In this document: positions 1 through 64,000 of the stretch, piece after piece
Position numbering within the stretch: the stretch's first letter is position 1
Layout of the letters: the number at the start of each line of letters is the position of its first letter
Assembly: GCF_002105755.1 (NCBI RefSeq)
Contig: NZ_CP020821.1
Location: 682,001-746,000, forward strand
Direction: 5' to 3'
Source: Mycobacterium colombiense CECT 3035
GTDB lineage: Bacteria; Actinomycetota; Actinomycetes; Mycobacteriales; Mycobacteriaceae
DNA length: 64,000 nt
The notes under the pieces: generated by a model
Told to the model about the DNA's origin: nothing
Databases searched by the model: none
The model's input: the letters and a program-made list of their open reading frames with translations, nothing else
Made by a program: the position numbers and the translations under genes

Positions 1-1095
1 TTCATCCGGGACTTCTGGAAGAATTTCGTCAGGGGACCCATCAGTTTGATGCGCGAAGCCTGGGAACCGGTGCTGCGCAACTGGCAGGAAATGAGCTCGG
101 CGCTGATGTCGGTGGGCGCCGGTGCCGATTTGCTGTTCAGTGGCCAGCTTTACCAGGATTTGGCCATCAACGTCGCCGACTATTACGGCATTCCGATGGC
201 CACGCTGCACTACATCCCGATGCGTCCCAACGGTCGTCTCCTGCCGAAGGTGCCCGGGCCCCTGGTCCGCACCGGCATGTCGATATACGACTGGATGTGC
301 TGGCGGATGAACAAGAAGGCCGAGGATCGGCAGCGCCGCGAGCTCGGCCTGCCGACCGCCTCGGTCGCCTCACCGCGACGCATCGCCGAACGCGGTTCGC
401 TGGAGATTCAGGCGTACGACGACGTCTGCTTCCCCGGGTTGGCCGAAGAATGGAAGAAGTGGGGCACGCAACGGCCTTTCGTGGGTTCGCTGACCATGGA
501 ACTGCCGACGGACTCCGACGACGAGACCTTGTCGTGGATCGCCCAGGGAACGCCGCCGATTTGTTTCGGCTTCGGCAGCATGCCGGTCGCCGAGACACCC
601 GCCGATACGGTCCGCATGATCGGCGACGCGTGCGCGGAGCTGGGGGAGCGGGCCCTGATCTGTTCCGGCTGGAGCGACTTCAGCGACGTCCCGCAGCTCG
701 AGCACGTCAAGGTCGTCGGCGTCGTCAACTACACGAAGATCTTCCCCGCCTGCCGTGCCGTCGTGCACCACGGCGGATCGGGCACCACGGCGGCGGGCCT
801 GCGCGCCGGGGTTCCCACGCTGATCCTCTGGACGGCGGGTGATCAGCCGATGTGGGGGTCTCACGTCAAGCAGCTGAAGGTGGGCACGTCCCGGCGGTTC
901 TCGGCCACCACGCCCGAGTCCCTGGTCGCGGACCTGCGAAAGATCCTGGCGCCGGAGTACCTCACCCGTGCCCGTGAGCTTGCGGCGCGGATGAGCAAAC
1001 CCGCCGAGAGCGCAGGTCGCGCCGTCGACCTGCTGGAAGAGTTCGCCCGCTCGGGGCGTTGCGTCCCGGGCATTCCCGCGGAGCGAAGTCGCTGA
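1..1095 (+). CDS. GPL-type UGT glycosyltransferase, 5' truncated by window edge
   Basis: This is the C-terminal ~364 residues of a GT1/UGT-fold glycosyltransferase. The frame is open from base 1, and the first internal Met is at 46, so the start lies outside the window. The donor-binding motif HHGGSGTTAAGLRAGVPT is followed by LILWTAGDQPMWG, the layout of nucleotide-sugar transferases that glycosylate lipids and peptides. It is clearly paralogous to the proteins at 4333-5589 and 8809-10047. All three resemble the GtfA/GtfB/RtfA family, which adds 6-deoxytalose and rhamnose to the mycobacterial GPL peptide. The family assignment is firm. Which sugar and which acceptor cannot be told from sequence, so no symbol is given. 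Two methyltransferase genes follow on the same strand, which would suit sequential transfer then O-methylation of a sugar. Confidence 0.88.
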   Translation, partial: FIRDFWKNFVRGPISLMREAWEPVLRNWQEMSSALMSVGAGADLLFSGQLYQDLAINVADYYGIPMATLHYIPMRPNGRLLPKVPGPLVRTGMSIYDWMCWRMNKKAEDRQRRELGLPTASVASPRRIAERGSLEIQAYDDVCFPGLAEEWKKWGTQRPFVGSLTMELPTDSDDETLSWIAQGTPPICFGFGSMPVAETPADTVRMIGDACAELGERALICSGWSDFSDVPQLEHVKVVGVVNYTKIFPACRAVVHHGGSGTTAAGLRAGVPTLILWTAGDQPMWGSHVKQLKVGTSRRFSATTPESLVADLRKILAPEYLTRARELAARMSKPAESAGRAVDLLEEFARSGRCVPGIPAERSR

Positions 1096-1189
1096 GCGGG
1101 GCAACGGATACACTGCGAAACGCATTAACGGCGCCCATGCGGCGTCTAGGCTCTACCGGTACTACTGGCTTGCGGATTAAGGGGCAGTT

Positions 1190-1993
1190 TTGGCCGTGAC
1201 GGATCACGACACGCGGTTTGCATACCTCGACCTGCTCCGGCGTGACCTCACCAGGTACGGCAGCGACGAGCTGGTGCCGGTCGGGTTGTACCGCCTCGGT
1301 CGACCCTTGTTCAGCACCCGCAACTTGATGCTCGTGCGGAAGCGTCCGTTCAACAAGCAGGCGCGTGATCTCGGCCTGGACTGGCCGGCGGATGCCCTGA
1401 CGATGATCGGCATGAAGCGGCTGACCAGCTTGCAGAACTGCGTCGAGACGGTGCTGGAAGAGGACGTGCCCGGCGACCTGGTCGAGTGCGGTGTGTGGCG
1501 CGGCGGCGCCTCCATCCTGATGCGTGCCGTGCTCGCGGCCCACGGGGACGAGAAGCGCACCGTATGGCTGTGCGATTCGTTCGCGGGTGTCCCGCCCCCG
1601 GACACCGTCAATTACAAGGCGGATAAAGGGATTAGGCTGCATCGCCACGCGCGCATCCTGGGCGTGCCGCAAGATCACGTCAAAGCGAATTTCGAGCGCT
1701 ATGGGTTGCTCGATGACCAGGTCCGGTTTGTTCCGGGGTGGTTCAAGGACACCCTGCAGGACGCCCCGATCGACCGCATTTCGGTGTTGCGGCTGGATGG
1801 CGATCTGTATGAGTCGACGATTCAGGCGCTCGATGCGCTCTACCCGCGGCTGTCGCCCGGGGGCTTTTGCATCGTCGACGACTACCACGCGATCAAGGCG
1901 TGCGCGCAAGCCGTGACCGACTACCGAACGCAACACGGCGTGACATCGGAGATCGTCGAGATCGACGGCACCGGCGTGCTGTGGCGCAAGTGA
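1190..1993 (+). CDS. TylF/MtfA-type sugar O-methyltransferase
   Basis: A 267-residue class I SAM-dependent O-methyltransferase of the TylF (macrocin O-methyltransferase) family. In mycobacteria this family includes the GPL rhamnosyl methyltransferases MtfA-D. Visible motifs are LVECGVWRGGAS (SAM-binding loop), DSFAGVPPPD, LRLDGDLYEST and the metal-binding CIVDDYHA near the C-terminus. The start chosen is TTG at 1190, with a GGGGCAG-like ribosome site just upstream; GTG at 1196 is an alternative. It lies 94 bp after the glycosyltransferase gene and is read in the same direction. It probably O-methylates a hydroxyl of a GPL deoxysugar. The position methylated is unknown. Confidence 0.85.
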   Translation: MAVTDHDTRFAYLDLLRRDLTRYGSDELVPVGLYRLGRPLFSTRNLMLVRKRPFNKQARDLGLDWPADALTMIGMKRLTSLQNCVETVLEEDVPGDLVECGVWRGGASILMRAVLAAHGDEKRTVWLCDSFAGVPPPDTVNYKADKGIRLHRHARILGVPQDHVKANFERYGLLDDQVRFVPGWFKDTLQDAPIDRISVLRLDGDLYESTIQALDALYPRLSPGGFCIVDDYHAIKACAQAVTDYRTQHGVTSEIVEIDGTGVLWRK

Positions 1994-2105
1994 GATTGCT
2001 GAAACCCTAGGTGTACGAAACGGTTTGCCCTCCGGCGAGGGATGGTCGAAACACGATCACCGCGCTCCCGTCGCGTTTCCCCGGGACGCCGTGCGCGCCG
2101 ATGTT

Positions 2106-2909
2106 ATGGTTGCCGCCGTGGCAACAGGGCTGACAGCTGGCACCCGCCTCAGGATGTGGTGGGTGCGCACCGAATACTGGCTCGCGCGCACGCTGCTGCC
2201 GGACGTCTACGCCAACGACGCGTTGATCACGTTCAACAACTTCCACGGATTCCTCGACGATCCCGACTTCCAGCGCGCTTACCGGCGCGGCGCCAAATCC
2301 CTCGGTAACGAGGACTGGTACCAGTGGCAATGGCGCGTACACGTGGGGCTGTGGGCCGCCGCGAGCGCCAGCCACCTCGAGGGCGATTTCGTCGAGTGTG
2401 GCGTCAGCTACGGGTTTTTGAGCAGCGCCATCATGGAGTACCTCGATTGGGATCGGCTGGGCAAGACGTTCTACCTGCTCGACACCTTCGCCGGGCTTGA
2501 CCCGCGGTTCGTCAGCGACAACGAACGCCGGGCCGGAGCGCTGGAGACGAGCGAGGGACACCTCCGCAACGGGATGTACGTCAACGGAGTCGATGGCGTC
2601 CGCGCCAATTTCTCGCAATGGAAAAACCAGCGCATCATCGTGGGCGCGGTCCCGGAGACACTCGAGCAGGTCGAGGCGACGTCGGTGGCCTACCTGCACA
2701 TCGACATGAACTGCGCGCCCCCCGAAGTCGCCGCGCTGCGCTACTTTTGGCCGCGCCTCACACCCGGCGCCTTCGTGCTGCTGGACGACTACGCGAATCG
2801 CGGACGCGACGAGCAGCGCATCGCCATGGATGAGGTCGCCGGCGAGCTGGGTGTGAAAATCTGCTCACTGCCCACCGGCCAGGGCCTGCTGATGAAACCC
2901 GCGCGCTGA
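2106..2909 (+). CDS. TylF-type sugar O-methyltransferase, second copy
   Basis: A second class I methyltransferase of the TylF family, divergent from the gene before it. Motifs are FVECGVSYGFLSSA (SAM loop), LLDTFAGLDPRF, AYLHIDMNCAPPE and VLLDDYANRGRDEQ. The frame is open from TTG 2025. I prefer ATG 2106 because it gives 267 residues, the same length as the upstream paralog, and removes a low-complexity leader. GTG at about 2118 is another option. It is likely to methylate another GPL sugar position. The next gene is convergent, with only 76 bp between the stop codons and no clear hairpin there. Confidence 0.8.
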   Translation: MVAAVATGLTAGTRLRMWWVRTEYWLARTLLPDVYANDALITFNNFHGFLDDPDFQRAYRRGAKSLGNEDWYQWQWRVHVGLWAAASASHLEGDFVECGVSYGFLSSAIMEYLDWDRLGKTFYLLDTFAGLDPRFVSDNERRAGALETSEGHLRNGMYVNGVDGVRANFSQWKNQRIIVGAVPETLEQVEATSVAYLHIDMNCAPPEVAALRYFWPRLTPGAFVLLDDYANRGRDEQRIAMDEVAGELGVKICSLPTGQGLLMKPAR

Positions 2910-2985
2910 GCTCAACCCCTGAATCTACAAGAGGCACTGTCTCTCAACACTTTTGGCTGGCCTGGACGTCGCCCGGAGCCGATGA

Positions 2986-4215
2986 TCAGACGAGGCGGAC
3001 ATCCTGCGGCGCGTAGAAGATCCAGCGTCCGCCGTTCTCGTGAAACAAGCGCTCCTTCGTCATGATCTCGTCGGCGTGGTTCCAGGCGAACAGCAATGCG
3101 TAGTCGGGATAGGGGTGGGAGAAGGCTTCAGGTGAACACACGGGAACATTCGAGCCGGGTGCCAGGCAACCCTGCTTTTCGGGGGTCGAATCACACACCA
3201 TGGGAATGAGATCCGGGCCGATATCACAGAAGTTCATCACCGTAGCGCTTCTGGATGTGGCTCCATACCCGACGATGCGCTTGCCGTCGGATCGTAAGTC
3301 GCGTAGGAGACGGAGTAGGTCCGCGCGGATGCGTTCGAGGTTGGTCGTGAACCGAACAAACGTTGCGTCTTCGGCAATCCCATCGGCTGTTTCCTGCGCC
3401 AAGTATTCGGCGACGTTGGCGGCGGCATTCCTGGTGCCTGCGCGGGCGAGGGTGTAACGAATCGAACCTCCGTGCAGTGGGAGGTGTTGGGCGTCAATCA
3501 GTTCGAGGCCGAACCGAACTGCCAGCGATTGCACCGAGCCCACGGAGAACAGGTAGAAGTGTTCGTCGTAGATCTGATCGAAGTAGACACACTTTTGGAT
3601 ATCACCGAGGTAGCGGTCCTCGATGATGAGTAACCCGTCGGGAGCAAGCAGCAAGTCGATTCCACGGAATATCGAGTCGAGGTCGGAGATATGGCTGATC
3701 GTGTTCGCCGAATAGATGATGTCGGCCGGGCCGTGCTCATCGCGGATCTGGCCGGCCGTTGGCTCGTCAAAGAACTCTGTACATACGGCGATGCCCTGCG
3801 CACGGGCGACATCGGCCGCGCTCGCGGCGGGGTCCACACCCAGGTGTCGTATCCCTGCCTTGCGGAGTGTCTTCAGCATGACGCCGTCGTTGCACCCGAT
3901 CTCAACGACGAACGGATCCCCTCGTTCGCCTGCGCACATCTGCATAATCTGCTGGGCAACATCCTCACCGTGCCTGCGGATCAGGGCGGAGCCGGAGGCG
4001 CGATAGGGGTAATCCACGCGATACATTGCGTCCGGGGGAACCTGATTCAGCTGCTGCACCATCGTGCACGATGCACACATACCGACTTCAAGTTGGTAGA
4101 AGGGCACCTTCGCGGTCTCGTCGGGCCTCACAAATGCGTTTGAGACCGGCTGCCGTCCGAGGTCGAGGACCTTTCGAAGAGCTTCGCCGCACACCCGACA
4201 TCTGTGTTCAGTCAA
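2986..4215 (-). CDS. NDP-hexose C-methyltransferase (TylCIII/NovU-like)
   Basis: A 409-residue protein with the three-part layout of NDP-ketosugar C-methyltransferases. An N-terminal zinc-binding part has CRVCGEAL and CASCTMVQ. A central SAM-binding fold has VVEIGCNDGVMLKTL. A C-terminal domain has IVGYGATSRSATVMNF and VCDSTPEKQG. The motif FDQIYDEHFYLFS corresponds to the active-site Y-x-E-H segment of this family. Such enzymes methylate C3 or C5 next to the keto group of an NDP-4-keto-6-deoxyhexose. It is a distant paralog of the protein at 16391-17614, so the region encodes two C-methyltransferases. It is minus strand, separated by about 118 bp from the UGT gene at 4333. Confidence 0.85.
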   Translation of the reverse strand: MTEHRCRVCGEALRKVLDLGRQPVSNAFVRPDETAKVPFYQLEVGMCASCTMVQQLNQVPPDAMYRVDYPYRASGSALIRRHGEDVAQQIMQMCAGERGDPFVVEIGCNDGVMLKTLRKAGIRHLGVDPAASAADVARAQGIAVCTEFFDEPTAGQIRDEHGPADIIYSANTISHISDLDSIFRGIDLLLAPDGLLIIEDRYLGDIQKCVYFDQIYDEHFYLFSVGSVQSLAVRFGLELIDAQHLPLHGGSIRYTLARAGTRNAAANVAEYLAQETADGIAEDATFVRFTTNLERIRADLLRLLRDLRSDGKRIVGYGATSRSATVMNFCDIGPDLIPMVCDSTPEKQGCLAPGSNVPVCSPEAFSHPYPDYALLFAWNHADEIMTKERLFHENGGRWIFYAPQDVRLV

Positions 4216-4332
4216 AGCGGCCCCCTGTCTAGAAGGTGAATACCACTTTTAATCAGCGTAAACCTCCGTGGCGGCGCCTGATGTTCTTCGAGCGCTTCCA
4301 CGGATCTTCGCTAGAGCGCGACCGTTCTGGGT

Positions 4333-5589
4333 CTACTCAGCCGGTGCCCGGCGGGCTGCGTCTTCCAGAAGGTCGGCGACGGTCGCCGCGCTTTCGGCGG
4401 GTTTGGTCATCCGGCTGGCGAGCTCGCGAGCCCGCGTGGCGTACTGGGGGGCAAGGATGGTGCGCAAGTCGGCAACCAGCGACTCTTGGCTCGTGGCGGA
4501 AAAGCGTCGTGCCATGCCAACCTTGAGCCGTTTGACTTGAGCTCCCCAGTACGGCTGATCTCCCGAACTCCAGAGAATCAGCGTGGGGGTCCCCGCGCGC
4601 AGGCTCGCAGCCGTGGTGCCCGCGCCGCCATGGTGAACGGCGGCACGACAGGCGGGAAAGACGGTCGCGTAATTCACCGTGCCGACCACTTTGACATGGT
4701 CGAAATGCGGGACGTCGCTGAAGTCGGTGCCGCCGAAGCAGATTAGCGCCCGCTCGCCCAACCGTGCACAGGCTGAGCTGATCATCTCTACGGTGGCCGC
4801 GGGGGATTCGAGCGGTATGCTCCCGGAGCCGAAGCAAATGGGGGCTGTTCCTGAGGCAATCCATGACGTGATGTCGTCGTCGCCGTCCGTCGGCAATTCC
4901 ATCGTCAGGGCGCCGACGAAGGGCCGGCGGCTGCCCCATTTCGCCCATTCGTCGGCCAGCCCCGGGAAGCACGCCTGGTCGTAGGCCTGTATTTCCAGCG
5001 ACCCGCGTTCGGCCATCCGTCGCGGCGAGCGACGTGTCGCCTTGGGCAGGCCGAGCTGCCGGCGCTGCTCGTTCTCGGCCTTTTTCGTCGAGCGCCAGAA
5101 CAGCCATTCGATCGCCGTCATCGTCGAGCGGACCGCGGTCGACGGCATGCTCGGGACGAGTTGGCCATTGGCTCGCATCGGGTAGTGGTGCAGCGAGGCG
5201 AACGGGATGTCGTAATACTCGGCGACGTTGGCCGCAGCCTGTTCGAAATTCAGGCCCGTCGCGAGCAGGTCGGCGCCGTCGGCCAGCGATTTCAAGGTGG
5301 TGCTCGCGTCGCTCCAGTAGCGGATAAGGGGCTCCCAGACTCTGGATATCGACCTGATTGGATTGCGAAAGGTATCGGTCCACATATTCCGAAGGAATTC
5401 CTCGTCGAGAAAGTCCTGCACCTTCGGGCCGTACGGAACCGCGGTGAGCCCGACCGACTCGACGAAGCTGACGAGTTCGGGCGGCACGGCCATGCGAACC
5501 TCGTGCCCCCGGCGCAGTAGTTCGACGCCAACGGCGGCGGCCGGTTCGATGTCGCCGCGAGTTCCGTAGCTCGCCAGGGCAAACTTCAC
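4333..5589 (-). CDS. GPL-type UGT glycosyltransferase
   Basis: A full-length 418-residue UGT-fold glycosyltransferase, paralogous to those at 1-1095 and 8809-10047. The N-terminus VKFALASYGTRGDIEP is the usual acceptor-domain start of the mycobacterial Gtf/Rtf proteins, which is why GTG at 5589 is preferred over the longer in-frame ATG at 5640. The C-terminal donor site reads HHGGAGTTAASLRAGTPT and SSGDQPYWGAQ. It is expected to act at the cytoplasmic face on the lipopeptide, using an NDP-sugar. Substrate cannot be assigned. The neighbours on both sides are methyltransferases on the same strand. Confidence 0.88.
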   Translation of the reverse strand: MKFALASYGTRGDIEPAAAVGVELLRRGHEVRMAVPPELVSFVESVGLTAVPYGPKVQDFLDEEFLRNMWTDTFRNPIRSISRVWEPLIRYWSDASTTLKSLADGADLLATGLNFEQAAANVAEYYDIPFASLHHYPMRANGQLVPSMPSTAVRSTMTAIEWLFWRSTKKAENEQRRQLGLPKATRRSPRRMAERGSLEIQAYDQACFPGLADEWAKWGSRRPFVGALTMELPTDGDDDITSWIASGTAPICFGSGSIPLESPAATVEMISSACARLGERALICFGGTDFSDVPHFDHVKVVGTVNYATVFPACRAAVHHGGAGTTAASLRAGTPTLILWSSGDQPYWGAQVKRLKVGMARRFSATSQESLVADLRTILAPQYATRARELASRMTKPAESAATVADLLEDAARRAPAE

Positions 5590-5697
5590 GCCACGTCCTG
5601 CCTTCCGAGTCGTCCCGCCTGTCGGCGACGTCGGGGCCATTATTGCCGGTTCTACCGACCGGCCGTCAGGGGATCGCCAATGTGCGGGGGGCAGGGC

Positions 5698-6375
5698 TTA
5701 GGACGCCAATTCGACAAGGCCCAACCGTTTGGACACTTCGACAGCACCGACCACCTGAGGATCGGCGCAGATATCCCGCCAGGCTTCGCCCATCCCGCGG
5801 TTGAAGTCGATGTCATCGAACAGCACGCAGCCACCCGGGGCCATCCGGGGCTTCAAGATCTGCCATTGCCGGGTCACGAAGTCTCGGGTGTGGATCCCGT
5901 CCACCAAGGCCAGATCGATCGGGTCGGGGATGGCGCCGACGTGGTCTTCGAAGGCGCCCCGCGTCAGGGTGTAGCGATCGGTGACGGAGTTGATGTTTCG
6001 TTCTGCGATGTCGGCCCAGGAGGGGTTGATCTCGAACGAATACATCCAGCCCCGCCGAAGCGCCGAGGACAGGTACATGCCGGATACCCCGAACGCCGAT
6101 CCGAACTCCACGACGATCGCGGGGTCGTGCCGGCCCACCAGGTAGGCGTACAGGTCGCCCTGCCACGACGCGGCCCGGACCTGTTTGGGCTTCCGGGTCG
6201 CACCGGGCTGCCCATAGGCCTCGGCCAGGGGCAGGGCGCCGAGCTTCTCGGTTGTGCGTGCTGACGATTCGATCTCGGTCTTGCGCTCCGCCAGCGGCAA
6301 GCGGCGGGGAAGATCGGCGATGCGCCCGCCGCGCTTGATCCACCTCAGCTCCAACCCTTTTCGCAGCGGTATCAC
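5698..6375 (-). CDS. Class I SAM-dependent methyltransferase
   Basis: A 225-residue small methyltransferase (Methyltransf_24-like). Visible elements are VVEFGSAFGVSGMYL (SAM loop), YSFEINPSWADIAERN, LALVDGIHTRDFV and CVLFDDIDFN (acidic, metal-type site). The frame is open much further upstream, but that part overlaps the pyruvyl transferase gene. I place the start at GTG 6375, which overlaps the upstream stop codon as GTGA and gives a protein of normal family size. The 4-bp overlap implies translational coupling with the pyruvyl transferase gene. It could methylate a sugar hydroxyl, but the substrate is unknown. Confidence 0.8.
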   Translation of the reverse strand: MIPLRKGLELRWIKRGGRIADLPRRLPLAERKTEIESSARTTEKLGALPLAEAYGQPGATRKPKQVRAASWQGDLYAYLVGRHDPAIVVEFGSAFGVSGMYLSSALRRGWMYSFEINPSWADIAERNINSVTDRYTLTRGAFEDHVGAIPDPIDLALVDGIHTRDFVTRQWQILKPRMAPGGCVLFDDIDFNRGMGEAWRDICADPQVVGAVEVSKRLGLVELAS

Positions 6376-7421
6376 GAGGCGAGACCCAACTCGCTTGCCA
6401 GCTCCGCGTATTCGCCTTCGAGGCGCCGTTTCAGGCGTGCGACGGCGGTGCGCTTCCTGCTCCGGATGCTGGACGCGTTCCCGATCGCATCGAACACCCG
6501 GTCGACGACGGCGCCGCTGCTCACCTCGTCGGTGCGAACCAGTGACCGTTCGTCGTCGATCGCAAGCGCGAAGTCCCGGCATTTCGGTTGGTACTCCAGC
6601 GAAACGACCGGCGTGTCCGAGAGCGAAGCCAGGACGCTCGCATGCAGGCGGGTGACGATCGCGACGGAACAGCGGGCCAGTTCCCGCGCCGCCGCATCGG
6701 GGTTGGCCGGCAGCACCATCTCCGCTTCCGGAATGTCCCTCAGCGCCACTTCGGTCCAGCGTCTGTCTTCCGGATTCATCAGTATCCCGACGAAGCGGTA
6801 GCCATGGGAGGACAGTTGCTTGACGGCGCCGGCTATCTCGTCCGCCAACTGCGTCGGGTCGTGTCCCCAAAGATCGTCGCCGAAGCCGAGATTCACTCCG
6901 ATCAGGCCGTCTTCGGGGGTTACGGCGGGCCGGGGGAGAAGCAGCGCCGGATCGCCGGATACCTCGACGTCCAACCCGATGTCGGACAGCAGCTCGGCGC
7001 TGCGCGGCCCCCGCACGGACACGGTACGGAACTTGGAAAGTATCGGCGCCCAACGCCTCAGTTCGCCCCTGCCCGAGCCGCTATTGCGTCCGCCGAACGC
7101 CGGATCTTCCACGCCGACGCCGATCGCGTAGCTTGCATTGTCTTTGGTGAGCGCCAAGCCTCGGTTGACCAAGAGCCGCCACTGGCTGCGCCCGACGAGC
7201 GTTCCGCCACCCACGACTTGGCTGCTGCGCCGCAGCGATCGGTTCAAACCCATTGCCGCCGTGACGGTTGCATAGATCAGTTGGTGGGGAAGGCGCGGCA
7301 GATCGAGAAAGGTTGCGCCCTGCAACTGGCCCCGAACCGCGTCGTAGATCGCGTCGTCGCCAAGGTTGCCCAGCCCATGCCAGCCCAGGTACGCGACGGT
7401 GGCGTCGCCGGTGACACCCAT
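6372..7421 (-). CDS. Polysaccharide pyruvyl transferase family protein
   Basis: A 349-residue member of the WcaK/CsaB-type pyruvyl transferase superfamily. The N-terminus is AYLGWHGLGNLGDDAIYDA, the characteristic G-N-xGD start. Further on come VVGGGTLVG, VSVRGPRSAELL and SGDPALLL, and later TRLHASVLASLSDTPVVSL, which matches the family's conserved RLHA motif. These enzymes transfer pyruvate from phosphoenolpyruvate to a sugar as a ketal. Pyruvylated glucose (4,6-O-carboxyethylidene) is known on some M. avium-complex GPL serovars, such as serovar 8, so the context fits. It sits between a GT2 gene (2-nt gap) and a methyltransferase (4-bp overlap), forming a three-gene unit. Confidence 0.82.
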   Translation of the reverse strand: MGVTGDATVAYLGWHGLGNLGDDAIYDAVRGQLQGATFLDLPRLPHQLIYATVTAAMGLNRSLRRSSQVVGGGTLVGRSQWRLLVNRGLALTKDNASYAIGVGVEDPAFGGRNSGSGRGELRRWAPILSKFRTVSVRGPRSAELLSDIGLDVEVSGDPALLLPRPAVTPEDGLIGVNLGFGDDLWGHDPTQLADEIAGAVKQLSSHGYRFVGILMNPEDRRWTEVALRDIPEAEMVLPANPDAAARELARCSVAIVTRLHASVLASLSDTPVVSLEYQPKCRDFALAIDDERSLVRTDEVSSGAVVDRVFDAIGNASSIRSRKRTAVARLKRRLEGEYAELASELGLAS

Positions 7422-7423
7422 CC

Positions 7424-8491
7424 TCAGGCACTCAGTTGTTCGTCGACACGGCGCCCAGCACCCTTCTTCGGGGCACCGGCGTTGCGAGTGAGCTTGCGCC
7501 GCAACCTCTTCACACGCCCGCCGAGCGTTTTGGTCCAGCGATTCTGCAATGCCAGCGTCGCGATGCGCGGGTACTGGGCCGTGGTTTGCACCAGAAGTTC
7601 CTGACCCTCAGGATCTGGGACCTGCTTGGCGATCGCGCTGAGCACCCAGTTGGCGTTTTTGGCAACGATCGACTCGTGCACGGGGTCGCCGCAGACGACG
7701 TCGAGCATGGCGTCCAATGTCGCCGCGTGCGCGGGGCCTTGCGTGCGCCAGAAGGTGGCGGGATCGGTGATGGACTTGTACCACATGCCGCGCGGGTGGC
7801 GGCGATACACGGCCATCGTCTCGGGCAGCATGGCGATACCGCCTTCGGCGGCATGGCGGACGTGCAGGTACCAATCCAGGGGCATGACGTCGGCCGGGAT
7901 GTCGTCGTAGCGGGAGAGGCGGCGGTACATCACCGAGTTGGTCTGGATGAAGTTGCGCGAGATCAAGGTCTCGAAGCTGAGGTCGCCGGCCCGAAACGGC
8001 GGCGGAAACTTCGGAAGGAAGGTCTCTTCGAACTTGCGGTACAGGGTGTGGACGAGTTTCTCGTCCTCTGCGCGTTCGTTGGTCCAGACCACCTGCACCG
8101 GGTGGAAACACACGGTCGTGCGGGGTTCGGCGTCCAGCAGCTGCACCTGTTTGCTCAGCTTCGACGGGTCGGTCCAGTAGTCGTCGCCCTCGCACAGCGC
8201 GATGTAGTCACCACGCGCGGCGGACAGGGCGCCGGTGAGGTTGGCGTTGAGGCCGACGTTCTTGGACCGCAGGATGGGCCGGAACAGGTGCGGGTGGCGG
8301 TCGGCGTACTCGCGGATGATTCGGGGTGTGGCGTCGGTCGACGCGTCGTCGGCGACGATGACCTCCATCGGAAAATCGGTCTGCTGGGCGAGGAAGCCGT
8401 CCAGGGTGTCGCGGACGTAGGTCTGCTGGTTGTGCGTGGTCGATACCACGCTGACTTTCGGTGCGGTCGCTGCTTTCCTTATCGCGGTCAC
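7424..8491 (-). CDS. GT2 family glycosyltransferase
   Basis: A 355-residue GT-A fold family 2 glycosyltransferase. The N-terminus shows VSVVSTTHNQQTYVRDTLDG, then EVIVADDASTDATP and YIALCEGDDYWTD, which are the nucleotide-binding and DxD-type acidic motifs. NDP-sugar transfer to a lipid- or peptide-linked acceptor is expected, probably extension of the GPL oligosaccharide. It heads a likely three-gene unit with the pyruvyl transferase (2-nt gap) and a small methyltransferase. This suggests that one terminal sugar is added, pyruvylated and methylated. That ordering is inference. Confidence 0.87.
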   Translation of the reverse strand: MTAIRKAATAPKVSVVSTTHNQQTYVRDTLDGFLAQQTDFPMEVIVADDASTDATPRIIREYADRHPHLFRPILRSKNVGLNANLTGALSAARGDYIALCEGDDYWTDPSKLSKQVQLLDAEPRTTVCFHPVQVVWTNERAEDEKLVHTLYRKFEETFLPKFPPPFRAGDLSFETLISRNFIQTNSVMYRRLSRYDDIPADVMPLDWYLHVRHAAEGGIAMLPETMAVYRRHPRGMWYKSITDPATFWRTQGPAHAATLDAMLDVVCGDPVHESIVAKNANWVLSAIAKQVPDPEGQELLVQTTAQYPRIATLALQNRWTKTLGGRVKRLRRKLTRNAGAPKKGAGRRVDEQLSA

Positions 8492-8808
8492 TGCGGGCCT
8501 CTCCTTCGCGCGCCGGCTGCGACGCGGTCGAGAAGTACCTTGTTATTGAGCAGCGAACAAAGTAGTTGCGAAGAGATGCCGATTCCCCCACTGCGGTTGC
8601 GTACAGCGCGACCCTGTGGGCGACGACGTACGATTACTGACAGTTTGGTCAATAATAGCCAACGTGGAACCCGGGTTCCTATCGGCTGCGCGGTTCGGGG
8701 GCTTGGCGCGGGATTCGGCAAATAATTACGAATGTTTCCTCGCGTCAAGAACTCCTGCTGAACCCATTTGGTTCTGTCAGCGACGATGTGCATGGCAACC
8801 CCGCTACC
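8492..8808. other. 317-bp intergenic region
   Basis: Gap between the start of the GT2 gene (8491) and the stop of the UGT gene (8809), both on the minus strand. It is AT-richer than the flanks around 8535-8580 and 8640-8780. No conserved gene is visible on either strand. It may hold the promoter of the GT2 unit, but I could not identify a convincing -35/-10 pair. Confidence 0.4.
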
Positions 8809-10047
8809 TCACGTGGCAAATTTCTCCAGGAGGTTGGCCGTGGTCGCGATGCTCTCGGCAGGTTTCGTCATCCGCGCCGCGATCGCGCGAGCGCGGATGG
8901 CGTACTCCGGTGCCAGGATCTGTCCGAGGTCAGCGACCAACGAATCCAGAGTGGTGCTCGGAAAGTGCCGCGCCAGGCCAACTTTCAAACGTTGAACCTG
9001 GCCGGCCCAGATCTTCTGATCGCTCAAACTCCAGAGGCTCAGCGTCGGGACTCCCGCGCGCAGGCCCGCCGCCGTGGTGCCCGCGCCGCTGTGGTGGACC
9101 ACCGCGCGGCAGGCGGGAAAGACCGCTGCGTAATTCACCGGGCCCACCACCTTGACGTGGTCAAACTGTGCCGTACCAGTGAAGTCCGTTTTCCCGGAGC
9201 AGACCAGCGCCCGCTCGCCCAGCTGCGCGCAGGCGTTAGCAATCATGTTGAGTGTATTGGCCGGAGAATCAACGGATGTGCTGCCGAAACCGAAGCAGAT
9301 CGGGGGCGTTCCGGCGGCGATCCACGCCGCGACGTCGTCGTCGGAGTCCGTCGTCAACTCCATCGTCAGCGTGCCGACAAAGGGCCGCTGGCCGTTCCAT
9401 TTGGCCCATTCGGCGGCCAGCCCGGGAAAGCAGACCTCGTCGTAGGCCTGGATCTCCAGTGCGCCCCGGTCGGCCATCCGTTGTGGCGCAGGGCCTTTCG
9501 CCTTCGGCAGGCCGAGTTCGCGGCGCTGGGCGTCCTCGGCGTTCTTCGTCACTCGCCATTGCACCCAGTCCAGAGCGCTCATCGCGGTGCGCACGGCCGG
9601 CGCCGGCAGGTGAGGCGCGAGCTGCCCGTTGGGTCGCATGGGGAAGTAGTGCATCGTGGCCAATGGCACGTTGAGGTGTTCGGCCACGTTCGCCGCGATC
9701 CCCGGAAAGCCGGGGCCGGTGAACACCAGGTCGGCACCGTCGGAGAGCGATGTGAGGGTGGCGCTCATCTCCGCCCAGGACTGGGCAAGCAAGTCCTGGG
9801 CTTCGCGCCATCGCCTCCTCACCTCGGGGACGTTCCAGAACTTGCCGAGGAAGTCGGTGTCCCAGAAGCCGTCCTGCTGATCGGGCCCGTAGCCGGACGC
9901 CGAAAGGCCGGCGGACTCGACGAGGGGCACTAGGTTGGGCGGAACGACCATGCGGACCTCGTGCCCGCGGCGCTGCAGTTCGCGACCCACAGCCGTGCAG
10001 GGCTCCACGTCGCCGCGAGTTCCGTAGCTGGCCAGGGCGAATTTCAC
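8809..10047 (-). CDS. GPL-type UGT glycosyltransferase, variant active-site loop
   Basis: The third UGT-fold paralog in the window, 412 residues. GTG 10047 is chosen because it gives the family N-terminus VKFALASYGTRGDVEP; an upstream ATG at 10083 is less likely. The donor motif is HHSGAGTTAAGLRAGVPT rather than HHGG, and the following loop reads SLSDQKIWAG where the other two copies have GDQPxWG. Those positions contact the sugar nucleotide in this fold, so it may use a different donor. Otherwise it is colinear with its paralogs. It is probably a GPL sugar transferase; the substrate is unknown. Confidence 0.87.
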   Translation of the reverse strand: MKFALASYGTRGDVEPCTAVGRELQRRGHEVRMVVPPNLVPLVESAGLSASGYGPDQQDGFWDTDFLGKFWNVPEVRRRWREAQDLLAQSWAEMSATLTSLSDGADLVFTGPGFPGIAANVAEHLNVPLATMHYFPMRPNGQLAPHLPAPAVRTAMSALDWVQWRVTKNAEDAQRRELGLPKAKGPAPQRMADRGALEIQAYDEVCFPGLAAEWAKWNGQRPFVGTLTMELTTDSDDDVAAWIAAGTPPICFGFGSTSVDSPANTLNMIANACAQLGERALVCSGKTDFTGTAQFDHVKVVGPVNYAAVFPACRAVVHHSGAGTTAAGLRAGVPTLSLWSLSDQKIWAGQVQRLKVGLARHFPSTTLDSLVADLGQILAPEYAIRARAIAARMTKPAESIATTANLLEKFAT

Positions 10048-10422
10048 GACGAATCCTTCCAGTGGTCGTGCGTGTGCGGGCATTCGCAGAGGCCATTATC
10101 GCTGTTCGTCGGCTTTCACGTGGGTTGTTCGCTGTAGGCGCGTGCTGTTAATAGTGAGTTCGAATGCTCGACCTACCCGCTCAGAACATCGGGCTCCAGT
10201 GACTTGGCCGTGTGAGTGGCAGGCAGTAGGAAATCGTCGTTGGTTGGCGAACGCCGGAGCGGCGTGTCAAGACCTACACGCGCACGGCGGCGTCCTTTTT
10301 CCATTGACCTAGGGTCCTGCGACAAAAGCACGCGCTCCCCTATCGATCCACTGGGCCTGCACTGTCATCCGCGCGGCGGCGCTGCAGGGTCAAGGCCTTA
10401 TCGGGCCACTGCGTTCTGATGG
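10048..10422. other. Intergenic region between UGT gene and SDR gene
   Basis: About 375 bp with no convincing gene. A short plus-strand frame at 10216-10419 has no recognisable motif and no family-like composition. The right end adjoins the out-of-frame tail of the SDR gene. The stretch could be the promoter region of the UGT gene at 10047. No clear element was seen. Confidence 0.4.
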
Positions 10423-10513
10423 TCAGTGTGTTTTCGCCGTCGCAGCGATAGAGCCGTTCATCTCTTCAGAGATCGGAAGCACGCCCGTTTGTAACAGCTT
10501 GGCACCGTTGCCG

Positions 10514-11344
10514 TCATACGTGGCTCGGCACACCAACGATCCGCGGAGGGTCAAAGATGTTTTCCGGTTTCGCCCCAAAAAGCAGCAGGTCACGGCGGCC
10601 GTACTCGTCGGCGACGCTCTCGGCAAGTTGTCGAACAGTCACCCCTTCACCTGAGCAGATGTTGACCGGGCCTTGCTGCTTCCCGAGCGCGACATCGGCG
10701 ATCATCCGCCCAGCGTCTTTGACGTCGAGGAAATCACGCACCTGATCGCCGCGAGTAAGGAGGACTTCTTTTCCAGCCTCGAGTTGCCCGCGGATATACG
10801 GCACCAGCCGCCGCTCGTCTTCTCCTTCCCCGTACAGGTAGAAAACCCGGCACCAGGCAAAGCTGATACCGTCTGCACCAAAGAAATGGTCTAGCACCTG
10901 AGCGGCCGCCGCCTTACACGCGGCGTACAACGTATTTGGCGCTAACGGCGTATCGGCTGCAAGCAGGCCCGCGGATGTGTCGTATTCCGCGCAGGTTCCT
11001 ACACCAATGAATCGCTTGCCGCCGACCGCCGCGAATGCGCGGGCGAGGTTCAGCGTGCCGCTGAGGCAGCTAAGGTTCTCTGGCGACGTGAGGTATTTCC
11101 CGGGCTCCGCATACCAAGCCGCATGCACCAACGTTTCTGAGCTTTCGAGCAACTCTTCCAATTGCTGCGTCGCCTCGGTGAATAAGTTTGGCGTCTGCAC
11201 GACCTCTAGCGCTCCTCCTGTCCGGCGAGCAGATAGACGGGACGGATCGCGAACGAGTGCCCTCACCGAGCAGCCTCGTTCAAGGAGGCTATGCAGAATC
11301 TGTCTTCCGACAAACCCGGTTGCTCCGGTCAAGGTGACGTTCAT
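10514..11344 (-). CDS. NAD(P)-dependent sugar epimerase/dehydratase (extended SDR), C-terminus possibly frameshifted
   Basis: An extended short-chain dehydrogenase/reductase acting on NDP-sugars. The Rossmann motif is NVTLTGATGFVGRQIL, and the catalytic site is TLYAACKAA (Y-x-x-x-K). A further family segment, RGDQVRDFLDVKDAGR, is typical of NDP-sugar epimerases. The start chosen is ATG 11344, whose MNVTLTGATG gives the normal N-terminus; an in-frame ATG lies at 11389. The annotated frame ends abruptly after FDPPRIVGVPS. The expected family tail (AKLLQTGVLPISEEMNGS) is present in the adjacent frame down to 10423. A one-base insertion or two-base deletion near 10515-10535 would explain this. 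Probably a 4-ketosugar reductase or epimerase of the GPL sugar pathway. Confidence 0.78.
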   Translation of the reverse strand: MNVTLTGATGFVGRQILHSLLERGCSVRALVRDPSRLSARRTGGALEVVQTPNLFTEATQQLEELLESSETLVHAAWYAEPGKYLTSPENLSCLSGTLNLARAFAAVGGKRFIGVGTCAEYDTSAGLLAADTPLAPNTLYAACKAAAAQVLDHFFGADGISFAWCRVFYLYGEGEDERRLVPYIRGQLEAGKEVLLTRGDQVRDFLDVKDAGRMIADVALGKQQGPVNICSGEGVTVRQLAESVADEYGRRDLLLFGAKPENIFDPPRIVGVPSHV

Positions 11345-11447
11345 ACGAGTGTCAGTTCCCGCGGGGTCGATAGTCGAATCCAGAAACAATCAAGTGCGTT
11401 TCGATTTTCACCATCTCGTCCACCTAGCTCCTCTTCGAGAAATTCGG

Positions 11448-12275
11448 CTACGCGCCATCGGCCGTGGCGCCCTTGCCCCAGGCCCGATACTGGAACTCGT
11501 CGCGCGTAGCCGTGGAACCATCACCGTACTTGCGCGTGTGATTATCTTGAACGATCAGGTTTGATTGGCCGTTTGCACAGTATGTTGCCGATTGTGGCCA
11601 ATCGCTCGCTGCGAAATATCGGCCGTCCCGCCCTGCAACCAGAACCTTCAGGCCCTGGCGCTCGATCTGTCGAGTCATACTGCTCCGTCCGCTTTCAAAG
11701 GCCCAGGCGAGTTGCTTGCTGCGCGTTTGTGGAGACTTAAGCGCCAAGAACGTGTCGCGCTGCATGATGAATCCATTTGTGCGGATGTGCGGATTGGGGA
11801 AGTGCGGTGAGAAACGCCATTTGTAGAGCCACAGAATCGCAAGGTGGGGGAGTGGCTGTGCCCGCATAAGCTGAAAAGCATTGGATGTCTGGCTCTCCCA
11901 GGAACCCGTTACCCCGACGAGGCCTACGCCTTCTTGCCGGATGCCGTGATAAAGGCGGGCAAGCCATTCGTCGGCGAGGATCTCGCTGAACGAATTGAAA
12001 AAAGCCACATATCGGGTGTCGATCTCGCGCGTGGCTTCGTGGTAGGCGCCGATGTCGAATAGGTCGTCGCGTGCGAGCCTAAGCGTTTCGGCGCCAAACG
12101 TGCGTGCCAGCGCCTCGTGTTCCGTCAAGGTATTTTGATCGGCGTATCCCTTGAACACGACCAGAAACTGGTGAGCGACGCCGGCGTTGTGCGCGCGATA
12201 GCTTTCCAGGAACCGCTCGAGAGGTACACGGCCATTGCTACCGCGGGCTAGATGGATGACCGTCAACTCGCTCAT
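11448..12275 (-). CDS. Glycosyltransferase-like protein
   Basis: A 275-residue protein beginning MSELTVIHLARGSNGRVPLE. It has the feel of a GT-A type glycosyltransferase: a beta strand QFLVVFKGY, then LARDDLFDIGAYHEA (acidic pair in the place of a DxD) and ARYVAFFNSFSE-like segments near TRYVAFFNSFSE. Similar proteins of unknown donor occur in polysaccharide gene clusters. I cannot name a CAZy family with confidence. It is 103 bp upstream of the SDR gene, on the same strand, and next to the scarred region at 12.3-12.5 kb. Role in GPL sugar addition is inferred from context only. Confidence 0.6.
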   Translation of the reverse strand: MSELTVIHLARGSNGRVPLERFLESYRAHNAGVAHQFLVVFKGYADQNTLTEHEALARTFGAETLRLARDDLFDIGAYHEATREIDTRYVAFFNSFSEILADEWLARLYHGIRQEGVGLVGVTGSWESQTSNAFQLMRAQPLPHLAILWLYKWRFSPHFPNPHIRTNGFIMQRDTFLALKSPQTRSKQLAWAFESGRSSMTRQIERQGLKVLVAGRDGRYFAASDWPQSATYCANGQSNLIVQDNHTRKYGDGSTATRDEFQYRAWGKGATADGA

Positions 12276-12324
12276 AGCAATTGCCCGCTCTGCCTGTGCG
12301 GCTTGGTGTAGGCGGTGGCGTGCA

Positions 12325-12470
12325 TCATCGGAAGTCCAACCCGGGAACCGCCGTCACGAACAAAAACCTCTCTGCACAAGATCTGTCAACTAGGCTCGCA
12401 CCTCGTGGGCGATGTTCATGGGTAAGGTGACCACATCGTCTGTTGGCTTCGGTCGAGGAGTGAGCCGATT
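12325..12470 (-). pseudogene. C-terminal remnant of an NDP-hexose C-methyltransferase
   Basis: Minus-strand translation of this stretch gives TDDVVTLPMNIAHEVRA, then a stop, then LTDLVQRG, then in a shifted frame FVTAVPGLDFR. The intact C-methyltransferase at 16391-17614 ends with DDVVILPWNIAQEVR, QLVDLVHNG and RFVTAVPELSVL in the same order. The two genes also share the 18-base string gggaaccgccgtcacgaa near their ends (12341 and 16408). This is therefore a dead fragment of a paralog, with one nonsense change and one frameshift. Its upstream part has been lost at a junction near 12470. Confidence 0.75.
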
Positions 12471-12753
12471 TCTTTCCGTGGAAAACGGAGGAGTGTGTTT
12501 TATGGGGTTGAGTCTGCCTGACGGTCGCCCCGAGACCAAGTACAAGGCCTGGCGGTTCGAAAGCGGCCAGGACAGGCTTTCGCGTTTCCTGGCTGCGTTG
12601 GGGTTGACCAGCCTGGTGTGCGGCCTCGGCCATGCGGCCCGGCCGTGGCTGGACGCGCGGATGCTTTCCGCACCGGCGCGAACGCAGTTGCTGGTGGTCG
12701 GCAATATCTGGCGTTGGGGGCGCGCTCCTACCGCGCCTGATGGCACCGCATGA
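12471..12753 (+). pseudogene. Truncated ORF ahead of GT2 gene, possible methyltransferase tail
   Basis: The plus-strand frame from about 12471 (internal ATG at 12502) to the stop at 12753 overlaps the next gene's ATG as ATGA, a real operon-like junction. The product would end GLGHAARPWLDARMLS...LLVVGNIWRWGR. This resembles the C-terminal end of small class I methyltransferases, but I cannot prove it. No SAM loop is present, so if it was such a gene, its 5' part was lost. The break coincides with the right edge of the C-methyltransferase remnant on the other strand. Confidence 0.45.
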
Positions 12754-13964
12754 GCGCACCTGAATTTTCGGTGCTCCTGCCCACACGCAACCGCGCGGAG
12801 TTGCTGGCCCAGGCGATCGCCACCGTGCGGGCGCAGGATGAGGCGAGCTGGGAGATCGTCGTCTCCGACAACGCATCCGTGGATGATGTGCGGGGTCTGG
12901 TAAAGAGCCTTGACGACCCGCGCATTCGCTATCTTCGCAGTGATACGCCGCTGCCGGTAACTGACAACTGGAACCGCGCCGCCGATGCCGCGACTGGCCG
13001 GTGGGTAGTGATGCTAGGTGATGATGACGGGCTTCCCGCCGGTTACATGAGGACGATGCGCGAGGCCTGCACGGCGCTGGCCGACCCTGACCTGATATAT
13101 CACGGCGCGTACCATTTCATGGCGCCTGGCGTCGTCCCCGGCCAGACGCAAGGACTGATGTCCGATGTGACGCAGGTGTACTGCATGCTTCACGGCCGTG
13201 ATGCGCCGGCGATCATTCCGCCGGAGGAGGCGCGGGCGGCGGCGCGGGCGGCGCTGGACATGCGTGCGCTCTACGCGTTCAACATGCAGCACTTCCTGTT
13301 CCGACGCGACTTCCTGGAGCGTTTGCGCGCCGACGCACCGGTGTTTAGGGGGCCGTTCCCGGATTTCTATACCGCCAACCTTGCCTTGCTGCGCGCGGCC
13401 CGCGTGGGCGTGGTGCCGCGCCCAATGACGGTGATCGGCATTACGCGCAAGTCCTATGGCTATTTCCACCTCAACGACTCCGAAGCGGCGGGGGTGGATT
13501 TCCTGGGGAACCAGGACTTCCGCGACGAAGTGGCACCGGGACTCCGCGAGCGGCTCCTGCCTGGCAGCTATATGAACACGCTGTGGCTTGTATCCGTGGC
13601 GCTGGTACGCGATGCGCTGGCGGATGATCCGTCTTTGCACCTGGGCGTGGACCGCTACCGGCGCTTGCAGATTGTGAGCACGATATTGCATCACTACACC
13701 ACCGGGCGGCCTGTGGGCACGACGTTCGGTCAGATGTGGCCGCTGCTGAGTCGCTCGGAAAGGGCACTGGCGATGCTGCTGCGCATGGCATTGCTGCCAT
13801 TGCGCGCATTACCGCAAGTCCTGCGCCGCGTGCTTGGCCACCTGGTTGCGAGCAGGTTCGGGCAATATGGCTGGCTAACCCGGCCACGCAAGGTGCCGCT
13901 GGCACCGTCCAACATGCTGGACGCCGTGGACGGCCTGCGCCGTCTGGCCGAGGGCGCCGCGTGA
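12750..13964 (+). CDS. GT2 family glycosyltransferase
   Basis: A 404-residue family 2 glycosyltransferase. Motifs are FSVLLPTRNRAELLAQAIA at the N-terminus, EIVVSDNASVDD, and GRWVVMLGDDDGLPAGYM, which carries the acidic DDD metal site. The stop overlaps the ATG of the next methyltransferase (TGATG), so the two are translationally coupled. It reads against the surrounding minus-strand genes and lies between gene remnants, so it is probably an acquired pair. The acceptor is unknown; extension of the GPL oligosaccharide is the likeliest role. Confidence 0.85.
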   Translation: MSAPEFSVLLPTRNRAELLAQAIATVRAQDEASWEIVVSDNASVDDVRGLVKSLDDPRIRYLRSDTPLPVTDNWNRAADAATGRWVVMLGDDDGLPAGYMRTMREACTALADPDLIYHGAYHFMAPGVVPGQTQGLMSDVTQVYCMLHGRDAPAIIPPEEARAAARAALDMRALYAFNMQHFLFRRDFLERLRADAPVFRGPFPDFYTANLALLRAARVGVVPRPMTVIGITRKSYGYFHLNDSEAAGVDFLGNQDFRDEVAPGLRERLLPGSYMNTLWLVSVALVRDALADDPSLHLGVDRYRRLQIVSTILHHYTTGRPVGTTFGQMWPLLSRSERALAMLLRMALLPLRALPQVLRRVLGHLVASRFGQYGWLTRPRKVPLAPSNMLDAVDGLRRLAEGAA

Positions 13965-14881
13965 TGGGCGGCGACGGGCCTCACTGCCCCTATTGCGCCG
14001 CGGCTACTACCGCTCTGCTGGCGGCGCCGGACGTGAATCGCCGCGTGACGGGGACCGTATTCCACCTGCGCCAGTGCAGTGGCTGTGGACTGATCTTCGT
14101 GGCCGACCCGCCAGCGGACCTCGGCCCCTATTACACGTCTGACTATCATTACGTGCCGAAGGACCAGGCCGAACTGGAGAGGCATCTGCCGCCGCAGCGC
14201 TTCAAGATCGAACTGCTGCGCCGCTACCGCCAAACCGGGACACTGCTGGAGATTGGACCTTCGATCGGCCAATTCTGCGCTCTGGCGCAGCAAGCGGGCT
14301 TCGTAGTTCACGCGGTGGAGATGGACCCCGAGTGCGCGCGGTTCCTGACGACGGAGCTCGGGGTTGTGACGACCTGTTCGGCCGATCCGGCCTCGGTGCT
14401 GCGGGACCAGCCGCAGACCTACGATGCGATCTGCCTGTGGCACGCTCTTGAGCATCTGCAGCGTCCCTGGGACGTGCTGGCAGCGGCCACGGCGCGGCTG
14501 AACCCGGGTGGCGTGATCGTTGTTGCGGCACCTAATCCATTGAGCATCCAGGCCCGCAGGATGGGCCGCCGATGGCCACATCATGACTTGCCGCGCCACC
14601 TCTTCGGATTATCGATGCCGTGGATGAGCCGTTGGGCCGAAGCTCACGGACTGGAGGTGGTATTGGCCACAACCCGGGACGAAGGCAGCTTGGACTGGAA
14701 CCGCTTCTCCTGGGCGATGCGGACAATCGGCCTTGTGCCCGGGGCAAAGCCAGGCCGGTTGGTGTGGTGGCTGGGGATGCGGTTCGGTGGATTGATGCTG
14801 CGCTTCGAGGGAGGTGAGGGCGAGGGCGCGTGCTACACGATGGTGCTGCAGCGGCCCGAGTCACCCGCTGCCGCGAACTGA
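13964..14881 (+). CDS. Class I SAM-dependent methyltransferase with zinc-binding N-terminus
   Basis: A 305-residue methyltransferase. CPYCAAAT and CSGCGLIF near the N-terminus form a four-cysteine zinc site. The SAM fold follows with LLEIGPSIGQFCALA, and the post-I motif is ICLWHALEHLQRPWDVL. PGGVIVVAAPNP and PRHLFGLSMPW are typical of Methyltransf_23 proteins found with sugar clusters. The frame is open further upstream, but that overlaps the glycosyltransferase, so ATG 13964 is chosen (TGATG overlap). The IS3-type remnant begins directly after its stop codon. The substrate is presumably a sugar on the glycan. Confidence 0.83.
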   Translation: MGGDGPHCPYCAAATTALLAAPDVNRRVTGTVFHLRQCSGCGLIFVADPPADLGPYYTSDYHYVPKDQAELERHLPPQRFKIELLRRYRQTGTLLEIGPSIGQFCALAQQAGFVVHAVEMDPECARFLTTELGVVTTCSADPASVLRDQPQTYDAICLWHALEHLQRPWDVLAAATARLNPGGVIVVAAPNPLSIQARRMGRRWPHHDLPRHLFGLSMPWMSRWAEAHGLEVVLATTRDEGSLDWNRFSWAMRTIGLVPGAKPGRLVWWLGMRFGGLMLRFEGGEGEGACYTMVLQRPESPAAAN

Positions 14882-15173
14882 TCGAGACTCGACTGGAGTG
14901 TTCCCGCGAATCGCTGCTGGAGCGCTCGATCAGCGCCGAGCGTGAGCGGGAGTTCGCGGGGGTCAGCGGCCCGCCAAAGATGCTGCGGACGGACAACGGC
15001 CGGGAACCGATTTCTCAAGCTCTGCGATCCTTTTCCGCTGGGAAAGTGGGACTGTCCTACATTTCACTTAGGCGCCGTGGGGCAACGTCTAGATCGTATC
15101 GTTCAGCAACCGGCTACGAAGGGAGCGCCTCACCCGCAACCACTGGATCAAGCTGCCCAGAATGCTATTTTGA
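14882..15173 (+). mobile_element. IS3-family transposase (OrfB) remnant
   Basis: The plus-strand reading directly after the methyltransferase stop gives GPPKMLRTDNGREPISQAL, then GKVGLSYI. This is the integrase-core segment around the second catalytic Asp of IS3-type transposases. In another frame from 15075 it continues PWGNV, an in-frame TAG at 15090, then IVSFSNRLRRERLTRNHW, matching the third-acidic-residue region. So at least one frameshift and one stop are present and both ends are missing. It is inactive. Its right end overlaps the last few codons of the minus-strand gene at 15165. Confidence 0.8.
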
Positions 15174-16214
15174 ATTGCGGCGCCAAACTCTATCAAAGAA
15201 TTCCGGGACTATCGGATCGGAGAAGTGGTGAGACAGCTTCCATTCATTTCCATTGATGTAGTCGTCGGGTCCGATATCGGTTCCGTCAAGTGGATTCTTC
15301 CAAGACTTCCATTGCTTTAGATAGATGTAATCAGCCGATTTCCGCTGGAAAAGATCGATATAAAGTACCACCTGCTCGCGGCTCATCTCAGGCAAGGTGC
15401 TGATTGAGAGCATCACATCAAAGTATCTGTCTGGAAATTTGGTGATCTGATTAGCGGTAAAAAACGCAATGTCTGTCGACGACAGCTCGGCTTCGATCGT
15501 TGAGAAATCGTCAAAGGGACGGAATCGAAAAATCTTCTTGTCCGGGAACAGTTGGGACAAATACCACTGAGACACATAGAGGGCCGGTGGTATGTCAAAA
15601 ATGACATACTGCCCTTGCAGTTTCTCGGCGAAAACTTGGGCCAACCGACCGGATCCGGCGCCTATTTCCGCCACCCTCCGCTGCGACGAAGGAGAATCCA
15701 GCAGATCAGCAATAACATTCGCCTCGATAATGGAATTGGCGAGATCCTGGCTTATTAGCGTCTCGCCCAATCGAATTTTAATCGGATTACCTAAAATCGG
15801 TTCAGACAGGTCAACGTGCAGCTTCCTCTTGTCGATCCGGACCATAAGGTCCCAGAGATAGGTCACGAACCGGCGGTAGTGGTTTTTTTGTCTTGGCTTC
15901 AGCGTTACTGGGGTGTCATGGGTAGTAAATGAGAGAGTGACATCATCCTCTATCGAGCTTCGCCAAGGATTGAGCGTGGGTCGCTTGAGCCAGTTAAGAA
16001 AGACGTGCCGGACCATCGGCCCTCCTCTGCCGACAACCCAGTTGAAGTAATTTTGAGAAACCGTTCTTTTGAAATTATCCAGTCCTCGGCTCTCCAACAT
16101 AGCCATGTTTTTTTGACCAATGTCAGTCCAGAACTTCGACGCTAAAAAGCGGCGATCTCTTTCGATTTCCTGAAGCATCGAATTGCACACGCGATGAAGC
16201 TCAGTCTCAGTCAT
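15165..16214 (-). CDS. Putative sugar O-methyltransferase
   Basis: A 349-residue protein resembling the putative sugar O-methyltransferases found in surface-polysaccharide clusters. The SAM-binding region reads RRVAEIGAGSGRLAQVFAEK, followed by YVIFDIPPALYVSQWYL and DVMLSISTLPEM. Base composition is visibly AT-richer than the flanking genes, which suggests transfer from a lower-GC source. Its C-terminus overlaps the IS3 remnant by a few bases, so the last residues may have been altered. It stands alone, about 176 bp downstream of the CDP-sugar operon. Likely role: O-methylation of a GPL sugar. Confidence 0.7.
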   Translation of the reverse strand: MTETELHRVCNSMLQEIERDRRFLASKFWTDIGQKNMAMLESRGLDNFKRTVSQNYFNWVVGRGGPMVRHVFLNWLKRPTLNPWRSSIEDDVTLSFTTHDTPVTLKPRQKNHYRRFVTYLWDLMVRIDKRKLHVDLSEPILGNPIKIRLGETLISQDLANSIIEANVIADLLDSPSSQRRVAEIGAGSGRLAQVFAEKLQGQYVIFDIPPALYVSQWYLSQLFPDKKIFRFRPFDDFSTIEAELSSTDIAFFTANQITKFPDRYFDVMLSISTLPEMSREQVVLYIDLFQRKSADYIYLKQWKSWKNPLDGTDIGPDDYINGNEWKLSHHFSDPIVPEFFDRVWRRNSK

Positions 16215-16390
16215 CTCGAGTTAGCCCCTGCGCCACATGCGATTTCAGCATCTGATTTCGTGACTCCTTGTCATGTTCACTAGATCTAAATGGCGAGAAT
16301 TGTCCCTGGTGCGGCATCTCGGCCGTAGCGTATTCGGAACCTCGCTCCGAACGCCTCAAGGTGTCGGATAAAATTGGCCAACGCCGGACT

Positions 16391-17614
16391 TCACAGCACG
16401 CTCAATTCGGGAACCGCCGTCACGAAACGTGTACCGTTGTGTACAAGGTCAACCAATTGGGTTCGCACCTCCTGGGCGATGTTCCAGGGCAAGATGACTA
16501 CGTCGTCCGGCCGATTCTCACGCAGTGCCTCAGGCGAATAGATGGGGATATGGCTTCCTGGCATGAATTTTCCTTGCTTGGACACCGCAGCGTCGCACAC
16601 ATACGGCAGCAAGTCAGGCTTGACACCTGCGTAGTTCAACAATGTGTTTCCTTTAGCAGCGGCCCCGTAGGCCGCCACACGCCGGCCGGCCTGCTTCTGC
16701 TCGATGAGGAACATCAGAAGATCGTCTTTCACGCGGTCGGCGCGCTGCTGGAAGGTCCAGTAAGTCTCGGGCCGGGATATCCCGAACGCATCTTCTCGCG
16801 TCAGCAACGAACCGACACGGTCCGTGGTCGAAATCGTTGCCTCGCTGTGGCAGCCGTACACTCGCAGGCTTCCGCCGTGCGTTGGCAGTTCTTCCACATC
16901 CCACACACGCAGTCCTGCGGCGTCGAAGATGCGGCATACTGTCGTGAGCGAGTGGTACGAAAAGTGCTCATGGTAGATGGTGTCGAACTGCGTCCGTTCG
17001 ATCAACGGCATCAAATGCGGAAATTCCAGCGTGACAGTACCTTCCGGCTTCAGCGCGGCGGCCAATCCACGGGTGAAGTCATTGATGTCGGGAACGTGTG
17101 CGTACACGTTGTTGCCCGCGATCAGATCCGCCCGCCGTCCTTGGCTTGCGAGCCGACGTCCCAGGGCTTCTCCGAAGAATTCCCGCATGACGGCGATTCC
17201 CAATGCCTCGGCGGCTGCTGCTGTGCTCGCTGTCGGTTCGATGCCCAAGCAGGGGATCTTCTGGGCCACAAAGTTTTTCAGCAGATAGCCGTCGTTGGAG
17301 GCCACTTCGATCACAAAGCTGTCGGGCCCAAGCTGCAGCCGCTCGGTGATCATGTGTGCATAATCGGCCGCGTGCTCGAGCCAGCTGCTCGAGGTACTTG
17401 AGAAGTAGGCGTAGTCGGCACTGAACAGTTCTTCGGCGCGGGCGTAATCTTCGGTTTGAACGAGCCAACACTGGTGACAAACCTTAACGCGCAGTGGGTA
17501 ATTCACCTCGGGACAACTCAGGGAGTCGGCCTCCAGATAGGCGTTGGACGGGGGAGCAAAGCCCAGGTCTACAAAACTGAGATCCAAGGGCACGCCGCAG
17601 TGTCGGCATTTCAT
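16391..17614 (-). CDS. NDP-hexose C-methyltransferase, last gene of CDP-sugar operon
   Basis: A 407-residue C-methyltransferase of the TylCIII/NovU type. The N-terminal zinc part is CRHCGVPL plus CHQCWLVQ. The SAM loop is VIEVASNDGYLLKNF. The active-site segment FDTIYHEHFSYHS matches the family's Y-H-E-H pattern. The C-terminal domain has VAAYGAAAKGNTLLNY and VCDAAVSKQGKFMPGS. Its ATG overlaps the epimerase stop (ATGA at 17611-17614). In this operon the substrate is probably a CDP-4-keto-6-deoxyhexose, giving a branched-chain sugar. A dead fragment of a paralog lies at 12325-12470. Confidence 0.87.
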   Translation of the reverse strand: MKCRHCGVPLDLSFVDLGFAPPSNAYLEADSLSCPEVNYPLRVKVCHQCWLVQTEDYARAEELFSADYAYFSSTSSSWLEHAADYAHMITERLQLGPDSFVIEVASNDGYLLKNFVAQKIPCLGIEPTASTAAAAEALGIAVMREFFGEALGRRLASQGRRADLIAGNNVYAHVPDINDFTRGLAAALKPEGTVTLEFPHLMPLIERTQFDTIYHEHFSYHSLTTVCRIFDAAGLRVWDVEELPTHGGSLRVYGCHSEATISTTDRVGSLLTREDAFGISRPETYWTFQQRADRVKDDLLMFLIEQKQAGRRVAAYGAAAKGNTLLNYAGVKPDLLPYVCDAAVSKQGKFMPGSHIPIYSPEALRENRPDDVVILPWNIAQEVRTQLVDLVHNGTRFVTAVPELSVL

Positions 17615-18162
17615 AGCGTGACTCCAGTGAAATCGGCATTCAGGAGCGGATGTGCCTGGTCACGAGGTGACAGGTCCTGCGGTTGTAGCGGCCAGGCGAT
17701 GGCGAGTCGTGGGTCGTCGTAGCGAAGTCCACCCTCGGCAGGTGGGTGGTACAAGGCCGTATGTAGATATAGCAATTCGCTCTCTGGCTCCAGGACCTGG
17801 AATCCGTGGGCAAAGCCTTCCGGGATGACCAGCATCTGCGCGTCCTCTTGCGCCAATTCCTGCGCATACCAGCGCAGGAACGTGGGGGACTCGGCCCGCA
17901 GGTCGACTGCGACGTCCCAGACCCTGCCGCGAAGGCAACGAATCATCTTCATTTCGGCGTGCGGCGGATGTTGAAAATGGAGGCCACGCACAGCCCCGAC
18001 GTTACTGGTCCGGGAGTGATTGATCTGGGCGATCTGACGTTGCCCGACCACGGCCCGGAGTTCTTGCGCGCAGAACAGACGCAGGAAAGCGCCACGAGCG
18101 TCGCGGTGGGGCGATGACTGCACCACCTTCAAACCGGCGAGCGGGGTGTCGATGATATTCAT
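17611..18162 (-). CDS. dTDP-4-dehydrorhamnose 3,5-epimerase-like protein (RmlC family)
   Basis: A 183-residue cupin of the RmlC family, of normal family length from ATG 18162. AVRGLHFQ supplies the catalytic His and VWDVAVDLR the partner Asp. IPEGFAHGFQVL and ELLYLHTALYHPP are conserved family segments. It overlaps the dehydratase stop by ATGA (18159-18162) and the C-methyltransferase start by ATGA (17611-17614). Because the operon begins with CDP-glucose enzymes, it most likely epimerises a CDP-4-keto-6-deoxyhexose rather than the dTDP sugar. That substrate is inferred from the neighbours. Confidence 0.88.
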   Translation of the reverse strand: MNIIDTPLAGLKVVQSSPHRDARGAFLRLFCAQELRAVVGQRQIAQINHSRTSNVGAVRGLHFQHPPHAEMKMIRCLRGRVWDVAVDLRAESPTFLRWYAQELAQEDAQMLVIPEGFAHGFQVLEPESELLYLHTALYHPPAEGGLRYDDPRLAIAWPLQPQDLSPRDQAHPLLNADFTGVTL

Positions 18163-19247
18163 GAAATCGCCCAGCCTAAGCCGGAATCGACCGCGTCGGT
18201 GGTATAAGTCGCCAGTTGGTCTGAACTCGACACTTCGCCTCGTTCGAGAAACTGGTGGTACCAATCGGCGGTGGAGTGGATGGCTTTTTGCAGGTTCCAG
18301 ACCGGACGCCACCCGAGATGCATCTTCGCCTTCGCGGTGTCGAGTTGCAGTAAGCCGGCCTCATGAGGTTGGGGACTAGATGTTACTTGCCATTGGAGCT
18401 GCGGCCATGTGCCGGCGAGGTCTATTAGCACTCCTTCAACCGTACGGTTTCCTTCCCCATCGGGGCCGAAGTTCCAAGCGTCTGCGCACGCGTTCTCACC
18501 AGCCAGCAGCCGCTGACCCAGTAGCAGATACCCACTGAGGCAATCCAATACATGTTGCCAGGGACGTGTGGCGCGTGGCGAGCGAATGACGAGTGGCTCG
18601 CCGGCGGCGACCGACCGTACCAGGTCAGGAATGAGGCGGTCCTCGGACCAGTCGCCACCGCCAATCACGTTGCCCCCCCGGGCGGTTGCGAGCAGTGGGG
18701 CCGATGGCTGTTGCAGGAACGCGGACCGATAGCTCGCGGCCACCAACTCGGCACCGGCCTTAGACGCACTGTATGCATCGTGGCCCCCCAGCCGGTCCCG
18801 TTCTCGGTATGCCCAAGGCCATTCGCGATTCTCATAGCATTTATCGGTCGTCACGATTACCACCGCGCGCACGCCGGGCGTGTGACGAGCGGCCTCGATT
18901 AGGTGCGCCGTTCCCATCACATTCGTGGCCCATGTGGTGACTGGCTCGTGGTAGGACCGACGGACCAACGGCTGTGCGGCCAAATGAAAAACGATCTCGG
19001 GCTTTTCCGAAACAAAGACGTTGCGGACCGCCGATTCGTCACGGATGTCGATGCGATGATCGCGAATGGATAATTTCAACAGATCCCAGTGGTTGGGCTC
19101 GGTCGCGGGATCCAATGCGAGCCCGGAAATTTCGGCGCCGAGTGCCTGTAACCACAGACACAGCCAGCTGCCCTTGAACCCGGTATGGCCAGTGACCAGG
19201 GTCCGCCGCCCACGATAGGCCGAGCCGAAGGCGTTCAATGCCAGCAT
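18159..19247 (-). CDS. rfbG: CDP-glucose 4,6-dehydratase
   Basis: A 362-residue SDR enzyme with the hallmark N-terminus [16 protein letters not shown]. It converts CDP-D-glucose to CDP-4-keto-6-deoxyglucose. Further motifs are [30 protein letters not shown], the catalytic [10 protein letters not shown] (Y-x-x-x-K), and [20 protein letters not shown], all characteristic of RfbG/DdhB. ATG 19247 is preferred; GTG 19253 and an upstream ATG at 19274 are in frame. It overlaps the cytidylyltransferase gene by about 13 bp, which supports a coupled two-step pathway. Confidence 0.93.
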
Positions 19248-20008
19248 TTCCACGGCGCTTCGCCGCTGCTCCACAGTTCATCGAGCATATTCTTGTCCCG
19301 GAGCGTGTCCATCGGTTGCCAAAAACCAGAGTGCTCAAAGGCCATCATTTCGCCGTCGGCAGCGAGGCGCGCCAATGGCGCGCCCTCCCAAGAAATCTCG
19401 TCGCCCTCGATGTAGTCGAGTACCGCGGGCGACAGGACGAAGAATCCGCCGTTGATGAGGCCGCCGTCGCCGCGTGGTTTCTCGACGAAACGCGTGACAC
19501 GGCCGCCCGCGCACTCAATGGCGCCGTAGCGGCCCGGCGGAAGTACCGCGGTGACCGTGGCGTGATGCCCATGCTCACGGTGGAATTCAATACTTGCGCT
19601 GATGTTCACGTCGCTGAGCCCGTCACCGTATGTGAAGCAGAACGCGTCATCGTCCTTGATGTAGGACTCCACGCGCTTTAGACGCCCGCCGGTCATGGTG
19701 TCGTCCCCGGTATCGACGAGTGTCACCCGCCAAGGTTCTGCGTGACGCTCATGGACTTCCATCTTGTTAGCGGACATATCGAAAGTCACGTCAGACATGT
19801 GTAGGAAATAATTGGCAAAATATTCCTTGATGACGTAACCCTTATAGCCACAGCATACGACGAAATCGTTAATTCCATGATGGGAATAAAGCTTCATGAT
19901 ATGCCACAGGATCGGCCGCCCGCCAATCTCCACCATAGGTTTGGGGCGGATCGTAGTTTCCTCGCGGAGGCGAGTGCCTAAACCGCCGGCTAGCAATACT
20001 GCTTTCAT
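19235..20008 (-). CDS. rfbF: Glucose-1-phosphate cytidylyltransferase
   Basis: A 257-residue nucleotidyltransferase that makes CDP-glucose from CTP and glucose-1-phosphate. The N-terminus [17 protein letters not shown] and [17 protein letters not shown] are the nucleotide-binding motifs. [13 protein letters not shown] and [19 protein letters not shown] are diagnostic of RfbF/DdhA rather than of RmlA thymidylyltransferases. It starts the CDP-sugar pathway, and the dehydratase, epimerase and C-methyltransferase genes follow with overlaps. Its start shares one base with the stop of the unrecognised gene upstream, so all five genes are probably cotranscribed. Confidence 0.94.
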
Positions 20009-20889
20009 CAGGCTCGCTTACGTTTTAGATGGTACCTACGCGGCCGTACGTTGGGCCGATCTGTTTCAACGGCCTCCGATCTGCCGATCGAGTAACTTGA
20101 GTTACCTTCGACGATGACAGTCATATACCCGAATATATCGGCAGGAATTTTGTTTGAATACTTTTCCACAAGATGGCGAATTAAAAAGAAAGACCCCAGT
20201 CTCTCCGAAAGAAATCCAACCGCCCTTACCTGATACGTATCGTAATGTTTCAAACGACTCGCGTTTCTGTGTACAAAGTTCCTGCTAACGAGCTCTATGC
20301 TTGACATTGCGTCCATCAGCCATGACCTCGGATAGATCCCGAGTTGAATACCTCCGGGAATCAAATGTTTTGCGGTCAGAAACTCCGATGCGGAATCCGA
20401 ATCTAATACCCCCAATTCAATCGCTAGCGCAGTGTAGTCGATTATATCCCTGCGATAATGAGCCGCTGCATATTGACCAATTATCGAGCTTTCGAAGTAT
20501 AGGGGCTGCGCCACCAGGAACTCAATGCCATGCCTTGGTCTGATTACTGGTAGGGCAACCCCAGTTTCAAGGTTGCCGAGGCTCAATTCTCGCATGGTTG
20601 GATTGCCGTGCGATTTGGACTCCATGCCAGCCGGAGAGGGGAGAATTCTTTTCCTAAACGACGAAATTTCGATGAGCTCAGCGCCGCTGGATGACCTTTC
20701 GATCGCGATGGGTAAGACATAGGTGCCTTCCGCGCCGTACACAAGCGGTCTAGCCTCATGCCAAAAGCGATCGAGTTGCCCTATGTGAAATTTAGAGTCG
20801 GATTGGAAGTCGCCGAGCGAGATGCAATCGTCATACCAGCTATCCGGCAATAGCGGCTTCTGATGACTAATGCAGAATCGGTGAATCAT
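20008..20889 (-). CDS. Unrecognised protein heading the CDP-sugar operon
   Basis: A 293-residue protein from ATG 20889; the frame stays open upstream to 21012. It begins [21 protein letters not shown] central segment, [19 protein letters not shown], loosely recalls glycan-cluster proteins that end an acceptor-binding region with Q-Y and H-x-x-D residues. No SAM loop, Rossmann motif or transmembrane segment is evident. I do not recognise the family. Its stop overlaps the cytidylyltransferase start by one base, so it is likely cotranscribed and may transfer or modify the CDP-derived sugar. Its base composition is AT-richer than the neighbours. Confidence 0.6.
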
Positions 20890-21342
20890 GGTCGGGGATG
20901 ACGTCGCGAAAGTTCGGATGTCGGAGACTTCCCTCCCACGTCTTTCCCGACTGTGTGCTGGATAACCCCGCAGTTCTCGGCCGGCGACACCATGAGCGCT
21001 TTCGGCTGCCAATGGACGATGTTCCCCTGGTTGTGTAGGAATTCATTCACTGCTTGGTCCGCGAGGCGCCGTGGGCGCGTCTCGGAACAAGCCTGTTTTC
21101 CATGTGGGCAACTGTAGCCCATGCTCTGCCTTACGAACCGGAGAACGCGCAGTCCGGTAGCCTTGGCCGCGGCACGCTCCTGCACACCAGCCGGAACTCC
21201 GTGGCCGCTTTTCGATTCCGCACCGGAACCGAGTGCCGTCGCACGCCCCCGCACCTCAGGCCTGCCAAGCGCATTGCCGGTATCGGGCGCGTGTCAACAT
21301 GATCGATGCGATCTAGCGCGGCGAACATGGCTGCAAAGGTGC
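20890..21342. other. 453-bp region without a recognised gene
   Basis: Short frames exist on both strands (for example minus 20886-21254), but none has a family motif or a convincing start. The minus frame contains the phrase VIQHTVGKDVGGK, which I could not assign. The region may be a gene remnant plus the promoter of the CDP-sugar operon. No repeat or transposase signature was seen. Confidence 0.4.
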
Positions 21343-22146
21343 CTACTGATGGCTGGAGGACGTTTGCGTCAAATCTGGGGTTGTGCGCCGCACAATAACA
21401 ATGGACTCGTAGATCTCGATGCTGCCTAAGGCCGGCGTGATTCTTGGTACCGAAACTTCGAGCATGTTGTTCGGGCTGCTGCCGCGCGCGCTGGTTCCGC
21501 TGGCGGTGACTTTGCTATGTATTGCGTCGATCAGTGCTCTAACAAGGTCGATGAACGAAACCGGGCTGTTGCGATAGGGATTCCGATAGTCGCAGTCAAC
21601 CCTATCGACAATATAAGCCCCGCCGTCGCCCAGCGCGCTTACGAACAGACAACGAAAGCAGTCCACCATGTGAGAATTTGTATGGCTCCCAGTGTCGAGA
21701 ATGACATCGAAAGGACCGAATTCCGCGGCCGTTCCGCGCAACGAGGAAATGGTCTGATCGCCACCGATACGAACGTGAATGCCTTGCGCATCCGCGATTT
21801 TTACCAACTTGGCGTCAACGTCGACCCCGACGATGAGCGAGTCGGGGTGAAGGAATTCCTGCCACATCTCTACCGAGTCGCCATAGAAGCTACCAATCAC
21901 TAACATCCGGATCCGACTAGTTGAGTCGACTACAGATTCGTAGACCGGTAAGTCGTTCGGCGTCATGCGGGCCGGAGTCTGATTGCCTGACTCGCGCATT
22001 TCGCCGTGAAGCTCGGTGTGCACGGCAGGCAACGTGGTCATTGATCCAAGGTCGGGACCCAATGCTCTTAACATTTGGTCTTGGCCTCTATACGGGTACC
22101 GCCGAGCGAAGAAAAATAACTTCAAAACGGCTTTGGTTATCACCAT
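21343..22146 (-). CDS. Class I SAM-dependent methyltransferase
   Basis: A 267-residue methyltransferase of the type found with glycan and GPL clusters. Motifs are RMLVIGSFYGDSVEMWQEFL, LIVGVDVDAKLVKIA, VRIGGDQTISSL and FDVILDTGSHTNSHMVDCF. In most relatives the last motif reads DDGSH; here the second Asp is Thr. The frame is open far upstream into the transporter gene, but ATG 22146 gives the normal length and leaves a 44-bp gap after the drrC-like gene. It may be cotranscribed with the transporter. The methylated position is unknown. Confidence 0.72.
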   Translation of the reverse strand: MVITKAVLKLFFFARRYPYRGQDQMLRALGPDLGSMTTLPAVHTELHGEMRESGNQTPARMTPNDLPVYESVVDSTSRIRMLVIGSFYGDSVEMWQEFLHPDSLIVGVDVDAKLVKIADAQGIHVRIGGDQTISSLRGTAAEFGPFDVILDTGSHTNSHMVDCFRCLFVSALGDGGAYIVDRVDCDYRNPYRNSPVSFIDLVRALIDAIHSKVTASGTSARGSSPNNMLEVSVPRITPALGSIEIYESIVIVRRTTPDLTQTSSSHQ

Positions 22147-22170
22147 CTTCCGATACAGGTCGCTTAGCAG

Positions 22171-22190
22171 CGGCCGTCGCGCGACGGCCG
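22171..22190. repeat. 20-bp perfect palindrome after the drrC-like stop
   Basis: The sequence cggccgtcgcgcgacggccg is its own reverse complement. It directly abuts the stop codon of the minus-strand permease gene (22191) and precedes the methyltransferase start by 25 bp. As RNA it could form a short GC-rich hairpin of about eight pairs. There is no following U-run, so it may be an attenuator or processing site rather than a terminator. Confidence 0.55.
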
Positions 22191-22982
22191 TCACGCACTT
22201 GCCTCTGCGGCCAACCGGTAGCCGCGCACGGCTATCGGGACGGATAGCGCGAGGAGCGCGACCGCCCAGGCCGCGGTTATGCTCAGGGGCTGCAACAGCG
22301 GACCGCCGTGGGCCAGCGACCGCATCGCCTCGATGGGCGGCGAAATAGGTTGCAGGTGAATCAAAAGTCGAATCCATCCGGGGAACTGCGCCATTGGCGT
22401 GGCGCCCGGATTGACGAACGCCATCGAAAAGGTAACGGCCACCAGCCAGTTCATCGCGGCACGGCCCTTGTCGCGAATGGCCACCGTCATCACGAGAGCG
22501 GTGAATCCGGTCACCACGATCGACGGAATCAGGAGGTACAGCACGATGGTCGGCCAGCCGTGGATGAAGCGCAGCCCCATCGCCACCCCGATCGCGGTGA
22601 TCAGCGTCGTACCGAACAGAGCGCGCACGAACTCCGCGGTCAACCACCCGGTGAGCGCGCTCGCCCGATGTATCGGCAGGGTCCACATCCGGCTGAGCAC
22701 GCGCGACTGACGGTCCATCATGATGCCGACAGAACCGCCGAGGGAGCCGAACAGCGCGGAAATCACCGCGCACATGGGCACAATGCCATAGACACTTTCG
22801 ATACCGGTGGCCCTGCGCACCTGCTCGCCCAGCACGACCTGGTAGCAGAACAAGAGGAAGACGGGCAGCAGCAGCGACCCCATCAGCACCGCGAAGTCAC
22901 GTCGCCAACGGATGAGCAGGCGACCGGCCTGCACCCAGCTCTCGGTAACCAGGGACCCTTGCGTCTCGAGCCGATGGGTCAC
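22191..22982 (-). CDS. drrC: ABC transporter permease, DrrC-like
   Basis: A 263-residue ABC-2 type permease. It has about six hydrophobic segments, including LMGSLLLPVFLLFCYQVVL, TTLITAIGVAMGL and ITAAWAVALLALSV. GTG 22982 is the start and shares one base with the stop of the upstream permease. Together with the genes at 22982-23722 and 23719-24666 it forms a Drr-type exporter. DrrABC genes are known in mycobacterial lipid loci (PDIM) and in M. avium-complex GPL loci. Probable role: export of GPL or a precursor across the inner membrane, alongside MmpL. The symbol follows family position, not proven orthology. Confidence 0.82.
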   Translation of the reverse strand: MTHRLETQGSLVTESWVQAGRLLIRWRRDFAVLMGSLLLPVFLLFCYQVVLGEQVRRATGIESVYGIVPMCAVISALFGSLGGSVGIMMDRQSRVLSRMWTLPIHRASALTGWLTAEFVRALFGTTLITAIGVAMGLRFIHGWPTIVLYLLIPSIVVTGFTALVMTVAIRDKGRAAMNWLVAVTFSMAFVNPGATPMAQFPGWIRLLIHLQPISPPIEAMRSLAHGGPLLQPLSITAAWAVALLALSVPIAVRGYRLAAEASA

Positions 22983-23722
22983 TAGCCGCGCCTCTGCATC
23001 CGCAACGAGATCCCACCGAACACCACCACCATGCCTAGAGCCCAGGCCAGGGTGGTCGCCAGGTTGGCGAGTAACAGATGCCCGGTGGCCAGGCCGCGCA
23101 GTGTTTCGGCGAACTGCGAGAAAGGCTGGTTGCGGACATACGGGCGCAACCATTCCGGAAAGGTTTTTTCGGGCGCGATTCCCGTGGACAGCATGAACAT
23201 CAGCAACTGCGGGACGAACAGTAGGTGGCTGGCCCCCTGAACCGTCTTGGCGCTTGATCCCAACGCGTCGGCGCCGAGCGTCACAGCCAGGCACAGCAGC
23301 AGCGCGACCACCACAAAAGCGATGGCATTGCCCGGGCCGCCGGTCATCCGAAAACCAAAGACAAAGCCGGCAATCATCGCCACTATCAGCGAGAGGACAC
23401 CCCGCAGTAGGGTGGCCGCCGTCCGGGCCGTCACGGTGGCCGCCGCCGGAACCGGAAGCGTCCGGATCCGCTCGCCGAACCCGAAAATATGGTCGCGGAC
23501 CGCGCGGTCCGCGGTGAGCATGCCGACGAAGGTCATCGACTGAACCACCACGGCGGGCAGCAGATACTGCGAATAACTGACGGGCCCGGTATCGATCAGC
23601 CCGTGCAGCGCGACGCTGAAGCCGGCCAAATACACGGCCGGCGCGAAGACCTCAAAAATCATCTCGCCATCGCGTGCCGCCGACATCAGCGAACGTTCGG
23701 TGAGGGCGGTCAGGGCGCTCAT
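22982..23722 (-). CDS. drrB: ABC transporter permease, DrrB-like
   Basis: A 246-residue ABC-2 type permease with multiple membrane spans, for example YLLPAVVVQSMTFVGML and AIAFVVVALLLCLAVTLGA. GIAPEKTFPEWLRPYVRNQPFSQFAETLR is a conserved loop of Drr permeases. ATG 23722 overlaps the ATPase stop as ATGA (23719-23722). The longer open frame upstream is out of register with the ATPase gene and was rejected. It pairs with the DrrC-like permease to form the membrane part of the exporter. Confidence 0.85.
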   Translation of the reverse strand: MSALTALTERSLMSAARDGEMIFEVFAPAVYLAGFSVALHGLIDTGPVSYSQYLLPAVVVQSMTFVGMLTADRAVRDHIFGFGERIRTLPVPAAATVTARTAATLLRGVLSLIVAMIAGFVFGFRMTGGPGNAIAFVVVALLLCLAVTLGADALGSSAKTVQGASHLLFVPQLLMFMLSTGIAPEKTFPEWLRPYVRNQPFSQFAETLRGLATGHLLLANLATTLAWALGMVVVFGGISLRMQRRG

Positions 23723-24666
23723 GACCGGGCGGGGGTCCGTTCGGTGATGTGCAGGAAGGCTTCGTCGAGCGACGGCTTGCGCAGCGAGATGTCGGCGAGT
23801 TCCAGCCCCAGCGCATCGACTCGGCGAAACACCTCGACCAGGGTGGCCACCCCATCGGGCGCAAACACCGACACCGAGCCCGTGTCGCTGTCGACCTCGA
23901 CGCCCTCGAGTCCATTCAACGCCGCCGCGACCCGAGTCAAATCCGCGGGGTTCGCCGGTGTCACCTGGCAGTAGCTGGTACCCACCGCGCGCTTGAGCTC
24001 CTCGGAGGTGCCGCTGGCGATCACCCGTCCGTGATCGATGACGACGATCGAGTCGCTGAGCACGTCGGCCTCTTCCAGGTACTGCGTAGTCAGCAGCACG
24101 GTGATGCCCTGCACGGTCAGCGAACTCACCAAAGCCCACACGTCGCGCCGGCTGCGTGGGTCCAGCCCGGTGGTCGGCTCGTCGAGAAAGAGCACCTGCG
24201 GCGGAACCACCAGAGCGCTGGCCAAATCCACGCGCCGGAACATGCCTCCCGAGTAAGTCGACAGCCGGCGGTCGGCGGCGGCGACCAGATCGAACTGTTC
24301 GAGCAGCTCATCCGCCCTGGTCTTTGCCCGCTTGCGATTCAAGCCGCGCAGTCGGCCGAACAACACCAGGTTCTCCCGGCCCGTCAGCATGGGGTCCATT
24401 CCGGTGAACTGTCCGGCCATTCCGATGCTGGCACGTACCTTCGCCGGTTGGCGGATGACGTCGTACCCGGCGACGCTGGCGCGGCCCGAGCTGGGCCGGA
24501 TCAGCGTGGACAGGATGTTGATCGTGGTGGTTTTGCCGGCACCGTTATGGCCCAGTACCCCGCACACCGTCCCAGCCGGAACCGAGAAGTCGATGCCGTT
24601 CAGCGCGACCGTGTCTCGCCCGAATGTCTTTGTGAGGCCTTCGACCTCGATCGCCAGAGCGCTCAC
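23719..24666 (-). CDS. drrA: ABC transporter ATP-binding protein, DrrA-like
   Basis: A 315-residue ATPase of the daunorubicin-resistance DrrA family. Walker A is GHNGAGKTT (residues 39-47), the signature is YSGGM (138-142), Walker B is VLFLDEPTTGLDP (158-170), and the H-loop equivalent region reads VLLTTQYLEEAD, where the switch His is replaced by Gln, as is usual in DrrA proteins. A C-terminal extension of about 90 residues ends LHITERTPARS. It is the first gene of the three-gene transporter unit. The closest upstream gene, mmpL4b, ends at 24908, about 240 bp away. Confidence 0.9.
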   Translation of the reverse strand: MSALAIEVEGLTKTFGRDTVALNGIDFSVPAGTVCGVLGHNGAGKTTTINILSTLIRPSSGRASVAGYDVIRQPAKVRASIGMAGQFTGMDPMLTGRENLVLFGRLRGLNRKRAKTRADELLEQFDLVAAADRRLSTYSGGMFRRVDLASALVVPPQVLFLDEPTTGLDPRSRRDVWALVSSLTVQGITVLLTTQYLEEADVLSDSIVVIDHGRVIASGTSEELKRAVGTSYCQVTPANPADLTRVAAALNGLEGVEVDSDTGSVSVFAPDGVATLVEVFRRVDALGLELADISLRKPSLDEAFLHITERTPARS

Positions 24667-24907
24667 GGTAGGAGTATTTCACGGTGCGTAGCGGCATGCT
24701 GGCGGTATAGGCAGATAGCGATATGGGGGATGGCGCAAGCCTTTCCTCGATGGCCACCGCGGATTCCGCCGGCACTGCGCAAAGCTGTTCGCAGCGGGGG
24801 AGTTCCGGATTTTCCATTCAAAATCATTGGCGTCCAATCTTTCTCGTCGCGTTTCGCGGAGGGCGTCGACCGCCTCGCTATCCGGGCAACGAAACGACGA
24901 GGACCAC

Positions 24908-27826
24908 CTAGACGGTCGGCCTCGCGACGGGGATCTCGGCCGTGGGTGCGTCCATGTCGACCTCGTCGTGGTGGAGCAAGGTGCGTACCGACTGACGCGT
25001 TCCCACGGAGCGAAGCAGCAGACTGGCCGGCCTTGGTCGAACCAATTGTGGCCACCAGAACCACCGTCCGAGCAGCGCGGCGATGGTAGGCGTCATGAAC
25101 GAACGCACGATCAACGTGTCGAACATCAGGCCGAGGCCGATCGTGGTACCGACCTGACCGATGATGCGCAGGTCGCTGACCACCATCGAGGCCATGGTGA
25201 ACGCGAACACCAGGCCGGCATTCGTCACGACCTTGCCGGTGCCGCCCATCGCGCGGATGATGCCCGTATTGATGCCGCCGGCCAGCTCCTCTTTCATTCG
25301 GGATACCAGGAGCAGGTTGTAGTCGGAACCGACCGCCAACAAGACGATCACCGACATGGGCAGCACCATCCAGTACAGCTTGATGCCGAAGATGTACTGC
25401 CAGATCAGCACCGAGATCCCGAACGATGCGCCCAACGAGAGCGTCACCGTTCCCACGATCACCAGGGCGGCGATGAAACTTCGGGTCAGGATCAACATGA
25501 TGATGAAAATCAGGCACAGCGCACCAATGCCGGCGATGAAGAGGTCGTACGTGGAGCCGTCCCGGAAGTCCTTGAACGTCGACGCGGTGCCCGCGATGTA
25601 GATCTTGGAATTCTCCAAGGGGGTGTTCTTGAGCGACTCTTCGGCCGCCTGCCGGATCTTGTCGATGCGGTTGACGCTTTCGGACGTCGCGGGGTCGCCT
25701 CGGTGCGAAATGATGAAGCGGGCGGCCTTCCCGTCCGGCGACAAGAATTGGGTCATCGCTTTCTTGAAGTCGGGATTCTCGAAAATCTCGGGCGGCAGAT
25801 AGAACGAATCATCGTTCTTCGAATCGTCGAACGCCTGCCCCATGATGGTGGCGTCCTTGTTATTGCTGCTCATCTGGCCGATGATCCCGGACATGGTGCT
25901 GTGGTTCGTGAGCATCATGTTCCGCATGTCCTCGGACATCGCGATCATCGGCGGATACTGCTCGAGCAGCTGAGGCATCAGCTTGTCCATGTGATCGAGG
26001 TCTTGGAGTAGTGTCACCATCTTGTCGCTGAGCGTGTCGACGCCGTCCAGAATCTCGAAGATCTGCCGCAACGACCAGCAGATCGGGATGTCGTAGCAGT
26101 GCTTTTCCCAGTAGAAATAGCTACGCAGCGGCCGAAAGAAATCCTCGAAATCGGCCATCTTGCCATTTAACTCAGCGAGAACGACGGCCATTTCTTTGGT
26201 CTTCGTGATCGAGTCGTGCGTGATGTCCGTCATGCGGGACTGAAGTGCATATAAGCGCTTCATGATCTCGATCTGCTTGGCCATCATGTCCGCCTGGACA
26301 AGCATGTCGTCCATGCGCGCCTGCATGTACTTCATGTCTTGACCCATGATCGCTTGCTGCATGCTGAGCAGGAACGGGATCGAGGTGTGCTGGATCGGTG
26401 TTCCCTCGGGTCGCGTTATGCCCTGCACGCGAGAGATCCCGTGAACTCCGAAGATTGCCTTCGCAAGTCGGTGCAGCAACAGGAAATCCGCCGAGTTCCG
26501 CATGTCGTGATCGGATTCGATCATCAAGATCTCGGGCATCATGCGCGACTGGTTGAAGTGACGGTCAGCCGCCGCGTAACCGACGTTGGCGGGAACGTTG
26601 TCCGGCATGTAGAGCCGGTTGTTGTAGCTCGTCTGGTAGCCGGGCAGCGTCACCAGGCCCACCAGGGCGACGGCGATCGTCGCACACAGGATCGGCGCGG
26701 GCCAACGGACGATCGCCGTGCCGATGCGCCGCCACCGGCCGAATCCGATTGCGCGCGTCGGGTCGAACAACCCGAAGCCGCTTCCGACGGTCAGGACGGC
26801 CGGAACCAGCGTCAGGGCGATCAGCACCGAGATGAGCATGCCCACCGAGCAGGGCATGCCCATGGTCTGGAAGATGGGCATGCGGGTGAAACTCAGGCAC
26901 AGCATCGCTCCGGCGATCGTCAGACCGGAACCCAAGACCACGGGGGCGACGCTGCGATAGGTGGTGAAATACGCCGTCTGCCGGTCTTCGCCCGCCTGGC
27001 GCGCCTCCTGATAGCGGCCGAAGAAAAAGATCGCGTAGTCCGTACCGGCGGCCATTGCCAGGGCCACCAGTAGGTTGACGGCAAACGTGGAGAGCGCCAT
27101 CCAGTTGTTATTGGCGATAAAGGCGATGACGCCGCGAGCGGCGAAGACCTCGATCCCGACGGTGAGCAACAACAAAATGACCGTCGTGACCGAGCGGTAC
27201 ACCATGAGCAGCACGACGAAGATGATCAAGGCGCCGATCATCGTCATCTTCAGAATCGATCGGTCGCCGGCGAGCTGCATATCGGAGAACAGTGCCGAGG
27301 GACCGGTGACGTAGGCCTTGACCCCGGGGGGCGGTGGCGTTCGCGCGATCACATCGCGGACCGAGGCCACGGATTCCTGGCCCAGGGTGGTGCCTTGGTT
27401 GCCCGCCAGATTCAACTGCACATAGACGGCCTTACCGTCCGGGCTCTGGGCGCCCGCCGCAGTGAGGCGATCGCCCCACAGGTCCTGCACGTGCTCGATA
27501 TGCTTTGTGTCGCTTTTTAATTCGCTAACGAGCTTGTCGTAGTACGCGTGATCCTGGTCGCCAAGCTGATGTTGCGACTCCAGGACCAGCATCGCGAAGC
27601 TGTCCGAATCGGATTCCTTGAAGTCCCGGCCCATGCGCTGCATGGCCTGCACCGCCGGCGCGTCCTGGGGGGCGAGCGGCACCGAATGCTGTTGGCCGAC
27701 AATCTCGAGCCGTGGCACGCCGAACGTCACCAGCAGGGTCAGCGCCACCCACCCGATGATGATGAACACCGCAAGGTGGCGGATCGACCGCGCCAAGCGC
27801 GAGGGCCGGGGTGGGTGCGTAGTCAT
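24908..27826 (-). CDS. mmpL4b: MmpL4b-type RND lipid transporter
   Basis: A 972-residue RND-superfamily MmpL protein of full family length. Proton-relay Asp-Tyr pairs are visible in [16 protein letters not shown] (TM4 region) and [16 protein letters not shown] (TM10 region). A long helical insertion rich in Met and Asp lies between residues ~480 and 680. The C-terminus [16 protein letters not shown] is shared with the upstream paralog. It sits 89 bp after mmpL4a and is probably cotranscribed with it. In M. smegmatis and M. avium, MmpL4a and MmpL4b are needed for GPL synthesis and export. The a/b labels follow gene order. Confidence 0.92.
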
Positions 27827-27915
27827 AAGGCCCTCGACGTGCCGACGACGCTATTGCCCTGTGTCACAGTGTTCCCCACGGTCGCTGTTCCCATCCTGAA
27901 GTGGAAAGCCACCAC

Positions 27916-30807
27916 TTATTGCGGCTGCTTCAGGAGCAGTGAACGCACCAACGGACGGGGGCCGGTGTGCCGCAGCATCGTGCTGGCCGGGCGGGGGCGC
28001 ACCAACTGTGGCCACCAGAACCAGCGTCCCAGCAATGCGGCGACCGACGGCGTCATGAACGCCCGCACGATCAACGTGTCGAATATCAAGCCGATGCCGA
28101 TCGTCGTGCCCACCTGGCCGATGCTGCGCAGCTCGCTGACCCCCATCGAGGCCATGGTGAAGGCGAACACCAAGCCGGCGTTGGTCACGACCTTTCCGGT
28201 ACCGGCCATGGCGCGGATGATGCCCGTGTGGATACCGGCAGCCAACTCCTCCTTCATTCGGGAGACCAAGAGCAAGTTGTAGTCGGAGCCCACCGCCAAC
28301 AGCACGATCACGGAGGTGGACAGCACACTCCAGTGCAGTTGCATGTGCAGCAAGTACTGCCAGAACAGCACGGACAACCCGAAGGACGCCCCGAGCGAGA
28401 GCAGAACCGTGCCGACGATCACCATGGCGGCAATGAAGCTTCGCGTCATGATCAGCATGATGATGAAAATGAGGCAGATCGCGGATACGCCGGCGATCAA
28501 CAGGTCGAACATGGATCCGTCAACCAGATCTTTGGTGATCGCCGCGGTACCGGTCAAGTAGATCTTGGCGTTTTCCAGGGGAGTGCCCTTGAGTGATTCC
28601 TCGGCCGCCGTCTTGATCTGTTCGACCCGGTTGAGGCCTTCGGGTGTCGACGGGTCGCCCCGCTGGGAGATCAGCAGACGGACGTCCTTGCCGTCCGGCG
28701 ACATGAACACCTTCTCGATCCGCTTGAACGACTCGGACCCGTTGATGATCCCGGGCGGCAGGTAGAAGGAATCGTCATTCTTGGAGGCATCGAACGCCTG
28801 CCCCATGGCGCTGGGATCCTTTGCGCTCGAATCCATTTGGCCCATGACGCCGGACATGGTGCTGTGCATGGTCAGCATCATGGTGCGCATGCCCGACATG
28901 GTTTCGATCATCGGCGGGATCTGCATGACCAGCTGCGGCAGGATCGTATCCAGCTGGTCCAGGTCCTTCACCAGGTCGCCCAATTTGTCGCTGATCTCGT
29001 CGACGCCGTCGATTGCGTCGAAGATCGATCGCAGGGAGTAGCAGATCGGGATGTCGTAGCAGTGCTTTTCCCAATAGAAGTAGCTGCGAATCGGGCGCCA
29101 GAAATCCTCGAAGTCCGAAACGCGGTCGCGCAATTCTGAAGTGATGTCCTGCATTTCATGCGTCGTCCCGACCATGTGGTGGGTGGTGGCGACGAGTTCT
29201 TTCATCAGGTCGAGCATGTGCTGCATGATGCCGATCATCTTCCCCAGCTCATTGGCTTGGGTGAGCATGTCGTTCATGCGGTCTTTTTGGAAAGCCATGT
29301 TCTGCATCTGGCTTGCCTGACCCATGCTGATGATCCAGGGAATCGTGGTGTGCTGCAGGGGCGTTCCCTCGGGACGGGTCACGGTCTGCACCGTCGCAAT
29401 TCCGGGCACCGCCAGCACGCCCTTGGCGAGCTTGTTGATGACGAGCATGTCCGTCGGATTACGCAAGTCGTGATCGGTCTCGATCAACAGAATTTCGGGC
29501 ATCGACATCCGCTGACCGGGGAAGTGCCGAGCCGCGGCCGCATACCCCACGTTGGCGGGGATGCTCTGCGGAATGAATTTCTGGTCGTCATAGCTGGGCT
29601 TGTAATTCGGCAGGGTCAACAGCCCGATCAACGAGACGGCCAGCGAGGCGATCAGGATGGGCGCCGGCCACCGCACGATGGCCGTACCGATCCGCCGCCA
29701 CCTGCGGGTCGAGAGCGCGCGCCGTGGGTCGAACAAACCGAACCGGGCACCGGCGGCAATAAGGGCCGGGCCCAGCGTGATCGCGACCAGGACCGCGATG
29801 GCAATGCCGACGGCGCAGGGAATGCCGAGCGGCTGGAAAAACGGAAGTCGGGTGAAGCTGAGGCAGAGCACCGCGCCGGCGATGGTCAAACCGGAGGCCA
29901 ACACGACCTTGGCGACGCCGTTGAATGTGGTGTAAAAGGCCTCTTCTCGGCTTTCACCCGCGTGCCGCGCTTCTTGATATCGGCCGACGAAGAAAATGCC
30001 GTAGTCGGTACCCGTCGCGATAACAGCGGCGACCAGCAGGTTGACGGCAAAAGTGGTAAGGCCGACCAACCCGAGATGGCCGAGCAGCGCGACCATTCCG
30101 CGCGCGATCTGCAACTCGAGGCCGACGATCAACAACAAAAGAACGACCGTGACGATTGACCGGTAGACGAGCAGCAACGTCAAGAAAATCACGGCAAGGC
30201 TGACCAGCGTAACCAGCATGATGCTCTGCTGACCGGCAATGTTCATGTCCGCGACGATGGGTGCGGGCCCGGTCACGTAGACCTTTAATCCCGGTGGGGG
30301 CGAAGCCTCCTGCACGATCTTTCGAACGGCCGCCACGGACGCGTCACCCGCGGCCGCGCCCTGGTTACCGTTCAGGTTCACCTGCACATATGCGGCCTTA
30401 CCGTCCTGGCTCTGCGCGGCGCCGCGGGTCAGCGGGTCGCCCCAGAAGTTCTGGACGTGCTGCACATGCGTGTGATCGTCTTCCAGAAGCTTGACCAGGC
30501 GGTCGTAATACTTGTGCGCGTCGTCGCCGAGTTGCTGCTGGCCCTCCAGCAGGATCATCGCCAACGCGCCGGAGTTCGTCTCGTGGAAGTCCTGACCAAG
30601 GCGCTCCATGGCCTTGAACGACGGCGCGCCCAGGGGGCTCAGCGAGACCGCGTTCTCCGCCTCGACCTGCTCCAGCGACGGGACGCCGATGCTGATCAGG
30701 ACGGCGACAGCCAGCCAGCCCAAGATGATCGGAACCGACAGGCGATGAATGATCCGCGCAATACGTGGCCGCGGCGCAGCCTGGGTCTCCAGTTGCGGGG
30801 CGCTCAT
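27916..30807 (-). CDS. mmpL4a: MmpL4a-type RND lipid transporter
   Basis: A 963-residue MmpL transporter paralogous to the next gene along most of its length. [16 protein letters not shown] and [16 protein letters not shown] carry the proton-relay Asp-Tyr residues. A first transmembrane helix near residues 24-44 is followed by a large periplasmic porter domain. Its ATG overlaps the mmpS4 stop (ATGA at 30804-30807), the usual mmpS-mmpL coupling. It acts in the inner membrane with MmpS4 and MmpL4b in GPL assembly or translocation. Confidence 0.93.
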
Positions 30808-31439
30808 GTGGCCGTCAACACGCAGTAGGTGAACGCATTCAATTCGTGCGAGATCCTCTCGGCTTTGACGACACCGTCGACCACGATCCGGCAGCCGAGA
30901 CTATCGCTGTTGCCCTGCGCGACCACATTTCCCACGATCGAAGGCAGCGTCGTCGAGATGTCGAACGTCCACGGCAGCTCGATACCGGTGATGTGGTTCG
31001 GCTCGCCGTTGGCGTCGAAGTAGCTGATGTCGGCCATCGACCCGGCGGGGCCGAAGACCTCGTACTTCACGTGCTTGGGGTTGAACGGCTTGGTGTCCTG
31101 CTGTCGTGATTCGGCGTAGCTCGGGCGCTTCTCGGAGCCGAAGACACCATGCAGCCGCGAGACGGTCATACCTCCGGCCACGACGACGGCCACGATGACC
31201 AGCGGGATCCACAGCCGGCCGAGGAAACCGAATATCCCAGGACCCTTTTTCGTCCGCGTCACCTGACGGCCGCTTTGCTGCACGGGTTCAGTTGAAGATC
31301 GACGACCAAAGCCTAGGAAACGACGTTGGCTAATGTCTCGTCCTTCCGCGATGGTGTTGTCGGGCCGGGCCCGGACATCCGATTCGACCACTGCACCCCC
31401 TTCAGCCGTGTTCATGCCCGGGCGGTTCTCGCCGCTCAA
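30804..31439 (-). CDS. mmpS4: MmpS4-type membrane accessory protein
   Basis: A 211-residue MmpS protein. A polar N-terminal tail of about 70 residues precedes one membrane segment (about residues 76-93, [18 protein letters not shown]). The periplasmic domain follows with [27 protein letters not shown] and [10 protein letters not shown], all conserved in MmpS. The tail is longer than in typical MmpS proteins, and ATG 31415 is an alternative start. It overlaps mmpL4a by four bases. MmpS4 is reported to scaffold the GPL biosynthesis and export machinery at the membrane. Confidence 0.92.
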
Positions 31440-32076
31440 ACATGCAACTACACCCCCGCCGCGACACGCCAGGCTGCAGCGCTTTGAATGTGGTGCACGT
31501 GGCGGACCAGCCGTGCCTCGGACACCTCATACAAGCTCCGCCCCCCGGGGAGCGCGACCAGGTCTTGTTGAGTAAACCACGCCAGTCGCTTCCGTATCAG
31601 TTCTTTGGCAACGCGATGCGGGATCGTAATGCCCCTCGCGTGCGTAAACCGCATTTGCTGACCGCCCGAATGTGCCCGGCGAGTCCCGCAGCGCCGCACC
31701 CACCTAAGCACAACACACGGTACGTGTCACTGGCCCGGGTGGTTCAAGGCTCCTCGCTGACCGGGCGCGTTCGCCTCTTGGTGATTTTCCCGGCCCCTGG
31801 GGCTTCGGCTAAGCTCAAGGGCGACAAGCACAAAAACTTCATCGGCCTGAAGGACGTGCCTGCCCCAATAGCGATATTTCGCAAGCCAACGCCATTGATG
31901 CAGGTCACTGCAGCGAACTCCGGGGCATCGGGGCCCCGCCGCACACCATTCACTGGACGCCGTCAACGCCTTCTAGGTCACACCAGGAACTTTGTCCAAA
32001 CCACGGGCGAGCGCTCTAGGGCTCAACTATGGTTTGGACCTGTTCCACTCATGTCCACTATGCATCCTGGAGAATT
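31440..32076. promoter_or_regulatory. Divergent intergenic region between mmpS4 and mbtH
   Basis: About 637 bp separates the start codons of the two main GPL units (export to the left, peptide synthesis to the right). Frames that cross it show no family motif and have non-protein-like composition. It must hold the promoters for both directions. I could not define a reliable -10/-35 pair or operator by eye. It is less GC-rich than the flanking genes in places (for example around 31870-31910). Confidence 0.5.
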
Positions 32077-32307
32077 GTGAGCATCAATCCATTCGACGAC
32101 GACAACGGCAGCTTTTTCGTCCTGGTGAACGACGAGGAGCAACACAGCTTGTGGCCGGCCTTCGCCGATGTTCCAGCTGGCTGGCGAGTGGTCCACGGCG
32201 AAGCCGACCGAGCTGCGTGTCTGGAGTACATCGAGCAGCACTGGCCTGACATTCGGCCGAAGAGCCTGCGGGACAAGCTCGCAACGGGTCGGGGTTTTGA
32301 CCAGTAA
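32077..32307 (+). CDS. mbtH: MbtH-like NRPS accessory protein
   Basis: A 76-residue MbtH-family protein. The core motifs are all present: [24 protein letters not shown], then [14 protein letters not shown] and [16 protein letters not shown] 32077 is the start, with GGAGA about nine bases upstream; the frame extends a little further but without family residues. MbtH proteins bind and activate NRPS adenylation domains. It directly precedes mps1 (41 bp to the chosen start) and could serve all three NRPSs in the window. Confidence 0.94.
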
Positions 32308-32347
32308 CGAGTCGGGGTATGGGGCGGGTGGAGACTTGGGGGAGTCG

Positions 32348-35300
32348 ATGGCGAGGGAAGATGGGGCACTTCCGCTAACGCGGGGGCAGCTTGACATCTG
32401 GTTGTCCCAAGAGGCCGGGTTCGCCGGCACGCAGTGGCAACTCGGTCTCCTGGTCAAGATCGACGGCATCGTCCACCGCGATGAGCTCGAACAGGCGATC
32501 ACTCAGGCCGTCGCCGAGGCGGAACCGGGCAGGGTCTCGTTCTTCGAGGTCGACGGCCAGGTCGTGCAGAAGCCGGTCGACTACCCGCTCGTCGAGTTGA
32601 CGTTCGACGACCTGAGGAGCGCGGCCGACCCCGTGCAGGAGGCCCGCGAGAGGTCGTCGTCAATCCAGCGCACGCCGATGGCGTTGAACGGCCAGCTGTT
32701 CAAATTCGTGCTTTTTCAAACAGGGCACGAGGAATTCTATTTGTTTGGTTGCTGCCACCACATCGCCATCGACGGTCTGGGCATGGCCCTCGTCTGCCGC
32801 CGGGTTGCAACCATTTACTCGGCGATGGTGGCCGGAAAACCGATTCCCGACGCCTACTTCGGTTCCACGCGGGACCTGGTGGACCTGGAGTCGGGGTACG
32901 AAGCCTCCGAGGACTACGCCGAAGACAGGGCCTATTGGAGCGAGCACCTGCCGCCGGAGAGCGGGCCGGTCGATCGCCTGCCCGAGGCGGCCGGCGAACG
33001 CGACCATTACTCGCCGTCCGCGTCCGTGCAGCTGGACCCCGCGGTTGCCAACCGCATCAAGGAGCTGTCGAAAAAGCTTGCCATCCGCCGCTTTTCGGTC
33101 ACCACCGCCGCGTGCGCCCTGCTGGTCCGCGGGTGGTCCGGTAGCGGCTCGGAGGTGGCGCTCGACTTCCCGGTCAGCCGGCGCGTGCGGCCGGAGTCCA
33201 AAACGCTGCCCGCCATGCTCGCCGGAGTGGTGCCGCTGGTCCTGGCGACCGAGCCGCAATCGACCGTCGCCGACTTCTGCAAGCACGTCGACATCCGCAT
33301 CCGTGAACTCCTGCACCACCAGCGCTTCCCGGTGCACACCCTGGAGGGCGACGGGCTGCGGCAGGCGCCGAACCGGGTCGGGATCAACTTCATCCCGTCC
33401 CGGCTGACGCTGGACCTCGCCGGCGCTCCGGCCACCGCGTCGTACACGAACCACGGCCCGGTCGGGCACTTCGGACTGTTCTTCCTCGGCGCCGGTGACC
33501 AGCTGTTCCTCAGCACCGCGGGCCCGGGCCAGCCGTTCGCCAGCTTCGGCGTCGCCGACCTGGCGGGGCGCTTGCAGCAGATCCTGGAAGAGATGACCGC
33601 CGACCCCGAGCGGCCGCTGTCGTCGATCGATCTCCTGACGCCCGACGAGCCCGCCCTGCTGGACGAGTGGAGCAACCGGCCGGCGCTGCACGAGCCGGTC
33701 CCCGACCCCGTGTCGATCCCTCAAGCGTTCGCCGAGCACGTGCAGAGCACGCCCGAGGCGGTCGCGGTGACATTCGGCGACCGCTCCCTGACATTCGCGG
33801 AACTCGACGAGGCCTCCAACCGGTTGGGCCATCTGCTCGCCGACCGCGGGGTCGGCCCGGGGGACTGCGTGGCGGTGCTGTTCCCCAGGTGCGCCGACGC
33901 CATCGTGTCGATGATGGCGGTGCTCAAGACCGGGGCGGCGTACGTGCCGATCGATCCGGCGCACGCGTCGTCGCGGATGGATTTCGTGCTCGAAGACGCG
34001 GCGCCCAGTGCGGTGATCACCACGGCGGAGCTGCGCCCGCGGCTCGACGACCATGACGTCCTGGTTGTCGACGTGCACGACCCGGCCATCGACAGCCAGC
34101 CCGACACCGCCTTGCCGCTGCCGGCGCCCGAGAACACCGCGTACATCATCTACACCTCCGGAACCACCGGAACCCCCAAAGGCGTTGCGATTCCTCATCT
34201 CAACGTCACCTGGCTGATCGAGTCGCTCGACGCCGGACTGCCCAAGGGAAACGTGTGGACGCAATGCCACTCCTCGGCCTTCGACTTCTCGGTGTGGGAG
34301 ATCTTCGGCGCCCTGCTGCGCGGTAGGCGCCTGCTGGTGGTGCCCGAATCGGTGGCGTCGTCGCCGGCGGACCTGCACGACCTGCTGGTCGCGGAGAAGG
34401 TCAGCGTGCTGACCCAGACCCCGTCGGCCGTGGCGATGCTGCCGGCCGACGGCCTGGAGTCCACCGCGCTGGTGGTGGCCGGTGAGGCCTGCCCGACCGA
34501 CGTCGTCGATCGGTGGGCGGCGCCCGGGCGGGTGATGCTCGACGCCTACGGTCCGACCGAGACCACGGTCTGCGCGTCGATCAGCACGCCGCTGGTGCCC
34601 GGATCGCCGGTGGTGCCGATCGGCTCCCCGATAGCCGGCGCGGCGATGTTCGTGCTCGACAAGTGGCTGCAGCCGGTGCCCGCCGGCGTGGTCGGCGAGT
34701 TGTACCTGGCCGGGCGCGGCGTCGGGCACGGCTACGTGCGCCGGGCCGGCCTGACCGCATCGCGGTTCGTGGCCAACCCGTTTGGCGGCCCGGGGGCACG
34801 CATGTACCGCACCGGTGACCTGGTGTGCTGGGGCCCCGATGGGCAGTTGCAATACCTGGGCCGCGCCGACGAGCAGGTCAAGATCCGCGGCTACCGCATC
34901 GAACTCGGCGAAATCCAGGCCGTGCTGGCCGGACTCGACGGAGTGGACCAGGCGGCCGTGGTCGCCCGCGAGGACCGTCCCGGCGACAAGCGTCTGGTCG
35001 GTTACATCACCGGGACCGCCGACCCGGCGGCGGTGCGCGCCGAGCTGGCCGACAAGCTTCCGCCCTACATGGTCCCGACCGCGGTGATGGTGCTCGACGC
35101 CCTGCCGCTGACCGGTAACGGCAAGCTCGACAAGCGCGCCCTGCCCTCGCCCGAATACGCCGCGAGTGAGTACCGGGCCCCGGCCGACGCGATCGAGGAG
35201 ATCCTGGCCGACATCTACGCCCAGGTGCTCGGCGTGGAGCGCGTCGGCGTCGACGACTCCTTCTTCGACCTCGGCGGCGACAGCATCCTGTCGATGCAGG

Positions 35301-38300
35301 TGGTGTCGCGGGCCCGCGCGGCCGGCGTAATCTGCCGTCCGCGAGACATTTTCGTGGAGCAGACGGTCGCTCGCCTGGCGCGGGTGTCCGAGGTGGCGGC
35401 CGACGGTGAGTTCGGTGCGGCCGACGAGGGGATCGGGCCCGTGGTGGCCACTCCGATCATGCGCTGGCTGCAGACCATTGACGGCCCGATCGACGAGTTC
35501 AACCAGACCATGGTGCTGGCGGCTCCCGCCGGCGTGGGCGAGGACGACGTGACGGCGGTGCTGCAGGCGCTGCTGGATCGCCATCCCATGCTGCGGCTGC
35601 GCGTGCAGGACGACGGCGCCGGCGGCTGGTCCCTGGAGGCGCCCGAGGCGGGTTCGGTGCAGGCCGGCGACTGCCTGCGCGTGGTGGACACGTTGTCCGA
35701 CGCGGCGCTGATCGAAGCCCGCGGCCGGCTCAATGTGGCCGACGGCGCGCTGGTGAGCGCTGTATGGGCAAGCGCGACAAGCCAATTGGCGTTGGTCATT
35801 CACCACCTGGCCGTCGACGGCGTCTCGTGGCGGACCCTGATCGAAGACCTCAACATCGCCTGGGCCCAGCTGCACAACGCCCAGCCGGTGGCCCTGCCGG
35901 TGCCCGGAACGTCCTTTGCCCGTTGGTCTTCGCTGCTCGCCGACTACGCGCAGAGCCCGGCGGTGACCGCGCAGGCCGACGCGTGGCGGCAGGTGGCCGC
36001 CACCCCGGCGGTGCTGCCGGCGGTGCAGGCCGAGGACACCTACGCGACCGCCGGGCAGTTGACGGCGTCACTGGACGTCCACACCACCCGGCTGCTGCTG
36101 GGGGAGGTGCCCGCGGCGTTTCACGCTGGGGTGCAAGACATTCTGCTGATCGCGTTCGGGCTGGCGTTCACCGAATTCCTCGGCGAAGCCGCCCCGATCG
36201 GTATCGACATCGAGGGACACGGCCGCCAGGAAGAGGTGGCCTCGCACGTGGACCTGTCGCGCACCGTGGGCTGGTTCACCACCAAATACCCTGCGGCGCT
36301 GAAGATCAACGGCACGCTGAACTGGTCGAAGGTGGCCGCCGGTGACGCCGCGCTGAGCGCGGTGATCAAGGACGCCAAGGAGCAACTGCGCGCCCTGCCC
36401 GACGGTCTGACCTACGGGCTGTTGCGTTACCTGAACACCGACGTCGACCTCGACGGTCCCGACCCGGTGATCGGGTTCAACTACCTGGGCCGGCTGGCCG
36501 CGGGAGCCGACCTCTCCGAGGACCTGTGGCGGGTCAGCGAGGACAGCCTGTCGTCGGCCGCGGTGGCCACAGCGGTGGCAATGCCCTTGGCGCACACCGT
36601 GGAACTCAACGCGGGCACCATGGACACCGAGGCCGGTCCGAACCTGCACGCCAACTGGCGGTGGGCGCCGTCGGCGCTGACCGACGAGCAGGTAAACCGG
36701 TTGAGCCAGTTGTGGTTTGAGGCTCTTACCGGGATCTGCGCGCACGTGCGCGCCGGAGGCGGCGGGCTGACCCCGTCCGACATCGCCCCCGCCCGGCTGG
36801 ACCAGCAGCAGATCGACGAGCTCTGCCGGCAGCACCAGATCGCCGACGTGCTGCCGCTCAGCCCCGTCCAGCAGGGCCTGCTCTTCCACACCAGCTTCGC
36901 GCAGGAGCTCGAGGACCTCTACGCCGTGCAGCTCGGCATCACCGTAAGCGGTTCCCTTGACCCGCAACGGCTTCGCGACGCGGTGCAGGCCGTCGTCAAC
37001 CGCCACCCCAACCTGGCGGCCCGGTTCATCGACGAATTCGGCGAGCCGGTGCAGATCATCCCGGCCGAGCCGGTGATGGCGTGGAACTACGTCGAGCTGA
37101 GCGGCGGCGAGGTCGACCAACAGGTCGAGGCGCTGTCCGCCGCCGAACGCACCGCCGTCTGCGATCTGGCCGGCCAGCCGGCCTTCCGGGCCGCGCTGAT
37201 CCGCACCGCGCCCGACCGGCACCGGTTCCTGCTCACCATTCACCACATCGTCATCGACGGCTGGTCGCTGCCCGTGCTGATGCGCGAGGTCTTCGCCGGC
37301 TACTACGGCGAGCGGCTGCCCGCGCCGCCGTCGTATCGCAGCTACCTGATGTGGCTGGCCGCGCAGGATCGCGCCGGCGCCCAAGCCGCCTGGGCCGAGG
37401 CGCTGGAGGGATTCGAAGCGCCCACCCTGGTGGCGCCGCCGGGCAAGATCGGCCGGCGTGCCGTTGCCAGCTATACGGTTTCGGCGGACACCACCCGCGC
37501 CCTGAGCGAATTGGCACGCTCCAGCCGCACCACCGTCAGCACCGTGCTGCAGGGTGCCTGGGCGCAACTGCTGACCTGGCTCACCGGCCAGCACGACGTG
37601 GCCTTCGGCACCGCGGTGTCGGGCCGGCCCACCGAACTGCCCGGCGCGGACGCCATGGTCGGTTTGTTGATCAACACCGTTCCGGTGCGGGCCAACATCG
37701 CCGCCGCCACCACCGTCGCCGACCTGCTCGAGCAGCTGCAACGCGTCCACGCCGAGACGCTCGAGCATGAACACTTGGCGCTCAACGAGATTCACCGCGT
37801 CACCGGCCACGACCAGCTGTTCGACACGCTCTTCTTGTACGAGAACTACCCGATCGATGCCGGTGCGCTGCTGGGCGTCCAGGAGCTGGCCGTCACCGAA
37901 TTCAACAGCCGCGAATTCAACCACTACCCGCTTTCCGTGGTGGCCACCCCGGGCCACGAACTGAGCCTGCGCGTCGAGTACGACACCGAGGTGTTCGAGG
38001 CGTCCGAAGTCGAAACGCTGATCGAGCGGTTGCGTCAGGTGATGGCGGCCATGACCGCCGATCCCGCACAACGGCTTTCGTCGATCGACCTGCTCGACGC
38101 CGCCGAGCACGAGCGGCTCGACGCCTGGGGCAACCGGGCGATGCTGGCCCGCCGTCCGCGCGGGAAGGCGTCGATTCCGGAGCTGTTCGCCGCGCAGGTG
38201 GCCCGCGCCGCCGACGCGGTGGCGATCACCTGCGGCGAGCGGTCGTGGACCTACCGCGAGGTCGAGGAGTCGGCAAACCGGTTGGCGCACTTGCTTTCCG

Positions 38301-41300
38301 ACCAGGGCGCCGGACCGGGTCAGCGGGTGGCCGTGGTGATCCCGCGGTCGGCCGAAGCGGTAATGGCGATCTTCGCCGTGCTCAAGACCGGGGCGGCCTA
38401 CGTGCCGATCGACCCGAGCGTGCCCGAGGCCCGGTTGCAGTTCGTGCTCGGCGACTCCGCACCCGTCGCGGCGGTGACCACCGCCGAGGTGCGCGCCCGG
38501 CTGGACGGGTTCGACGGCCTGATCGTCGACATCGACGACCCCGCCGTGCAGACCCAACCGGCGACGGCCCTGCCGGTGCCGGCGCCGGAGAACATCGCGT
38601 ACATCATCTACACCTCGGGGACCACCGGAACCCCGAAGGGCGTGGCCATCCCGCACCACAACGTGACGTTGTTGCTGGAGACACTGGATGCTCAGCTCGG
38701 GTTGGGCCAGGTGTGGACGCAATGTCACTCGCTGGCGTTTGACTTCTCGGTATGGGAAGTCTTCGGGTCACTGCTCTACGGCGGACGCCTGGTCGTCGTG
38801 CCCGACGCGGTGGTGCGTTCGGCTGAGGACCTGCACGCGTTGCTGGTGCGCGAGCAGGTCAGCGTGCTGAGCCAGACCCCGTCGGCGTTCTATGCGTTGC
38901 AGAGCGCCGATGCGTTGGCGCCGGAGTTGGGTGAGCAGCTGAAGTTGCAGACGGTGGTCTTCGGTGGTGAGGCGCTGGAGCCGCACCGGTTGTCGACGTG
39001 GTTGCACCGTCACCCGGGGCTGCCCCGGATGGTCAATATGTATGGCATCACCGAAACCACGGTGCACGCGTCGTTCCGCGAGATCGTCGACGCGGACACC
39101 GACAACAACGTCAGCCCCATCGGGGTGCCGCTGGCCAACCTCGCCTTCTTCGTGCTCGACGGCTGGCTGCGCCAGGTGCCGGTCGGTGTGGTCGGTGAGC
39201 TGTACGTCGCCGGCGGCGGGCTGGCCACTGGCTATGTCGGGCGCCCAGACCTGTCGGCCACGCGGTTCGTGGCCTGCCCGTACGGGGCCCCGGGAGGACG
39301 CATGTATCGCACCGGCGACCTGGTGCGCTGGGGCGCCGACGGGCAGCTGCAGTACATGGGCCGCTCCGACGAACAGGTCAAGATCCGCGGCTACCGCATC
39401 GAACTCGGGGAGATCCAGGCCGCCCTCGCCTCGCTGGACGGGGTCGAGCACGCGGCGGTGATCGCCCGCGAGGACCGGCCCGGCGACAAGCGCCTGGTCG
39501 GCTACGTGACCGGGACGGCCGACCCGGCCGAGGTGCGCGCCCAGCTCGGCGAGCGGTTGCCGAGCTACATGGTGCCCACGGCCGTCGTCGTGCTCGAGGC
39601 CCTGCCGCTGACGGTCAACGGCAAGCTGGACACCCGCGCGCTGCCGGCGCCGGAATACTCCGACGCCGATCGTTACCGGGCCCCGGTGAGCGCCATCGAG
39701 GAGATCCTGGCCGGCATCTACGCCCAGGTGCTCGGTGTGGAGCGGGTCGGTGTCGACGACTCCTTCTTCGACCTCGGCGGCGACAGCATCCTGTCGATGC
39801 AGGTGGTGGCGCGCGCCCGGGCGGCCGGAGTGGTGTGCCGCCCGCGCGACGTCTTCGTCGAGCAGACAGTGGCCAAGCTGGCGCGAGTCGCCACCGTGGC
39901 CAGCGGCGAGGACGACGTGGTCGACGAGGGGCTGGGCGCCGTGGTGGCCACCCCGATCATGCGCTGGCTGCAGAACATGGACGGCCCGGTCGAGCAGTTC
40001 AACCAGACCATGGTGCTGGCGGCGCCGGCCGAGGTGACCTTCGACGACGTGCCGGTGGTGGTGCAGGCGCTGCTGGATCGGCACGCGATGTTGCGGATGC
40101 GCGTCGAGGACGACGGCGCCGGCGGCTGGTCGCTCGACGTGCCCGAGGCGGGTTCGGTGCAGGCCGGCGACTGCGTGGAGTCGGTCGACGAGTTGTCCGA
40201 AGCGGCGCTGGTGGACGCCCGGTCGCGGCTGAACCTGGCCGACGGTGTGCTGGTGCGTGCCGTATGGGCAAGCGCGACAAACCAATTGGCGCTCATCATT
40301 CACCACCTGGCCGTCGACGGCGTGTCCTGGCGGACCCTGATCGAGGACCTCAACATCGCCTGGGCGCAGCACCACAGCGGCCAGCCGGTGGCGCTGCCGG
40401 TGGGCGGCACCTCGTTCGCGCGGTGGTCGTCGCTGCTGGACGACTACGCGCGCCGGCCCGAGGTGGTCGAGCGGCTGGAGGAGTGGCGGCAGGTGGCCGC
40501 CGTCCCGGCGGTGCTGCCGAAGGCGCAGCCCGAGGACACGTACGTGACGGCCGGGCAGTTCTCGGCGTCCCTGGACGTCGAGACGACCCGGCTGCTGCTG
40601 GGTGAGGTGCCCGCGGCGTTCCACGCCGGGGTGCAAGACATCCTGCTGATCGCGTTCGGCCTGGCCTGGACCCAGTTCATGGGCACCGGCGCGCCGATCG
40701 CCATCGACGTGGAGGGCCACGGACGCAACGAAGAGCTGGGCCCGCAGGTGGACCTGTCGCGCACGGTCGGCTGGTTCACCGCGAAGTACCCGATGTCGTT
40801 GCGGATGGGTGGACTGTCCTGGGGCCAGGTGATCGGCGGCGACCCGGCCCTCGGCGGGCTGATCAAGGACGCCAAGGAGCAGCTGCGCGCGTTGCCCGAC
40901 GGCTTGACCTACGGGCTGCTGCGTTACCTGAATCCCGAAGCGGCACTGGATGATCCGGACCCGGTCATCGGATTCAACTACCTGGGCCGGCTCGGCGGCG
41001 GGGCCGCCGAACTGTCGGCCGACCTGTGGCAGCTGGCCCCGGACAGCTTCGCGCTGGCCGGTGCGGCCGGCGCGGTGGCCCTGCCGTTGCCGCACACGGT
41101 GGAGCTCAACGCCGGCACCATGGACACCGCGGACGGCCCGCACCTGCAGGCCAACTGGACGTGGGCGCTCTCGGCGCTGGACGACAAGCAGATCGGCCGG
41201 CTCAGCGAACTGTGGTTCGACGCCCTGGCCGGCATCTGCGCGCACGTGCGCAACGGCGGCGGCGGCCTGACCCCGTCCGACATCGCGCCCGCCCGCCTGA

Positions 41301-42607
41301 GCCAGCGCGACCTCGACGAACTGCAGCAGCAGTACCAGATCGCCGACGTGCTGCCGCTGACCCCGCTGCAGCAGGGACTGCTGTTCCACACCGGCACCGC
41401 CCAGGGCGGCCAGGACTCCGACGACCTCTATGCGGTGCAGCTCGACATCTCCGTGACCGGCGCTTTGGACCCGGAGCGGCTGCGCGAGGCGGTGCAGACC
41501 GTCATCCGGCGCCACCCCAACGTGGTGGCCAGCTTCTCCGAGGACTTCGGGGAGCCGGTGCAGGTCATGACGACCGATCCGGCGCTCGCCTGGCAGTACG
41601 TCGAACTGGACACCGACGACGGCCCGGACGCTCACGCCGAGCAGGTCGAGCGGTTGTCCACCGCCGAGCGCGTCGCCGTCTGCGATCTGGCCGGGCAGCC
41701 GCCCTTCCGGGCCGCCCTGATCCGCACGGCGGAGAACACGTACCGGTTCGTGCTCACCAACCACCACATCGTGCTCGACGGCTGGTCCAAGCCGGTCCTG
41801 CTGCAGGAGATCTTCGCCAGTTACTTCGGGGTGCGGCTGCCCGCACCGGTGCCGTACCGCAGCTTCATCACCTGGCTGTCCGAGCAGGATCGTGCCGCGG
41901 CTCAGGCGGCGTGGCGCGACGTGCTGGCCGGTTTCGACACCCCCACGCTGGTGGCTCCGTCGGGACGCATGGCGCTGGGTCCGCGCGGCGTCGCCGAGTT
42001 CCATGTGTCCGCGGAGACGAGTCGTCTGCTCGGCGAATTGGCCCGCTCGTGCCGCACCACCGTCAGCACGGTGCTGCAGGGAGCCTGGGCGCAGCTGCTG
42101 ATGTGGCTGACCGGACAGCACGATGTGGTGTTTGGCACAGCAGTTTCGGGCCGTCCCACCGAATTGCCCGGATCCGACGCCATGGTGGGCCTTTTGATCA
42201 ATACCGTGCCGGTGCGGGCGACTATCGGCGCCGAAACCACCATCGCCGACCTGCTTGACCAGCTACAACGCGCCTACACCGACACTCTGGACCACCAGCA
42301 TTTAGCACTGAATGACATCCATCGTGTAACGGGACATGACCAAATTTTCGACACAATGTTCGTGTACGAGAACTATCCCATCGATACTGCCGCGCTATCG
42401 GCCGTGGACGAGTTAACTATTACTGGATTCACGAATCGGGAATACAACCACTACCCGCTTTCGGTGCAAGCCGTGCCAGGCCATGAAATAGGCCTTCGCG
42501 TCGAGTTCGATACAGACGTATTTGGCGAGGCGAGGATCGACAAGCTCGTAGAGCGGTTCAAGCGGGTGCTGGAAGCCATGACCGTGGACTTGGAGGAGCA
42601 GTCATGA
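32348..42607 (+). CDS. mps1: GPL peptide synthetase Mps1 (modules 1-2 plus third C domain)
   Basis: A 3419-residue NRPS with order C-A-T-E-C-A-T-E-C. Approximate residues are C1 8-430, A1 460-940, T1 945-1015, E1 1037-1480, C2 1497-1920, A2 1940-2435, T2 2445-2515, E2 2535-2975 and C3 2997-3419. Both T domains read [11 protein letters not shown], the type that precedes E domains. E domains carry [10 protein letters not shown]; the later C domains carry HHIVIDGW and HHIVLDGW. By-eye pocket residues are DFWTVAAVCK for A1 (Phe-like) and DFWSVGMVHK for A2 (Thr-like), matching D-Phe and D-alloThr of GPL. ATG 32348 has a GGGGGAG ribosome site; TTG 32297 is an alternative. The stop overlaps mps2 as ATGA. 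Confidence 0.94.
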
Positions 42608-45600
42608 CCGTCGGTGCGGGACGGCGCTTGTTGTCGATCGATCTGCTGGATGGCGGCGAACACGATCGACTCGACGAGTGGGGCAACCGGGCGGTATTGA
42701 CCAAGCCGGTCAAGGCTCCCTTGTCGATCCCCGAGATGTTCGCCACCCAGGTGGCCCGTGCTCCGCAGTCGGTGGCACTGACCTTTGGCGACCGCTCCCT
42801 GACCTACCAGGAGCTCGACGAGGCCGCGAACCGGCTGGCCCACCTGCTGGCCGAGCAGGGCGCGCGCCCGGGCGAATGCGTCGCGCTGCTGTTCTCCCGC
42901 TCGGCCGAGGCGATCATCTCGATTCTCGCGGTGCTGAAGACCGGCGCGGCCTACCTGCCGATCGACCCGGCGCTGCCCTCGGCGCGGATGGAATTCATGC
43001 TCGGCGACGCAACGCCGATCGCGGTGGTGACCACGGCCAGCCTGCGCACCCGGCTGGACGGGTTCGACCTGCCCGTCATCGACGTCGACGAAGCCGCGGC
43101 CGACGGCCAGCCCAGCAGCGCGCTGGAGGGGCCGGCGCCCGAAGACATCGCCTACATGATCTACACCTCGGGCACCACGGGGACACCCAAGGGCGTCGCG
43201 GTCACGCACCGCAACGTCACCGAGTTCGTGCGGACGCTGCACGCCGATCTGCCGACCGGGCCGGGGAAGGTCTGGTCGCAGTGGCACTCGCTGGTGTTCG
43301 ACGTCTCCGTCTGGGAGATCTGGGGCGCACTGCTCCACGGCGGTCGCCTGGTGGTGGTCCCCGAGTCCGTCGCGGGGTCGCCCGACGAACTGCACGCGCT
43401 GCTGGTGGCCGAGAAGGTCAACGTCCTGAGCCAGACCCCGTCCGCGGTGGGCATGCTCTCGCCGGAGGGCCTGGACGACACCGCGCTGGTGGTCGCGGGT
43501 GAGGCCTGCCCGGCCGAGGTGGTCGACCGGTGGGCGCCCGGACGCGTGATGATCAACGCCTACGGCCCGACCGAGGCCACCGTCTACGCCGCGATGAGCA
43601 CGGCGCTGGCGGGCGATTCGGGCGCTCCGCCGATCGGATCGCCGGTCCCAGGCGCGGCGTTGTTCGTTCTGGACAAGTGGTTGCGGCCCGCGCCGGAAGG
43701 CGTGGTCGGTGAGTTGTATGTGGCCGGCCGCGGCGTCGCCACCGGGTACGCCCGCCGGGCCGGCCTGACGGCGTCGCGCTTCGTGGCCTGCCCGTTCGGC
43801 GGGCCGGGCGCGCGGATGTACCGCACCGGTGACCTGGTCCGCTGGGGCGCCGACGGCCAGCTGCAGTACCTGGGCCGCGCCGACGAGCAGGTCAAGATCC
43901 GCGGCTACCGCATCGAACTCGGCGAGATCCAGTCGGCGCTCGCCTCGCTGGAGGGCGTCGACCAGGCCGCGGTGATCGCCCGCGAGGACCGCCCCGGCGA
44001 CAAGCGCCTGGTCGGGTACATCACCGGGACCGCCGATCCGACCGAGCTGCGCACCCAGCTGGGCAAGCGGCTGCCGGCCTACATGGTCCCGGCCGCGGTC
44101 GTCGTGCTGGAGACCCTGCCGCTGACGGTCAACGGCAAGCTGGACAAGCGCGCGCTGCCCGCGCCGGAGTACCACAAGCGCGGCGGCCAATACCGCGCGC
44201 CCGGCAACCACACCGAGGAGATCCTGGCCGGCATCTACGCCCAGGTGCTCGGCGTCGAGCGGGTCGGCGTGGACGACTCGTTCTTCGACCTCGGTGGAGA
44301 CAGCATCCTGTCGATGCAGGTGGTGGCCCGGGCCCGCGCGGCCGGCGTGATGTGCCGCCCGCGCGACGTGTTCGTCGAGCAGACGGTCGCACGGCTGGCC
44401 CGGGTGGCCACCGACGGCGCCGACGAGGACGACGTGGTCGACGAGGGCATCGGGCCGGTGCTGGCCACCCCGATCATGCATTGGCTGCAAACCGTGCAGG
44501 GCCCGATCGACGACTTCAACCAGACCATGGTGCTGGCCGCCCCCGCGGGCGTCACCTCCGAGGACGTCGCGCTGGTGCTGCAGGCCTTGCTGGACCGTCA
44601 CCCCATGCTGCGGCTGCGCGTGGAGGACGACGGCGACGGCGGCTGGTCGCTGCATGCGCCCGAGCCGGGCACCGTGCAGGCCGCCGACTGCCTGCAGTCG
44701 GTCGAGCAGCTGTCCGACGAGACCCTGGTGGCCGCCCGGTCCCGGCTGAACCCGGGCGCCGGAGTGATGGTGAGCGCCGTCTGGGCAACGGAGACAAGCC
44801 AATTGGCGTTGATCATCCACCACGTGGCCGTCGACGGCGTGTCGTGGCGGACCTTGATCGAGGACCTCAACATCGCGTGGGCGCAGCACCACAGCGGCCA
44901 GCCGGTGGCGCTGCCGACGGGTGGCACCTCGTTCGCCCGCTGGTCCTCGCTGCTGGCCGAGCACGCGCAGAGCCCGGCGGTGGTCGAGCAGGCCGACGCC
45001 TGGCGCGAGGTGGTCGCGACCCCGGCCGTGCTGCCGGCGGTGCGCCCCGAGGAGGACACCTACCAGACCGCCGAGCAGTTGTCGGTGTCCCTGGATGTCG
45101 AGACGACGCGGCTGCTGCTGGGTGAGGTCCCCGCGGCGTTCCACGCCGGGGTGCAGGACATCCTGCTGATCGCGTTCGGGATGGCGTGGACGGAGTTCCT
45201 GGGCAGCGGCACGCCGATCGGCATCGACGTCGAGGGCCACGGCCGTCAGGAAGAGCTCGGCCCGCACGTCGACCTGTCCCGCACCGTGGGCTGGTTCACC
45301 ACCAAGTACCCGGTCGCCTTGAAGGTCGACGGCCTGGACTGGGCGAACGTGGTGGCCGGTGACGACGCGTTGGGCGCGGCGATCAAGGCCACCAAGGAGC
45401 AGCTGCGCGCCCTGCCGGACGGACTGACCTACGGCCTGCTGCGCTACCTGAACCCCGACGTCGACCTGGGCGGATCCGACCCCGTGATCGGGTTCAACTA
45501 CCTGGGACGGCTGGGCGCGGCCGCCGACCTGCCGGGCGAGCTGTGGCGGCTGAGCCCCGACAGCCTGTCGCTGAGCGGCGCGGCCGCGGCGGTGGCGATG

Positions 45601-48600
45601 CCGCTGATGCACACCGTCGACCTCAACGCCGGCACCATGGACACCGAGGAAGGCCCGCACCTGCACGCCAACTGGACGTGGGCGGCCTCCGCGATGGACC
45701 GGGAGCAGATCAACCGGCTGAGCCAGCTGTGGTTCGAGGCGCTGACCGGCATCTGCGCCCACGTGCAGGCCGGCGGCGGCGGGCTCACCCCGTCGGACAT
45801 CGCGCCCGCACGCCTGAACCAGCCGCAGATCGACGAGCTGAGCAAGCAGCACCAGATCGCCGACATCCTGCCGCTGACCCCGTTGCAGCAGGGGCTGCTG
45901 TTCCACGCCAGCTTCGCGCAGGACCCGGGCGACGACGTCTACGCGGTGCAGCTCGGCATCACCGTGACCGGCGAGCTGGACTCGCACCGGCTGCACGACG
46001 CCGTGCACACCGTGGTCAGCCGGCACCCCAACCTGGCGGCCCGGTTCTGCCCGCAGTTCGGTGAGCCCGTCCAGGTCATCCCGGCCGACCCGGTCATGGC
46101 GTGGCGGTACATCCAGCTGGGCGCCGAGGACCTCGACCCCGAGCAGCGGGTCGAGGAGCTGTGCGCCGCCGAGCGCGCCGCGGTGAGCGACCTGGCGAAC
46201 CGTCCGGCATTCCGGGCCGCGCTGATCCGCACCGCGGACAACCGGTACCGGTTCGTGCTGACCAACCACCACATCGTGATGGACGGCTGGTCGCTGCCGA
46301 TCCTGCTGCGCGAGATCCTCGCCAACTACTACGGCGACCAGTTGCCCGCGCCGGCGACCTACCGCAGCTACCTGACGTGGCTGGCCGGACAGGACCGCAC
46401 CGCCGCGCAGGCGGCCTGGCGCCAGGTCCTCGAGGGCTTCGACACGCCCACCCTGGTGGGTCCGGCGGGCCGGATGAAGCTCGGCCGGCGAGCCGTGGAG
46501 TCCTACCGGCTGTCCGCGGAGACCACGCTCGCCCTGGGCGAGCTGGCCCGCTCGTGCCACACCACCGTCAACACCGTGCTGCAGGCCGCGTGGGCGCAGC
46601 TGCTGATGCGCCTCACCGGCCAGCACGACGTCGCGTTCGGCACCGCGGTGTCGGGGCGGCCGGCCGACCTGATCGGCGCCGAGTCCATGGTGGGTCTGCT
46701 GATCAACACCGTGCCGGTGCGGGCCAGCATCACCTCGGAGACCACCGTCGCCGACGTGCTGGAGCAGCTGCAGCAGCACCACAACGACACCCTCGAGCAC
46801 GAGCACCTGGCGCTGAGCGACATCCACCACGTCACCGGCCACGACGCGCTGTTCGACACCTTGTTCCTGTACGAGAACTACCCGATCGACACCAGCGTGC
46901 CGTTGGGCTTCCACGAGTTGGCCATCACCGATGTCACCAACCGCGAGTACAACCACTACCCGCTGTCGGTGATGGCGCTCCCGGGCCGCGAGCTGGGCCT
47001 GCGCGTCGAATTCGACACCGACGTGTTCGACGCGGCCGGCATCGAGAAGCTGACCGAGCGGTTCCAGCGGGTGCTGTCGGAGATGACGGTCGACCCGACC
47101 CGAAAGCTGATGTCGCTGGACGTCGTCGACGAGCACGAGCACGCGTGGCTGGACGAGCGGGGCAACCGCGCGGTGTTGAGCCAGCCGGCGACCGGCAAGT
47201 CCATCCCGGCCATGTTCGCCGCGCAGGTGGCCAGCACCCCGGACGCGGCGGCGCTGACCTTCGACGGCCGCTCGATGACGTATCGGGAGCTCGACGAGGC
47301 CGCCAACCGGATGGCGCACCTGCTGACCGAAGAGGGCGCCGGCCCGGGCGAGCGGGTCGCGCTGCTGTTCTCGCGCTCCGCCGACGCGATCGTCTCGATC
47401 CTTGCGGTGCTCAAGACCGGGGCGGCCTATTTGCCGATCGACCCGGCCCTGCCGGCCGCGCGGATCGAGTTCCTGCTGGCCGACGCCGAGCCTGTCGCCG
47501 TGGTCACCACCGCGGGGCTGCGGGATCGGCTGGACGGCTGCAACCCGACGGTCATCGACGTCGACGACCCGGAGCTGGCCGCCCAGCCCAGCACGGCGTT
47601 GCCGATCCCGTCGTCGGACAACATCGCCTACGTGATCTACACCTCGGGAACCACCGGTGTCCCCAAGGGTGTGGCCGTCACCCACGAGAACGTCGCGCAG
47701 CTGCTGGAGACGCTGCACGCCGACCTGCCGGAGGCGGGGGTGTGGGCGCAATGGCACTCGCTGGTGTTCGACGTGTCGGTCCACGAGATCTGGGGCGCGC
47801 TGCTGCACGGCGGCCGCCTGGTGGTGGTGCCCGAGTCGGTCGCGGCTTCGCCCGACGAGTTGCACGCGCTGCTGGTCTCCGAAGGCGTCACCGTGTTGAG
47901 CCAGACCCCGTCGGCGGTGGGCATGCTCTCGCCGGAGGGCCTGGAGTCGACGGCGTTGGTGGTGGCCGGTGAGGCCTGCCCGGTCGAGGTTGTCGATCGG
48001 TGGGCGCCGGGACGGGTGATGATCAACGCCTACGGCCCGACCGAGGCCACCGTGTACGCGGCGATGAGCGCTCCGCTGGCGAGCGGAACAGGGTCGGCGC
48101 CGATCGGTTCGCCGGTGCCGCGCGCCGCGCTGTTCGTGCTGGACCGCTGGCTGCGACCGACACCCGAGGGCGTCGTCGGCGAGCTGTACATCGCGGGACA
48201 CGGTGTGGCCACTGGTTATTCGCGCCGGCCCGGCTTGACGGCGGGACGCTTCGTCGCCTGCCCGTTCGGCGGCCCGGGTGCGCGGATGTACCGCACGGGC
48301 GACCTGGTCCGGTGGGGCCGCGACGGTCAGCTCGAGTACCTGGGACGGGCCGACGAGCAGGTCAAGCTGCGCGGCTACCGCATCGAGCTCGGTGAGGTCC
48401 AGGCGGCCCTCGCCTCGCTGGAGGGCGTCGAGCAGGCGGCGGTGATCGCCCGCGAGGACCGTCCCGGTGACAAGCGGCTGGTGGGCTACATCACCGGAAC
48501 GGCCGACCCGGTCGGGATCCGGATCCAGCTCGCGGACCGGCTGCCGGCCTACATGGTGCCGGCCGCGGTGGTGGCGTTGGACGCGCTGCCGCTGACGGTC

Positions 48601-50253
48601 AACGGCAAGCTGGACAAGCGCGCCCTGCCCGCACCGGAGTACCAGAAGCGCGGCGGCGAGTACGTCGCGCCGGCCGACCCGACCGAAGAGATCGTGGCCG
48701 ACATCTTCGGCCGCGTCCTCGGCATGGAGCGGGTGTCGGTCGAGGACTCCTTCTTCGAGCTGGGCGGCGACTCGTTGTCCGCGATGCGGGTGATCGCCGA
48801 GATCAACACCGCCGTCGATGGCGCCCTGTCGGTGCGCACCCTGTTCGACTCGCAGTCGGTGCGCGCACTGGCGCACCGGATCACCAGCGGTGCGGACACC
48901 GAGGGCGCCGCGGGACCCGGCTTCGCGGCGGTGCACGGCGCCGACGCCAAGGAGGTGTTTGCCCGCGACCTCACGCTGGACAAGTTCATCGACGCGACGA
49001 CGTTGTCCAACGCGCCGGCGCTGCCCGGCCCGAGCGCGGAGGTCCGCACGGTCCTGCTGACCGGTGCGACCGGGTTCCTGGGTCGCTACCTGGCACTGGA
49101 ATGGCTCGAGCAGCTGGAACAGGTCGACGGCAAGCTGATCTGCCTGGTGCGGGCCCGCTCCGACGAGGACGCGTGGCGCCGCCTGGAGAAGACCTTCGAC
49201 AGCGGTGACCCGGATTTGCTGCGGCACTTCCAGGAGCTGGCCGAAGAGCACCTGCAGGTCGTCGCCGGTGACAAGGGCCAGGCCAACCTCGGGCTGGACG
49301 ACGAGACGTGGCAGCGGCTGGCCGACACCGTCGACCTGATCGTCGACTCCGCGGCCGTCGTCAACGGTGTCCTGCCCTACAACGAGCTGTTCACCCCGAA
49401 CGTCGGCGGCACCGCGGAGCTGATCCGGCTGGCGATCACTACGAAGAAGAAGCCGTACGCGTACGTGTCGACGTCGGACGTGGGCCGCCAGATCGACCCG
49501 GCTCAGTTCACCGAGGACGGCGACATCCGGGTGATCAGCGCCCGGCGCGTCATCGACGGCGGCTACGCCAACGGGTACGGCAACAGCAAGTGGGCGGGCG
49601 AGGTCCTGCTGCGCGAGGCCAACGACTTGTGCGGCTTGCCGGTCTCGGTGTTCCGCTCCGACATGATTCTGGCCGACACCACCTACGCCGGTCAGCTCAA
49701 CGTGGCGGACATCTTCACCCGGATGATCCTGAGCGTCGTGGCCACCGGCACCGCGCCCAAGTCCTTCTACCAGCTGGACGCCGACGGCAACCGGCAGAGC
49801 GCGCACTTCGACGGCCTGCCCGTCGAGTTCGTCGCCGAGGCCATCGCCAAGCTGGGCGCCCAGGTGATGGACGGGTTCGAGACGTACCACGTGATGAACC
49901 CGCACGACGACGGCATCGGGCTCGACGAATACGTCGACTGGCTGATCGAAGCCGGCTACCCGATCGAGCGCGTCGGCGACTTCGGTGAGTGGCTGCAGCG
50001 CTTCGAGACCGGCCTGCGCGGCCTGCCGGAACGGCAGCGGCAGAACTCGGTCCTGCAGATGTTGACGTTGCTGCTGCGGGAACCGAAGAACCTGCAGCCC
50101 GCCGAGCCGGCCCGGGGGGCCTTCGCCCCGACGGATCGCTTCCGCGCGGCGGTGCAGGAAGCCAAGGTGGGTTCCGACAACGACATCCCGCATGTCAGCG
50201 CGTCGGTGATCGTCAAGTACGTCACCGACCTGCAACTGCTCGGTTTGCTGTAA
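42604..50253 (+). CDS. mps2: GPL peptide synthetase Mps2 with terminal reductase
   Basis: A 2549-residue NRPS with order A-T-E-C-A-T-R. Approximate residues are A 45-520, T 535-600, E 620-1060, C 1080-1500, A 1535-2012, T 2025-2095 and R 2145-2549. It starts with A because the matching C domain ends Mps1. Pocket residues read by eye are DVWSVAAVYK and DVHSVAAVYK, closely alike, as expected for two Ala-type sites (D-Ala then L-alaninol). The first T is [11 protein letters not shown] (before E); the last is [11 protein letters not shown]. The R domain shows [18 protein letters not shown] and [11 protein letters not shown] (Y-x-x-x-K). It releases the chain reductively as the amino alcohol. Confidence 0.94.
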
Positions 50254-50266
50254 TCCCTTACGACGA

Positions 50267-50310
50267 AAACGAATGCGGCGTGGTCCACCCGGACCACGCC
50301 GCATTCGTTT
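50267..50310 (+). terminator. Strong stem-loop terminator after mps2
   Basis: A perfect 20-bp inverted repeat (arms 50267-50286 and 50291-50310) with a 4-base loop begins 13 bases after the mps2 stop. The left arm starts aaac and the right arm ends gttt, so the hairpin is flanked by A and U runs within the stem. It should stop the mbtH-mps1-mps2 transcript, which makes the following NRPS a separate unit. Confidence 0.85.
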
Positions 50311-50867
50311 ATCCGGGATTGGTGAGATCGGCCCTTCGGGGCTAGCCACGGCCCGCCTATAACCGCGGGATAACGGTCGGCGCCGCGATGCGGGCTTTCG
50401 AATGGCGAAATGCCGCGCCACCAATCCATACCGTATGTTGCCGCCATACCATCGACCAGTACTGAAAGTACGTTCAATATGGCTATTACTGAGTCAAGAT
50501 CTACCTTCTTGGCCAATTCACAGGACATTAAGTTTGAATAACCCTGGACCTACGGGGTGGTCGTCTACTAGCGTCCCAACTGTTGCACTCGTGTTGACTA
50601 CGGGGTCTGCGGAGTGGGTGGGCGTCGACCGTTCGATGGCGGCGCCCGCCGGCTCGGTCGCCTCGGCCAACGACGAGCAGCAGCGAGGTTGTGGTCGGTC
50701 TTTGCCGACGCCGGGCCCGATGTGGGGTCGAGCGCCGCGAAGCGGACCGCGCCGAGCGCCGGAGCTATCTCGAGCGGAAGCGCAACGGGCCATGGCCTGA
50801 GCGTCCGCGCGAGCGGCTTCACTCAACCGGGGGGGTTGAAAGGAACACCCTGTTGTTGGGGAGTTGG
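50311..50867. promoter_or_regulatory. Intergenic region upstream of third NRPS
   Basis: About 557 bp between the mps2 terminator and the next NRPS start. It is AT-richer at about 50440-50530, the likeliest promoter position; the stretch from 50580 onward is GC-rich again. No gene with a recognisable motif is present. The frame of the next NRPS is open back to 50691, but that part lacks C-domain residues. No firm promoter elements can be named. Confidence 0.45.
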
Positions 50868-53800
50868 ATGGAGCTTGAGAGCCAGGCACTTCCGCTGACG
50901 CGCGGACAACTGGACATATGGCTTGCGCAGGAAACGGGCCACTCCGACACCGAGTGGCAGCTCGGCCTGTTCGTGCGGATCAACGGCATGGTCCAGCGCG
51001 ACGCCCTGCAGTGGGCGATCCGGCAAGCCGTGCACGAGGCGGAACCGACCAGGGTCGCCTTCTTCGAGGTCGACGGCGAGGTCGTCCAGCGGCCGATCGA
51101 GGACCCAAACGTCGAGTTGACGTTCCTCAACCTGAGCGATTCGCCCGATCCCGAGCAGGAAGCCCGTCGCCGAGCGCTGGCCATTCAGCGCACGCCCATG
51201 CCGCTCACCGGGCCGCTGTTCAAGTTCGTCCTCTTCCAGACCCGGCGAGACGAATTCTTCTTCTTCGCGTGCTGCCATCACATCGTGATCGACGGCACCG
51301 GCGTGGGGCTGGTCGGCCATCGCATCGCCTCCATCTACTCCGCGATCGTGTCCGCCGGCCCCATCCCGACGGGGGTCTTCGGCTCGCTGCGGGAGCTGAT
51401 CGACTGCGAATCGCACTACGAAGCCTCCGACGAATACCGCGAGGACGAGGCCTACTGGAGCGCCAACCTGCCCACGGACAGCGAAGCGCAGCACCGCATG
51501 CCCGACGGCGCGGGGGAGCGTGACCCGTGGCCGTCCGCTCCGGTCGCGCTGGACCCCGCGGTGGTGCGCCGGGTGCAGCGGTTCTCCGACGTTTGGGGCG
51601 TGTCGCAGACCTCGGTCATCACGGCGGCGTGCGCGCTGTTGGTCCGCGGGTGGTGCGCGAACGGCTCGGAAGTGGTGCTCGATTTCCCGGTCAGCCGGCG
51701 CGTGCGCCCGGAGTTGAAGACGCTGCCCGGCATGGTGGCCGGCGTCGTGCCGCTGGTGTTCACCGCCGGGCCACGGGCAACGGTCGCCGAGTTCTGCAAG
51801 CACGTCGAGAAGCGCATCGACGAGGCGGTGCAACACCAGCGATTCCCGGTGCACGCCCTGGAGCGCAAGGTCCGCGGCCTGACGAAGCCACCCGAACGGG
51901 TCAGCGTCAACTTCATCCCGTCCGCGTTCACCCTGCCCTTCGGTGGCGTCATGGCCTCGGCGTCGTACACGAACTCCGGTCAGGCCGACGGCTTCGGCCT
52001 CATCTTCTCCAGCGACGGTGACGAACTCTTCCTCAGCACGGCGGGCAGCTGGCAGCCCTGGTCCGGCCTGGACGCTCCCGACCTGGCGGCGCGTCTGCAG
52101 CGGCTCCTGGTGGCGATGACGGCCGATCCCACCAGGCCGCTGAGGACACTCGATGTGGTCGACGAGAGCGAGCGCGCCCGGCTCGACGGGTGGGGCAACG
52201 AGGCCGTCCTGGCCGAGCCGATGGAACCCGTGTCGGTGGTGGGGTTGTTTGCGGCGCAGGTGGGGCGGACTCCGGATGCGGTGGCGTTGACGTTCGAGGG
52301 CGAGTCGATGACCTACCGCGAGCTCGATGAGGCGGCTAACCGGTTGGCGAACCTGTTGGTGGAGTGTGGTGCCGGTCCGGGACAGGTTGTGGCGCTGTTG
52401 TTGTCGCGGTCGGCCGAGGCGGTCGTGGCGATTGTGGCGGTGCTCAAGTCCGGGGCGGCCTACCTGCCGATCGATCCCGCGCTGCCGGGGGCGCGGGTGG
52501 AGTTCATGGTGGCCGACGCGGGCCCGCGGGTCGCGGTCACCACGGCCGAGCTGGCCGGCAGGTTGGCCGGCTTCGACCTGACCGTGGTCGATGTCGGTGA
52601 TCCGGCGGTGGCGGGGTGGCCCAGCAGCGCGCCGGCTGCGCCGGGGCCGTCGGATCTGGCGCACATCATTTACACGTCGGGTACCACGGGTGTGCCCAAA
52701 GGTGTTGCGGTGAGCCAGCACAACGTGGCGCAGTTGTTTGACGGGTTGGATCTTGGGTTCGCGCTGTCGGCCGGGCAGGTGTGGACGCAGTTTCATTCGT
52801 ATGCGTTCGATTTCTCGGTGTGGGAGATCTGGGGGCGTTGCTGCACGGTGGGCGGTTGGTGGTGGTGCCCGAGGCGGTGTCGCGTTCTGCTGAGGAGTTT
52901 CATGCCCTGTTGATTCGTGAGGGTGTCACGGTGTTGACCCAGACCCCGTCGGCGGCTGCGGTGGTGTCCGCGGAGGGCCTGGACGGTACGGCGTTGGTGG
53001 TCGGGGCCGAGCCCTGCCCGCCCGAGTTGGTGGACCGGTGGGCGCCGGGGCGGGTGATGGTCAACGTTTACGGCCCCACCGAGACCACCATGTGGGTCTC
53101 GCACAGCACGCCACTGACCCCCGACCTCGGCGCACCACCAATCGGGTCACCGGTGACCCGCGCGGCGTTCTTCGTGCTGGACGAGTGGCTGCGCCCGGTG
53201 CCCGCCGGCGTGGTCGGGGAGCTCTATCTCGGCGGTGAAGGCGTGGGCGTCGGGTATTGGCGTCGGCCCGGGCTGACCGCGTCGCGGTTCATCGCCTGCC
53301 GGTTCGGGCAGGCGGGCACCCGGATGTATCGCACCGGCGACCTCGTCTGCTGGGGTCGCGACGGGCAGCTGCGCTACTTCGGCCGGGCCGACGAGCAGGT
53401 CAAGGTGCGTGGCTATCGCATCGAGCTGGGCGAAATCCGCACCGCACTAGCCGAATTGGACGGCGTTGAACGGGCGGCGGTGCTGGTTCGTGAAGATCGT
53501 GTCGGCGACAAGCGCGTCGTCGGCTATGTGACTGGAGCCGCTGACCCGGCCGACATTCGGGCCCGGTTGGGTCAGCGGCTCCCCACATATATGGTGCCCG
53601 CGGCGGTGGTGGTGCTCGACGCGCTGCCGGTGACGCTCAACGGCAAGCTGGACACCCGCGCCCTGCCCGCCCCCGAATATCAGGGCGGCCACGGCTACCG
53701 CGCACCGGAAACCGCCATCGAGGAAATCCTGGCCGGCATTTTCGCCCGGGTCCTCAACGTCGACCGTGTCGGCATCGACGACTCGTTCTTCCACCTCGGC

Positions 53801-56800
53801 GGCGACTCCCTGTCAGCGATGCGGCTCGTCTCCGCAATCAACACCGGACTGGACGCCCATCTGGGCGTGCGGATCCTGTTCGAGGCGCCCTCCGTCGCCG
53901 AACTGGCGCCGCATGTTTGCGGAGGCGGGAGCAAGCTCGCCCGGGTGGTGGCGGCCGACCGGCCGACCGTGGTGCCGTTGTCCTTTGCCCAGTCGCGACT
54001 CTGGTTCCTCGACCAGCTGCACGGGCCGTCGCCGGTGCACAACATGGCGGTGGCCCTGCGGCTGACGGGACGGTTGGACGCCGACGCGATGGGCGCCGCC
54101 CTGGGCGACGTGGTAGCCCGCCACGAAAGCCTGCGAACCGTCTTCGTCGCGGACCAGGGGACACCCCGGCAAGTGGTGGTCCGGGCCGACGGCGCCGAAG
54201 TCGGCTGGCAGGTCATCGATGCCTGCGGGTGGCCGATAGAGCGACTGAGCGAAGCCATCGACACCGTGGCACGGCACCGTTTCGATCTGTCCAACGAAAT
54301 CCCGTTGCGAGCAATGCTTTTGCGCCTCGCCGACGACGACCACGTGTTGGTTGCGGTGGCCCACCACATTGCCGCCGACGGATGGTCACTCACCCCGCTG
54401 GTGCGGGACCTGGGCATCGCGTACGCCGGCCGGTGCGGCGGCCGTGCGCCGGATTGGGCGCCGTTGGCGGTGCAGTACGTGGACTACACGTTGTGGCAGC
54501 GGGCCCAATTCGGTGACCTGGACGATCCATCCAGTCCGATCGCCGGGCAGCTGGGGTATTGGCAGCGGGAGTTGGCTGGATTGCCCGAACGCGCTGAGTT
54601 GCCGACGGACCGGCCGTATCCGTTGGTGGCCGATTATCGCGGGGCCAGCGTGGACATCGACTGGCCCGCGCAGTTGCAGCAGCAGGTGCGTGCGGTGGCG
54701 CGGGCGCACAACGCGACCGAGTTCATGGTGATGCAGGCCGCGCTGGCGGTGCTGCTGGGCAAGCTGAGTGCGAGTTCGGATGTGGCGGTGGGCTTTCCGA
54801 TCGCCGGTCGAAGCGATCCCGCGCTGGACGACGTGGTGGGGTTCTTCGTCAACACGTTGGTGCTGCGGGTGGACCTCGGCGGTGACCCCAGCGTCGCCGA
54901 GCTGCTGGACCGGGTGCGCCAGCGCAGCCTGGCCGCCTACGAACACCAGGACGTGCCCTTCGAGGTACTCGTCGAACGGCTCCATCCCGCCCGCAGCCTC
55001 GCGCATCACCCGCTGGTCCAGGTGGTGCTGGCCTGGCAGAACCTGCCGTGGCAGCACGACGGCCCGGCCGCCGGCCTGGAACTCGGCGACGTGCGGGTCA
55101 CCCCGTTGCCGCTGGACACCCAGGTTGCCCGGATGGACCTGGTGTTCTCGCTCGCCGAACGCTGGACCGACGACGGCCAACCCGCCGGCATCGGCGGCGC
55201 GGTCGAGTTCCGCACCGACGTCTTCGATCCGTCGAGCATCGAAACGCTGATCGAGCGGTTTCATCGGGTACTGACGTCGATGACCGCCGATCCCGCGCAA
55301 CGGCTTTCGTCGATCGACCTGCTCGATGACGCCGAGCGTGAGCTGCTCGACGCGGCCGGCAACCGCGCGGTCGTCACCCTGCCGCCCATGGCGTCGGTGT
55401 CGATTCCGGCGTTGTTCGCCGCGCAGGTGGCGCGCGCCCCGGGAGCGGTGGCGGTCACCTGCGGTGCGCGGTCGCTGACTTACCGCGAGGTCTACGAGTC
55501 CACAAATCGATTGGCGCACTTGCTTTTCGAGCGGGGCGCCGGACCGGGCGAGCGCGTCGCGGTGGTGATCCCGCGGTCGGCCGACGCGATCGTCGCGATC
55601 CTGGCGGTGCTCAAGACGGGGGCGGCCTACGTGCCGATCGACCCGAGCGTGCCGGCGGCCCGGTTGGACTTCGTGCTCCGTGATGCCGAGCCGATCGCGG
55701 CGGTGACCACCGCCGAGGTGCGCTCCCGGCTGGACGGGTTCGGCGGGGCGATCATCGACGTCAATGACCCGGCCCTGCGCACCCGGCCCGCCACCGGCCT
55801 GCCGGTGCCGGCCGCCGACAGCATCGCCTACATCATCTACACCTCCGGCTCGACCGGCGTTCCCAAGGGGGTGGCGGTCACCCACCGCAGCGTCACCCAG
55901 CTCTTGGACGCGATAGACGCCGGGCTGAGCCCGGGCGAGGTCTGGAGCCAGTGCCATTCGCTGGCGTTTGACTTCTCGGTCTGGGAGATCTTCGGTGCGC
56001 TGCTGCGCGGCGGTCGGCTGGTGGTCGTGCCCGACGCGGTGGTGCGTTCGGCTGAGGACCTGCATGCGTTGCTGGTGCGTGAGCAGGTCAGCGTGCTGAG
56101 TCAGACGCCGTCGGCGTTTTATGCGTTGCAGAGCGCCGATGCGTTGGCGCCGGAGTTGGGTGAGCAGTTGAAGTTGCAGACGGTGGTCTTCGGTGGTGAG
56201 GCGCTGGAGCCGCGTCGGTTGTCGACGTGGTTGCACCGGCATCCGGGGCTGCCCCGGATGGTCAATATGTATGGCATCACCGAGACCACGGTGCACGCGT
56301 CGTTCCGCGAGATCGTCGACGCGGACATCGACAACAACGTCAGCCCCATCGGGGTTCCCCTGCCGCACTTGGGCTTTTTCGTGATGGATGGCTGGCTGCG
56401 TCAGGTGCCGGTCGGTGTGGTCGGTGAGCTGTATGTCGCAGGCGGTGGGCTGGCCACCGGTTATGTGGGCCGCCCGGACCTGTCGGCCACGCGGTTCGTG
56501 GCCTGCCCGTACGGGGCGCCGGGTGCGCGGATGTATCGCACGGGTGATCTGGTGCGCTGGGGCGCCGACGGGCAGCTGCAGTACCTGGGCCGCTCCGACG
56601 AACAGGTCAAGGTGCGTGGGTATCGCATCGAGTTGGGCGAAATCCGTGCGGCGCTAAGCGATCTGGACGGCGTCGAGCACGCGGCGGTGATCGCCCGCGA
56701 AGACCGGGCCGGCGAGAAGCGTCTCGTCGGCTATGTAACCGGAGCCGCTGATCCGACCGACATTCGGGCCCGGTTGGGTCGGCGGCTCCCCACATACATG

Positions 56801-59800
56801 GTGCCCTCGGCGGTGGTGGTGCTCGAGGCCCTGCCGCTGACGGTCAACGGCAAGCTGGACACCCGCGCGCTGCCGGCGCCGGAATACTCCGACGCCGATC
56901 GTTACCGGGCCCCGGTGAGCGCCATCGAGGAGATCCTGGCCGGCATCTACGCCCAGGTGCTCGGTGTGGAGCGGGTCGGTGTCGACGACTCCTTCTTCGA
57001 CCTCGGCGGCGATTCGCTGTCGGCGATGCGCCTGATCGCGGCGGTGAACACCGCGCTGAATGCCGGGGTTTCGGTGCGGACGCTGTTCGAGGCGCCCACC
57101 GTGGCCCAGCTGGCGCCGCGACTCGGCGACGGCGGTGTGCGCAGTGCCCGCGTGCTGGCGGGTCCACGACCGGCGTCGGTGCCGTTGTCGTTCGCGCAGT
57201 CCCGGTTGTGGTTCATCGACCAGTTGCAGGGGCCCTCGCCGATGTACAACATGCCGGCGGCACTGCGCATGTGCGGCCGATTGGACGTGGAGGCCCTGCA
57301 TGCCGCGCTGATCGATGTGGTGGCACGGCACGAGAGCTTGCGCACGGTGTTTCCCGTCTCCGACGGGACACCGCGGCAGGTCGTGATACCCGCTGAACGG
57401 GTGGACGTCGGGTGGGACGTAGTTGATACCGCCGGTTGCTCACCGGCACGGATGAAGGAGGCAGTTGATGCCGCGGCAAGTCACGTATTTGACCTCGCAA
57501 CCGAAATACCCATACAAGCAAAGCTATTCCGTCGCGGCGATGACGAGCATGTGTTGGTGGCGGTGGTCCATCATATTGCTGCGGATGGTTGGTCGCTGAA
57601 CCCACTCGTGCGCGATCTCGGGGTCGCGTACGCCGGCCGGTGTGCCGGCCGTGCGCCGGATTGGGCGCCGTTGGCGGTGCAGTACGTGGATTACACGTTG
57701 TGGCAGCGGGCCCAATTCGGTGACCTGGACGATCCATCCAGTCCGATCGCCGGGCAGCTGGGGTATTGGCAGCGGGAGTTGGCTGGATTGCCCGAACGCG
57801 CTGAGTTGCCGACGGATCGGCCGTATCCGTTGGTGGCCGATTATCGCGGGGCCAGCGTGGACATCGACTGGCCCGCGCAGTTGCAGCAGCAGGTGCGTGC
57901 GGTGGCGCGGGCGCACAACGCGACCGAGTTCATGGTGATGCAGGCCGCGCTGGCGGTGCTGCTGGGCAAGCTGAGTGCGAGTTCGGATGTGGCGGTGGGC
58001 TTTCCGATCGCCGGTCGAAGCGATCCGGCGCTGGACGATGTGGTGGGGTTCTTCGTCAACACGTTGGTGCTGCGGGTGGACCTCGGCGGTGACCCCAGCG
58101 TCGCCGAGCTGCTGGACCGGGTGCGCCAGCGCAGCCTGGCCGCCTACGAACACCAGGACGTGCCCTTCGAGGTACTCGTCGAACGGCTCCATCCCGCCCG
58201 CTCCCTCGCCTATCACCCGCTGGTGCAGGTGATGCTCGCCTGGCAGGGCAACGACCCCACGCAGCTGAACCTGGGTGGCCTGCAGGTCACCGCCGAGCCC
58301 GTCCAGACCCACACCGCCCGTGTGGATTTGACGTTCTCGATGTCCGCCCGCTGGGGTGAGGACGGCGGGCCGGCCGGGATCGGCGGAACGGTCGAGTTTC
58401 GCACCGACGTGTTCGACGCGGACACCATCCGCACCCTGACCGAACGACTGCGTCGGGTATTGGTCGCCCTGACCGAGGATCCGCGCCGCCGCCTCTCGTC
58501 GATCGACGTGCTCGAGAACAACGAATGCGAGCGACTGACCGCGTTGGGTAATCGGCCCGCCCTGGGTCGGGCGTCGGCGCCGGTGTCGGTGGTGGGGTTG
58601 TTTGCGGCGCATGTGGGGCGGACTCCGGATGCGGTGGCGTTGACGTTCGAGGGCGAGTCGATGACCTACCGCGAGCTCGATGAGGCGGCTAACCGGTTGG
58701 CGAACCTGTTGGTGGAGTGTGGTGCCGGTCCGGGACAGGTTGTGGCGCTGTTGTTGTCGCGGTCGGCCGAGGCGGTCGTGGCGATTGTGGCGGTGCTCAA
58801 GTCCGGGGCGGCCTACCTGCCGATCGATCCCGCGCTGCCGGGGGCGCGGGTGGAGTTCATGGTGGCCGACGCGGGCCCGCGGGTCGCGGTCACCACGGCC
58901 GAGCTGGCCGGCAGGTTGGCCGGCTTCGACCTGACCGTGGTCGATGTCGGTGATCCGGCGGTGGCGGGGTGGCCCAGCAGCGCGCCGGCTGCGCCGGGGC
59001 CGTCGGATCTGGCGCACATCATTTACACGTCGGGTACCACGGGTGTGCCCAAAGGTGTTGCGGTGAGCCAGCACAACGTGGCGCAGTTGTTTGACGGGTT
59101 GGATCTTGGGTTCGCGCTGTCGGCCGGGCAGGTGTGGACGCAGTTTCATTCGTATGCGTTCGATTTCTCGGTGTGGGAGATCTGGGGGGCGTTGCTGCAC
59201 GGTGGGCGGTTGGTGGTGGTGCCCGAGGCGGTGTCGCGTTCTGCTGAGGAGTTTCATGCCCTGTTGATTCGTGAGGGTGTCACGGTGTTGACCCAGACCC
59301 CGTCGGCGGCTGCGGTGGTGTCCGCGGAGGGCCTGGACGGTACGGCGTTGGTGGTCGGGGCCGAGCCCTGCCCGCCCGAGTTGGTGGACCGGTGGGCGCC
59401 GGGGCGGGTGATGGTCAACGTTTACGGCCCCACCGAGACCACCATGTGGGTCTCGCACAGCACGCCACTGACCCCCGGCCCCGGCGCACCACCAATCGGG
59501 TCGCCAATCTCTGGGGCGGCCCTGTGCGTGCTGGACCAGTGGCTGCGCCCGGTGCCGATCGGTGTGGTCGGGGAACTGTACGTCGCCGGTGCCGGGGTGG
59601 GCGTCGGCTATCTCGGCCGGGCGGGACTGTCGGCGTCGCGATTCGTGGCCTGCCCGTTCGGCGCGCCCGGCCAACGCATGTACCGTACCGGGGACCTGGT
59701 GCGGTGGGGGGCCGATGGACAGCTGCGCTACTTCGGTCGGGCCGACGAGCAGGTCAAGGTGCGTGGCTATCGCATCGAGCTGGGCGAAATCCGCACCGCA

Positions 59801-62800
59801 CTAGCCGAATTGGACGGCGTTGAACGGGCGGCGGTGCTGGTTCGTGAAGATCGTGTCGGCGACAAGCGCGTCGTCGGCTATGTGACTGGAGCCGCTGACC
59901 CGGCCGACATTCGGGCCCGGTTGGGTCAGCGGCTCCCCACATATATGGTGCCCGCGGCGGTGGTGGTGCTCGACGCGCTGCCGGTGACGCTCAACGGCAA
60001 GCTGGACACCCGCGCCCTGCCCGCCCCCGAATATCAGGGCGGCCACGGCTACCGCGCACCGGAAACCGCCATCGAGGAAATCCTGGCCGGTATTTTCGCC
60101 CGGGTCCTCAACGTCGACCGTGTCGGCATCGACGACTCGTTCTTCCACCTCGGCGGCGACTCCCTGTCAGCGATGCGGCTCGTCTCCGCAATCAACACCG
60201 GACTGGACGCCCATCTGGGCGTGCGGATCCTGTTCGAGGCGCCCACCGTCGCCCAGCTGGCGCCACGCGTGGAGGCCGGTGTCGGTCGCGCGGACCGGTT
60301 GGCGCCCACCGAGCGACCCGCGCTGCTGCCGTTGTCGTTCGCCCAGTCCCGCCTGTGGTTCATCGACCAATTCCAGGGACCGTCGCCGGTGTACAACATG
60401 GCGGTCGCCCTGAAACTCAACGGGCCGGTGAATACCGACGCGATGGGCGCCGCCCTGCGCGACGTGGTAGCCCGCCACGAAAGCCTGCGAACCCTGTTCG
60501 TCGCACCCGAAGGCACACCCCAGCAGGTGATCGTCGCGCCCGAGCGCAGCGACGTCAGCTGGCAGGTCGTCGACGCCACCCGCTGGCCGGCGTCCTGGCT
60601 GGCGGAGGCGACCCAGGAGGCGGCCCGCTACACTTTCGACCTCGCGAACGAAATTCCCTTGCGGGCATGGCTTTTCCAGACGGGCGACGACGAGCACGTC
60701 TTGGTGGCGGTCGTACACCACATCGCCGCGGACGGGTGGTCGCTGACGCCGCTCGTCCGCGACCTGGGGGCGGCCTATGCCATCAGGTCCACCGGACGGA
60801 CACCCGATTGGGCGCCGCTGCCGGTGCAATACGCGGATTACACGCTGTGGCAGCGGGCCCACTTCGGCGACCTGGAGGATCCGGCCAGCCCCATCGCCGG
60901 GCAGCTCGCCTACTGGGAACAAGCCCTGGCCGGGCTGCCCGAACATGTTGAGCTGCCCACGGATCGGCCGTATCCCTTGGCGGCCGATTACCGCGGATCC
61001 AGTGTCGACGTGCAATGGCCGGCCGAACTTCAGCAACGGGTCGCCCGCCTGGCGCATACCCACAACGCGACCGGTTTCATGGTCGTCCAGGCCGCGCTGG
61101 TGGTGCTGCTGGGCAAGCTGAGTGCGAGTTCGGATGTGGCGGTGGGCTTCCCGATCGCCGGTCGAAGTGATCCGGCGCTGGACGATGTGGTGGGGTTCTT
61201 CGTCAACACGTTGGTGCTGCGGGTGGACCTCGGCGGTGACCCCAGCGTCGCCGAGCTGCTGGACCGGGTGCGGCAGCGCAGCCTGGCCGCCTACGAACAC
61301 CAGGACGTGCCCTTCGAGGTACTCGTCGAACGGCTCAACCCGTCCCGCAGCCTGGCTCACCACCCGCTGGTCCAGGTGATGTTGGCCTGGCAGAACAACG
61401 ATCCCGTCGACCTGAGCCTCGGCGACGTGCAGGTCACCCCGCTGCCCCTGGAGACCCAGGTCGCCCGAATGGACCTGGTGTTCTCGCTCGCCGAACGCTG
61501 GACCGACGACGGACAACCCGCCGGCATCGCCGGAACCGTGGAATTTCGCACCGACGTCTTCGATGCGGCCAGCATCGAGACGCTCGTCGCGCGATTGCGG
61601 CAGGTGCTGTCGGGCATGGCCGACGACCCTGCCCGGCCGCTGTCGTCGATCGACATCCTCGACGCGTCGGAACACACCCGGCTCCATGAGATCGGCAACC
61701 GCGCGGTCTTGGCCCGGCCGCCGAGGGGGACGGTCTCGATCCCCGCACTGTTCGCCGGCCAGGTCGCTCGCACGCCGGGGGCGGTGGCGATCACCTGCGG
61801 GCGACGGTCGTGGACCTACCGCGAGCTCGATGAGTCGGCGAACAGGTTGGCGCACATGCTCGTTGGCCGCGGCGCGGGCCCGGGCCGACGGGTGGCGGTG
61901 ATGATCCCGCGGTCGGCCGACGCGATCGTCGCGATCCTTGCGGTGCTCAAGACAGGCGCGGCCTACGTGCCAATCGACCCGGCTCTACCGCTGGCCCGCA
62001 TCGAATTCATGCTCACCGATGCCGCTCCGATCGCGACGGTCAGCACCGCCGAATTCCCTGCCCGACTTGATATTTCCGGTCCGCTCATCGATATCGACGA
62101 CCCCGGCGTGCGCACCCATCCCAGCACCGGGCTGCCGGCGCCGACGGCGGACAACATCGCGTACGTCATCTACACCTCGGGGACCACGGGCACCCCCAAG
62201 GGGGTCGCGGTCACCCACCACAACGTCACCCAGCTGCTGCAGTCGGTGGATGCTCAGCTGGGCCTGGGGCAGGTCTGGAGCCAGTGCCATTCCCTGGCGT
62301 TCGACTTCTCGGTGTGGGAACTCTTCGGGTCCCTGCTGCGAGGCGGGCGTCTCGTCGTCGTTCCCGACCAGGTCGTCCGATCGCCAGAAGACCTGCACGC
62401 CTTACTGATCGCCGAACGGGTCAACGTCTTGAGCCAAACCCCGTCGGCGGCGGCGGTACTGCCGTCCGATGGCCTGGAATCGGTGGCGCTGATCGTCGGC
62501 GGTGAACCGTGCCCGCTGGAGGTGATGGATCGGTGGGCGCCCGGGCGCGTGATGGTCAACCAATACGGCCCCACCGAGACCACGATGTATGCGGCGATGA
62601 CCGTGCCGCTGACCGCGGGCCTCGATTCGGTGCCGATCGGCTCGCCGGTTCCCGGCGCCGCGCTGTTCGTGCTGGATCACTGGCTGCGTCCGGTGCCGCC
62701 CGGCGTGGTGGGGGAGCTGTACATCGCGGGGCGGGGCGTCGCCACCGGTTATCTCGGCCGGGCCGGCCTGACGGCATCGCGGTTCGTCGCCTGCCCGTTC

Positions 62801-64000
62801 GGCGGCTCCGGCGCGCGCATGTACCGCACCGGGGACCTGGTGCGCTGGGGCGCGGACGCGCAGCTGGACTATCTCGGGCGCGCGGACGAACAGATCAAGA
62901 TCCGCGGCTACCGCATCGAGCTGGGCGAGATACACTCTGTGCTCACCGAATTGGAGGGCATCGAGCAGGCCGCGGTCATCGCCCGCGAGGACCATCCGGC
63001 CGCCGTGCGGCTGGTGGGGTATGTCACCGGGACGGCCGACCCGTCCGAGGTGCGGTCGCAACTCGCCGAACGGTTGCCGCCCTACATGGTGCCGGCCGCC
63101 GTCGTGACGCTCGACGCACTGCCGCTGACGGTCAACGGCAAGCTCGACACCCGCGCCCTGCCCGCCCCGGACTACGGCATCAACGAATATCGGGCCCCGG
63201 CCGACGCGATCGAAGAGATCCTGGCCGGCATCTACGCCCAAGTCCTCGGCCTCGAGCGGGTCGGCATCGACGATTCGTTCTTCGACCTGGGCGGGGACAG
63301 CATCTTGTCGATGCAGGTGGTGGCCCGCGCCCGCGCCGCCGGCGTAATGTGCCGGCCGCGCGATGTTTTCGTCGAGCAGACGGTGGCCCGGTTGGCCCGG
63401 GTCGTCACGCTGACGACCGCCGAAGACGACGCGGCCGACGACGGGGTCGGGCCGGTGCTGGCCACCCCCATCATGCGCTGGCTGCGGGACATGGACGGTC
63501 CGATCGAGCAGTTCAACCAGACCATGGTGCTGTCGGCCCCAGCGGAGGTGGGCCAGGCCGACGTGCAGGTCGTGCTGCAGGCGCTGCTGGATCGGCATCC
63601 CATGCTGCGGCTCTGCGTCGACGACGACGGAGCCGGCGGGTGGTCGCTTGAGGTTCCCGAGGCGGGCGCGGTGGACGCCCGCGCCTGCCTGCGGACCGTC
63701 GACGTGCTCTCCGATGCGGCCGTGAGGCAGGCCCGGTCGCGGCTGAACCCGGGCGCCGGGGCGATGGTGAGCGCGGTATGGGCCAGTGCGACAAACGAAT
63801 TGGCGCTGATCATTCACCACCTGGCCGTCGACGCCGTCTCGTGGCGGACCTTGATCGAGGACATCAACGTCGTTTGGGCGCAGCACCACAGCGGTCAGCG
63901 CATCGAGCCGCCCGCGGGCGGCACGTCGTTCGCGCGCTGGTCGTCGCTGCTGGCCGACCATGCACGGAGCCCCGCGGTGCTCGACCACGCGGACGCGTGG
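50868..64000 (+). CDS. Third multimodular NRPS, frameshifted in A1 and cut by window end
   Basis: At least four modules. Approximate nucleotides are C1 50880-52150, A1 52230-53680, T1 53700-53920; C2 53960-55330, A2 55400-56870, T2 56900-57120; C3 57180-58550, A3 58590-60040, T3 60060-60280; C4 60320-61700, A4 61740-63170, T4 63190-63410; and E4 from 63450. ATG 50868 follows GGGGAG. A five-G run at 52831-52835, where the copy at 59184-59189 has six, shifts the frame; read literally the product stops at 52913 (681 residues). After the shift the frame is open to base 64000. C1 resembles the Mps1 starter C; C2-C4 are LCL type (HHIAADGW). Pocket reads are A1 and A3 DFWTVGVMWK (unassigned), A2 DFWSVGMVHK (Thr-like), A4 DFWSIGQMYK (unassigned). 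T4 is the pre-E type. Likely makes a second lipopeptide. Confidence 0.85.
52231..53890 (+). repeat. A1-T1 unit duplicated at 58584-60244
   Basis: Bases 52231-53148 match 58584-59502 almost exactly (the G-run deletion and scattered substitutions differ), and about 53370-53890 match 59724-60244. Between them about 215 bp (53149-53365) is clearly diverged. So the first and third A-T units of the third NRPS are recent copies with a swapped internal segment. Confidence 0.8.
54421..54994 (+). repeat. C2 segment duplicated at 57628-58201, part shared with C4
   Basis: A 574-bp block in the C-terminal half of C2 is nearly identical to the same part of C3 at a constant offset of 3207 bp, with only a handful of substitutions. 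The right third is also shared with C4 at about 61103-61335. This indicates recent copying among C domains. Confidence 0.8.
56025..57010 (+). repeat. A2 unit shared with Mps1 A2 (38796-39781)
   Basis: Blocks 56025-56356 and 56819-57010 match 38796-39127 and 39590-39781 at one constant offset (17229 bp), almost base for base. The sequence between them is similar but more diverged. Identity ends exactly where the T domains differ in type (GGDSL against GGDSI). Confidence 0.82.

What the first reader, a model, noticed from the sequence alone, without database searches (positions are those of the whole stretch)
50868..64000. A third large NRPS next to mps1-mps2, a likely second lipopeptide line
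The sequence shows a complete GPL pair ending in a reductase and a strong terminator, then another NRPS with its own starter-like C domain and at least four modules. Established knowledge: the GPL tetrapeptide needs only Mps1 and Mps2, while some mycobacteria, such as M. avium subsp. paratuberculosis, make a different lipopeptide. Inference: this gene makes a second acylated peptide, of the form acyl-X-Thr-X-D-Y-..., which could share MbtH, MmpL and acyl supply with GPL. I have not seen this arrangement described.
Basis: partly seen in the sequence, partly recalled or inferred. Interest (0 to 1): 0.85.

Follow-up and report, generated by a model that had tools for sequence, protein, structure and literature searches.

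The report
Third lipopeptide synthetase beside GPL genes
Next to the genes for a well-known surface lipid, this mycobacterium carries a further giant enzyme gene that should build a seven-residue lipopeptide; related species keep the gene intact, while the copy in this assembly is interrupted in three places.

Summary
Directly 3' of mps1-mps2 lies a third NRPS gene (here NRPS3), starting at 50868 and running past the window to about 75578. It has seven modules (starter C first, E only in module 4) and ends in a reductase 78% identical to that of Mps2. Adenylation codes, calibrated within the genus on GPL and an L5P-type synthetase, suggest acyl-Ile-Thr-Ile-D-X-X-Thr-X released as an amino alcohol. 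The same gene follows mps1-mps2 in 12 of 12 relatives where both starts lie on one contig, and is one intact ORF in 8 of 8 relatives fetched whole (five with 7 modules, three with 5). Published primers place the window in Mycobacterium colombiense CECT 3035 or a near-identical strain. Selection on the pieces is not relaxed, so assembly error or very recent mutation is likelier than old decay, but this is unproven. It is a new member of a known kind: neither GPL, L5P nor GL8P synthetase. The freshest points are module-number variation between species and a module 1 to 3 sequence conversion.

The parts
24908..27826 (-). MmpL transporter (tmtpC region)
   Evidence: Pfam MMPL E 1.1e-233; CECT 3035 tmtpC primers match here exactly
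27916..30807 (-). MmpL transporter
   Evidence: Pfam MMPL E 1.3e-227
30804..31439 (-). MmpS-like protein
   Evidence: Pfam Mycobact_memb E 5.5e-69
32086..32238 (+). MbtH domain (gplH), the only MbtH found near NRPS3
   Evidence: PF03621 match C1:714086-714238; 4 MbtH matches in the genome
32168..42607 (+). mps1 (pstA): C-A(Phe)-T-E-C-A(Thr)-T-E-C
   Evidence: CECT 3035 pstA primers exact at 32720 and 32897
42604..50253 (+). mps2: A(Ala)-T-E-C-A(Ala)-T-R
50267..50310 (+). Hairpin after mps2, perfect 20-bp stem, terminator-like
   Evidence: -44 kcal/mol for 77 nt, z -7.7; equivalents in 5 of 5 relatives folded; no T run
50868..52913 (+). NRPS3 first frame: starter C1 (50856-52175 by the model) and N-terminal half of A1 (to about 52.87 kb)
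   Evidence: starter clade 100/100
52781..64000 (+). NRPS3 second frame (continues to 65212 beyond the window): rest of A1-T1; C-A-T; C-A-T; C-A-T-E; start of C5
53942..57121 (+). Module 2, C-A-T, code DFWSVGMVHK = GPL Thr code
57149..60268 (+). Module 3, C-A-T, code DFWTVGVMWK (Ile by L5P calibration)
60296..64000 (+). Module 4, C-A-T-E (E runs to 64714 past the window), code DFWSIGQMYK, D residue expected
52227..53910 (+). A1-T1 tract 95.8% identical to module 3 (58580-60264); holds frame break 1
58580..60264 (+). A3-T3 tract, the counterpart of the A1-T1 tract

Best explanation
NRPS3 is a lipopeptide synthetase. Its starter C domain joins a fatty acyl chain to the first residue. Seven modules then build acyl-Ile-Thr-Ile-D-X4-X5-Thr-X7. 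A terminal reductase of the Mps2 type then releases the chain as an amino alcohol, as alaninol is made in GPL. It uses the MbtH of the GPL cluster and perhaps its exporters. Shown by sequence: domain order, the three C-domain classes, one E domain, the reductase, the two Thr codes identical to that of GPL, synteny, and intact orthologues. Inferred: Ile from the L5P calibration, the acyl group, alcohol release, shared partners, surface location. In this assembly the gene is cut by three frame breaks, most likely assembly errors or very recent mutations.
For: Domain anatomy. C-domain tree: C1 with the GPL and L5P-type starters (100/100), C5 with the after-E class (100/99), C2, C3, C4, C6 and C7 in a third clade (100/100). 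Codes calibrated on GPL Phe/Thr/Ala/Ala and on the L5P-type gene, which carries a methyltransferase in module 2. Reductase 78% identical to that of Mps2, with GATGFLG and YxxxK. Same position after an mps1-like start in 12 of 12 relatives with both on one contig. One ORF of 6177-8406 aa in 8 of 8 relatives fetched whole. dN/dS of the pieces against two intact relatives 0.215-0.299, against 0.217-0.289 between those two.
Against: The own copy is not one frame. Codes of X4, X5 and X7 have no calibrated match. No dedicated acyl-activating, MbtH or sugar/methyl-transfer gene was seen beside it: downstream are an AraC regulator, a nitronate monooxygenase and housekeeping-type genes. No product or transcript is known to me. 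The hairpin suggests that it is not simply read through from mps2, and no sigma-70-like promoter was found.
Confidence: 0.78

Rival explanations
1. In this strain NRPS3 is a real, recent pseudogene: the three frame breaks are true mutations and no product is made.
For: Three breaks in one 25-kb gene, while mps1, mps2, both MmpL genes, a 4180-aa PKS frame and a 3106-aa frame (pks12-like and FAS-like, names recalled) are open. Broken or short relatives of the other giant NRPS genes also occur in other genomes, so real loss of such genes happens (G224 4814+5513 for the 989-kb type; frames of 1457 aa in G337 and 795 aa in G046 for starters that may belong to the 1.65-Mb type).
Against: dN/dS of the pieces equals that between two intact relatives. 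Two other giant NRPS genes and one PKS of the same assembly are also split where some relatives have one long frame. Break 1 lies in a 1.7-kb near-duplicate tract, a place prone to assembly or polishing trouble.
Confidence: 0.3
2. It is the L5P-type or lipooctapeptide synthetase, or another already characterised mycobacterial lipopeptide gene.
For: Same starter-C class and GPL-like domains; one module code (Ile) shared.
Against: The L5P-type gene is a separate locus, in this genome at C1:988.9-1019.4 kb, with E in module 1; in G337 its module 2 carries a methyltransferase. NRPS3 has E only in module 4 and ends in a reductase. The GL8P locus, as described in PMC11978893, has a bi- and a hexamodular gene with E at 1, 3, 6 and 8 and a thioesterase.
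Confidence: 0.08
3. NRPS3 acts together with Mps1/Mps2 to lengthen or diversify GPL, rather than making its own product.
For: Adjacent in the 12 relatives where it can be seen; MbtH possibly shared.
Against: Both mps2 and NRPS3 have their own release reductase, and both lines their own starter C domain.
Confidence: 0.04

Closest known systems
GPL synthetase Mps1/Mps2 (PstA/PstB)
   Same: Adjacent locus; same starter C class; Thr code identical; reductase 78% identical; presumably the same MbtH
   Different: Seven modules in one gene instead of four in two; E only in module 4; other residues
L5P synthetase of M. avium subsp. paratuberculosis and its longer relatives in this group
   Same: Single giant lipopeptide NRPS with starter C; shares the code that aligns with Ile
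   Different: Separate locus; the L5P type has E in module 1, a methyltransferase in module 2 (G337), and no reductase was seen in the G364 gene
GL8P synthetase MAB_4690c/MAB_4691c of M. abscessus (PMC11978893)
   Same: A GPL-like NRPS locus besides GPL itself
   Different: Two genes, eight modules, four E domains, thioesterase, locus 600 kb from GPL (paper text); NRPS3 is one gene, seven modules, one E, reductase, next to GPL

Membership tests
Lipopeptide NRPS with starter condensation domain | First C domain of the acyl-accepting starter class | tested here: met
   C1 groups with GPL C1 and L5P-type C1, support 100/100
Lipopeptide NRPS with starter condensation domain | Complete modules through to a release domain | tested here: met
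   Seven modules then NAD_binding_4 reductase, but over several frames in this assembly
Lipopeptide NRPS with starter condensation domain | A fatty acylated peptide is made | not testable with these tools
   Needs lipid chemistry
GPL synthetase (Mps1/Mps2) | Four modules Phe-Thr-Ala-Ala, E in the first three | tested here: not met
   Seven modules, E only in module 4, different codes
L5P synthetase | Module order D-Phe, N-Me-Val, Ile, Phe, Ala with E in module 1 and methyltransferase in module 2 | tested here: not met
   NRPS3 order differs, no E in module 1; an L5P-type gene is elsewhere in the genome
GL8P synthetase | Bi- plus hexamodular pair, E at 1, 3, 6 and 8, thioesterase release | tested here: not met
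   One gene, E at 4, reductase; GL8P features from PMC11978893
Reductase-released NRPS | Terminal NAD(P)-binding reductase with GxxGxxG and YxxxK | tested here: met
   GATGFLG and YGNSK, 78% identical to the Mps2 reductase
Reductase-released NRPS | Product ends in an alcohol or aldehyde | not testable with these tools
   Inferred from GPL alaninol

The most novel reading that the evidence does not exclude
MAC and related slow growers carry, built into the GPL locus, an unrecognised lipopeptide-alcohol line. Its chain length evolves by clean loss of whole modules (seven to five, by different deletions in different lineages). Recombination between modules kept near-identical by conversion drives this, so sister species display different surface lipopeptides.
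Probability: 0.35. Interest if true: 0.62.

Novelty: new member of a known kind. Interest (0 to 1): 0.45.

Why it matters
Surface lipopeptides of non-tuberculous mycobacteria shape colony form and serology (GPL, L5P and GL8P are known examples). A conserved further lipopeptide gene in the GPL locus gives a predicted product to look for in MAC lipid extracts and a possible species marker. It also offers a natural series of NRPSs that differ by whole-module loss.

Tried and rejected
MAP pstA as the orthologue: rejected, because PMC3537567 (passages) describes it as an mps1-mps2 deletion-fusion. L5P synthetase as the orthologue: rejected on E and methyltransferase positions and on locus. Plasmid origin: the longest plasmid matches are 66-74% identical over part or most of the query and lie mainly in other NRPS genes.

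Substrates of X4, X5 and X7: not assigned. The X5 code DVQSIGAVDK looks nearest to Arg or Orn codes, from memory only. Decay versus error at the breaks: not settled. A first pass at the adenylation codes used a wrong anchor for position 278 and was replaced.

Full report
WHAT IS THERE. The window is G000:C1:682001-746000 of a 5,581,643-base one-contig genome. RT-qPCR primers printed for M. colombiense CECT 3035 in PMC4477443 (passages and part of the primer table seen) match it exactly as pairs for pstA, tmtpC, tmtpA and mtfD. Of 15 primers tested (16 were visible) 11 have an exact site in the 90 kb searched and 4 have none; the latter may lie outside. The strain is therefore CECT 3035 or nearly so. 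Named public loci 92.6% and 93.6% identical over 12.5 and 11.6 kb are M. colombiense E1334 and NS-7390.

ANATOMY. Domain models built here from the window's own domains give: mps1 C-A-T-E-C-A-T-E-C; mps2 A-T-E-C-A-T-R; NRPS3 C-A-T | C-A-T | C-A-T | C-A-T-E | C-A-T | C-A-T | C-A-T-R from 50856 to 75431. The gene starts at the ATG at 50868 and its last frame stops at 75578. Pfam confirms C, A, PP-binding and NAD_binding_4 domains in the pieces scanned. A C-domain tree of 28 rows puts C1 with the GPL and L5P-type starters (100/100) and C5 with the C domains that follow E (100/99). C2, C3, C4, C6 and C7 form one further clade (100/100) with the remaining L5P-type C domains. The own C5 row has a long branch; part of it was probably read in the wrong frame near break 2.

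RELEASE AND PARTNERS. The terminal reductase is 78% identical over 405 positions to that of Mps2 and keeps GATGFLG and YGNSK. The genome search found four MbtH matches: one in front of mps1, one just before the 989-kb NRPS, one just before the 1.66-Mb NRPS, and one at 2.07 Mb near a mycobactin-like locus (name recalled). None lies beside NRPS3. MmpS and two MmpL genes are divergent from mbtH-mps1. Downstream of NRPS3 come an AraC regulator and a nitronate monooxygenase, then class I tRNA synthetase, IMS polymerase, signal peptidase II, pseudouridine synthase and short-chain dehydrogenase genes. No glycosyl- or methyltransferase was among the ten downstream frames scanned in those two calls.

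SUBSTRATES. Codes were read with motif anchors; the GrsA numbering is recalled. GPL modules give DFWTVAAVCK (Phe), DFWSVGMVHK (Thr), DVWSVAAVYK and DVHSVAAVYK (Ala; one differs slightly in G224 and G325). The script failed on the own mps1 Thr domain; five of five relatives gave that code, and the own sequence printed reads the same by eye. NRPS3 gives M1 DFWTVGVMWK (read from its two pieces apart), M2 DFWSVGMVHK, M3 DFWTVGVMWK, M4 DFWSIGQMYK, M5 DVQSIGAVDK, M6 DFWSVGMVHK, M7 DFWTAAVIVK. Another giant NRPS (G337 7204 aa; G364 10,421 aa; own genome at 989 kb) begins, in G337 and G364, Phe-E, DAGIVVGIWK, DFWTVGVMWK, Phe, Ala, with a methyltransferase in module 2 of G337. These five modules match the published L5P, D-Phe-N-Me-Val-Ile-Phe-Ala (PMC8103206, passages), so DFWTVGVMWK most likely means Ile. 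The gene goes on beyond module 5, with an E there, which L5P itself does not show; G364 has eight A domains. PMC11978893 says that a lipooctapeptide from a rough M. avium agrees with MAC predictions. PMC8103206 cites that same 1996 paper for the five-residue L5P, so the two papers do not agree.

CONSERVATION. A search of 396 genus genomes, own included, with the starter region gave 17 relatives at 73-91% DNA identity over at least 1426 of 1933 bases; the next best of such length was 71%. Shorter A-domain matches of 79-81% occur in other genomes and were not counted. In 12 of the 12 where an mps1-like start (called so by ORF length, and by domains in five) and the NRPS3 start lie on one contig, they are 18.28-18.52 kb apart (own genome 18.51). 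In the other 5 they lie on different contigs or no mps1-like start was listed. In 8 of 8 relatives fetched whole the gene is one ORF: G364 8406, G046 8291, G100 8237, G224 8232 and G325 8231 aa with seven modules; G270 6215, G337 6180 and G118 6177 aa with five. The remaining nine were not seen whole; several matches lie near a contig end, and I did not check each.

MODULE LOSS AND CONVERSION. Best-match mapping of domains to G364 shows that G118 and G270 lack modules 2 and 3 (C1-A1-T, then C4 onward). G337 lacks A2-T2-C3 and A6-T6-C7. The seven-module form also occurs in the more distant group (G224, G325, G100), so five is probably derived. In G224 many A and T domains do not map one to one, so shuffling there cannot be excluded. 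In the own genome A1-T1 and A3-T3 are 95.8% identical over 1685 bp with one gap, against 74-76% in G364, G046 and G224. Own A3 resembles G364 A1 (78%) more than G364 A3 (70%). So module 3 was probably overwritten by module 1. Recombination between two such tracts would give the G118/G270 layout; that step is inference.

FRAME BREAKS. The own copy changes frame in A1, C5 and A5. M. colombiense E1334 is open across the first place up to its contig end. NG86 dN/dS of the pieces against G364 and G046 is 0.215-0.299, and 0.217-0.289 between those two; for mps1 and mps2 the figures are 0.131-0.154 and 0.107-0.109. In the same assembly the 989-kb NRPS is split into frames of 5896, 1498 and 4103 aa, the 1.65-Mb NRPS into 3384, 1932 and 951, and a PKS at 914 kb into 637 and 1533. 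Relatives differ: for the 989-kb type ten of those listed have one ORF of 10,379-10,453 aa, others 7021-7713 aa, and G224 two frames (4814, 5513). For the 1.65-Mb type G364 (5952) and G118 (5959) are long, while presumed counterparts in G337 (1457) and G046 (795) are short. The PKS counterparts in G364 and G046 have about 2135 aa. Another own PKS frame is 2737 against about 3700 in both. I therefore favour assembly error or very recent mutation, without proof.

LITERATURE. Nine searches (open-licence PMC only, top listings seen) showed no paper describing a lipoheptapeptide or this gene in MAC. PMC11978893 (abstract, sections 6 and 12, and passages read) reports a second GPL-like locus in some GPL producers that varies by species; its Data S1 was not readable. 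PMC4477443 and PMC3537567 (passages) treat the GPL peptide synthetases of M. colombiense and others; the passages seen do not mention a third NRPS.

VERDICT. Real, well conserved, and of a known kind: a further mycobacterial lipopeptide synthetase. What is fresh is its predicted product, its place beside mps1-mps2 across species, and the module-number variation.

Noticed in passing
G000:C1:988927-1019359 (L073, L074): L5P/lipooctapeptide-type NRPS, in this assembly split into three frames; ten listed relatives have one ORF near 10,400 aa, others 7021-7713 aa.
   Followed up: partly
G000:C1:1645076-1662110 (L075): Third giant NRPS, five modules or so, split into three frames; G364 has one ORF of 5952 aa with different codes at positions 1, 4 and 5.
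   Followed up: partly
G000:C1:914216-915168: PKS acyltransferase domain split between frames of 637 and 1533 aa; presumed counterparts in G364 and G046 have about 2135 aa.
   Followed up: no
L005/L006 and L008/L009: M. numidiamassiliense and M. rhizamassiliense each show two neighbouring mps1-mps2-like pairs with different codes; the second mps2 is cut by the locus end.
   Followed up: no
window 52095-57039: M. avium and M. intracellulare plasmids (e.g. NZ_AP012556.1) carry NRPS genes about 73% identical to this stretch.
   Followed up: no
window 2986-24666: Sugar and C-methyltransferase genes, glycosyltransferases, a pyruvyl transferase and an ABC-2 transporter, as in a MAC-type GPL glycosylation cluster.
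   Followed up: no
L040 9891-14831: M. lepraemurium has a heavily broken relative with codes DVWTVVAMCK and DIWCLGEMWK.
   Followed up: no
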